Of a stretch of DNA of 37,094 bases, positions 1 to 37,094 are shown piece after piece. The notes beneath the pieces were generated by a model that was given only the letters and a program-made list of their open reading frames with translations, did no database searches and was not told the origin of the DNA. The translations under genes and the position numbers were made by a program. Position 1 is the first letter of the stretch, and every line of letters starts with the position of its first letter. This DNA comes from an uncultured Selenomonadaceae bacterium (lineage in GTDB: Bacteria; Bacillota; Negativicutes; Selenomonadales; Selenomonadaceae): assembly GCA_902777615.1 (NCBI GenBank), contig CACYUQ010000020.1, positions 1-37,094 on the forward strand. The letters run 5' to 3'.

Positions 1-637
1 TTACCTCCTTTTCTAGTTTTCTCTGTTTTGCCAGTACAGAGTAAAAGTTCGTTGTTTGATATGGTCTTACTGCTTGCTTAATAAACTTGGTGTTGATCAT
101 GTGCTTTAGATAAACCTCAAGCGGCATACCCCAAAATACTGCCGCAAAAAAGGCTATGAACCCAAGAGCAGTTTCATTGTCAGTTACTATGGAAAGCGAA
201 TCTTCCTTTAATCCCTCTATCCCCTTATAAAAAACCAAAGCTGAAGCAAATGATAGAACAGCCATAACAGACATGTCAAAAATACTTACATATTCATCTA
301 CGACAAAGCTCGAAATACCATGTATAACAAATGTTACGCCACCGGTTATAAGTGCCGTAAGAATATTTCTTCCCCTTAATTCGATAGAGTTTTTCAGCGC
401 GAGTATAACAATAAGAAACAGCATGATTGAACCATATTCAAAAAGTCTGTCAAATGATCCAAGGGATGCAATTCCTCCCATAAGGCCGATAAATATAAGC
501 CATATATTTTCGCCCAAAAGTGCCCAGGCCACAAGCGCCCCAATCGCAAATGGATTTAAGTTCATAACAAATGCCCTGCCTATAAAAAATGCAGCTACTG
601 CAAAGCCTATTCCTTTTAGCCTACCTGTTATCTTCAT
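1..637 (-). CDS. spoIIE: Stage II sporulation protein E, N-terminal membrane part (partial)
   Basis: The reading frame starts at the ATG at 637, six bases after an AGGAGG ribosome site, and runs open off the left edge, giving 212 residues. They are mostly hydrophobic, with several membrane-spanning stretches separated by short polar loops, as in the N-terminal multi-pass region of SpoIIE. The C-terminal PP2C phosphatase domain, which dephosphorylates SpoIIAA to activate sigma F in the forespore, lies outside the window. Sequence alone would only say membrane protein. The identification rests largely on gene order: yabO, yabP, yabQ, divIC, spoIIE is conserved in Bacillus and many clostridia. 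It is preceded by its own terminator and promoter, so it is probably transcribed separately from divIC. Confidence 0.8.
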   Translation of the reverse strand, partial: MKITGRLKGIGFAVAAFFIGRAFVMNLNPFAIGALVAWALLGENIWLIFIGLMGGIASLGSFDRLFEYGSIMLFLIVILALKNSIELRGRNILTALITGGVTFVIHGISSFVVDEYVSIFDMSVMAVLSFASALVFYKGIEGLKEDSLSIVTDNETALGFIAFFAAVFWGMPLEVYLKHMINTKFIKQAVRPYQTTNFYSVLAKQRKLEKEV

Positions 638-674
638 AACATACCTCCTGATCAAACTCTGTATCAGCCTAAAA

Positions 675-741
675 ATTATAGTCCTATACAAAGCATATTG
701 CTGTCTAACTCTGGAAGCTTTGCACATTAATTGTTGACAAA
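675..741 (-). promoter_or_regulatory. Putative spoIIE promoter with Spo0A-box-like site
   Basis: A TATAAT -10 hexamer lies at 675-680 on the minus strand, about 40 bases before the spoIIE start. The best -35-like match (TAGACA, 702-707) is 21 bases away. That spacing is too long for a normal sigma A promoter but is the spacing known for Spo0A-activated spoIIE and spoIIG promoters of B. subtilis. Upstream at 733-741 is TTTGTCAAC, matching eight of nine positions of the 0A-box TTTGTCRAA. Assignment is inference. Confidence 0.45.
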
Positions 742-771
742 AAAAGACCGCTCCGATTATATCGAAGCGGT
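739..771 (-). terminator. Rho-independent terminator after divIC
   Basis: On the minus strand ACCGCT-T-CGAT / ATCG-G-AGCGGT forms an 11-bp stem with one G-U pair and a three-base loop (747-771), followed by a run of seven T. It lies 12 bases beyond the divIC stop and separates the yab-divIC operon from spoIIE. Confidence 0.85.
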
Positions 772-782
772 AATGCTATCAT

Positions 783-1094
783 TTATTCCTGCGGCTTAAT
801 CACAATCTCATCCGGATAAACAAGTCCAAGCTTATCCTTTGCCACATCTTCTATGTATTTGTTGGTCTGCATATACTGCTGCTGAGCATGAAGGACTTCA
901 TTTTCCTGCCTGGCAGCTTCAATCTTTTGCTCTAAAACAGTCTCGGCATAGGCAAGCTCCTTACCCTGAGCACGAAGTTCTTTAACTCTTAAAGCCGATA
1001 TGGTACAAACAAATATAACAGCAACCACAATAAGAAAACTTGTAAGTCTAGACTGTCTTCTTGTTGACTTTTTTCTTCCTTTCCTTTTGCTCAT
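783..1094 (-). CDS. divIC: Septum formation initiator, DivIC/FtsB family
   Basis: This is a 103-residue bitopic membrane protein of the division machinery. A very basic cytoplasmic tail (residues 1-16, rich in K and R) precedes one hydrophobic span (about 17-36), then an extracytoplasmic coiled coil (about 37-75, A/E/Q/L-rich heptads), then the family's short tail with KDKLGLVYPDE. DivIC pairs with FtsL and FtsQ/DivIB to activate septal peptidoglycan synthesis. The start at 1094 is preferred because an AGGGG site sits just before it; a longer frame back to 1142 would begin deep inside yabQ. Even so it overlaps the 3' end of yabQ by 47 bases, suggesting translational coupling. Position between yabQ and spoIIE matches the Bacillus order. 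Confidence 0.9.
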   Translation of the reverse strand: MSKRKGRKKSTRRQSRLTSFLIVVAVIFVCTISALRVKELRAQGKELAYAETVLEQKIEAARQENEVLHAQQQYMQTNKYIEDVAKDKLGLVYPDEIVIKPQE

Positions 1095-1542
1095 CTTTAC
1101 CCCTGCCGGATGATTGATATACATCCTTTTCCTTCTCATCATTTTTTAAATGTCTAAAAATAGATACTTTCATTTTATACCATTTTTCGCCATTTTTCAA
1201 CAATTTCTTAGGTTTTTCAACACACTTTTTCACAAAACACAAGATGTAGTTCAGCAAATTGAAAATGCCACTACTTATTGTGTTCTTATAAATCAAAATT
1301 CCGGTAATTGCAACGATAAAAATGTAAATTCTGAAGCTTCCATCATTATATTTGAAGATGTTTTCTATAAAAAGCCATGTAAAAAAAAGCCAATACACTA
1401 TATCCTCTAAACCGACAAGCATATCACCATGATTAAAGGTTTTTCTTATGCTTCGGAGCACATCATATACCGCTCCCATACATATCCCCATTATAAGACT
1501 TACAACAAACATATTTCCCTGGAGATAAATTATATAAAACAT
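1048..1542 (-). CDS. yabQ: Spore cortex biosynthesis protein YabQ
   Basis: The 164-residue product has hydrophobic spans near residues 10-27, 47-63 and 72-87 and a long lysine-rich cytoplasmic tail. The YDVLRSIRK motif after the first span is typical of YabQ, a membrane protein needed for spore cortex formation and placed in the outer forespore membrane. Length is near the family's norm apart from the extended basic tail. The ATG at 1542 directly follows the yabP stop; an internal ATG at 1512 has a better-spaced AGGGA site and may be the true start, removing ten residues. Expression in the mother cell under sigma E is expected from B. subtilis but cannot be read here. Confidence 0.85.
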   Translation of the reverse strand: MFYIIYLQGNMFVVSLIMGICMGAVYDVLRSIRKTFNHGDMLVGLEDIVYWLFFTWLFIENIFKYNDGSFRIYIFIVAITGILIYKNTISSGIFNLLNYILCFVKKCVEKPKKLLKNGEKWYKMKVSIFRHLKNDEKEKDVYQSSGRGKDEQKERKKKVNKKTV

Positions 1543-1827
1543 TTATTTAAACATTCTCCCCAGTATTCCTGCTGCTGTTTTTTTAACATTGTGATTTTCT
1601 GAGTAAACCATGCTGTCAATGGTTCCTGCCATCTCCAGCTCACCCTTATCAACATCAAGTCTTATAACGTGCAAATCATCACCTTTAATCGTAAGTACAC
1701 CTGCCTCAGTAACAAGCACCACCACATCGGTATCAAAGGATTCGACCCTGGTTATTCCATATATAGTAGCTTTTTTTCTATTATCTAAAGAAAGTCTGTG
1801 ATTTTTTGCATATTGAATTTCTCCCAT
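1543..1827 (-). CDS. yabP: Sporulation protein YabP
   Basis: This 94-residue protein belongs to the small YabP/YqfC family. It shows the pattern HRLSLDNRKKATIYGITRVESFD, then VVLVTEAGVLTIKGDDLHV, then LDVDKGELEMAG, a beta-rich soluble fold also shared with spore envelope proteins. YabP is required for spore cortex assembly in B. subtilis together with YabQ. The ATG at 1827 is chosen because a perfect GGAGG lies seven bases before it. A TTG at 1839 would add four residues but places the ribosome site inside the gene. The stop codon is immediately followed by the yabQ ATG, indicating one transcript. Confidence 0.88.
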   Translation of the reverse strand: MGEIQYAKNHRLSLDNRKKATIYGITRVESFDTDVVVLVTEAGVLTIKGDDLHVIRLDVDKGELEMAGTIDSMVYSENHNVKKTAAGILGRMFK

Positions 1828-1878
1828 ATAATCCTCCAATTCAGGGAACTTATATAGAATATAATATGCTTTTTTTAT

Positions 1879-2118
1879 TTAAAGTATGTTATACATTTCC
1901 TTGGCATCTTCTTTTTTGGTTGTCTCGGTTATCCGTGTCACCTCAGCCTTAACGGTTTTATTGCCGAAACCAATCTCGATTATATCACCTATCTTTACAT
2001 CATATGAAGCCTTTACAACCTTTCCGTTTACGGAGACTCTTCCGGCATCACAGGCTTCATTGGCAACGGTACGTCTCTTTATAAGTCTTGAAACCTTTAA
2101 ATATTTATCCAGTCTCAT
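1879..2118 (-). CDS. rqcP: S4-domain RNA-binding protein YabO/RqcP (Hsp15 family)
   Basis: The 79-residue protein is essentially one S4 RNA-binding domain: MRLDKYLKVSRLIKRRTVANEACDAG, then GRVSVNGKVVKASYDVKIGDIIEI. In B. subtilis this gene (yabO) was renamed rqcP: the protein binds stalled 50S subunits with RqcH and supports alanine tailing in ribosome-associated quality control. An AGAGGTG site precedes the ATG. It is the first gene of the yabO-yabP-yabQ-divIC run, with 51 bases to yabP. A long hairpin lies upstream, before HU. Confidence 0.9.
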   Translation of the reverse strand: MRLDKYLKVSRLIKRRTVANEACDAGRVSVNGKVVKASYDVKIGDIIEIGFGNKTVKAEVTRITETTKKEDAKEMYNIL

Positions 2119-2152
2119 ATTAACACCTCTTTCTAAACCTTATGGATATTCG

Positions 2153-2196
2153 CCGAATGACAATATTTTCGTGCAAGCACGAATATTGTCGCTCGG
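2153..2196. repeat. Long imperfect palindrome between HU and rqcP
   Basis: The arms CCGAATGACAATATT and AATATTGTCGCTCGG, with a TCGTGC/GCACGA inner stem and a two-base loop, form a hairpin of about 20 bp with a small bulge and G-U pairs. No T-run follows on either strand, so it is not a typical terminator. It lies in the 5' region of rqcP and could be a processing site, an RNA structure or a genomic repeat unit. Confidence 0.55.
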
Positions 2197-2277
2197 ATCA
2201 TTATCTACAATCGAGTAAAGGAAAAACCGTCCCCTGCCCGATTCGATAATGATATCCACATCTCGCAACTATCTACA

Positions 2278-2312
2278 CAAAAAGGTCATCATACAAACGC
2301 ATGATGACCTTT
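2278..2312 (-). terminator. Rho-independent terminator after HU gene
   Basis: On the minus strand AAAGGTCATCAT and ATGATGACCTTT form a perfect 12-bp stem around an eight-base loop, followed by a short T-run. It lies 23 bases after the HU stop codon. Confidence 0.85.
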
Positions 2313-2334
2313 ACACAACTTTATTATCTGCTAA

Positions 2335-2607
2335 TTAGTTTACGGAATCCTTTAAAGCCTTACCAGCCTTGAACTTAGGAGCCTTAGAAGCCTTAATCTT
2401 CATAGTAGCGCCGGTTCTAGGATTTCTACCCTCTCTTGCAGGTCTCTCAGCTACTTCAAATGTACCAAATCCAACTAACTGGATCTTGTCACCCTTCTTT
2501 AACTGCTCTGCAACTGTATCAGTGAAAGCCTTAAGTGCCTTCTCAGCCTCAGTCTTCTTTAAACCAGTCTTCTCTGCAATGCTTGCAACTAATTCGTTCT
2601 TGTTCAT
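2335..2607 (-). CDS. hup: DNA-binding protein HU
   Basis: The 90-residue product is a full-length HU: MNKNELVASIAEKTGLKKTEA helix-turn-helix dimer core, GDKIQLVGFGTFEV, and the DNA-binding arm with ERPAREGRNPRTG (about residues 53-65), ending KFKAGKALKDSVN. It is a nucleoid protein that binds and bends DNA without sequence specificity as a dimer. The start at 2607 is chosen because AGGAGG lies about ten bases before it and the family always begins MNK; the frame extends further back only as non-homologous sequence. It has its own strong promoter and terminator, so it is monocistronic. HU between spoVT and yabO is the usual clostridial arrangement. Confidence 0.96.
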   Translation of the reverse strand: MNKNELVASIAEKTGLKKTEAEKALKAFTDTVAEQLKKGDKIQLVGFGTFEVAERPAREGRNPRTGATMKIKASKAPKFKAGKALKDSVN

Positions 2608-2699
2608 TTTAATAATTCCTCCTATAAATACAAACGTTGATTGTTTTTTACAATCCCCTATTGTTCGTGGCATACGTTTTAACAAATGCCCTACGCATA

Positions 2700-2728
2700 T
2701 TTATACATTGTTAGAGCCGATTTGTCAA
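2700..2728 (-). promoter_or_regulatory. Sigma A promoter of HU gene
   Basis: The -35 TTGACA (2723-2728) and -10 TATAAA (2700-2705) are separated by exactly 17 bases on the minus strand, leaving a leader of about 85 bases before the HU start. Confidence 0.85.
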
Positions 2729-2786
2729 GTACATTGATACCAAAAAACGTCCTTTTTTTGCAGTTTTTAGCAAAAACACTATTTTT

Positions 2787-3335
2787 TTAACCTTCCATCT
2801 GTTTTCCAAGGAATTTTGCTGCTATCACTGCTGCCTTTTGCTCTGCTTCACCGATATTTACTCCGTCGTCCTTACTTAAAAGTATAACTGCACCTATAGC
2901 ATCGCCCTCACTTATAATAGTCTGAACTATCTCTCCGGAGTACTCATTATCGCCATTTCCGAGGATTTTTATAAACTTCTTTTCACCTTTTCTCGCAAGA
3001 ATCGCTTCCCTGTCATTTATAGCCTCTTCCAAGTCCTTATGGAGACTTTTACCCAGCAGTTCTTTTTTGGGTATACCTGCCACTGCTATAATCTGATCCC
3101 TGTCACATACGCACACGCCACAGCCAAGTATCTGAGCAGCAGCCTCCACATACTCCTGCGCAAAACTTGAAAGCTCACCTATCGGGGAATATTTTTTTAA
3201 AATAATTTCTCCGTCCTTATCAGTAAAAATCTCAATCGGGTCACCTTCACGGATTCGTAAAACCCTTCTAATCTCCTTTGGAACTACTATACGTCCAAGC
3301 TCATCTATTCTACGAATAATACCTGTTGCTTTCAT
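2787..3335 (-). CDS. spoVT: Stage V sporulation protein T, transcription regulator
   Basis: The 182 residues match SpoVT in length and layout. The N-terminal AbrB-type swapped-hairpin DNA-binding domain (about 1-50) reads MKATGIIRRIDELGRIVVPKEIRRVLRIREGDPIEIF; the C-terminal GAF-like domain (about 56-180) includes GCGVCVCDRDQIIAVAGIPKKELLGK. SpoVT is a forespore regulator that adjusts sigma G-dependent genes late in sporulation. An AAGGAG site lies about nine bases before the ATG. Its place beside the yab cluster is conserved from Bacillus to Clostridia and strongly implies an endospore-forming host for this half of the window. Confidence 0.95.
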   Translation of the reverse strand: MKATGIIRRIDELGRIVVPKEIRRVLRIREGDPIEIFTDKDGEIILKKYSPIGELSSFAQEYVEAAAQILGCGVCVCDRDQIIAVAGIPKKELLGKSLHKDLEEAINDREAILARKGEKKFIKILGNGDNEYSGEIVQTIISEGDAIGAVILLSKDDGVNIGEAEQKAAVIAAKFLGKQMEG

Positions 3336-3418
3336 ATCTACAAATCTCCTTACATTTACATTAGTCTGTTTCTATTATCTGTAAATTAAGGATTTTTATA
3401 CATATATTTTATTATTTT

Positions 3419-5524
3419 TTATTGCATTACATTTATCTGATAACTATTTCCCTGAGTATCCCAGATATTATATACATAAACTTTTTCAATATCAGGATCT
3501 ATATCTACCATATCAACCGTCAAATCTCCATCCAGATAAAAGCCATAAAATAATCCCGAATAATTTTTCCATTCTTCAAACGGCTTCACGGTACCATCAT
3601 CATTGAACTCGATAATTCTTCCAAAGGAATACGGTTCTATATAGCAACCCTGTTCAAGCACAACGCTGTTTTTGGGTAAAAGAGAATTGGTATCTTCATC
3701 TTCAAGCGGATAGATACCGGTTATTACTCCTCCCGGATTTTCCGCATCAATTCTTATGTGCAAATTATACGGAACATAATATCTGTCCGGATCAAATTCA
3801 CCATTATCATCCATAAAGCTCACAACTATAGGTGCTTTATAAACTGCATAGCCATCGCCTCTTTCTATCTCAAATGCGCAGCAATCAGCTTCATTTCCCG
3901 ATGAGTCCCTTAGTACGATACGCTTGTTAAGGATACCCGAAGAGAGTACATTATCAGAAGAAAGATAGACATCTGAGGAATCGATCCAAAGACCATATCC
4001 ACCATCATCATAGTTCTCATATATCTCCCAGATTTCAAGACTGGCTCCGGCAAAATTTGCTACCTGTTCATCTGTGAGTTGTATAGAAAAGCTTCCCATA
4101 CTTCCTATATTTCCAACTTCGTATTCACTTGCAGTTGCTCCGGTTACACCACCATCCGGTTCTTCCGATGCTATTTCAACAACCGCATCCTCGCCGTCTA
4201 AATCCCATACGGTAAGCGGTGCACCATAAAATGTCTCCGTAAAATTTTTCACAAACTGCATATAAGTCTGACTAAATCCACTTAAGCTATACTCATCTAC
4301 CCATTCTTCAGCATACATCTTGTTGTTATATGGGAAATAAACTGCCAATCCGTGTGCATTTTCAACATTGGTCTTAGAATAAACAACCATTTCTTCCAAT
4401 GCATTTTTAAGTGCCGAAGCCTCAGCGGCATGGGTTTCAGACATATTTTCCGCAAGATTATAAACATATACAGTATCATAGCAAAGTTCCTCATCAATTA
4501 TTCCAAATGCCTTAGTATTGCCTCTTTGTCTGGCTATATTGGAGTACTCTCCATTTATAAGATCATTTTCCGTAACCGATATAAGCGAATTAAAGCTGTT
4601 CATTACATCTTCTGTTTTTGATAAATCAAGACAGGCTAATGTATACTCCGGCTTGTACCAGATATAGGAATCATAATAGCTCGCATATGTATCAATTATG
4701 GCTGTTCCTGCCGCAACTCCCGAAAAATCAGTTCCGTCAGCTATTTTATTAACAAATTTATAATCCCAGCCATCGCCCGGTATAACTTCCTCCGATGCAA
4801 TAAGATAGTTCGTATATGGTTCAAACAATTCAGCTATCTCTATCATACCCATAAGGCAGGCATCAAATCCAACCCATTCAAACTTCTTACCTTCCGTCAT
4901 CATATGGGCAGTCGAAAACGCCTGATCCATCTCGCTCATAGTAAGCGTATCATAGTCATATCTTTCATCTCCTCCGTAACCAAGCACGGCACCACCACCA
5001 TGATTCCACAAAACAAGGCTGTAGTAATTGGCCTCATAATTGTCATACGCATAATCAAGAAACTCCGTAAGGGTGAGCGGGTCAGCCATATTGTCACCCT
5101 GAAGAACATTTAATTTATTAATCTTGTCAGTTCCTGAGTTTACTTCATATATAGCCACTTCATCTGCTGAGATGTCATCATTCCACCAGTAGTTGGAACC
5201 TCCGGTACAAATAAGTATCCTGACATTCTCATTGTCAAATCCGCTTTTTTGCATTTCCTCAATATCAAGGCTCGCAAGTCCCGCTTCGGATTCAAGATTC
5301 GAACCGACCATATAAACAAGCATAAGCTCACTCGCCTCGCCGGTTGCTACCATCAGATTATTAAAATTATTGTCATATTCCTCTTTTAGCTTTAACCTGT
5401 CAGAATAATTATTTGCAAATTTTCTTTTTGTATCCTTGGTATCTCCGTAACCTGAATTGCCACACGCCGCCAATGATAAGCCAAGAACTATAGCTGTAAT
5501 TAACGCCCCTATTCTTTTTTTCAT
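3419..5524 (-). CDS. Clostripain-family (C11) cysteine peptidase lipoprotein
   Basis: The 701-residue product begins with a lipoprotein signal (MKKRIGALITAIVLGLSLAAC, lipid cysteine C21), so it is predicted to be anchored outside the membrane. Residues about 65-440 match the C11 peptidase fold: VYMVGSNLES near the start, the catalytic histidine in LVLWNHGGG (H175), and the catalytic cysteine in FDACLMGM (C223). C11 enzymes such as clostripain cleave after arginine or lysine. About 260 further residues (442-701), rich in D, E, Y and G, form a beta-type extension of unknown role, perhaps binding or an inhibitory domain. An AGGAG site precedes the start. Substrate is unknown. The gene stands alone, divergent from the asparaginase gene. 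Confidence 0.88.
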   Translation of the reverse strand: MKKRIGALITAIVLGLSLAACGNSGYGDTKDTKRKFANNYSDRLKLKEEYDNNFNNLMVATGEASELMLVYMVGSNLESEAGLASLDIEEMQKSGFDNENVRILICTGGSNYWWNDDISADEVAIYEVNSGTDKINKLNVLQGDNMADPLTLTEFLDYAYDNYEANYYSLVLWNHGGGAVLGYGGDERYDYDTLTMSEMDQAFSTAHMMTEGKKFEWVGFDACLMGMIEIAELFEPYTNYLIASEEVIPGDGWDYKFVNKIADGTDFSGVAAGTAIIDTYASYYDSYIWYKPEYTLACLDLSKTEDVMNSFNSLISVTENDLINGEYSNIARQRGNTKAFGIIDEELCYDTVYVYNLAENMSETHAAEASALKNALEEMVVYSKTNVENAHGLAVYFPYNNKMYAEEWVDEYSLSGFSQTYMQFVKNFTETFYGAPLTVWDLDGEDAVVEIASEEPDGGVTGATASEYEVGNIGSMGSFSIQLTDEQVANFAGASLEIWEIYENYDDGGYGLWIDSSDVYLSSDNVLSSGILNKRIVLRDSSGNEADCCAFEIERGDGYAVYKAPIVVSFMDDNGEFDPDRYYVPYNLHIRIDAENPGGVITGIYPLEDEDTNSLLPKNSVVLEQGCYIEPYSFGRIIEFNDDGTVKPFEEWKNYSGLFYGFYLDGDLTVDMVDIDPDIEKVYVYNIWDTQGNSYQINVMQ

Positions 5525-5565
5525 ACGCTTTTCTCCTGTTACAATGATTTTATAGTTAATATTCT

Positions 5566-5586
5566 TAACATCCGGTTAAGATGTTA
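5566..5586. repeat. Inverted repeat upstream of C11 peptidase gene
   Basis: TAACATC and GATGTTA form a 7-bp inverted repeat with a seven-base spacer, 42 bases upstream of the peptidase start, beside AT-rich sequence that could hold the promoter. An operator or a leader hairpin are both possible. Confidence 0.4.
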
Positions 5587-5690
5587 TCTATCTATTTTAT
5601 CCCGGATTAAGCAAATTCCAAATTTCGTATCATAAAACCTTTATAAAAATTATATAAGATTTTGCTTAATATTGAAATAGTTATTTTTAA

Positions 5691-5718
5691 TTGATTTAAT
5701 GGGCAAATTATATATAAT
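5691..5718 (+). promoter_or_regulatory. Putative promoter of asparaginase gene
   Basis: TTGATT (5691-5696) and TATAAT (5713-5718) are spaced by 16 bases, 32 bases upstream of the asparaginase ATG. The surrounding DNA is very AT-rich, so chance matches are likely. Confidence 0.5.
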
Positions 5719-5750
5719 GATATTATACTATAAAATCAGGAGAATAATAA

Positions 5751-6668
5751 ATGACTAAAATACTTGTTATCCTTACAGGCGGTACAATCGGCTCATCCTC
5801 AGACGGCCGATACATATCCGTCAATTCGGATTCAAAAAAATATAAAATTATAGAAATGTACAGGAAAGCATTTTCCGATGCTGCTTATGATATCAAATTT
5901 GACACTTGTGAACCTTATACTATTTTAAGCGAAAATTTAAATGGAAAGTATATTAATAAACTAATCAAATGTTTAAATGAAAATTTGAATAAAGATTACA
6001 GTGGGATAATAATAACCCATGGAACCGATACTCTCCAGTACACTGCAGCTGCTCTCGGAATTATTTTTTCCAATATAAGTATTCCCATACTAATGGTTTC
6101 AAGTAATTATATACTTGAAGATGAAAGGGCAAACGGCCTTGATAATTTTTCTCAGGCGGTCAGCTATATCAAGTCCGGAAAAAATCCCGGTATATATGTT
6201 GCATATGATAAAACCATATATAGCGGATTAAATCTGCTCCCTCATATGGCTTATTCAGATAAACTATATCAGCTCGAAGCAAATTCGTCTTCACATGATA
6301 GTTTAATGCATAATATAAAACACACATTGGATAACTATACAGATTTTACCGGGATATCTTTGTCAGATAACTCACCGGTACAATATATAAGAGCCGTTCC
6401 CGGACAGATTTACCCTGACCTTTCTGAAACTGATGCAAAAGCAATTCTTATGGAAACCTATCACTCAGGCACACTTAGTACCGACAGTAAAGAGTTTCGT
6501 GATTTCTGTCACAGGGCAAAAACGTTTAATATCCCTATATATATAGTCGGTATGGAGGATAGGCTTCAGTACGAAAGTACCTCTTTATATGAAAATCTGG
6601 GACTTAAAACACTTGAAAAAATATCCCCTGTGACAGCTTATATGATGCTTTGGATCAAATATAGTTAA
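5751..6668 (+). CDS. Asparaginase (L-asparaginase/glutaminase family)
   Basis: The 305-residue protein has the two signature motifs of bacterial-type asparaginases: TGGTIG at residues 9-14 with the nucleophile threonine T12, and THGTDT at 89-94 with the second threonine-aspartate pair. It hydrolyses asparagine to aspartate and ammonia. No signal peptide is present, so it is predicted to be cytoplasmic. It is somewhat shorter than E. coli AnsA or AnsB (about 330-350), and the C-terminal domain is divergent (AVPGQIYPDL; KTFNIPIYIVGMEDR). Related amidases such as the Glu-tRNA(Gln) amidotransferase subunit GatD share these motifs, but a GatE partner is not adjacent. An AGGAGA ribosome site lies eight bases before the ATG. 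It is the only plus-strand gene in the left section. Confidence 0.85.
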   Translation: MTKILVILTGGTIGSSSDGRYISVNSDSKKYKIIEMYRKAFSDAAYDIKFDTCEPYTILSENLNGKYINKLIKCLNENLNKDYSGIIITHGTDTLQYTAAALGIIFSNISIPILMVSSNYILEDERANGLDNFSQAVSYIKSGKNPGIYVAYDKTIYSGLNLLPHMAYSDKLYQLEANSSSHDSLMHNIKHTLDNYTDFTGISLSDNSPVQYIRAVPGQIYPDLSETDAKAILMETYHSGTLSTDSKEFRDFCHRAKTFNIPIYIVGMEDRLQYESTSLYENLGLKTLEKISPVTAYMMLWIKYS

Positions 6669-6699
6669 ACAGATACAATCATATTATTATAACGCAATC

Positions 6700-6727
6700 G
6701 AGTAGGGAAGATGTAATCACCCTACTC
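6700..6727 (+). terminator. Hairpin after asparaginase gene
   Basis: GAGTAGGG and CCCTACTC form an 8-bp stem around 12 bases, 31 bases past the stop. No T-run follows, so this is a weak or atypical terminator. Confidence 0.4.
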
Positions 6728-6785
6728 GTGCGCGAGCCGCCAGGTAGCTTCAGCCGGCACATTCCTTTCGTCGGCTCTGTGCATT

Positions 6786-7583
6786 TTAAAGGAGCGTAAG
6801 ATATCTACGCTCCTTTTGCCTCACAATTATTATTTTTTTAAGCTTAAGCTGTTTTTTAAACTCTCCGCTTTTTATATCATCTATTCTTTGTTGTATAAGC
6901 CCCTTAACCATATCGCTTATCTCTTTTTTCTTCATGTGCCCATATTCTTCGTAGTATATAGGTTCAAGGAAATGAACCTGAGTAGTCACCGGTCTTATGG
7001 TATTGATATCCATAGATTTCCATGAATCATATAAAACAACCGGAATAATCGGTGTCTTTGATTTTAACGAGCATGTAAAACATCCATGTTTAAATTCCTG
7101 AAGGTTGTTTTTGTTGTTAGTATATCCTCCCTCAGGGAATATAAGATATCTTCTGCCATCGGCCACTTCTTCGGCTATCTCATTTAAGACCTTTATCTGC
7201 TGTCTCGGATTGTCAAACTCAATAGTCTTGGCACGCAGCAGTCCGCATATCTGTCTTGCCAAAAGTCTGTCTGCGGATTTGGCTTCCCATAAAACCGCAC
7301 ATGTAGGCTTATGCTTTATGAGTATACCCAAAGCATCATACTTTCCCTGATGATTTGAATACATTATATATCCACCCTCTTTGGGTAAATTATCCAATCC
7401 ATAACATTTTGTTCTGGTCATAGCTTTTAGCTTCATATGACGCATTATTTTAACAGCACGTCTGTGGCACACCTCTTCCGAATACTTTTCCGGGTGTCTG
7501 ATCATGTAATTGGACTTCGGAATACTTCCAAAACCATATATCAGGCTGGAAGCTACTACAAACTTAAATTTCAACTGTTTCAT
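6786..7583 (-). CDS. 1-acyl-sn-glycerol-3-phosphate acyltransferase (PlsC family)
   Basis: The 265-residue protein carries the acyltransferase block I as NHQGKYD, with H78 and D83 in the HX4D arrangement, and block III as FPEGGYT (149-155). These enzymes transfer an acyl chain to lysophosphatidic acid to make phosphatidic acid at the inner membrane face. The N-terminus (about residues 8-20) is moderately hydrophobic, and the C-terminus is lysine-rich with the last codons encoded inside a terminator hairpin. It lies 29 bases after corA on the same strand, possibly on one transcript. The exact acceptor cannot be told from sequence. Confidence 0.87.
   Translation of the reverse strand: MKQLKFKFVVASSLIYGFGSIPKSNYMIRHPEKYSEEVCHRRAVKIMRHMKLKAMTRTKCYGLDNLPKEGGYIMYSNHQGKYDALGILIKHKPTCAVLWEAKSADRLLARQICGLLRAKTIEFDNPRQQIKVLNEIAEEVADGRRYLIFPEGGYTNNKNNLQEFKHGCFTCSLKSKTPIIPVVLYDSWKSMDINTIRPVTTQVHFLEPIYYEEYGHMKKKEISDMVKGLIQQRIDDIKSGEFKKQLKLKKIIIVRQKERRYLTLL
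6787..6817 (-). terminator. Terminator overlapping the 3' end of the acyltransferase gene
   Basis: AAAGGAGCGTA and TACGCTCCTTT form a perfect 11-bp stem around a seven-base loop; the minus-strand version runs into the stop codon and a T-rich stretch. It may serve both strands, since the asparaginase gene converges on it. Confidence 0.7.
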
Positions 7584-7612
7584 AATATCACCATTTATCC
7601 TGTTCTAACAAA

Positions 7613-8554
7613 TCACAACATCTTCTTTTTTCTTAAAACCCACATTACAATAAAGCAAATAAGTGCCGTAATACCGCATATTATATAAAAGCCATAAGGT
7701 GTACTTGAAAGCGGCATCCATCTTCCAGCAACATTCATTCCGTACAAACCGGATATGATAGTAGGTATAGACATGACAATCGTTATCGCAGCAAGGTATT
7801 TCATCATATTGTTAAGACGGTTGTCAATAACTGTCGACATAAGTTCCCTTGTACCTTTTATGATGTCACGGTAAATCTGTGTCATCTCTATAGCCTGTAG
7901 ATTTTCGACAATCACATCATCTAAAAGTTCATGATCCTCCGGAAATTTCTTTATACCACTGTATCTGGTCAATCTGTCTACAATCATACGGTTAGCACGA
8001 AGAGATGTATCAAAGTATACAAGGTTGGATTCAAGCTCGTGTAAGATTATGATATCCGAATCCTCCATAACTCCACCCATCTTTTCTTCCATTTCAAGAC
8101 GCTTTCTGTCAATAACCCTAAGGTATGACTGATACAGCATGCTGGTACGGTAAAGAATCTGATAAGTAAATCTTACCTTCTTTTTGGTGGTAAAATCCTT
8201 AAGCTTATTCATTATAAAATGCTTTATAACCGGAGTCTCAACAGAGCATATGGTTATAATTGAATCATCTGTCCATATAATACCAAGAGGTATAGTAGTA
8301 TATGCTTCCTGATTATGACGTATCTCAACTGTCGGGATGTCAAATATTACAAGCACATAATTGTCATTGATATCCACACGTGAAGATTCTTCTTCGTCAA
8401 GAGCTGCTCTTATATCCGGCAAATCTATATCGTAGTGTTTGGATATTTCGATACTTTCCTCCTGAGTGGGGGCTGTAAGATTAATCCACATACCATTTTC
8501 ATAATCTTCAATTTCTCTAAATTTACCATCATCAGTTATATATCTGCTAATCAT
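7613..8554 (-). CDS. corA: CorA-family divalent cation transporter
   Basis: The 313-residue protein has the CorA plan: an N-terminal acidic alpha/beta cytoplasmic domain, a long helical region (about 120-245), then two C-terminal membrane spans (about 250-270 and 285-305). The first span ends in the YGMN signature at 271-274, the selectivity filter for hydrated magnesium or cobalt in CorA pentamers. The C-terminus is RKKKML. The sequence resembles the Firmicute CorA-like branch. A GGGGGG site precedes the ATG. It is followed by the acyltransferase gene. Confidence 0.92.
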   Translation of the reverse strand: MISRYITDDGKFREIEDYENGMWINLTAPTQEESIEISKHYDIDLPDIRAALDEEESSRVDINDNYVLVIFDIPTVEIRHNQEAYTTIPLGIIWTDDSIITICSVETPVIKHFIMNKLKDFTTKKKVRFTYQILYRTSMLYQSYLRVIDRKRLEMEEKMGGVMEDSDIIILHELESNLVYFDTSLRANRMIVDRLTRYSGIKKFPEDHELLDDVIVENLQAIEMTQIYRDIIKGTRELMSTVIDNRLNNMMKYLAAITIVMSIPTIISGLYGMNVAGRWMPLSSTPYGFYIICGITALICFIVMWVLRKKKML

Positions 8555-8700
8555 GGTGCATCCCCCCGTTTTTTATATTTGATATGGTTATTGCGACATA
8601 ATCAACCGCCAAACAACCTCATAATATATGATAACACAAATTTGCTTTATTTGTATACTTTTTTGAGGGTATTTTAAATAATATTTTTACTTTTTTTAGA

Positions 8701-8910
8701 TTATTTTATACCTGTAACCTTATAATCCTGATCCTCGACAGCTTTCTTTAAGACATCATCAGATACTTCCTTTGAAAATGTAACAACTGCCTCATTTTTC
8801 TCATGGCTTGGTAAAGCCTCAGTTACTCCGTCTATCGCTTCAAGCGCTTTTTTTACTCTTGCCTCACAATGAGCACACATCATTCCTTCGATAGTCATTG
8901 TTTTCTGCAT
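8701..8910 (-). CDS. Possible CopZ-like chaperone from internal start in copA
   Basis: In frame with copA, an ATG at 8910 is preceded by AAAGGAGG at eight bases' distance, as good a ribosome site as any in the window. Translation from it would give a free 69-residue heavy-metal domain starting [15 protein letters not shown], the size and fold of the copper chaperone CopZ. The linker before it is hydrophilic and poorly conserved. This suggests copA mRNA yields both the pump and a chaperone, or that a separate copZ was fused to copA. E. coli is known to make a CopA-derived chaperone, but by frameshifting at the 5' end. Internal initiation here is inference. Confidence 0.5.
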
Positions 8911-11436
8911 ATTATTTTCCTCCTTTATTTCATTATTATATAATTTATCTTCGCTTATTATCTTACTTTTTGTTTCCTGATTTATAACTTTTTCATCATA
9001 TGGATTATTTTTAATCTTTTTCAGATTTAGTCTGAGTGCATTTGTCACCACACATACACTTGACATACTCATGGCCGCAGCTCCAAACATCGGATTTAAA
9101 AGCCAGCCAAACAAAGGATACCACACACCGGCAGCAAGTGGAATACCGATGATATTATAGAAAAATGCCCAAAACAGGTTTTCATGTATATTTTTTATAG
9201 TCGCTTTACTTAGCCTTACTGCTGCCGTCACATCACTTAGCTCATTTTTCATCAAAACAACATCGGCAGAATCTATAGCTATGTCCGTTCCTGAACCGAT
9301 TGCAATACCTACATCTGCCTGTGTAAGTGCCGGTGCATCATTTATACCGTCACCGACCATAATGACCTTCTTGCCCTGATTGATATAATCAAGTACAACC
9401 TTAGCCTTGCTTTCCGGCATAACCTCTGCAATTATCTCATCAACTCCGGCTTTTTTGCCTATAGCATCAGCAGTCTTTTTGTTATCTCCCGTAACCATAA
9501 CGACAGTTTTGCCCATAGACTTTAATTCATTTATAGCAGATATGCTGTCATCTTTTAAAACATCCGCAACTGCAATTATTCCAAGCAGCTTATCCCCATC
9601 ACAAAACAGCATCGGAGTTTTACCCTCAGAAGAAAGTTCATCTAACTTTTTGATGACATCGTTACTTAACTTTATCTTGTCCGATATATATCTGCGATTT
9701 CCGGCGTATATATCTTTCCCGGCTATTTTGCCACTTAGTCCGTTGCCTGCGTGGTTTTCAAATTCTTCAATCTCTATATCATTTAAAACAAATGTCCCCT
9801 GATCAGATTTTGAGCCGCCTTTTGAAGCTTCATTTGAATCTGCCTTTTTATCTGCTTTAGAATCGTCCGGATTCTCGCAATAAGAAACTATCGCTTTAGC
9901 AAGCGGATGCTCACTCTTTTTCTCTAAGGCATAGGCCTTTTCTATGAGTAATCTCTTATCATCATTTATATAGCCACCACTTTTATCAATACTTTTATCA
10001 ATTATTTTATTATTATAACTATCGCTTCCGGCTATTTCAGTCTTTACTGTTAATTCAGATAATGAAATCACATCCGTTACAACCGGTATGCCCTTAGTTA
10101 TAGTTCCTGTCTTGTCAAGAAGTATCACATCCGCCTTACCGGCATTTTCAAGTGCAGTTGCATTTTTAAATAAGATGCCGTTTTTAGCTCCCAGACCACT
10201 TCCGACCATAATTGCAACAGGTGTAGCGAGTCCGAGTGCACAAGGGCAGCTTATAACCAACACCGAAACCGCTCTTGCCAGTGAAAAACCAACTTCGTAT
10301 CCGGCTATAGTCCAGACTATATATGTTATAAGCGCGATGCCTATAACTATCGGTACAAATACTCCGGAAACTTTATCTGCAATTTTGGCAATCGGTGCTT
10401 TGGTAGCTGCTGCATCACTGACCATCCTTATTATCTGGGACAGGGTTGTATCCTCGCCAACTTTTTTTGCCTCGCATGTTACAAAACCTGAAAGGTTGAT
10501 CGTCGCGGTCTTAACCTCATTTCCAACCTCTTTATCAACCGGTATACTCTCGCCGGTTAAGGCACTTTCGTCTATACTTGTACTACCCGATACAATCCTT
10601 CCATCAACCGGAATTCTCTCACCCGGTCTTACGACAAATGTATCTCCTACCATTACCTCATTGGCAGAAATCGTTACCTCTTTGCCGTCCCGTAAAACCG
10701 TCGCAGTATCCGGCGCAAGCTTCATAAGACCTTTTATGGCATCCGTAGTTCTTCCCTTCGAATATGCTTCAAGCATTTTTCCAAGTGTAATAAGCACCAG
10801 TATCATCGCCGCAGACTCAAAATAAAGCTCATCCATATAATGCTCTACGGCAGTCATATCTCCACTAACCTGCGCATCCGTCATGGCAAAAAGCGCACAC
10901 ATGCTGTATATAAACGAAGCTCCCGAACCAAGTGCAACAAGGCTGTCCATATTGGGCGCAAGATGTCTGAAGCCTTTAAATCCACTTATAAAAAACTTCT
11001 GATTGATAACCATTATAATAACTGCCAAAAGAAGCTGTATAAGCCCCATAGCCACATGATTTCCATCAAAAAATGCCGGCAGTGGAAATCCAAACATCAT
11101 ATGTCCCATCGAAAGATACATCAGCACGGCAAGGAACCCAAGCGACGCGACAAGCCGCCGCAACAGCGCAGGCGTCTCCCGATCCTCCAAAAGCGAAGCA
11201 TCCGCCGACGCATCGCCGCCCGCGTCTTTCGTCGCCTCACCCTTGACCGCCGCGCCATACCCCGCATCCTCCACGGCGGCAATCACCGCCAACGGATCGG
11301 CGGTTCCCTCGACCCCCATAGAATTCGTCAAAAGGCTAACCGCACAATTTTCCACACCCTCGACCTTTTTCACGGCCTTCTCCACGCGAGCGACGCAAGC
11401 CGCACAACTCATTCCCGTGACTGTATATTGCTTCAT
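8701..11436 (-). CDS. copA: Copper-translocating P1B-type ATPase with N- and C-terminal metal-binding domains
   Basis: The 911-residue pump exports copper(I). Order: N-terminal heavy-metal domain with GMSCAAC (8-14); eight membrane spans from about residue 93; actuator TGES (294-297); CPC in span six (397-399); phosphorylation site DKTGT (441-445); HP dipeptide (510-511); GDGIND hinge (695-700); and a second heavy-metal domain (843-911) with GMMCAHC at the very C-terminus. A charged low-complexity insert (about 521-548) enlarges the nucleotide domain. The start at 11436 has AGAGGTG nearby; a longer frame to 11466 is less likely. Base and codon use change abruptly near residues 100-110 (about 11,105-11,135): codons before are GC-rich like the DNA to the right, those after are AT-rich like the DNA to the left. 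Confidence 0.93.
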
Positions 11437-11488
11437 CGATTCACCTCTTTTATAAAACATGAACAAAATACCCTATCGTTTTCATATA

Positions 11489-11517
11489 TTTATATCGCCA
11501 CATAGATTATTTGTCAA
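11489..11517 (-). promoter_or_regulatory. Promoter of copA
   Basis: TTGACA (11512-11517) and TATAAA (11489-11494) are spaced by exactly 17 bases on the minus strand, about 53 bases upstream of the copA ATG. It lies on the GC-rich side of the composition break. Confidence 0.8.
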
Positions 11518-11530
11518 TCGTCTCTTTTCT

Positions 11531-11574
11531 TGCAACTACTATCGGTTGCATTTCCCCTTTCTCCATGGTATAAT
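11531..11574 (+). promoter_or_regulatory. hicAB promoter with operator-like inverted repeat
   Basis: TTGCAT (11546-11551) and TATAAT (11569-11574) are spaced by 17 bases, 23 bases before the hicA GTG. The inverted repeat TGCAAC (11531-11536) / GTTGCA (11545-11550) overlaps the -35, a good place for a HicB autorepressor site. Confidence 0.75.
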
Positions 11575-11597
11575 TTACGAGAAAGAGAGGCGTTACT

Positions 11598-11849
11598 GTG
11601 GGGCAAAAAGAAAAGCTACTACGCAGGTTAAAAGCCAATCCCAAAGATTTTACTTTTGAGGAAGCCGAAACATTGCTTGGCTACTTGGGATACCAACAAT
11701 CAAACAAAGGGAAAACCAGCGGCTCACGCTCCATGTTCACGAACGGGCATCAGAAACTATTGCTGCATAAGCCACATCCCCGAAAAGAGCTCTTGACGTA
11801 CCAAGTCAAACAACTGATTGAACAACTCGAACAGGAGGGATTGCTGTGA
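11598..11849 (+). CDS. hicA: HicA-family toxin (mRNA interferase)
   Basis: The 83-residue protein has the double-stranded RNA-binding-like HicA fold: KLLRRLKANPKDFTFEEAETLLGYLGY, then KTSGSRSMFTNGHQKLLLHKPHP, in which the histidines after the GS turn correspond to the catalytic region, and a C-terminal helix with LTYQVKQLIEQLEQEGLL. HicA toxins cut mRNA and are neutralised by HicB. It starts with GTG, seven bases after GAGAGG. Its stop overlaps the start of hicB by four bases, the usual toxin-first order for this family. Confidence 0.9.
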   Translation: MGQKEKLLRRLKANPKDFTFEEAETLLGYLGYQQSNKGKTSGSRSMFTNGHQKLLLHKPHPRKELLTYQVKQLIEQLEQEGLL

Positions 11850-12193
11850 ACAATGTCATGGAATATAAAGGCTATATCGGCAGCGTCGAATTTTCCGAAC
11901 CCGATGGTCTCTTCTTCGGAAAAGTGCAGGGAATCCGCTCTCTCATTTCGTATGAAGGTTCAACAGCCGCAGAATTGGTCGCCGATTTTCACGGCGCCGT
12001 CGATGATTACCTGGCGCTCTGCGAAGAAGAAGGAACGAAGCCTGAAATCGCCTATAAAGGAAGCCTCAATGTCCGTTTCAAAAAACGCGATACGCACCGA
12101 AGGGCGGCCATCTATGCCATCACTCACGAGCAAAGTTTAAACAGTTTTATTGAGGAAGCCGTAGAGGAAAAACTTGCTACGGTCACCAGATAA
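11846..12193 (+). CDS. hicB: HicB-family antitoxin
   Basis: The 115-residue protein pairs a partial RNase H-like HicB domain (MEYKGYIGSVEFSEPDGLFFGKVQGI, then STAAELVADFHGAVDDYLALCEEEG) with a C-terminal ribbon-helix-helix DNA-binding segment (GSLNVRFKKRDTHRRAAIYAITHEQSLNSFIEEAV). This is the long form of HicB that both neutralises HicA and represses its own operon. The GTG at 11846 has GGAGGG six bases upstream and lies within the end of hicA; a nearby in-frame ATG four codons on is an alternative. A strong terminator follows at once, so the operon contains only these two genes. Confidence 0.9.
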   Translation: MNNVMEYKGYIGSVEFSEPDGLFFGKVQGIRSLISYEGSTAAELVADFHGAVDDYLALCEEEGTKPEIAYKGSLNVRFKKRDTHRRAAIYAITHEQSLNSFIEEAVEEKLATVTR

Positions 12194-12216
12194 AACCGCT
12201 CGATTGTCTGGACACC

Positions 12217-12250
12217 AAACGCCACCAAGCTCTCGCTTGGTGGCGTTTTT
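12217..12250 (+). terminator. Terminator of hicAB
   Basis: AAACGCCACCAAGC and GCTTGGTGGCGTTT form a perfect 14-bp stem with a TCTC loop and end in five T, 23 bases after the hicB stop. Confidence 0.93.
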
Positions 12251-12490
12251 CACTGTAAATGCATATTGTATCAGAAATGACTCCTATCACACCAACATAA
12301 AGTAGTCATATGATAGTTTTATTTAATAATCCTCGCAGTGCCCATTTAAATGGTAACAATAACGACCGCATCCTTTCATAACAGGGAATGCAAGTCCGGG
12401 TTAACAGACTTATATACGATATAATCCTTTTTTCATTAGTATTTGTTCATAACTATCCCACAAATTGCTATTAATTGGAAAGGTTAATGT
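12251..12490. other. Gene-free AT-rich stretch
   Basis: No convincing reading frame, RNA or strong promoter was seen. It is more AT-rich than the flanks and separates hicAB from a degraded segment. It is probably relic DNA of the island. Confidence 0.5.
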
Positions 12491-12497
12491 TGTTAGC

Positions 12498-12586
12498 GTC
12501 GGGCGATTTTAGCCATATCGGGTCGGGCGATTTTAACCAAATTTAGTCGGAAGATTTTAGCCAATCGAGATTGAACAATAATAGCC
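12498..12586. repeat. Four 24-bp direct repeats, IS-end-like
   Basis: The 17-base core GTCGGGCGATTTTAGCC recurs with an exact 24-base period at 12498, 12522 and 12546, with one to two changes; a fourth, strongly decayed copy sits at 12570. Multiple terminal direct repeats of about this size are typical of IS21-family ends, but no transposase is present. Plasmid-style iterons are a less likely alternative. Confidence 0.65.
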
Positions 12587-12822
12587 AACGGCCCAGCTAT
12601 CTGCGCCGCAGGCCATGAGATTTTCCTGTTGGGTCTTGAAGATGTACTCCGAGGGCGACAGCCAGCAGATACGGGCGTCGTGATGGCCCTCGCAGAGCTT
12701 AAAGACGATGAAGGATTTCCCAGTGCCGGTCGGATGGACACAGCAGCCTTACCCGAATCGGCGAGCATGGTACAGGCGGCGTTGTAGGCAGTCTGGTTAT
12801 GAGGATAGAGTATAATTGCCAT
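12557..12822 (-). pseudogene. Frameshifted N-terminal fragment of a DEAD/DEAH-type helicase
   Basis: From the ATG at 12822, with AAAGGAGG eight bases upstream, 28 residues read MAIILYPHNQTAYNAA to GKAAV. A lost base near 12738 then shifts the frame. In the next frame the protein resumes as HPTGTGKSFIVFKLCE, a Walker A motif, followed by ARICWLSPSEYIFKTQQENLM. This is the start of a large superfamily 2 helicase, cut off after about 88 residues where the 24-bp repeats begin. The intact start region and the abrupt end suggest truncation by an insertion sequence that was later lost or deleted. It is non-functional as it stands. Confidence 0.7.
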
Positions 12823-12841
12823 AGTCGCCGCCTCCTTTACT

Positions 12842-12867
12842 ACAAAACATACATCTGTATGTTTTGT
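12842..12867. promoter_or_regulatory. Perfect 12-bp palindrome, operator-like
   Basis: ACAAAACATACA and TGTATGTTTTGT are perfect inverted repeats separated by two bases, 20 bases upstream of the helicase-fragment start. The size and spacing suit a dimeric repressor site, perhaps for the lost element's regulator. Confidence 0.5.
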
Positions 12868-12904
12868 TGACGGCTCATTTTGACGGCTTATCCTCCAAAT
12901 AACA

Positions 12905-12946
12905 AAAGCGCCGACTGCATATCCGCATATGACAGTCGACGCTTTC
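12905..12946 (-). terminator. Terminator after integrase gene
   Basis: AAAGCGTCGACTG and CAGTCGGCGCTTT (minus strand) form a 13-bp stem with one G-U pair, with an inner CATAT/ATATG pairing, followed by TTTTGTTATTT. It lies about 43 bases after the integrase stop. Confidence 0.75.
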
Positions 12947-12988
12947 GTATTTTTGCTTTGCCGGCTCATCTGACGACTTATCGCCGTT

Positions 12989-14098
12989 TCATTGCAATTT
13001 CGCCATATTGCGGCGCTTCATTTCCATCGTCGGATGCACATAACGGTTGAAGGTGATATTCACATTGGAATGTCCCAAAATGACGCTTAGGCATTTTGCA
13101 TCAAAGCCCGCCTCTACGCATCGCGTGGCAAAGGTGTGGCGCAACGCATGGAAATTCGCATCCGCGATGCCACATTCTTCCAGCACTCCCTTGAACCGGT
13201 TCTGCATTGTCCGAGGCTCGATGAAACGCTCTTGTTCTCCAGTCAAAAGAAACGTCCCACTGCGATAAAACGGCCGCAAGCTGGAGCAAATCTTGTCCGG
13301 CAAAGGAATCGTCCGTATGGAACAATCACTCTTCGGGGATGTGATGACAATTTTCGTCCGTGTCTGTGCATTCGCCGCTTCCCGGATTCTCTGCATCGTC
13401 CGATGGATATGAAGCTGCTTGCTCGACAGACAAATATCGTCCCAGCGCAGGGCACAAAGCTCCCCTAGACGAATGCCGGTAAAAAGGCAAAGCAGAATCC
13501 CTTTATGCCAAGGCATCAATGCAGCGCTCAGATATGACCGCAGTCGCTCCTGTTCCTGCTCGCTGAAAATCCGGATTGGCTTTTCTTTCTGTTTCATGCA
13601 CAACCCATCCAAAGAAAAGTTGACGGCACATCCTTGCCGGGCGGCATATTTTTGAAGGATTTTCAAAATACAGCGAACCTCGGATACCGTCCGCGCGGAA
13701 AGTCCTTTGCATCCTGTTCCACCTTCCGTAAGCAACATACGGAAAAAAGAAGAAACACTTTCCGTGGACAACTCTCCCACAGAAATCTCCCCAAACTTCG
13801 GCAAAATGTAGCAGGATAAATAATCCCTGTACTTTGCGATGGTGGATTCCTTCAAGAAGGATTTTGAGTCCTCCAACCACCTTTCGCTGACGGCGTTCAA
13901 CGTTGCGTTTTTCTGCGCCATTGCTTCACAGCCCGTTTTCCACATCTTTTTTGCTGTCGTCAACTTTTTCTTTGCGGCGGTGTATGTGGCTGCAAAGACA
14001 TATCCAAACGCTGTTTTTCCGTGCGTGCGTCCCTTGACGTATCTCCCCTCCCAACGTCCGTCTTTCCTTTTGTAAATATTGTCGCCTTGTTTTGACAT
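12989..14098 (-). CDS. Tyrosine site-specific integrase (phage/ICE type)
   Basis: The 369-residue recombinase has an N-terminal AP2-like arm-binding region (GDNIYKRKDGRWEGRY), a SAM-like core-binding domain (about 65-160), and a catalytic domain with all expected residues: R210 in FTGIRLGEL, K256 in TSPKSD, H317 and R320 in HALRH, H343 in LGHSNV, and the nucleophile Y353 in NRYVHP. It cuts and rejoins DNA at attachment sites to integrate or excise a mobile element. GGAGG lies before the start. No excisionase, relaxase or phage genes accompany it, so the element is reduced to a remnant. No tRNA is adjacent to serve as an obvious attachment site. Confidence 0.94.
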   Translation of the reverse strand: MSKQGDNIYKRKDGRWEGRYVKGRTHGKTAFGYVFAATYTAAKKKLTTAKKMWKTGCEAMAQKNATLNAVSERWLEDSKSFLKESTIAKYRDYLSCYILPKFGEISVGELSTESVSSFFRMLLTEGGTGCKGLSARTVSEVRCILKILQKYAARQGCAVNFSLDGLCMKQKEKPIRIFSEQEQERLRSYLSAALMPWHKGILLCLFTGIRLGELCALRWDDICLSSKQLHIHRTMQRIREAANAQTRTKIVITSPKSDCSIRTIPLPDKICSSLRPFYRSGTFLLTGEQERFIEPRTMQNRFKGVLEECGIADANFHALRHTFATRCVEAGFDAKCLSVILGHSNVNITFNRYVHPTMEMKRRNMAKLQ

Positions 14099-14136
14099 TT
14101 TTCCAACACCTCCTTCCTAAAATATACGCCGTTTAT

Positions 14137-14165
14137 TTGACAAGACGGCATAAGGGTTGTAGAAT
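14137..14165 (+). promoter_or_regulatory. Strong sigma70-type promoter facing away from the integrase
   Basis: TTGACA (14137-14142) and TAGAAT (14160-14165) are spaced by 17 bases on the plus strand. No gene lies downstream on this strand. The small inverted repeat GCCGT/ACGGC (14129-14149) surrounds the -35. Confidence 0.65.
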
Positions 14166-14171
14166 ATTTGC

Positions 14172-14313
14172 TGAAATTTGGAGTAGGAATATTTTTTCGT
14201 GAAATGCATTATTTCACGAAAAAATATTCCTGTTTGCCGTAACGTCATAAAATTTCATATAAAAGAGGAAGCCATCGATTGATCTGTTCAACCGATGGCT
14301 TCCTCTTTTATAT
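14172..14313 (+). ncRNA. Candidate small RNA of about 140 nt
   Basis: A strong plus-strand promoter is followed by a perfect 21-bp hairpin (14185-14205 / 14211-14231, loop GCATT), about 25 unpaired bases, and a strong terminator hairpin (14257-14313). No open frame longer than about 12 codons fits in between. A compact promoter, structure and terminator with no gene suggests a small RNA divergent from the integrase. Alternatively the palindrome is an integrase or repressor binding site. No known RNA family was recognised. Confidence 0.4.
14257..14313 (-). terminator. Bidirectional terminator after HAD phosphatase gene
   Basis: The arms 14257-14277 and 14293-14313 are perfect 21-bp complements with A- and T-runs at their ends, so it can stop transcription from either side. 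It ends the minus-strand operon starting at 18232. Confidence 0.9.
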
Positions 14314-14328
14314 TGTCGTTCTTGTTTT

Positions 14329-15144
14329 CTATCCTTCCAGCACAAATCGCCGCACGGCTTTTGCGAAGCCGTTTTCCTCGCAGGGGGGCGCTATTTCGTT
14401 TGCCGCTTCCTTGACTGCGGGGATGGCGTTTCCCATCGCTACGCCCAGGCCTGCCGCGCGGATCATTTCTATATCGTTGCCGGAATCGCCGAGGGCCATG
14501 ATTTCTTCGGAGCAGATTCCGCGCTGTTCGGCGAGAGAGAGCATTGCGCGCGCCTTTGAGACACCGGGGCGCACGATTTCGATATAGGTGGGGCTGGACT
14601 GCATGACGTCCGCTTCGTTGCGGAAACGGTTCCGAAGGTCGCGGATGACGTCGTCGATTTTTTCCGCCGGGACGGCGACAAGGAGCTTCGGGACTTCTTT
14701 TGTCCGAGAGAGCATTCCACCGCGGCCGATGGCCTTGCCGTACACTTTCGACGCCGACTCGTAAATCCGCGCGTCCTCGGTCTGCTCAACGTAGTAGAGC
14801 TCGTCGCCGACATAGCTCTGCACGTACCAGCCGCAGGCGAAAACATAGCCGAGCACACGCTCGACGACCGGCGGCTCCAGATACGAAGACGCCAACAGTT
14901 CGCCGCTGGCCTTTTGAATAATAGCACCGTTGTAGCTGATGATTGGCGCGTCGACGCCCAACGCCTCGGCATATTGAACCGCCGAGCGGTGCATCCTGCC
15001 CGTGGCGATGACCGTGGGAACGCCTTGCTCCGCCGCCGCCTGAACCGCTTTCTTGTTTTCCTCGGTGATTTTGTAGGCGGCGTTCACCAGCGTTCCGTCG
15101 AGGTCGGTCACAATCATGCGGATTTTTTTCTGCTCGCCCATCAT
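14329..15144 (-). CDS. Cof-type HAD-IIB phosphatase
   Basis: The 271-residue enzyme has the haloacid dehalogenase motifs: DLDGTL with the nucleophile aspartate near residue 13, an ATGR segment as motif II, the type IIB cap in the middle, and GDSGNDIEMI as motif IV. Such proteins dephosphorylate sugar phosphates or cofactors such as pyridoxal phosphate and FMN; the substrate is not predictable. The ATG at 15144 overlaps the stop of the upstream DUF1667 gene by four bases; a longer frame to 15264 is non-homologous. Coupled to the oxidoreductase module, it might remove glycerol phosphate or a related intermediate, but that is a guess. Confidence 0.88.
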   Translation of the reverse strand: MMGEQKKIRMIVTDLDGTLVNAAYKITEENKKAVQAAAEQGVPTVIATGRMHRSAVQYAEALGVDAPIISYNGAIIQKASGELLASSYLEPPVVERVLGYVFACGWYVQSYVGDELYYVEQTEDARIYESASKVYGKAIGRGGMLSRTKEVPKLLVAVPAEKIDDVIRDLRNRFRNEADVMQSSPTYIEIVRPGVSKARAMLSLAEQRGICSEEIMALGDSGNDIEMIRAAGLGVAMGNAIPAVKEAANEIAPPCEENGFAKAVRRFVLEG

Positions 15145-15512
15145 GCCGTCTCCATGTCGCGGCTCGCCACGATGTCGACGCCGAGCCCTAGGATGTCCGC
15201 CGCGATGACGTCGCCGACGTAAACGGGCGCTTTGACATGAACCGCCCGGAGCGCCTCCGCGCACTCGGCAACGCGCGCTTTAGGCAGTTTTTTCGCCGAT
15301 ACGACCGGAAGCAACGGCAGCCGCCCGCCGTCAATACGCACGGTAGTCGTCAGCATCCGCGTCGGCGCGGTCAGTTCTTCCTTCGCGTACTGTGCTCCGC
15401 GCGGGCAAAAGTTCCCGGTCACGTTCGTGACGACGCCGTCCTCCACCGTCGCGGTCAGTTCGCAGCTCAGCGGGCAGTTTATGCAGTTCAGTACTTTCGT
15501 TTCCGTTGCCAT
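15141..15512 (-). CDS. DUF1667 iron-sulfur-like small subunit
   Basis: This 123-residue protein starts with a four-cysteine pattern, C10-X2-C13-X3-C17 and C36 (NCINCPLSCELT and NFCPRG), which looks like a 4Fe-4S site and resembles the N-terminal cluster of molybdopterin oxidoreductases. The rest is the DUF1667 domain. The family is normally found beside two FAD-dependent oxidoreductases, as here, and is thought to be the electron-transfer subunit of that complex. The role is inferred from context. It starts three bases after the upstream gene and overlaps the phosphatase gene by four bases. Confidence 0.85.
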   Translation of the reverse strand: MATETKVLNCINCPLSCELTATVEDGVVTNVTGNFCPRGAQYAKEELTAPTRMLTTTVRIDGGRLPLLPVVSAKKLPKARVAECAEALRAVHVKAPVYVGDVIAADILGLGVDIVASRDMETA

Positions 15513-15515
15513 TGA

Positions 15516-16781
15516 TTATCCCTCCTCCAGCGAAACCGTAAGCCCAGAAGTCAGCGACATGACTTTCGCCTCCGGCAAATCCACCGCGATCATCTCGCTG
15601 GGCTTTGCGATCATCAGCGGCTTTGCGAAGACTTCCTCTCCGCCGCTGGTGACTTTCAGTTTCAGCTTGCCGCGCATCGGCTTCGCCACGCGCATAAACA
15701 GCCGCACTTTTTCCGCGTCATCGCCGAGACGAAGATGCTGCGGCACGCAGGTTCGAACATTGTCTCCCGTCGCGACCGCGAGATCGCGGGACGCTTTGCC
15801 GCCCTCGCCGACGGCCGCTTTCGCCGCGAATTTCCCGGCGATTTCCGCCTCATCGGACACGAAATCGACGAGATCGTGAACATGGACCACATTGCCCGCC
15901 GCGAAAATACCCGGCTCGCTGGTCTCGCGCCGCTGGTCGACAATCGGGCCGCCCGTCAGCGGGTGCATCGCAAGACCGAGACCGTTGGACAGCTCATTTT
16001 CAGGAATCAAGCCGACGGACAGCAACACTGTATCGCAGTCGATTTCGAACTCCGTGCCGGGAATCGGGCGCATCTTGTCGTCGACTTTCGCCGCCGTGAT
16101 GCCCGTGACCCGATCCTTGCCGTGAATCGCGACAATCGTATGGGAAAGGTGAAGCGGAATCTCATAGTCATTCAGGCATTGAACGATATTTCGCGTCAGG
16201 CCGTTGGAGAACGGGCAGATTTCCAGCACCGCCTGTACCTTACAGCCTTCCAGCGACATTCGGCGCGCCATGATCAGGCCGATGTCGCCGGAGCCGAGAA
16301 TCACGATTTTCTTGCCGGGGATGTAGCCCTCCATGTTGACCATCCGCTGGGCCGCCCCCGCCGTGTAGACGCCCGCCGGACGCGTACCCGGAATCCGTAT
16401 CGCGCCGCGGGTGCGCTCCCGGCAGCCCATAGTCAGCACCACCGATTTCCCGCGAAGCTCCATCACGCCGCGCGTCGGATTTATCGCCCGCACCGTCTTG
16501 TCTTTCCGAACTTCTAAAACCATCGTATCAACAAGGATTTCCACCTCGGGCAAATCCTTGACCAAATCGTAGCACCGCTGGGCATAGCCGGGACCGGTCA
16601 ATTCCTCTTTGAAATGATGCAGGCCGAAACCGTTGTGTACGCACTGCTGCAAAATGCCGCCCGGCTCACGGTCACGCTCCAAAACGAGGATTTTTCTTGC
16701 CCCGTTCTGCTGTGCGCTGAGCGCCGCGGTCAGGCCCGCCGGGCCGCCGCCGACGATGATGACGTCGTAAATCTCGCTCAT
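15516..16781 (-). CDS. NAD(P)/FAD-dependent oxidoreductase, middle subunit of the DUF1667 module
   Basis: The 421-residue flavoprotein opens with an FAD-binding GGGPAG motif (VIIVGGGPAGLTAA) and has a second dinucleotide fold around residues 150-180 (KIVILGSGDIGLIMARR) for NAD(P)H. The later GIFAAGNVVHVHDLVDFVS motif binds the FAD ribityl chain, as in the pyridine nucleotide-disulfide and hydrogen cyanide synthase HcnB/opine oxidase-like families. No redox disulfide CXXC is visible. It overlaps the upstream gene by four bases. With its neighbours it probably passes electrons from a 2-hydroxy acid or glycerol-3-phosphate to NAD or another carrier. The direction and partner are unknown. Confidence 0.85.
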   Translation of the reverse strand: MSEIYDVIIVGGGPAGLTAALSAQQNGARKILVLERDREPGGILQQCVHNGFGLHHFKEELTGPGYAQRCYDLVKDLPEVEILVDTMVLEVRKDKTVRAINPTRGVMELRGKSVVLTMGCRERTRGAIRIPGTRPAGVYTAGAAQRMVNMEGYIPGKKIVILGSGDIGLIMARRMSLEGCKVQAVLEICPFSNGLTRNIVQCLNDYEIPLHLSHTIVAIHGKDRVTGITAAKVDDKMRPIPGTEFEIDCDTVLLSVGLIPENELSNGLGLAMHPLTGGPIVDQRRETSEPGIFAAGNVVHVHDLVDFVSDEAEIAGKFAAKAAVGEGGKASRDLAVATGDNVRTCVPQHLRLGDDAEKVRLFMRVAKPMRGKLKLKVTSGGEEVFAKPLMIAKPSEMIAVDLPEAKVMSLTSGLTVSLEEG

Positions 16782-18232
16782 TTCCGCCCACCTCCCAGCT
16801 TTTCCTCGTACATATAGGAATCCGTACCGTCTTTTCGCACCTTCGGCACTGGAATTTTCAATTCTCTCGACAAAATCTCAATGACGCGCGGCCCGCAGAA
16901 GCCGCCTTGGCAACGTCCCATGCCAGCACGGGTGCGTCGCTTCACGCCGTCCACCGTCCGCGCGCCGCAGGGTCTCTGAATCGCGTCGACAATCTCGCCC
17001 TCGGTGATGGTCTCACAGCGGCAGATTACGCGTCCATAACGCGCGTCTTTTTTGATCAGCGCCGCCTGTTCTTCGGCGGAAAGCTCACGGAAAATCGGCT
17101 GCGGCGGTCTTCCTTTTTTGACGTTCGGCTTTTCCTTTGCCCCCGCGGCTTTCGCTATTTCGCCCGCGAGCTGTCGCGCGATGGCCGGCGCCGAGGTCAG
17201 GCCCGGCGATTGGATGCCTGCAGCGTGGTACAATCCCTTTGCCGTTTTCGATTCGCCAATGATGAAGTCGTTCGTATCGGACACCGCGCGAATGCCTGCG
17301 AACTCGGTAATGGCCGCGCCCATCGGCAACTCCGGCACCAGTTTTTTCGCGCCCGCGATAATCTCGTCCATGCCTGCCGTCGTCACCGCAGTATCATCCC
17401 GGCTGTCCTGCTCCTGCGCGTTCGGCCCGATAAACGTATTGCCATGTGTCGTCGCACAGACGAGAATGCCCTTCGAGTTCTTCGTCGGCGCCGGGAAAAT
17501 GATTCCCTTGACGAGTTTATCTTGCGCCGTCTTGTCGAACAACACATATTCGCCTTTGCGCGGCTTGATGGAAAAGCTCTTGTCGCCCGCCAATGCCGCG
17601 ATTTTGTCCACGTAAACGCCCGCCGCGTTCACGACGAACCGTGCGTGAATTTCCCCCTGCGTCGTTTCCAGCGTAAAGGTCTTGTCACCCTCGACGCGGA
17701 TGCCTTTGACCTCGGCGTCGCGCAAAATCTCCGCGCCGTTTTCCGCCGCGTTTTCCGCGAAGGCTGCCGCCATGCCGAAGGGCCAGCAGATGCCCGCCGT
17801 CGGCGCCCAAAGCGCGGAACGGATCGCGGACGAGAGGTTCGGCTCCTTTTCGCGCACTTTGTTGCCGTCCCAGATTTCCAATCCCGGCACGCCGTTCGCC
17901 TCGCCGCGCGCTTTCAATTCTTTGATCTGCGCCTCTTCCTCCTCCGTCGTCGCGCAGACGAGAGAACCGGTCCACTGAATGTCCAGATCCAATTCGTCCT
18001 GCAATTTATGATACAGCCGGTTGCCCTCAACGTTCATTTTCGCTTTCACACTGCCTGTCGGCGCGTCGAAGCCCGCGTGCAGGATCGCACTGTTCGCCTT
18101 CGTCGTACCCGCCGCGATATCCGGCTCCTTTTCCACCAGCACGCAGGACAAATCATAGCGCGCCAGAGCCGCGAGAATCGCCGTTCCCGTGATGCCGCCG
18201 CCGATCACGACGACGTCCGCTTTCCTCTCCAT
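16778..18232 (-). CDS. GlpA-like FAD-dependent dehydrogenase with C-terminal 2Fe-2S domain
   Basis: The 484-residue protein begins with VVVIGGGITGTAILAALARY, the FAD motif of the DAO/GlpA family, and shares ANSAILHAGFDAPTGS with glycerol-3-phosphate and 2-hydroxyglutarate oxidases. A BFD-type iron-sulfur domain lies at the C-terminus with C404-X-C406 and C441-X4-C446 (CRC and CQGGFC). This architecture occurs in anaerobic GlpA-like proteins of Firmicutes. It is first in a four-gene operon with the FAD oxidoreductase, DUF1667 protein and phosphatase. GGGGAGGG precedes its ATG and a cre-like palindrome lies between promoter region and start, suggesting sugar-linked regulation. Glycerol-3-phosphate is the likeliest substrate, but no glycerol kinase or transporter is in view. 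Confidence 0.85.
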   Translation of the reverse strand: MERKADVVVIGGGITGTAILAALARYDLSCVLVEKEPDIAAGTTKANSAILHAGFDAPTGSVKAKMNVEGNRLYHKLQDELDLDIQWTGSLVCATTEEEEAQIKELKARGEANGVPGLEIWDGNKVREKEPNLSSAIRSALWAPTAGICWPFGMAAAFAENAAENGAEILRDAEVKGIRVEGDKTFTLETTQGEIHARFVVNAAGVYVDKIAALAGDKSFSIKPRKGEYVLFDKTAQDKLVKGIIFPAPTKNSKGILVCATTHGNTFIGPNAQEQDSRDDTAVTTAGMDEIIAGAKKLVPELPMGAAITEFAGIRAVSDTNDFIIGESKTAKGLYHAAGIQSPGLTSAPAIARQLAGEIAKAAGAKEKPNVKKGRPPQPIFRELSAEEQAALIKKDARYGRVICRCETITEGEIVDAIQRPCGARTVDGVKRRTRAGMGRCQGGFCGPRVIEILSRELKIPVPKVRKDGTDSYMYEEKLGGGRK

Positions 18233-18248
18233 TGCGTTCCCTCCCCGT

Positions 18249-18263
18249 TTGAAACGGTTTCAA
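18249..18263. promoter_or_regulatory. cre-like palindrome upstream of the GlpA-like operon
   Basis: TTGAAACGGTTTCAA is an almost perfect palindrome, 17 bases before the start codon. It resembles the LacI/CcpA-type operator (WTGNAANCG half site) with one position short. Binding here would block elongation or ribosome access. Confidence 0.5.
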
Positions 18264-18330
18264 AAAACTATCCGTTATTTAATACTGTATACATATTTCG
18301 GCGCGGTGAGGAAATTTCCTGCCTCGCCCG

Positions 18331-18371
18331 AAAATAAAAAACCGTTGCGCTTTCACGATAGCGCAACGGTT
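18331..18371 (-). terminator. Terminator after DUF2156 gene
   Basis: AAACCGTTGCGCT and AGCGCAACGGTTT surround a short loop (18339-18371), followed on the minus strand by a T-run. It directly follows the DUF2156 stop codon. Confidence 0.88.
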
Positions 18372-18375
18372 TCTT

Positions 18376-19272
18376 TCACTCCATGACCGTCCCGTAATAT
18401 TTATCCAGCTTGAACGCGGGACGGTATGCTTCTTTGACTTGACGCAGACCCGGAATGCCCATATCCTCCTCGCGGTTGATATACGCAAACGGGATTGCCG
18501 CCTCGGACGCGGCAAAGGCTTGATTGACGGCGGCAAACGCCCCCTCCGCCGCGAAGGCTCCGACCGCTTTTTCAAAATGCACGTCGATGCACTGCGACGA
18601 AACTGCGGACGCTATCGTCATAGCTACCGGCGCGCCGCCGACGTACAGCACGCCGCCGAAAAGTCCCAGTGTGTCCCAATACGCGGCAGATTTTCGGATG
18701 CGCGCAAGCTCTTCCACATCCGCCTCGGCGCCTTCCTCCGCCTTTTCCTCGAACCACCGCTCCGTCACAGCGAGCGCGTCAGCGATATTTTCCTTCGTAA
18801 TGGCGCGGTATTCGGCGTCCGGATACAGCCGCCAAAATCGGTTGACAAGATTCTTCTTCGCATGGAGTTTCTTGCCGGAAAGCTGCGCGAGGCTTTCCCG
18901 CTTGTAGATGTAGTCGCTGTCGTCGGCGCAAAAACGCCATTCCATGTCGAAAAGCCCATCAAAAAGTTTCCGCTGCCGCTCGTCAAAAAGGCAAAAGGAA
19001 AGCGGCACGCCCCGCCGCTCCGCGTCGCGCCGGAGAACGGACAAGACCTTCGCGCCGTCGACTCCACAAGCGGCAAGCGGCGGCGCGTAACCTCTGTGAT
19101 TTTCAATCTCGCCCGGATAATAACGATACAAAATCCCATCCTGCACCGCAACTTCAATATGGTAGGTATCACCCAGCAAAAAGAGATTGACCGGCGACGT
19201 ATCGCTGCCCAAGACTTGCGCCCCATGAGACAACATGGGAAGCGCCGTATGCGATAAATGCCATTCCAGCAT
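18376..19272 (-). CDS. DUF2156 (GNAT-like) protein, phosphatidylglycerol lysyltransferase-related
   Basis: The 298-residue protein matches the DUF2156 family, made of two tandem acetyltransferase-like domains and related to the C-terminal part of MprF. Telltale stretches are SDYIYKRESLAQLSGKKLHAKKNLVNRF (about 119-147) and YINREEDMGIPGLRQVKEAYRPAFKLDKY near the end. MprF enzymes move aminoacyl groups from tRNA to lipids; soluble DUF2156 proteins like this one lack the flippase membrane part, and their substrate is not known. GAGG lies before the ATG. It is a single-gene unit with its own terminator. Confidence 0.82.
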   Translation of the reverse strand: MLEWHLSHTALPMLSHGAQVLGSDTSPVNLFLLGDTYHIEVAVQDGILYRYYPGEIENHRGYAPPLAACGVDGAKVLSVLRRDAERRGVPLSFCLFDERQRKLFDGLFDMEWRFCADDSDYIYKRESLAQLSGKKLHAKKNLVNRFWRLYPDAEYRAITKENIADALAVTERWFEEKAEEGAEADVEELARIRKSAAYWDTLGLFGGVLYVGGAPVAMTIASAVSSQCIDVHFEKAVGAFAAEGAFAAVNQAFAASEAAIPFAYINREEDMGIPGLRQVKEAYRPAFKLDKYYGTVME

Positions 19273-19329
19273 GAAAAAACCTCATTTTCCTTCTATATTG
19301 ATTATGATTGAAACATACTAAAATCCTTT

Positions 19330-19437
19330 GGCACATTGCGGCCAAAGGCGGTGGGTGAGGTGGTCGCCGAGACGATGTAACACCTCATCCGGCAACCCTA
19401 CGGGTTGCCACCTTCCCCTCAAGGGGAAGGCTTATGG
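19330..19437. repeat. Intergenic palindromic repeat element
   Basis: Two adjacent hairpins, GGCAACCC-TAC-GGGTTGCC (19391-19409) and CCTTCCCC-TCAA-GGGGAAGG (19411-19430), follow a GTGAGGTG...CACCTCAT inverted pair (19354-19388). Elements with this CCTTCCCCTCAAGGGGAAGG core are widespread between genes in gut Firmicutes genomes (from memory). It lies just past the end of the penicillin-binding protein gene and could also act as its terminator. Confidence 0.7.
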
Positions 19438-19448
19438 GATTTTATCGT

Positions 19449-21455
19449 CTACGGGGCGAAGCGTACTACGATTTCCGTCCCTTGCTCCACCACCGTGTTC
19501 GGCGCGACGTCTTGGCTAATCGCCACGCCTCGTCCTTCGGCGCGCATTCTGAGTCCTGCGCCCTCCATCTGCTTTTGCGCCTGCGCCGCGTCGAGGCCGA
19601 CAACGTCCGGCACGGTGGCGCGCGCAACCGCCTGATGGACGGCCACGTTCTGCACATCCGCGGTCGTCACAGGCGTTTTCCCTTCAAACGGATCGCTGGA
19701 CGGTTCAACGTTCAAGTACCGGAAAAGCTGCCGGAAAATCTTCGACGCCACCGGCGCGGCAATCTGGCCGCCATAGTACGTGCCCAGCGGCTCGTCGATG
19801 ATGACGAGAAGCGTGACCTCCGGATCTTCGGTGGGCGCAAAACCGCAGAAAGACGCGATATAGCTTCCCTCTTTATAACCGACGGCGTCCGTGTTGATCT
19901 TCTGTGCCGTACCGGTCTTGCCGCCGATTCGATAGCCTTTGACCTTCGCCTTTTGGCCGCCGCCCGTGGAAACGACTTGCTCCAGAAGCCCGATCAGCGT
20001 CTTGGCCGTTTCCGAGCGGATGACACGGCGCACCTCACGGGGCTTCGTCTCCTCATAAACGGTGCCGTCCTCATTGTAAATCGCCTTCACGATATGCGGC
20101 TTCATCAACACGCCGTCGTTGGCAATGGCCGACATAGCCGTGATGAGCTGAAGCGGCGTCACCGCGATACTTTGTCCGATGGACATCGTCGCGATATCGG
20201 AGTCGCGCATCTTGTCCGCTTCGAACAGGATGCCTTCTTCCTCCGCCGGAAGCTCGATGCCCGTCAACTCGCCGAAGCCGAAACGCCGCGCGTACTTGTC
20301 CAGCCGGTCGGCGCCGAGATCGAGGCCGATGATGGCAAAGCAGGTATTGATAGACTGCTTCATGACGTCGGTGAACGTCACCGTGCCAAAGCTGTCGCCG
20401 CTCCAGTTCTCGATGCGCTTCTCGCTGACGATCAAGAAGCCCGGATCCATGAACCAATCATTTGGCGCGACCATCCCTTCCTCCAACGCCGCCGCCGCGA
20501 CGATGGATTTGAACGTGGAACCCGGCTCGTAAACGCTGGACACCGCGCGGTTTTTCCAAAGCTCCATCGGGTAATCCTCAAAATGGTTCGGATTATACGA
20601 CGGACGAGAAGCCATCGCGAGGATTTCCCCGGTCTTCGGCTTCATCACGAGCGCCGTCACCGATAGCGGCTGTGTCTCCACCAGCGCCTCCTCCAGCACC
20701 TCCTCGACCATGAACTGCACCGTCGAATCAATGGTGAGCTGCACCGTCTTGCACTGGTTCTTCTTTGGCACGCGATGCAAGGACACCGAGCCGAGAATCG
20801 GGAGCTCGCTGATATTGTCCATCTGCACGAAGGTCTCCGCCACGGTGCCTTTGATCAGATCGTCATACGCCTGCTCGACGCCGTCGAGGCCGACGTCATC
20901 CGTCCCGACGAAGCCGAGAATATTCGCCGCGAGGTCTTCGTTCGGATAGGAGCGTTTCGGTTCGTCCTGGAATCCGAGGCAATTGTACCCTTCCTTGCGA
21001 ATCAGTTCCCTGACCGCCGCCACCTCGTCCGTCGTCAAAAAACGCTTCACCCAAACGAAGCCGCCGCCCTGCTCGATGTCGCGACGCACCGCTTCCTGCG
21101 TCAACCCGATCAGCGGCGCCAGCTTCGCGGCCACCTCGTCCTCTTTTCCCTTTTCCACATTATTCGGATCGATAAACAACGACTTCAACATCAGGCTGAC
21201 TGCCAGTTCCCGCCCGTTCCTGTCGAGAATCGCGCCGCGCGGCGACTGCATGATCAGTTCCCCGCCGGTCTCATGGCGCACCCGCGCCGCCAGTTCCTCG
21301 CCCTGCACGAGCTGTATCCACGCGTAGCGCGCCGCCAAAACCACAAAAAGGAACCAAACGAACAGGAGCGCATACGCAATATGCCCCGCGATGCGTTTCT
21401 GCTCCCGCTGCCCAAGTTTTGCCCGTTCCTTTGAATCCAGCTTAAATCGTTTCAT
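19449..21455 (-). CDS. Class B penicillin-binding protein with PASTA domain (FtsI/SpoVD/PBP2-like)
   Basis: The 668-residue protein crosslinks peptidoglycan. It has a short basic cytoplasmic tail, one membrane anchor (about 27-48), a dimerisation/pedestal domain (about 70-230), and the transpeptidase domain with STFK (313-316, nucleophile S313), SIN (368-370) and KTGT (513-516). A single PASTA domain closes the protein (about 614-666, VPDVVGLDAAQAQ), which points to the FtsI/SpoVD branch involved in septum or spore cortex synthesis. It is not within a division (dcw) cluster here. The start at 21455 (MKRFK) follows GGGACGGG; a GTG six codons earlier is possible. A separate promoter precedes it. 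Confidence 0.92.
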   Translation of the reverse strand: MKRFKLDSKERAKLGQREQKRIAGHIAYALLFVWFLFVVLAARYAWIQLVQGEELAARVRHETGGELIMQSPRGAILDRNGRELAVSLMLKSLFIDPNNVEKGKEDEVAAKLAPLIGLTQEAVRRDIEQGGGFVWVKRFLTTDEVAAVRELIRKEGYNCLGFQDEPKRSYPNEDLAANILGFVGTDDVGLDGVEQAYDDLIKGTVAETFVQMDNISELPILGSVSLHRVPKKNQCKTVQLTIDSTVQFMVEEVLEEALVETQPLSVTALVMKPKTGEILAMASRPSYNPNHFEDYPMELWKNRAVSSVYEPGSTFKSIVAAAALEEGMVAPNDWFMDPGFLIVSEKRIENWSGDSFGTVTFTDVMKQSINTCFAIIGLDLGADRLDKYARRFGFGELTGIELPAEEEGILFEADKMRDSDIATMSIGQSIAVTPLQLITAMSAIANDGVLMKPHIVKAIYNEDGTVYEETKPREVRRVIRSETAKTLIGLLEQVVSTGGGQKAKVKGYRIGGKTGTAQKINTDAVGYKEGSYIASFCGFAPTEDPEVTLLVIIDEPLGTYYGGQIAAPVASKIFRQLFRYLNVEPSSDPFEGKTPVTTADVQNVAVHQAVARATVPDVVGLDAAQAQKQMEGAGLRMRAEGRGVAISQDVAPNTVVEQGTEIVVRFAP

Positions 21456-21498
21456 AACCCGTCCCTGACACACAAAAAATCATCATGCAATATCTTAC

Positions 21499-21527
21499 AT
21501 TATACCATCATTGACAAGAGGCGTAAA
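21499..21527 (-). promoter_or_regulatory. Promoter of the penicillin-binding protein gene
   Basis: TATAAT (21499-21504) with a four-of-six -35, TTTACG (21522-21527), 17 bases away on the minus strand, 44 bases before the start. Confidence 0.65.
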
Positions 21528-21567
21528 ACTCCATCATCTTTCATATTCTTTTCAGGTTATGTTCTAT

Positions 21568-21583
21568 TGTTTCACGTGAAACA
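21568..21583. other. parS: parS centromere site
   Basis: TGTTTCACGTGAAACA is a perfect 16-bp palindrome identical to the B. subtilis parS consensus TGTTNCACGTGAAACA. ParB (Spo0J) loads here and spreads, recruiting SMC and moving the origin. Such sites cluster near the replication origin. The neighbouring bofA-recR-ybaB block is also origin-proximal in B. subtilis. Confidence 0.93.
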
Positions 21584-21619
21584 TTTTTTCTCTTTTCCGT
21601 GAAAATTCCACAGCACACA

Positions 21620-21664
21620 AAAAATCCCCTTGCGGCCGCGTCTTAGCGACCCAAGGGGATTTTT
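21620..21664 (-). terminator. Terminator after bofA
   Basis: AAAAATCCCCTTG and CAAGGGGATTTTT are perfect 13-bp arms around a GC-rich loop with its own GCGGCCGC palindrome. T-runs on both sides make it likely bidirectional. It lies 11 bases past the bofA stop. Confidence 0.9.
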
Positions 21665-21674
21665 CATCCTTCGT

Positions 21675-21932
21675 TCATCCCATAATAAATTTTTCCCAAA
21701 CGAAAATGCCGATAACACCCGGTATGCCGAACACGCCCGCCAAGAGCGCCTTCAGCACCGTGATCTCGATGCCCGCGCCGAACAGGTCGACGATGAACAA
21801 CAGGATCGCGCCGCAAACGCTGTTCGAGACGAATTTCAGCAACAGCTCCACCGGCCATTTCAGCAGCTTGACCAAAAGCACGATCGCCAAAAGACCGACG
21901 GCAAACGAAATGACAACACTCGATTCCGCCAC
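21675..21932 (-). CDS. bofA: BofA-family membrane protein
   Basis: The 85-residue product is nearly all hydrophobic, with three spans (about 5-24, 27-52 and 58-80), and has the family pattern KFVSNSVCGAILLFIVDLFGAGI and LLAGVFGIPGVIGIF. BofA in B. subtilis holds the protease SpoIVFB inactive until late sporulation, delaying pro-sigma K cleavage. Homologues occur in non-sporulating Negativicutes, where the role is unclear. Its position after recR (ybaB, recR, bofA) is the conserved order, with the small yaaL missing. There are 54 bases between it and recR. Confidence 0.85.
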   Translation of the reverse strand: MAESSVVISFAVGLLAIVLLVKLLKWPVELLLKFVSNSVCGAILLFIVDLFGAGIEITVLKALLAGVFGIPGVIGIFVWEKFIMG

Positions 21933-21986
21933 GCAACTTCCTCCTCATCGGGGAGAATCCCCGTCCTTTTCCTAATGATATGGCTT

Positions 21987-22583
21987 TTATAATTCCACGC
22001 GATTTTCCATCGCTTTCGCCAGCGTCACCTCGTCCGCATATTCGAGATCGCCGCCGACCGGCAGCCCGTGCGCGATACGTGTGACACGGATGCCCATAGG
22101 CTTCAATAAACGCGCGATGTACATGGCCGTCGCCTCCCCCTCGACGTTCGGGTTCGTTGCCATGATGACCTCCTGCACCGTCCCGTCCTGAAGGCGCGCC
22201 AAAAGTTCCTTCACGTGCAAATTTTCCGGCCCGACGCCCTCCAGCGGTGAAAGCGCGCCGTGCAGGACATGATAGACGCCGTGATAATCGTGCATCCGCT
22301 CCACCGCAGCCACGTCCTGTGGCTGCTCGACGACACAGACAATCGCATGGTCGCGCTTCGCCGAGCTGCAAATCGCACAAGGGTCGCGATCGCTCAAATT
22401 GCAGCAGATGCCGCAAAAACCGATTTTCTCTTTCGCCTCAAGGATGGCTCCCGCCAACGCTTTCGCCTTCGCCGAGTCCATATCGAGCACATGGTACGCG
22501 AGGCGCACGGCGGTTTTCGTGCCGATGCCCGGAAGCGCGCGGAAATGCTCGATCAACTTTGCCAAAGGCTCGATATATTGCAC
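21987..22583 (-). CDS. recR: Recombination mediator RecR
   Basis: The 198-residue protein has the standard RecR layout: a helix-hairpin-helix ([16 protein letters not shown], about 17-32), a zinc finger with C57, C60, C69 and C72, a Toprim domain (about 80-175, with [10 protein letters not shown] and [11 protein letters not shown]), and a C-terminal Walker B-like [15 protein letters not shown]. With RecO and RecF it loads RecA on gapped DNA. Translation probably starts at the GTG at 22583, immediately after the ybaB stop, with GGGG about ten bases upstream. Confidence 0.96.
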
Positions 22584-22913
22584 TTAAATCATCCCCGGCG
22601 GCAGGCCGAGTCCGCTGGTGAGCTTCGCCATCTCGCTCTGCATCATATCGTCGACCTTCTTGCCGCACTCATTGATTGCCGAAACGATCAAATCCTGAAG
22701 CATCTCTACATCTTCGGGATCGACCGCCGCCTTGTCGATAGCAAGGGACTCCACGAGCTTCTCGCCGTTCATCACGACCTTGACGACGCCGCCGCCCACC
22801 GAGACTTCCACCGTGCGCTTTTTCAGTTCTTCCTGCATCCGCTGCATCTGCGCCTGCATTTTCTGCACTTTCTTCATCATTCCGGCCATATTGCCGCCCA
22901 TTCCGCCAAACAT
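22584..22913 (-). CDS. ybaB: YbaB/EbfC nucleoid-associated protein
   Basis: The 109-residue protein begins with a glycine/methionine-rich stretch (MFGGMGGNMAGMMKK) and continues with the family's helix (VQKMQAQMQRMQEELKKRTVEV), a beta-hairpin and LQDLIVSAINECGKKVDDMM. These small dimers bind DNA. The start at 22913 is chosen for its GGAGGACG site and the family N-terminus; the frame extends back to 22994 without homology. The usual upstream dnaX is missing; a tRNA-Arg gene takes its place. It is translationally adjacent to recR. Confidence 0.93.
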   Translation of the reverse strand: MFGGMGGNMAGMMKKVQKMQAQMQRMQEELKKRTVEVSVGGGVVKVVMNGEKLVESLAIDKAAVDPEDVEMLQDLIVSAINECGKKVDDMMQSEMAKLTSGLGLPPGMI

Positions 22914-23000
22914 CAAACGTCCTCCCTCCGCCGCGTCCACGCGCAGCCTTTTCCAAAATAAAACTGCGTAAGCATTGCATATTTTGCAGCACAAGCAGTT

Positions 23001-23027
23001 TATAAAAAGAGCACGGAGCGCCCGTGC
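23001..23027 (-). terminator. Terminator after tRNA-Arg
   Basis: GCACGG and CCGTGC form a 6-bp stem around GCGCT on the minus strand, followed by TCTTTTTAT, 56 bases beyond the tRNA 3' end. Confidence 0.65.
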
Positions 23028-23082
23028 CCATCTGAACCTTTACAACCATCTCCACGCCGATTGCTGTAAAGCGTATCATTCT

Positions 23083-23159
23083 TGGTGCGCCCGGCGTGAT
23101 TCGAACACGCGACCCTCGGTTTAGAAGACCGATGCTCTATCCAGCTGAGCTACGGGTGC
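23083..23159 (-). tRNA. tRNA-Arg (anticodon TCT)
   Basis: 77 nt folding as a normal cloverleaf: acceptor GCACCCG/CGGGCGC, D-stem GCTC/GAGC, anticodon stem TCGGT/ACCGA with loop CTTCTAA, T-stem GCGTG/CACGC with TTCGAAT, and an encoded CCA end. The acceptor stem has an A3-C70 mismatch. It reads AGA codons. Confidence 0.96.
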
Positions 23160-23174
23160 AAAATACATTTATAT

Positions 23175-23203
23175 ATTATACCGAGATAAGGAAAAGCTGT
23201 CAA
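23175..23203 (-). promoter_or_regulatory. Promoter of tRNA-Arg
   Basis: TTGACA (23198-23203) and TATAAT (23175-23180) are both consensus and spaced by 17 bases, 16 bases before the tRNA 5' end. Confidence 0.92.
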
Positions 23204-23277
23204 TCAACCGTTTACCTGAAAAAACGCAAAGGTGAAACGGCTTGCAATCGTTCTATGTTATTTTTGTATATTTACTA

Positions 23278-23306
23278 TTCACTTTTTTACATCCTTATGC
23301 TATAAT
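23278..23306 (+). promoter_or_regulatory. Putative promoter of the TAXI-TRAP operon
   Basis: TATAAT (23301-23306) with a weak TTCACT (23278-23283) 17 bases upstream, 55 bases before the binding-protein ATG. Confidence 0.6.
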
Positions 23307-23360
23307 ATTTGCGGTTCAGTCAGGCAGGAATTTTTTAAATCATAGGCGGGAGGAATAATC

Positions 23361-24338
23361 ATGAAAAAACTTAGCTTCAAAAAGCTCGCCGCACTCTGTG
23401 CGCTGCTTATGCTCGCGACAATCGCTTTGGTCGGCTGCGGCGGAGGCGGCGGTGAAAAGAAGAGCGACAGCAAGAAGTTCATCAACATCGCCACGGGCGG
23501 CACGGCGGGCACTTACTACCCAATCGGCGGCGCGATGGCGGAAATCCTGAACAAGGCGATTCCCGGCATGAACGCCAGCGCCCAGTCCACGGGTGCGTCG
23601 GTGGCGAACATCAATATGCTGAAGGACGGCTCCGTCGATCTCGCCATTGTACAGAACGACCTTACATATTACGCGTCCAACGGCACCGAAATGTTCAAGG
23701 ATAAAAAGGTAGATAATCTGCGCGGTATCGCGACGCTGTATCCCGAAACCTGCCAGATCGTGACGCTGGCGGACAGCGGCATCGAGACCGTAGCGGACTT
23801 CCGCGGTCGTCGCGTGGCTGTCGGCGCAGCGGGCAGCGGCACCGAAGCGAACGCGCGCCAGATCATGGAAGCCTACGGCGTGACCTATGGCGATATTTCG
23901 GTGCAGTACCTCTCCTTCGGCGAAGCGGCAAGCGCGCTGAAGGACGGCAATGTGGACGTGGCCTTTGTCACGGCCGGTTATCCGACGGCGGCAATCCAGG
24001 ACATCGCATCCCAGCGCAAAGTGCGCCTGATTCCGGTAGATGCCGCGCAGGCGGATATGATGATTGCGAAATACCCGTTCTACACGAAGACGAAAATCCC
24101 TGCGGGCACTTACGCCGGCTTTGATACAGACGTTCCCGCCGTATCGGTCATGGCGATGCTCGTCACGACGGACAAGATGGACGACGCGCTGGGCGGCGAA
24201 ATCACCAAGGCGCTCTTCACGAACCTTGACCGCCTGCAAGCCGCACACTCGGTCGGCAAGCTGATCACGAAGGAAGGCGCGACAAACGGCATGTCCGTCA
24301 AGATGAACGGCGGCGCGGAGAAGTTCTTCAAGAAATGA
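23361..24338 (+). CDS. TAXI-family TRAP transporter solute-binding lipoprotein
   Basis: The 325-residue protein has a lipoprotein signal with LVGC (lipid cysteine C26) and the TAXI signature: INIATGGTAGTYYPIGGAMAEILN near the N-terminus, then LKDGSVDLAIVQND and GRRVAVGAAGSGTEANARQI. It captures the substrate outside the membrane and delivers it to the fused permease encoded two genes downstream. TAXI proteins are linked to glutamate, succinate or other carboxylates, but the ligand here is unknown. GGGAGGA precedes the ATG. Its stop overlaps the DUF1850 start by four bases. Confidence 0.94.
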   Translation: MKKLSFKKLAALCALLMLATIALVGCGGGGGEKKSDSKKFINIATGGTAGTYYPIGGAMAEILNKAIPGMNASAQSTGASVANINMLKDGSVDLAIVQNDLTYYASNGTEMFKDKKVDNLRGIATLYPETCQIVTLADSGIETVADFRGRRVAVGAAGSGTEANARQIMEAYGVTYGDISVQYLSFGEAASALKDGNVDVAFVTAGYPTAAIQDIASQRKVRLIPVDAAQADMMIAKYPFYTKTKIPAGTYAGFDTDVPAVSVMAMLVTTDKMDDALGGEITKALFTNLDRLQAAHSVGKLITKEGATNGMSVKMNGGAEKFFKK

Positions 24339-24865
24339 GCTTTCCAGAGAAGTTTTGCAAAGAACGGGCGCTGTGCGGCGCCCGCTTCTTTTTGCTCTTG
24401 TCGTTTTTCTTGCTTTTAGCGGCACTTCTAGTTTTCCTTTGGGCGATGACGCGTCCCCGCATCGTCGTTCTCAGTGAAAGCGGCGTGCTCACGTCCTGCC
24501 CCGCCGACGCGGGAACGGAATTTTCGACGCGCTTCATCCATTCCGTACAGAAAACGCCGGTGGAGGAATTTTTCACGGTGAACGAAACGCTGGACGGCTT
24601 TATCCTGCGACGGACGCGCTACCAATCCTTTGGCGTCGGGCTTCCTTTTCTCACGACGGACGGCTCTTTTCGTCGTGAAGGCGACGTGTTCATCATGGAC
24701 AATATGAACCGCCCGATGCGCGAAATTGACCTGCGGCCCGGCGTATCGACGGAACTGACCCTTTTCCTCCCTCATGAAACGGTTCCTCTTTACGACCATG
24801 TCCCCCTCGGAAGTCTCGTCCGCGTCGCGATCATGCCCCGCTGGCGAATCTGGCTGAACCTATAG
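24335..24865 (+). CDS. DUF1850 protein of TAXI-TRAP operon
   Basis: The 176-residue protein has one membrane span (about 17-38) and a DUF1850 domain in the rest, with FSTRFIHSVQKTPVEEFFTV and RYQSFGVGLPFLTTDG. DUF1850 genes nearly always sit between the binding protein and the 4TM/12TM permease of TAXI-TRAP systems, so the protein is presumed an accessory subunit, but its function is not known. The gene is coupled by an ATGA overlap to the binding-protein gene and ends 37 bases before the permease gene, with TAG as stop codon. Confidence 0.85.
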   Translation: MSFPEKFCKERALCGARFFLLLSFFLLLAALLVFLWAMTRPRIVVLSESGVLTSCPADAGTEFSTRFIHSVQKTPVEEFFTVNETLDGFILRRTRYQSFGVGLPFLTTDGSFRREGDVFIMDNMNRPMREIDLRPGVSTELTLFLPHETVPLYDHVPLGSLVRVAIMPRWRIWLNL

Positions 24866-24902
24866 GATACGAATCTCATTTCCCGGAAAGGTTTGAATTG
24901 AT

Positions 24903-26828
24903 ATGAATACCGACGACAAACACAAACAGCTCGCGGAAGACGCGCTGAAAAAATACGACAAGGAGTCAAACGCCTTGGAGCATACGGGCTTCATGGCGAA
25001 ATTCGTCTCCGCGCTGGCCATCGCCTTTTCGATGTTCCAGCTCTACACGGCGATATTCGGCGTGCTCGACGCGCAACTCCAGCGCGCCATTCATCTCGGC
25101 TTTGGCCTCGCGCTGGTCTATCTTCTCTATCCGACCCGCCGCGCATGGTCCAAGGGCGGCGTGCATCCGATTGATCTGGCGTTGGCATTTCTCGGTGCGG
25201 CGGCGCCTGCCTATCTCGTCATTGAGTACAAAGAACTGGTGCTTCGCGCCGGTACCGTCACGCAAACGGACTTTTTCGTCGGGCTCGTCGGCGTGCTGCT
25301 GGTCATCGAAGCGACGCGGCGCGTAGTCGGCATCCCGATGGTCTGCGTCGTTCTGCTGTTCCTCACATACGCGTTCCTTGGGCCGGAAATGCCCGGCGTA
25401 CTCGCCCATCGCGGCCTAACGCCCCAACAGCTTGTCGGCCACCTGTTCTTCACGACGGAAGGCATTTTTGGCATTCCGCTGGGCGTGTCCTCGACTTTTA
25501 TTTTCCTGTTTATCCTGTTCGGCGCGTATCTCGAATCCACGGGACTCGGCAAATTCTTTATCGACTTGGCGAACGCGATTGCCGGCTGGGCCAGCGGCGG
25601 CCCAGCGAAGGTCGCGGTACTTTCCAGCGGGCTCATGGGCACGGTGTCCGGCAGCTCCGTCGCGAACGTGGCGGGCACGGGCAGCTTCACGATCCCGATG
25701 ATGAAAAAACTCGGCTATGACAAGGAATTCGCGGGCGCAGTCGAGGCGGCAGCCTCCACCGGCGGGCAATTGATGCCGCCGGTCATGGGCGCGGCAGCGT
25801 TCCTGATGGCGGAATTTGTCGGCGTTCCTTACGTGGAAATCGTAAAAGCGGCCATCATTCCCGCCGTGCTCTATTTCACCGGTGTCTGGCTCGGCGTCCA
25901 TTTCGAAGCGAAACGCAAAGGGCTGAAAGGCATTCCCCGGGAAGAACTCCCCAAAGCGTGGGACATTTTCCGTGAGCGCGGCCACCTGGCGCTGCCGTTG
26001 GTCGTGATCATCTATCTGTTGGTCTCGGGCTACACGCCAATGCGCGCTGCGCTGTTCGCTATCGTGTTGTCGATTCTCGCGTCGAGCCTGCGCGCTTCCA
26101 CGCGCATGAAACCGATGGACATCGTGAACGGGCTGGAAAACGGCGCAAAATCCGTACTCGGCGTACTCGTCGCCTGCGCCTCGGCCGGCATCATCATCGG
26201 CGTCGTCACGAAGACCGGCGTCGGATTGAAACTCGCTTCCGCGCTTCTCTCTTTCGCGGGCGGCTTGATCCTCCCAACGATGTTCTTCACGATGATCACC
26301 GCGTTGCTCCTCGGCATGGGCGTCCCGACAACCGCGAACTATGTCATCACTTCGACGATTGCCGCGCCCGCTTTGGTGCAGATGGGAATCCCGGTACTGG
26401 CGGCGCACATGTTCGTATTCTACTTCGGCATCATCGCCGACGTGACGCCCCCCGTTGCCCTCGCCGCCTACGCGGGCGCGGCCATCAGCGGCGGCAACGC
26501 GCTAAAGACCGGCGTCAACGCCTCGAAGCTCGCGATTGCCGCGTTCATCATTCCGTACATTTTCGTACTGTCTCCGGTCATCCTGATGATTGATGCGACG
26601 CCGCTGGCTCTCATCCAAACGCTTGTCACCGCGATGATTGGCATGATCGCGCTGTCTTCGTCCCTGATCGGTCATCTCGTCACCGACATGAATATTCCGG
26701 AGCGCGTCCTGTTATTCGGCGGCGGCCTTCTGATGATTATCCCCGGCGCGGCTACGGATCTCGGCGGTCTTGCGATTTTCGCGCTGTCCGTGCTCCTGCA
26801 AAAGCGGCGGCAAAAAAGCGAGCCGTAA
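24903..26828 (+). CDS. TRAP transporter fused permease (4TM-12TM, TAXI type)
   Basis: The 641-residue protein merges the small (DctQ-like) and large (DctM-like) TRAP subunits. After a charged N-terminus of about 30 residues come four hydrophobic spans, then about twelve more. The conserved SGSSVANVAGTGSFTIPMMKKLGY region lies near residue 250, and GMGVPTTANYVITSTIAAPAL, the DctM substrate/sodium site signature, near 472. Such transporters import organic acids using a sodium gradient with the TAXI binding protein. AAAGG precedes the start. It is the last gene of the operon, followed by a strong hairpin. Confidence 0.94.
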   Translation: MNTDDKHKQLAEDALKKYDKESNALEHTGFMAKFVSALAIAFSMFQLYTAIFGVLDAQLQRAIHLGFGLALVYLLYPTRRAWSKGGVHPIDLALAFLGAAAPAYLVIEYKELVLRAGTVTQTDFFVGLVGVLLVIEATRRVVGIPMVCVVLLFLTYAFLGPEMPGVLAHRGLTPQQLVGHLFFTTEGIFGIPLGVSSTFIFLFILFGAYLESTGLGKFFIDLANAIAGWASGGPAKVAVLSSGLMGTVSGSSVANVAGTGSFTIPMMKKLGYDKEFAGAVEAAASTGGQLMPPVMGAAAFLMAEFVGVPYVEIVKAAIIPAVLYFTGVWLGVHFEAKRKGLKGIPREELPKAWDIFRERGHLALPLVVIIYLLVSGYTPMRAALFAIVLSILASSLRASTRMKPMDIVNGLENGAKSVLGVLVACASAGIIIGVVTKTGVGLKLASALLSFAGGLILPTMFFTMITALLLGMGVPTTANYVITSTIAAPALVQMGIPVLAAHMFVFYFGIIADVTPPVALAAYAGAAISGGNALKTGVNASKLAIAAFIIPYIFVLSPVILMIDATPLALIQTLVTAMIGMIALSSSLIGHLVTDMNIPERVLLFGGGLLMIIPGAATDLGGLAIFALSVLLQKRRQKSEP

Positions 26829-26843
26829 AACAGCAGAACGAAA

Positions 26844-26880
26844 GAACCGCGCCCCTGTTCCGGACACGGGGGCGCGGTTC
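26844..26880 (+). terminator. Terminator after TRAP operon
   Basis: GAACCGCGCCCC and GGGGCGCGGTTC form a very stable 12-bp stem. The T-run that follows is short (CCTTTAT), so some readthrough into the hydrolase gene starting four bases later is possible. Confidence 0.8.
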
Positions 26881-26884
26881 CTTT

Positions 26885-27883
26885 ATGAAAGAGATGATCA
26901 GATTGAAAAAAGAATGGAAAAAAACACTCTTGACCGTCTCCGTGACCGCGGTGATAACCATACTACTGACGACGACGGCACTTTGTGCGGGCGTCGCTTA
27001 CCTCGTTGGAAGCTTCTTCGTCGATATGGCCCTTCGGCGCGGCACGGCAACGAACCCTGACGCGCCCCCTGCCGTATTTCGCAGCGCTATCGAGGGAAAC
27101 GGGCAAAACATCCTTTCCGCGTCAAAGCCGGAATTTGCTTCCGAGGATTGGACGATCCAGTCCTTCGACGGACTTTCCCTCTGCGCAACACACCTCAAGC
27201 CGAAAAAGAGCAGCCATCGTTGGGTGCTCCTGCTTCACGGATATGGGCTTTCAAAAGAACATGCATGGCATTACTCGAAAGAATACCTGACCCGCGACTA
27301 CCATGTCGTAACGCCCGATTTGCGTGCCTGCGGCGACAGTGAAGGACAGTACATCACCATGGGAGCGCTGGAGGCGAAAGATGTAGCGGACTGGGCGCGC
27401 CGCATCGCGGAAAAAGATCCGCAATCGCGCATCGTACTGCACGGTGTCTCGATGGGCGCGGCAGCGGTCATGCTTGCGGAGGGTGAAGACCTGCCGAAAA
27501 ACGTCGTTGCCGTCGTCGAGGACAGCGGCTATGCCGACGTATATTCTCTGTTTGCAGTGGAGATCGACAAAATCTTGTCGATGCCGGCCTATCCGCTTCT
27601 TGACTTCGTCGACCTGATATGCGAGCACCGCGCCGGCTTTTCCTTCCGCAAGGCAAAACCTTTGGATACTGTCCGCCAATCGAAACTGCCGACACTCTTC
27701 ATCCACGGCACGGCAGATCGGCTCGTCCCCTTCGACATGATGAAACAGCTCTACGATGCTTCTCCTTCGTTCTCAAAAGAAAAACTCGTCATCGACAAAA
27801 TCGGCCACGGCGCGCTTTACCAAGCAAAAAACTACTTCCCTACCGTCCTCGCATTCACGGACAAGTGGACGGGAAGCAAATGA
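26885..27883 (+). CDS. Membrane-anchored alpha/beta hydrolase
   Basis: The 332-residue protein has an N-terminal membrane span (about 15-45), then an alpha/beta hydrolase domain. The oxyanion HGYG lies near residue 118, the nucleophile elbow HGVSMG near 186-191 (serine about 189), the acid D in HGTADRLVPFD near 276, and the histidine in KIGHGALY near 306. It resembles the BEM46/YqkD-like group of putative serine esterases or peptidases acting outside the membrane. The substrate is unknown. The start is uncertain: the ATG at 26885 sits in a terminator hairpin flank without a good ribosome site, and a second ATG at 26894 is possible. Confidence 0.85.
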   Translation: MKEMIRLKKEWKKTLLTVSVTAVITILLTTTALCAGVAYLVGSFFVDMALRRGTATNPDAPPAVFRSAIEGNGQNILSASKPEFASEDWTIQSFDGLSLCATHLKPKKSSHRWVLLLHGYGLSKEHAWHYSKEYLTRDYHVVTPDLRACGDSEGQYITMGALEAKDVADWARRIAEKDPQSRIVLHGVSMGAAAVMLAEGEDLPKNVVAVVEDSGYADVYSLFAVEIDKILSMPAYPLLDFVDLICEHRAGFSFRKAKPLDTVRQSKLPTLFIHGTADRLVPFDMMKQLYDASPSFSKEKLVIDKIGHGALYQAKNYFPTVLAFTDKWTGSK

Positions 27884-27993
27884 TTTTGCCTATGGCAAAA
27901 TTTGAACTACTGCGTTATGACAAGACGCTTTTCGTCTTGTCGAAACGCTTGAAGAAGATTTTGCCTATGGCAAAATTTGAACTACTGCGTTAT
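27882..27993 (+). repeat. Exact 37-bp direct repeat with internal hairpins before hydG
   Basis: The same 37 bases occur at 27882-27918 and 27957-27993, each beginning with the ATTTTGC-CTATG-GCAAAAT palindrome and ending CTACTGCGTTAT. Between them lies GACAAGACG-CTTTT-CGTCTTGTC. The second copy ends in a TATAAT and forms the hydG promoter; in the first the -10 is broken (TTATGA). The first copy starts inside the stop codon of the hydrolase gene. Confidence 0.85.
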
Positions 27994-27996
27994 AAT
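27967..27996 (+). promoter_or_regulatory. Promoter of hydG
   Basis: TATAAT (27991-27996) preceded by the palindrome right arm over the -35 area (ATGGCA, 27967-27972, 18 bases spacing), 26 bases before the hydG start. It parallels the lgt promoter at 32136-32176. Confidence 0.6.
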
Positions 27997-28021
27997 ATCC
28001 CGCAAGATGGGGGGATTTTTT

Positions 28022-29452
28022 ATGGACACCGTTAAATATGATCCGAAATCATTGCACGCCGAGGAGTTCATCCACCACGGCGAAATCATGGACACCCTCG
28101 CCTATGCCGAGGAAAATAAAACGAACCGCGCGCTGATCGAGGGACTCCTGGATCGCGCTGTCGACTGCAAAGGACTGACGCACCGCGAAGCAGCGGTACT
28201 GCTTGCCTGCGAATTACCCGATCTGAACGAGAAAATGTTCTCGCTGGCGAAAAAAATCAAGGAAGAGCTGTACGGGCAGCGCATCGTACTGTTCGCGCCG
28301 CTGTATCTGTCGAACTATTGTATCAACAGCTGCGTCTATTGCCCGTACCACGCGAAAAACAAGAACATTCGCCGAAAAAAACTGACGCAGGAGGAAATCC
28401 GCCGCGAGGTCATCGCGCTCCAGGATATGGGGCACAAGCGGCTTGCGCTGGAAACCGGCGAGGACCCGGTGAACAATCCGATTGAATACGTGCTGGAAAG
28501 CATCAAGACGATTTACTCCATCAAGCACAAAAACGGCGCGATTCGCCGCGTGAACGTCAACATCGCCGCGACGACCGTGGAAAATTACCGCCGCCTGAAG
28601 GAAGCGGGCATCGGCACCTATATCCTCTTTCAGGAAACGTACCACAAAGAGAACTACGAAAAGCTGCACCCGGCGGGGCCGAAGCACGACTACGCATGGC
28701 ACACCGAGGCGATGGACCGCGCGATGGAAGGCGGCATCGACGACGTGGGCTGCGGCGTACTGTTCGGACTGAATCTCTACCGCTACGACTTCGTCGGACT
28801 GCTGATGCACGCCGAGCACCTCGAAGCCGTGCATGGCGTTGGGCCGCACACGATCAGCGTGCCGCGCATCCGCCCCGCCGACGACATCGACCCCGCCTCA
28901 TTCTCCAATGCCATCGACGACGACACCTTCGCGAAACTCGTCGCAGTCATCCGCATCGCCGTGCCGTACACGGGCATGATCGTCTCGACCCGTGAATCCC
29001 AAGAAAGCCGCGAGCGCGTGCTTGACCTTGGCATCTCGCAGATTTCCGGCGCGTCCTGCACCAGCGTTGGCGGCTATGAGAAAAAGGAGCGGCCCGAGGA
29101 AAATTCTGCGCAATTCGACGTGAACGACACGCGGACACTGGACGAAGTCGTAGAGTGGCTCTTGGATCTCGGCTATGTGCCGAGCTTCTGCACGGCCTGC
29201 TACCGTGCGGGACGCACCGGCGACCGCTTCATGGCGCTCTGCAAGAGCGGGCAGATCAAAAACTGCTGCCTGCCCAACGCGCTGATGACGCTGAAAGAAT
29301 ATCTGGAAGATTACGCCAGCGAAGAGACGCAGAAAAAAGGCGAAGCGGTCATCAAGGCGCAGATGGAAGAAATCCCCAGCCCCGCCGTTCGAGCGAAAGC
29401 CGCTGAATACTTAAAAGAACTTCACGACGGCATGAGGGATTTCCGGTTTTAA
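28022..29452 (+). CDS. hydG: [FeFe]-hydrogenase maturase HydG
   Basis: The 476-residue radical SAM enzyme cleaves tyrosine to make the CO and CN ligands of the hydrogenase H-cluster. The SAM cluster motif CX3CX2C is C100-INS-C104-VY-C107, and the C-terminal domain has the HydG-specific CX2C-X22-C motif (C390, C393, C416) binding the auxiliary cluster on which the Fe(CO)(CN) unit forms. LETGEDPVNN is another HydG hallmark. The presence of the C-terminal motif separates it from ThiH, its paralogue. GGGGGGA lies seven bases before the ATG at 28022; a longer frame begins upstream but includes the promoter. HydE, HydF and the hydrogenase are not in the window. Confidence 0.96.
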   Translation: MDTVKYDPKSLHAEEFIHHGEIMDTLAYAEENKTNRALIEGLLDRAVDCKGLTHREAAVLLACELPDLNEKMFSLAKKIKEELYGQRIVLFAPLYLSNYCINSCVYCPYHAKNKNIRRKKLTQEEIRREVIALQDMGHKRLALETGEDPVNNPIEYVLESIKTIYSIKHKNGAIRRVNVNIAATTVENYRRLKEAGIGTYILFQETYHKENYEKLHPAGPKHDYAWHTEAMDRAMEGGIDDVGCGVLFGLNLYRYDFVGLLMHAEHLEAVHGVGPHTISVPRIRPADDIDPASFSNAIDDDTFAKLVAVIRIAVPYTGMIVSTRESQESRERVLDLGISQISGASCTSVGGYEKKERPEENSAQFDVNDTRTLDEVVEWLLDLGYVPSFCTACYRAGRTGDRFMALCKSGQIKNCCLPNALMTLKEYLEDYASEETQKKGEAVIKAQMEEIPSPAVRAKAAEYLKELHDGMRDFRF

Positions 29453-29460
29453 AAAATTCT

Positions 29461-29520
29461 GCGGTAAGAAAATCCAGAAATCAAAAATCTGATTTCCTGA
29501 TTTTCTTACCGCAACTTTTT
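29461..29520 (+). terminator. Terminator after hydG
   Basis: GCGGTAAGAAAATC and GATTTTCTTACCGC form a 14-bp stem capped by a second hairpin, followed by AACTTTTTC. It starts eight bases past the hydG stop. Confidence 0.88.
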
Positions 29521-29559
29521 CTTTGTGCGAAAGAAAAACAGAAAAAAGGAGTTGGTTCG

Positions 29560-29796
29560 TTGACCGTCGAGGAATATACGGAAATCTGCCTGCGCTTTGC
29601 CGAAGACACGAAAAACGACGGCACGCTGGACGACGGACGATTTTTCGTCACCTACCGCGGTGGCTGGATGTCAAGCTGCGACAACGCGCATGGCGGCATA
29701 GGCGTGCGCTGGGCATTCGGCAAAAGCGAATCGGAAATCCGCCGCCTCGCGCCGCAGAAATATCGGGAATGGATGGGAATGAACAAGAAGCAATGA
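29560..29796 (+). CDS. Hypothetical small protein
   Basis: A 78-residue frame starts at TTG (29560), nine bases after AAAGGAG, and ends just before a strong terminator. The product (MTVEEYTEICLRFAEDTKND, later YRGGWMSSCDNAHGGIGVRW, ending KYREWMGMNKKQ) is polar and soluble with no recognised domain. The good ribosome site, tight fit between two terminators and C/G third positions support a real gene. A competing frame over 29523-29822 is arginine-rich and unlikely. Function is not known. Confidence 0.6.
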   Translation: MTVEEYTEICLRFAEDTKNDGTLDDGRFFVTYRGGWMSSCDNAHGGIGVRWAFGKSESEIRRLAPQKYREWMGMNKKQ

Positions 29797-29797
29797 C

Positions 29798-29838
29798 AGC
29801 AAGACGCCCCGCGCAACCATAGCGCGGGGCGTCTTGCT
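29798..29838. terminator. Bidirectional terminator between the small gene and folK
   Basis: AGCAAGACGCCCCGCGC and GCGCGGGGCGTCTTGCT are perfect 17-bp arms with a seven-base loop. The plus side runs into TATTTTC. It lies two bases past the small gene and six bases past the folK stop on the other strand. Confidence 0.88.
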
Positions 29839-29843
29839 TATTT

Positions 29844-30353
29844 TCACCATATAAAGGATGGCGCAACGCGCGTCACGCCTTCATTTCCTGCAATTATTTT
29901 CCATGCCTCGATTGTCTTTCCCTTGACGACAAGCCCGGGGGCGATTTCCGCCATCGGTACGAGAACGAATGCCCGCTCCAGCATGTACGGATGCGGCAAC
30001 GTAAGCGTTGGAGTGTTGCGCTCAACGCCTTCGATATGCACAATGTCAATGTCGATGGTACGAGCGCCCCAATGTTCGTGACGCACGCGCCCCAGATCAT
30101 TTTCCACCGTTTGTGCCAACTCCAAAAGCGCCTCCGGCGAAAGCGTCGTGCGCAAAGAGACGGCAATATTCAAGAATCTCGGTTGATCCGTTTTCCCCCA
30201 AGGCTCTGTCTCGTAAAGCGGCGAAACAGCGCACAGCTCCACGCCGTCCTCCGCCGCCAAACGCTTCACTGCCTCGCGAAGCGTTTCCTCACGGTTCCCG
30301 AGATTCGCGCCGAGGCTCAAATAAGCGGTGCGAGATTCATCCACGTTATTCAC
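29844..30353 (-). CDS. folK: 2-amino-4-hydroxy-6-hydroxymethyldihydropteridine pyrophosphokinase
   Basis: The 169-residue enzyme transfers pyrophosphate from ATP to hydroxymethyl-dihydropterin, the step before dihydropteroate synthase. Signature parts are AYLSLGANLGNREETL, SPLYETEPWGKTDQPRFLNIAV, and RVRHEHWGARTIDIDIVHI with the metal-binding DxD (D-I-D). LPHPYMLERAFVLVPMAEIAP closes the active site. It starts with GTG overlapping the last codons of folB and is the last gene of the folP-folB-folK operon. Confidence 0.95.
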   Translation of the reverse strand: MNNVDESRTAYLSLGANLGNREETLREAVKRLAAEDGVELCAVSPLYETEPWGKTDQPRFLNIAVSLRTTLSPEALLELAQTVENDLGRVRHEHWGARTIDIDIVHIEGVERNTPTLTLPHPYMLERAFVLVPMAEIAPGLVVKGKTIEAWKIIAGNEGVTRVAPSFIW

Positions 30354-30720
30354 TTTTGGGACGCGTCCGACGGATCGTCACCGCCGCGTCGGCGAATTTT
30401 CCGGGAATCGGCGCATAAGGTTTATGCACGGTAATCCGCAGCCGCTCAATGATCGGATGCCGGGTGAACAGCACTTCGGCGATGCGCTCCGCCACCGCCT
30501 CCAGCAGCGTGAACGGTTCCCCCTCAACGATAGCGCGCGTCTCGGAAAAAACGTCCGCGTAATTCACCGTCTTGTTCAGGTCGTCAGACTTGCCCGCCGG
30601 GCCAAGGTCCAGGTACATTGCCACATCGACGTAGAATCGCTGCCCGATCGCGCGTTCCTCCTTCTGGCAACCGTGATACCCGAAAAACTCCATGCCCACC
30701 AATTCCACTTTGTCCACCAT
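30346..30720 (-). CDS. folB: Dihydroneopterin aldolase
   Basis: The 124-residue enzyme splits dihydroneopterin to hydroxymethyl-dihydropterin and glycolaldehyde. It begins MVDKVELVGMEFFGYHGCQKEERAIGQRFYVDV, containing the substrate-binding FGYHG and the EE pair, and continues TVNYADVFSETRAIVEGEPFTLLEAVAERIA, then VTVHKPYAPIPG-like RITVHKPYAPIPG with the catalytic lysine. The start at 30720 has AAAGGAG eight bases before it; a longer frame overlaps folP. It lies between folP and folK, as in the Bacillus folate operon. Confidence 0.95.
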   Translation of the reverse strand: MVDKVELVGMEFFGYHGCQKEERAIGQRFYVDVAMYLDLGPAGKSDDLNKTVNYADVFSETRAIVEGEPFTLLEAVAERIAEVLFTRHPIIERLRITVHKPYAPIPGKFADAAVTIRRTRPKSE

Positions 30721-30739
30721 GATACCGCTCCTTTCCGTT

Positions 30740-31591
30740 TTACGAATCCAATATTGCATCCGCCATGCGGCACATTCGCACCATCGGCTTCACATCATGC
30801 ACACGCACGATGCCCGCCCCCGACGCAATGCCCAGCACCGTCGCCGCGCCCGTGGCCTCCATCCGCTCCTCGACGGGAAGCCCCAGTGCCGCGCCGATGA
30901 AGCTCTTGCGGCTCGCGCCGAGCAAAATCGGCCATTCCGCATCATCCCACGATGAAAGCTCTGCCAATCGGCGCAATACGACGAGATTGTCCTCCGCCGT
31001 CTTGCCGAACCCGATGCCCGGGTCGAGAATCAATTTCTCCGGCCCCACGCCTGCCGCCTGTGCGATGCGTCGACTCTCGTGAAAAAAACGCTTCATCGTC
31101 TCGATGATGTCTTTTTCGTAGACCGTACCTGCTTGATTGTGCATCACGACCACGGGCAAATCATATCTTGCCGCGACCTTCGCCATCTCTCCCGGTTCCT
31201 CGGCGTATTGCAGCCCCCAAATATCATTGAGAAGATGGACGCCCATTGCCGCCGCCATCCCCGCCGTCTCCGCCTTGAACGTATCGACGGACACGGGCAC
31301 AGAAATCTCCGGCAGCAGCGCTTCGAGAAACGGCCGCAGCCGCTCCATCTCTTCCGCCGCCGACATCGGCACGAATCCAGGCCGGGACGATTCCGCGCCG
31401 ACATCAATGATATCCGCGCCGTCCGCAATCATCTGCTTCGCATGGCGCAGCGCTTTGTCCGGCGTGTTCCAAGAGCCGCCGTCGGAAAACGAATCCGGCG
31501 TCACGTTCAGAATTCCCATCACCAGCGTCCGTTCCCCAAGAACAAGACTCTTTCCGTCCCGAAAATGGTATTCGCGCCGTGCTCGCTCCAT
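30740..31591 (-). CDS. folP: Dihydropteroate synthase
   Basis: The 283-residue TIM barrel condenses p-aminobenzoate with hydroxymethyl-dihydropterin pyrophosphate and is the sulfonamide target. Motifs: MGILNVTPDSFSDGG, DIIDVGAESSRPG, VSVDTFKAETA, LLNDIWG, LDPGIGFGKTAEDNLVVLRRL, LLGASRKSFIGA and VRVHDVKP. All canonical loop residues seem intact. The start at 31591 (MERARR) is favoured because AAGGATGG lies upstream at proper spacing; the ATG at 31603 has none. It heads the folate operon, after a leader of more than 250 bases with several hairpins. Confidence 0.95.
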   Translation of the reverse strand: MERARREYHFRDGKSLVLGERTLVMGILNVTPDSFSDGGSWNTPDKALRHAKQMIADGADIIDVGAESSRPGFVPMSAAEEMERLRPFLEALLPEISVPVSVDTFKAETAGMAAAMGVHLLNDIWGLQYAEEPGEMAKVAARYDLPVVVMHNQAGTVYEKDIIETMKRFFHESRRIAQAAGVGPEKLILDPGIGFGKTAEDNLVVLRRLAELSSWDDAEWPILLGASRKSFIGAALGLPVEERMEATGAATVLGIASGAGIVRVHDVKPMVRMCRMADAILDS

Positions 31592-31603
31592 TTTATATCC
31601 CAT

Positions 31604-31852
31604 CCTTATCGTATCATTTCATACTTATCTTCGACCAATATTTAAATAAAAATTTTGACCGAAGATACGCCTGCTTCGCAGGCTATACCCCATTCGGGGC
31701 ACAGGCAGCCGCACCTGCGGCGCGTCTGACGTCTCATGACTCTCTGTAAAAATTCAATAATCTTAACAGAGAGTAGTATCGCACAACCAAAGTATAACAA
31801 AAAAAATACGGCAAAGAAAGAATATTCCCGCCGCCATTATGACAAAAAATAA
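31604..31852 (-). promoter_or_regulatory. folP upstream region with several hairpins
   Basis: This gene-free stretch holds TATCTTCG/CGAAGATA (31626-31667) next to folP, then GCCTGC-TTC-GCAGGC, CCCC-ATT-CGGGG and GCCGCACCTGCGGC hairpins (about 31669-31719), and CTCTCTG/CAGAGAG (31740-31773). A TATACT hexamer near 31790 may be the -10 of the folate operon. No known riboswitch consensus was recognised. The compact hairpins may be a repeat element. Confidence 0.45.
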
Positions 31853-31877
31853 GAGCGTCGTTTAGTCCACGACGCTC
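31844..31877 (-). terminator. Terminator overlapping the stop of the 55-residue gene
   Basis: GAGCGTCGT and ACGACGCTC form a 9-bp stem around GGACTAA on the minus strand, followed by TTATTTTTT. The loop includes the stop codon of the small gene. Confidence 0.85.
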
Positions 31878-32029
31878 CACACCTTGACGGTTCCCACAGT
31901 CTGCTGACGCTCTTCCGGGTCGCGCTGACGCGCGTCCTTGTCCGTGCCCTGCATCCGCATCTCGCTGATCAGCCCTTGCTGCAACGGAAGCTGGCGACCG
32001 CCCCGCAGATTCTTGCCTGTCTTCTCCAT
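31862..32029 (-). CDS. Hypothetical 55-residue protein
   Basis: The frame starts at ATG 32029 with GGAGGGAG at ideal spacing and ends in a terminator loop. The product (MEKTGKNLRGGRQLPLQQGL, then ISEMRMQGTDKDARQRDPEE, then RQQTVGTVKVWSVVD) is very hydrophilic, rich in Q, R, D and E, with no cysteine and no membrane span. No family was recognised. The combination of ribosome site and terminator makes a real short gene likely. It is a single-gene unit between folP and lgt. Confidence 0.7.
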   Translation of the reverse strand: MEKTGKNLRGGRQLPLQQGLISEMRMQGTDKDARQRDPEERQQTVGTVKVWSVVD

Positions 32030-32135
32030 ATTCTCCCTCCCTTCTAAAAATTTCCGTCATTTTACCACATTAAAAAATTCTTTGCAAGCGACAAAAAAAT
32101 ATATATTTTCACCTCGCTAAAACGCTATGGCGGAA

Positions 32136-32176
32136 GATTTTGTCTGTCGACAAAATCTAAAAATTTGCGTTATAAT
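32136..32176 (+). promoter_or_regulatory. lgt promoter with overlapping palindrome
   Basis: TCGACA (32147-32152, five of six) and TATAAT (32171-32176) are 18 bases apart, 32 bases before lgt. The perfect palindrome GATTTTGTC-TGTC-GACAAAATC (32136-32157) covers the -35, an operator-like position. Confidence 0.7.
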
Positions 32177-32208
32177 GGAAAAGAATTTTCTTTTCTTCGG
32201 AGGTTTTC

Positions 32209-33012
32209 ATGCATCAATTTCTTTTCTATATCGGCGACTTCCCGATTCGCGCCTACGGACTTGTTTTGAGCCTGTCCATCGTGTTGGCCACCGGCGTTGC
32301 CTATTTCCTCGCGAAGCAGGACGGGCGGTGGCACGGCCATATCGCCGACATGGGTATTTACTGTGGGCTGGCAGGCATTCTCGGCTCGCGGCTTTGGGAC
32401 GTATTTTTCTTCGACTGGGACTACTACCGCGACCATCTGACGGAAATCCTGAACGTCTGGCAGGGCGGCATGGCAATCCAGGGCGGCATCGTGCTTGGCG
32501 CCATTGTCGGCATCCTCTACACGAAGCGGCACGGCATCGACAGTTGGGCGATGGCGGACATCGTCTGCCCCGCCGTGATCCTCGGTCAAGCTCTGGGACG
32601 CTGTGCGAACCTTTTGAACGGCGACGCCTTCGGCGCGCCGACGGGCGGCGACTTTGGCATCCTCTACCCGTCCACCACCCTCGCCTATCGGACATACGGC
32701 AGCCAACCGCTTTGGCCCGCCGAAATCTGGGAAGGTCAGCTTGACATGGCGATTTTCGCGCTGCTGCTGATGTACCGTACTACCGCCCACGCGAAAGGAC
32801 AGGCATTTTCTCTGTATGTCATCCTGTATTCGACAGCTCGTTTTTTCCTCGAATATTTCCGCGGCGATTACACCGATCCGGTGCTGGGGCTGTTTACCTC
32901 GGCGCAGACCACCAGCCTCGCCGCCGTCCTCCTCGGCGCCGCCGCTTGGGTATGGTTCGGCGTCCGGGAAAAACGGGAGAAAAAATCCGCCCCGCCGCCT
33001 GTCAGTCATTGA
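32209..33012 (+). CDS. lgt: Prolipoprotein diacylglyceryl transferase
   Basis: The 267-residue membrane enzyme transfers diacylglycerol from phosphatidylglycerol to the lipobox cysteine of prolipoproteins. About seven spans are visible, with IRAYGLVLSLSI near the start, WQGGMAIQGG at 84-93, and LGQALGRCANLLNGDAFG (126-142), the Lgt signature with arginine R131 and asparagine N134. STARFFLEYFRGD contains the conserved R and E of the last loop. At the place where E. coli has H103 in HGG this protein has Q91, a deviation seen directly. GGAGG precedes the ATG. A SpeD-like gene and tRNA-Pro follow on the same strand. Confidence 0.94.
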   Translation: MHQFLFYIGDFPIRAYGLVLSLSIVLATGVAYFLAKQDGRWHGHIADMGIYCGLAGILGSRLWDVFFFDWDYYRDHLTEILNVWQGGMAIQGGIVLGAIVGILYTKRHGIDSWAMADIVCPAVILGQALGRCANLLNGDAFGAPTGGDFGILYPSTTLAYRTYGSQPLWPAEIWEGQLDMAIFALLLMYRTTAHAKGQAFSLYVILYSTARFFLEYFRGDYTDPVLGLFTSAQTTSLAAVLLGAAAWVWFGVREKREKKSAPPPVSH

Positions 33013-33076
33013 CACGGCTCCGCGTTCCCGCTTATAATGTTCTCAGAAGAAGAAAACCTCAAGGAGTAATGTGCTT

Positions 33077-33538
33077 ATGGACAAGATTATCGCCCGCCAC
33101 CTGACGGCAGATTTGTACGGATGCAAGGCAAGCTGTCTGATCGATGAAGACAGTCTGCCCATAAAAGTTTCCTCACTGTTCGAGGAGCACGGGTTCCACA
33201 TCCTGTCCTCCACGGTGCAGGATGTCGACGAGAATCATGCGGCGCTTTTGATGCTTTTCGCCGAGGGGCATTTTGCCATCCATTTGTACAAAAACCTTTC
33301 CTATGTCGCCGCCGACTTGTTCCTCTGCGAATTCGCCGCCGCACCGGAAGACCTCCTGCAAAAAATCAAGAACATCTTCAAGCCGGAAAAATTCCGCACG
33401 ACCTATCTGAAGCGCGGCGATTTCAGCGTCAGCGGCGCGGACATGAAGCCCCAGACGACGACGCGCGTCGCACCGCTCCGCCGCATCCACAACACCGGCG
33501 CAAAGGTCATTCGGTTGCTCGCGCACCGCAAACACTAA
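33077..33538 (+). CDS. SpeD-like S-adenosylmethionine decarboxylase homologue lacking the pyruvoyl serine
   Basis: The 153-residue protein is clearly SpeD-like: HLTADLYGC, the block AEGHFAIHLYKNLSYVAADLFLC, and KFRTTYLKRGDF. In active bacterial SpeD the block reads ESHxSxHT; self-cleavage between E and S turns that serine into the pyruvoyl group. Here the serine is glycine (G64, numbering from the ATG at 33077), while the later catalytic histidine (H69) and cysteine (C84) are kept. Without the serine, pyruvoyl formation is not possible by the known route. It may be an inactive partner, a regulator or a protein with a new job. AAGGAG supports the start at 33077; GTG at 33071 is an alternative. 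No speE is nearby. Confidence 0.82.
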   Translation: MDKIIARHLTADLYGCKASCLIDEDSLPIKVSSLFEEHGFHILSSTVQDVDENHAALLMLFAEGHFAIHLYKNLSYVAADLFLCEFAAAPEDLLQKIKNIFKPEKFRTTYLKRGDFSVSGADMKPQTTTRVAPLRRIHNTGAKVIRLLAHRKH

Positions 33539-33566
33539 AAGTTTAACGTCTTTTTGCAAAAAAGGC

Positions 33567-33595
33567 TTGCATTTTCGCGAAACATAGCGTATAAT
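33567..33595 (+). promoter_or_regulatory. Promoter of tRNA-Pro
   Basis: TTGCAT (33567-33572) and TATAAT (33590-33595) with 17 bases between, 12 bases before the tRNA. Confidence 0.85.
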
Positions 33596-33606
33596 CATTC
33601 TGTCGT

Positions 33607-33683
33607 CGGGATGTGGCGCAGTTTGGTAGCGCGCATCGTTCGGGACGATGAGGCCGCAGGTTCGAACCCTGTCATCCCGACCA
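33607..33683 (+). tRNA. tRNA-Pro (anticodon CGG)
   Basis: 77-nt cloverleaf: acceptor CGGGATG/CATCCCG with the C1-G72 pair typical of bacterial tRNA-Pro, D-stem GCGC/GCGC, anticodon stem CATCG/CGATG with loop TTCGGGA, T-stem GCAGG/CCTGT with TTCGAAC, and encoded ACCA. All stems pair apart from a G-U in the T-stem. Confidence 0.97.
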
Positions 33684-33697
33684 CTTTTGAAAGCAAG

Positions 33698-33725
33698 ACC
33701 GTCTGCATCAGCAGGCGGTTTTTTG
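33698..33725 (+). terminator. Terminator after tRNA-Pro
   Basis: ACCGTCTGC-ATCA-GCAGGCGGT, a 9-bp stem with one G-U pair, followed by five or more T. Confidence 0.9.
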
Positions 33726-33746
33726 TTGCCCGAAAGCACATATAAA

Positions 33747-33769
33747 AGCCCCGGCTTTTCGCCGGGGCT
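33747..33769 (-). terminator. Terminator after NADH dehydrogenase gene
   Basis: AGCCCCGGC and GCCGGGGCT pair over 9 bp with a five-base loop; the minus strand continues TTTTAT and the plus strand CATTTTTTC, so it may act both ways. Confidence 0.85.
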
Positions 33770-33779
33770 TCATTTTTTC

Positions 33780-35054
33780 TTATCTTATATCCTGCATTTC
33801 CGTGTCGTTGATGACCCGGCCTAGCCGCAGGCCGAACAGGAAATTCCAGAACCATTTGTAAGCGACCGTCAGGTTCGTATAGGTGCCCGCGAGACGCATC
33901 AAATGCACGACCATCCACGCCACCCACGCGAAAAAGCCCCGCATCTTCATGCTGCCCATCGCGACGACGGCATGACCGCGGCAAATCGTCGCCATCGCGC
34001 CCACGTCCTTATAAGTGAACTCGGAAAGCTTCGCGTTCGGATCCTTCAGCAGCTTCTTGATATTTTGGACGCAGACCTCGGCCTGCTGCGTCGCCACCGG
34101 CGCCACCGTTGCCAACGGGCGGCCGTCCTGCATGAAATTCGCACAGTCGCCGATCGCGAAAATCTCGGGATGCTCTTTGACCTGAAGCGTCTTTTCCACT
34201 ACGACGCGTCCCGCCCGGTCCGTCTCCGCGCCAAGCTTCTTGACGAATGAAACCGCCTTGACGCCAGCCGCCCAGATCACCGTCTTTGTCGGAATCGAGC
34301 TGCCATCCTTCAGCTTCAGTTCTTCGCCGTCGTAATCCATGACCTGCGTCGAAATCCGAACGTCAACCTTGCGGATGTCGTGCAACACACGAATCGTCTC
34401 CTGCTGAAGCTCGTCGGGCATCATCGCCAACACATGATCCATCGCCTCGACCAGCACGACCTTCGCCTCGGAAAAATCAAGGTCATGGTACTCGTGCGCC
34501 ATGACGCCATAAATCAATTCGGACAACGCGCCCGCACACTCGACGCCCGTCGGGCCGCCGCCGACGCAAACGAAAGTCAGCATCCGACGACGTTCCTCCG
34601 CGTCCTCGCACTTCGTGGCGTTCTCAAACATCCGCAATACATGGTTGCGAATCGCCACCGCTTCCTGCAGAGTCTTCATACCGAAAGAATGCTTCGCGAC
34701 GCTCTCCATGCCGAAGAAATTCGTCATCGCGCCCGCCGCCAATACCAGATAATCGTAATGCACATCACCATGGTCGGTAATCAGGACTTTATTCTCGGTA
34801 TCAAAATCCTCCGCGTGCGCCATGAAAAAGCGAACGTTCTTCGTATTGCGGAAAAACGCGCGGATCGGATACGCAATCTCGTTCTCGTCCAGCTCCGAAG
34901 TCGAAAGCTGGTAGAGGAGCGGCTGAAATACGTGAAAATTATTCCTGTCGATGATCGTAACGTCGACGGGAAGTTCCGCCAATCCCTTCGCCACTTTGAC
35001 GCCGCCGAAGCCCGCGCCGACGACGACAATATGCGGCCGTTTCGTGTCTGCCAT
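33780..35054 (-). CDS. ndh: Type II NADH:quinone oxidoreductase (NDH-2)
   Basis: The 424-residue flavoprotein passes electrons from NADH to quinone without pumping protons. It begins PHIVVVGAGFGGVKVAKGL, the FAD fold, has a second fold at about 160-175 (FVCVGGGPTGVECAGAL) for NADH, and IFAIGDCANF near 285 for FAD. The quinone-site motif appears as APVATQQAEV. The C-terminus (about 365-410) contains amphipathic and hydrophobic stretches for membrane attachment. AAGGA precedes the ATG. Monocistronic, with a good promoter and terminator. Confidence 0.92.
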   Translation of the reverse strand: MADTKRPHIVVVGAGFGGVKVAKGLAELPVDVTIIDRNNFHVFQPLLYQLSTSELDENEIAYPIRAFFRNTKNVRFFMAHAEDFDTENKVLITDHGDVHYDYLVLAAGAMTNFFGMESVAKHSFGMKTLQEAVAIRNHVLRMFENATKCEDAEERRRMLTFVCVGGGPTGVECAGALSELIYGVMAHEYHDLDFSEAKVVLVEAMDHVLAMMPDELQQETIRVLHDIRKVDVRISTQVMDYDGEELKLKDGSSIPTKTVIWAAGVKAVSFVKKLGAETDRAGRVVVEKTLQVKEHPEIFAIGDCANFMQDGRPLATVAPVATQQAEVCVQNIKKLLKDPNAKLSEFTYKDVGAMATICRGHAVVAMGSMKMRGFFAWVAWMVVHLMRLAGTYTNLTVAYKWFWNFLFGLRLGRVINDTEMQDIR

Positions 35055-35101
35055 GAAAATCCCTTGTCCTTTCCAATATACCTATCCAAAAAATATCTGC
35101 C

Positions 35102-35129
35102 ATTATACCACATTCCCTGAAAAAAGCAA
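35102..35129 (-). promoter_or_regulatory. Promoter of NADH dehydrogenase gene
   Basis: TATAAT (35102-35107) and TTGCTT (35124-35129) on the minus strand, spaced by 16 bases, 48 bases before the ATG. Confidence 0.75.
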
Positions 35130-35166
35130 GCGTCGCCGACGAAAGGACAAAATGCATCCTTCTGGC

Positions 35167-35203
35167 AAAAAAATGATTCGCAGCGAATATTTTCCGCTGC
35201 GAA
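35167..35203 (-). terminator. Terminator after hexokinase gene
   Basis: TTCGCAGCG and CGCTGCGAA form a 9-bp stem with a nine-base loop (35177-35203), followed by seven T on the minus strand. Confidence 0.88.
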
Positions 35204-35228
35204 CCGTTTTCTTTCCAAAAATACGTCC

Positions 35229-36491
35229 TTACCCCTCGATCATCGCTGCGGCGATGGCGGCGCCGAGGGAAGCGCCGCCGGTAACGTGCAGGACTTGCAC
35301 ATACTTCGCTTCGTCCTTCAATATCTCTTGGAGCGCGTCGCGGAGCGCTACGCGTGCGATGCCCATGTGCGTGAAGAACGAACCCTCGACAGCGATGTTT
35401 TGCACACCGAGAGCGGCGTTGCCCAAGATATGACGGAACGTCCCCACATAAACAGCGGCGGCGATACGCGCCGAGCGACGCACGATTGCTTCCGCCAGCG
35501 CCACACATTCCCCGATCTGTTCGTCCGTCAGCGGAATGCCAGCCATGCGTCGAAGCAGCGCCGCACCCTCGCCTTGGATAATACGGCAGAGATCTTCGCC
35601 GGACACAGCGGGGAACGTCTCGCCGAGAATATCGCCGAACGCCCGCGAAAACAGCGCGCCCAGGTATCGTCCCGACACCATCTTTTCCAGCGTCTGCTCG
35701 CCCTTCTTCTCCGATGCCGCATCCAGCGCCAAGTCGTATTCGTTTTGATCGAGCCATCCGAAATTGCCCGCTTCGAGATTCATGACCATCGGCTGCTTTT
35801 CCCCGCCAAATTCCTCCAAATAACAGGCGTTGAAACCCGTCGCGTAAATCGAGCCGATGGCGACGCCGTCCCACTGGTAAGCCGCTGCCAAGAGCACGGC
35901 GACCGTATCGTTCAAGATGGCCGTAGGACGAACATTGGAAAGGCCGCGGCTCAGGAGGGCCTCGTTCAGCCGTTCATTGACCCAGCGCCCTTCGACATCG
36001 GGAACCGCCAGTTCTTTCGTCCACGAAAGAAGCTTTGCGTCCCGAGGCGAATCCTGCGCCGACGGAAATGAAAAGGTATGGCCCAGCCGATACGGCGTCT
36101 CATGATCGCCGCCGAGCACCGCGTCAATGATCTCGGCGAGGAAGCCGAACAGTCCCGCCGCCGAGGCGCCGCGCCCCGCATGGTTATAACGCCCCGGCAC
36201 GATCAAGGGCTTCGCCACCCGCGCCGCTTGCACATACTTTCCGCCGCCGAAGAGCCGCACATGCTCCGCCCGCACATTGGTTCCGCCAAAGTCCAGAGTG
36301 ATGAACTCGCCCTGCTCCTCGCCCGTCGGAAGCCCAAGATACGACGGAAGCGGCTTCAGCGTCGACTCGGCGTCCCCCGCCAGCCCTTTGCCAATCTCGC
36401 TCTTGAACACCTCGACGGCGGCGATCAGTTCCTCGGGGCCGAACGCAAACGCTTCGATGGCTTCCCGCGCTTTTTGCCCGTTCCATTCCAT
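35229..36491 (-). CDS. Eukaryote-type hexokinase
   Basis: The 420-residue kinase phosphorylates glucose or other hexoses with ATP. It belongs to the hexokinase_1/hexokinase_2 family rather than the short bacterial ROK or Glk families: FITLDFGGTNVRA (phosphate 1), LGHTFSFPSAQ, LNDTVAVLLAAAY with the catalytic aspartate, IYATGFNACYLEE (phosphate 2), NLEAGNFG, and HVTGGASLGAAIAA near the C-terminus (adenosine). At about 46 kDa it is like a single yeast hexokinase half. The ATG at 36491 is preceded by AAAGGAG. Such proteins are known from some Firmicutes. Confidence 0.88.
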   Translation of the reverse strand: MEWNGQKAREAIEAFAFGPEELIAAVEVFKSEIGKGLAGDAESTLKPLPSYLGLPTGEEQGEFITLDFGGTNVRAEHVRLFGGGKYVQAARVAKPLIVPGRYNHAGRGASAAGLFGFLAEIIDAVLGGDHETPYRLGHTFSFPSAQDSPRDAKLLSWTKELAVPDVEGRWVNERLNEALLSRGLSNVRPTAILNDTVAVLLAAAYQWDGVAIGSIYATGFNACYLEEFGGEKQPMVMNLEAGNFGWLDQNEYDLALDAASEKKGEQTLEKMVSGRYLGALFSRAFGDILGETFPAVSGEDLCRIIQGEGAALLRRMAGIPLTDEQIGECVALAEAIVRRSARIAAAVYVGTFRHILGNAALGVQNIAVEGSFFTHMGIARVALRDALQEILKDEAKYVQVLHVTGGASLGAAIAAAMIEG

Positions 36492-36545
36492 ATTTTCATC
36501 TCCTTTTCCTATCTATCGCAAATCTCAAATCTCATCCTTTTCGTC

Positions 36546-37094
36546 TTATTCGTTGTCCTCTGTATCTCCTTGGATTTCCTCGTGTTCCTCGGCCAGCTCT
36601 TTCTTGAGCCGGACCAGGACGCGGGTGATGCGCACGCCTTCCACTTCCTCGACGAAAAACGCATTGCCGTCCAGCCACGCGAACTGCCCAACCTTCGGCG
36701 GCGTCTCGCCCTGCGCGTAAACCCAGCCGCCGATAGTGTCGACGTTCTCGACGTCGAGGGAAAGCTCCAAAATGTCGTTGATCTCGTCGATGGGCAGCTA
36801 CGCGTCCACGGAATAAATCAGCGGCGCGCGACGCTCGACCACCGGGCGCTCCTCGTCAAACTCGTCCTGGATGTCGCCGACGATTTCCTCGACGATATCC
36901 TCGATTGTCACCATGCCCGCGGTGCCGCCATATTCGTCCACGACGATGGCAAGCTGGGCGCGGTTCTTTTGCAGCGTTTTGAGTAATCTGGAGACCGCCA
37001 TTGTCTCCGGAACGACAATCGCCTCCCGTGCCAAAAGACGCAAGTTCGGCATTTTCCCATGTCGGAGCGGCTCCATCATATCCTTGATATGCAG
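36546..37094 (-). pseudogene. CorC/HlyC-type CBS protein, 3' part, interrupted by an in-frame stop
   Basis: The frame enters from the right edge in the middle of a CBS pair ([60 protein letters not shown]) and continues as a CorC_HlyC domain (DTIGGWVYAQGETPPKVGQ, GVRITRVLVRLKKE). Between PLIYSVDA and LPIDEIND is a TAG codon at 36798-36800; the frame is otherwise intact on both sides, so a single base change would restore it. The N-terminal membrane (CNNM) domain lies outside the window. TAG ends other genes here normally, so read-through recoding is unlikely. Either a recent nonsense mutation or a sequencing error. These proteins take part in magnesium or cobalt efflux. Confidence 0.85.

Follow-up and report, generated by a model that had tools for sequence, protein, structure and literature searches.

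Several proteins of the AdoMetDC/SpeD superfamily serve as references for the gene described here, which lies in a stretch of 37,094 nucleotides from an uncultured Selenomonadaceae bacterium (the window). The class-1b SpeD of T. maritima (structures 1tlu and 1vr7, and 1tmi for the non-processing S63A mutant) has the same fold as the window protein and shares H68 and C83 with it; the window protein differs in having a glycine for S63, in the replacement of F49, S55 and E72, and in about 35 extra basic residues at its C-terminus. The E. coli-type class-1a SpeD (e.g. locus L119 in genome G007) belongs to the same superfamily and many genomes carry both proteins, but class-1a SpeD comprises about 260–280 aa and its gene, unlike the window gene, shares a polyamine operon with speE and a decarboxylase gene.

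The closest precedents are the neofunctionalised SpeD decarboxylases and a degraded SpeD domain (both PMC10407285), as well as the trypanosome prozyme (PMC5201418). The first group consists of arginine and ornithine decarboxylases derived from SpeD, homologues which occur in the absence of speE or next to another SpeD and have acquired a new role; however, these enzymes keep the cleaved serine and its pyruvoyl group (PMC10407285), which the Gly types of the family described below cannot form. The degraded domain, located at the C-terminus of a fusion protein of Victivallis vadensis, is likewise bacterial and has lost both active-site residues and self-cleavage (PMC10407285), but it is fused to a working SpeD, whereas the tailed protein reported here is free-standing, single-copy and class-wide. 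The AdoMetDC prozyme of Trypanosoma brucei (PMC5201418, PMC6221367) is an AdoMetDC-fold pseudoenzyme that has lost its pyruvoyl site together with other residues of the active site; it activates a catalytic paralogue, while the tailed protein, with its conserved basic extension, persists in genomes devoid of one.

A SpeD homologue with glycine at the cleavage site

The window gene (33077..33538, + strand) was identified as encoding a SpeD-like pseudoenzyme by means of Pfam, phmmer, AlphaFold2 and PDB fold matches. Its frame is open from the ATG at 33077 through the stop codon at 33538 and specifies 153 aa. The product is a class-1b AdoMetDC/SpeD homologue by descent and fold. Residues 8–114 matched Pfam AdoMet_dc with 69.3 bits (cut-off 25), in keeping with membership of the superfamily, and the NCBIfam equivalog model for functional SpeD, TIGR03330, returned 62 bits, below its own cut-off of 75.65. 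The AlphaFold2 model reached a mean pLDDT of 84.5 and found its best PDB matches in T. maritima SpeD (1vr7/1tlu), with Z scores of 15.5–16.0 over 117 residues; the match extended over residues 2–119 with an rmsd of 2.1–2.2 and 24% identity. A Z of about 16 to T. maritima SpeD bears out the original prediction that the overall fold is kept.

Alignment with T. maritima SpeD, the check which that prediction had called for, was obtained by phmmer against 1tlu (E 2e-7) and set E63-G64 of the query opposite the self-cleaving E62-S63. The two residues are encoded by GAG (33263–33265) and GGG (33266–33268) on the + strand (33263..33268), so that the proposed replacement of E-S by E-G stands at the level of codons and alignment alike. 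With glycine in place of the pyruvoyl-forming serine the usual serine-derived cofactor cannot form, as had been anticipated, and Ser, Thr and Cys are all absent within three residues of the cleavage site in the window protein. Sequencing error or a mutation confined to a single genome was ruled out, since glycine occupies this position in all 84 Gly-type relatives; the residue defines the type, whose members are mostly Selenomonadaceae and include every Selenomonadaceae member examined.

The claim that the active site had been retained held only in part. The catalytic pair of functional SpeD is present as H69 (33281..33283, + strand; H68 in T. maritima) and C84 (33326..33328, + strand; C83 in T. 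maritima), each of them retained in 76 of the 84 Gly-type relatives. On the other hand, F49 and E72, which we take to be SAM contacts, have become V50 and N73, and S55, presumably a processing residue, has become A56. Across the Gly types these and other positions are retained to very different extents (S55 in 5/84, E72 in 19/84, P71 in 30/84 and E62 in 55/84), D79 being present in 84/84. The retention of H68 and C83 exceeds the requirements of a pure scaffold and hints at a pocket that still matters.

The tailed family in the Negativicutes

The window protein is one member of a class-wide family, not visible from the window alone, whose proteins combine a SpeD core with a basic C-terminal extension. 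The original prediction was right about the missing serine, though its picture did not include the wide occurrence of serine-less proteins within a family whose defining feature is a conserved basic tail. In the window protein, which has both parts, the conserved basic C-terminal region comprises residues 103–153 (33383..33535, + strand), carries a net charge of +9 and contains the motif TTxLKRGDF...MKP...VAPLRRIHNTGAKVIRLLA; the portion past the canonical SpeD core corresponds to residues 121–153 (33437–33535, + strand). The extension measures about 35 residues in the family, and the best-conserved C-terminal stretch reads KPxKxKTTxLKRGDFGxxxDMKPKxKTxVAPLRRIHNTGAKVIRxLARR. Pairwise identity amounts to 0.64 in the tail vs 0.38 in the core, and the median charge is about +12 in the former and −4 in the latter. 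All 84 Gly types share T109, R113, G114 and P125 (window numbering), and 83 of them retain P103, K105 and R135. In the AlphaFold2 model the tail was predicted with modest confidence, its pLDDT lying mostly between 58 and 74. The tail alone gave no match in Pfam and matched no known binding motif, and searching its profile against the PDB produced two weak matches, both to parts of repetitive proteins and with no single stretch above 8.4 bits, which we read as chance; a known domain was thus ruled out.

The distribution of the family was assessed with a tail-only profile of 23 rows (profile A2), to which the tail of the window protein, itself one of those rows, matched with an E value of 9.9e-31; relatives that are not part of the profile were matched as well. 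In a sample of 150 Negativicutes genomes, each at least 95% complete, the profile found the protein in 147, in single copy, with a second partial match in one genome. The only three genomes without a tail match (G050, G416 and G444, family f15) are likewise without any Pfam AdoMet_dc match. In a sample of 299 genomes of the phylum, 10 were matched, all of them Negativicutes, and the tailed protein was not detected outside this class. A search of genome contigs yielded 63 related loci, every one of them belonging to Selenomonadaceae or their close kin, and genome searches found homologues in most relatives. Our literature search, whose coverage excluded most subscription journals, returned no prior report of the tailed family or of a bacterial SpeD pseudoenzyme.

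The gene is under purifying selection, which is strongest in the basic tail. Between the window gene and its nearest relatives dN/dS was 0.09–0.12. Calculated by the simple NG86 method, with values that climb with divergence, the median omega was 0.15 for the tail vs 0.27 for the core, close pairs falling mostly at 0.01–0.12 and showing almost no replacement changes in the tail. Both these ratios and the near-universality of the gene in the class rule out a pseudogene. In-frame stops that were noticed in six tail matches of family f143 proved to be ordinary ends of shorter tails.

In a broader set of tailed proteins, site 63 was occupied by Gly in 47 members and by Ser in 31; Cys occurred in 3, Phe in 2, and Thr, His, Ala and Val once each. 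The tree, in which long branches leave some placements unsure, requires at least seven changes between Ser and non-Ser and 11 residue changes; such a count alone does not separate loss of the serine from its gain, and the canonical outgroup has Ser. The cysteine occurs at the pyruvoyl-serine position of the tailed proteins L165, L170 and L176. In one genome (G038) a canonical class-1b SpeD that lacks the tail occurs alongside a tailed copy of Ser type (L002, L115).

Polyamine genes, neighbourhood and promoter

Twelve near-complete genomes contain the tailed protein as their sole Pfam AdoMet_dc match, the protein being of non-Ser type in all 12; several of these genomes also lack speE. A separate SpeD was present in each of the 15 Ser-type genomes scored. 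Absence of another SpeD therefore amounts to 0/15 Ser-type vs 12/40 non-Ser genomes, but these counts cluster by phylogeny, and significance is out of reach for a sign test on independent pairs, for which reason we do not claim a link between serine loss and the absence of other SpeD. Two of the genomes with no other SpeD, G018 and G025, contain a cluster of CASDH/CASDC type, as judged by gene resemblance. A speE homologue occurs in apparent ADC-speE-(speB)-CASDH-CASDC clusters at L117 (G018), L118 (G025) and L121 (G050), and these three genomes thus have an aminopropyltransferase homologue with no obvious source of decarboxylated SAM, class-1a and Ser-type SpeD matches being absent.

In many other Selenomonadaceae genomes a class-1a SpeD coexists with the tailed protein. 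Most relatives of the same genus carry both speE and class-1a speD elsewhere in the genome, and in one of them the class-1a gene, speE and a gene for an Orn/Lys/Arg-type decarboxylase form an operon. In the bin of the window itself, which is 92% complete, neither speE nor class-1a speD was found, an absence that may be an assembly gap. The search for an intact speD in the same genome, which had been advised at the outset, thus came out empty for the bin and positive for most of its congeners. For the same reasons, the missing speE does not support the non-polyamine job that had been deduced from it; such a role is better supported by the genomes which lack both genes and by the locations of the tailed gene away from polyamine genes. 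In the neighbourhoods examined, comprising dozens of loci, the tailed gene never adjoined a polyamine gene.

The window gene does lie, as originally described, between lgt and a tRNA gene. The prolipoprotein diacylglyceryl transferase gene lgt (32209..33012, + strand; PF01790, 196.7 bits) is its upstream neighbour, and tRNA-Pro(CGG) (33607..33683, + strand) follows on the 3' side, as it does in L035, L039/L105, L098 and L100. Directly upstream and on the same strand, lgt was found in 29 of the 89 loci with sufficient upstream sequence. The commonest locus over the class is nevertheless another, since in 28 of the 47 loci sampled the gene is near, and usually divergent from, ctsR-mcsA-mcsB-clpC-radA, named by sequence resemblance (the adjoining ctsR of G368 was confirmed by Pfam), and in many Selenomonadaceae it has moved behind lgt. 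Between lgt and the window gene there is a predicted sigma-A-type promoter, TTGACA-18-TATAAT (33009..33038, + strand), with a 12/12 consensus match; the search returned four candidates, against 1.0 expected in shuffled sequence, and this was the sole 12/12. Matches of at least 11/12 were located no more than 110 nt upstream of the start in 54 of 96 relatives, which suggests strong expression from the gene's own near-consensus predicted promoter. An intrinsic-terminator-like stem-loop (33746..33770, + strand) after the tRNA matches the consensus, the region's total being near chance. Elsewhere in the window, positions 1–12500 approximately have a GC content of about 0.37 vs 0.53–0.61 for the remainder and look different in gene content, and an integrase-like ORF (12989–14098) lies near the junction, pointing to an integrated element or a chimeric contig.

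Possible functions and their significance

A role other than decarboxylation, as the original prediction proposed, is likely; the protein probably performs a conserved job different from that of SpeD and apparently an important one. We are inclined to regard it, with reasonable though far from complete assurance, as a pseudoenzyme in which the tail carries the conserved function and the core is an AdoMetDC-fold scaffold. Class-1b SpeD is dimeric, and the core would accordingly be a folded, probably dimeric scaffold, perhaps with a degenerate ligand pocket. The basic tail would perform the conserved work by binding either a polyanion (RNA, ribosome or nucleoid) or a partner protein; judging from its charge and conservation, polyanion or partner binding is probably its most likely mode of action. 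The protein is probably well expressed from its own promoter. Decarboxylation may have become dispensable because spermidine is covered by a separate class-1a SpeD or by a SpeD-independent CASDH/CASDC route, and the function of the tail would have been retained as many lineages lost the serine in parallel.

A less probable, though still appreciable, alternative is that the protein works as a ligand sensor, its degenerate pocket binding SAM, decarboxylated SAM or a di- or polyamine and thereby controlling the tail. The retention of H68 and C83 in 76/84 and of D79 in every Gly-type member is consistent with it, as are the stimulation of eukaryotic AdoMetDC by putrescine (PMC5201418) and the presence of cadaverine and putrescine in Negativicutes peptidoglycan (PMC10628300). 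However, the window protein lacks F49, S55 and E72, positions that are relaxed across the family, and the tail is better conserved than the pocket region. The loss of these other active-site residues makes ordinary SAM binding doubtful, and the SAM-binding protein initially suggested thus finds no support.

The occurrence of diamines in the cell wall also raises the idea, which we regard as improbable, that the tailed protein is the missing factor for cadaverine- and putrescine-decorated peptidoglycan, for instance a polyamine-sensing regulator or an accessory to diamine attachment. The restriction to the class, the near-universality and the descent from a polyamine enzyme would all fit, but neither the basic tail nor the absent linkage to envelope-polyamine genes specifically indicates it.

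It is likewise improbable that the protein acts as a regulatory partner of a true SpeD in the manner of the T. brucei prozyme, the other role put forward in the original prediction. The prozyme is indeed a serine-less AdoMetDC paralogue, and a class-1a SpeD stands alongside the tailed protein in many Selenomonadaceae genomes; yet the two genes are not linked, and the serine-less protein is found alone in the 12 near-complete genomes described above, rather than only together with a catalytic paralogue. As it persists without any other SpeD, it is not an obligate partner of SpeD, and the regulatory role is not supported.

Continued activity as a SAM, arginine or ornithine decarboxylase, by way of another cofactor or a shifted serine, seems very unlikely. 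Arginine and ornithine decarboxylases have arisen from SpeD homologues repeatedly (PMC10407285), and a minority of tailed members have Ser, or Cys, at the site, but the neofunctionalised enzymes use a serine-derived pyruvoyl, whereas the window protein has no nearby Ser, Thr or Cys and has lost S55 too. A decaying relic heading for loss, with no present function, could be argued from the disappearance of the serine along with several other residues of the active site, but it is hardly credible against a dN/dS of 0.09–0.12, a single copy in 147/150 genomes, and a conserved tail and promoter.

The tailed protein adds to the known pseudoenzymes of the AdoMetDC fold, among which it is distinctive in being class-wide, single-copy and strongly conserved. 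Automatic annotation is likely to label the gene as a SAM decarboxylase, a label that would misdirect pathway reconstructions for Negativicutes of the rumen, gut and oral cavity. The family also provides a natural series for the study of pseudoenzyme evolution, with at least seven changes at the catalytic serine against a background of constancy in another part of the protein. With its purifying selection and strong predicted promoter, the tailed gene seems to be a hallmark of the Negativicutes that is present in single copy.
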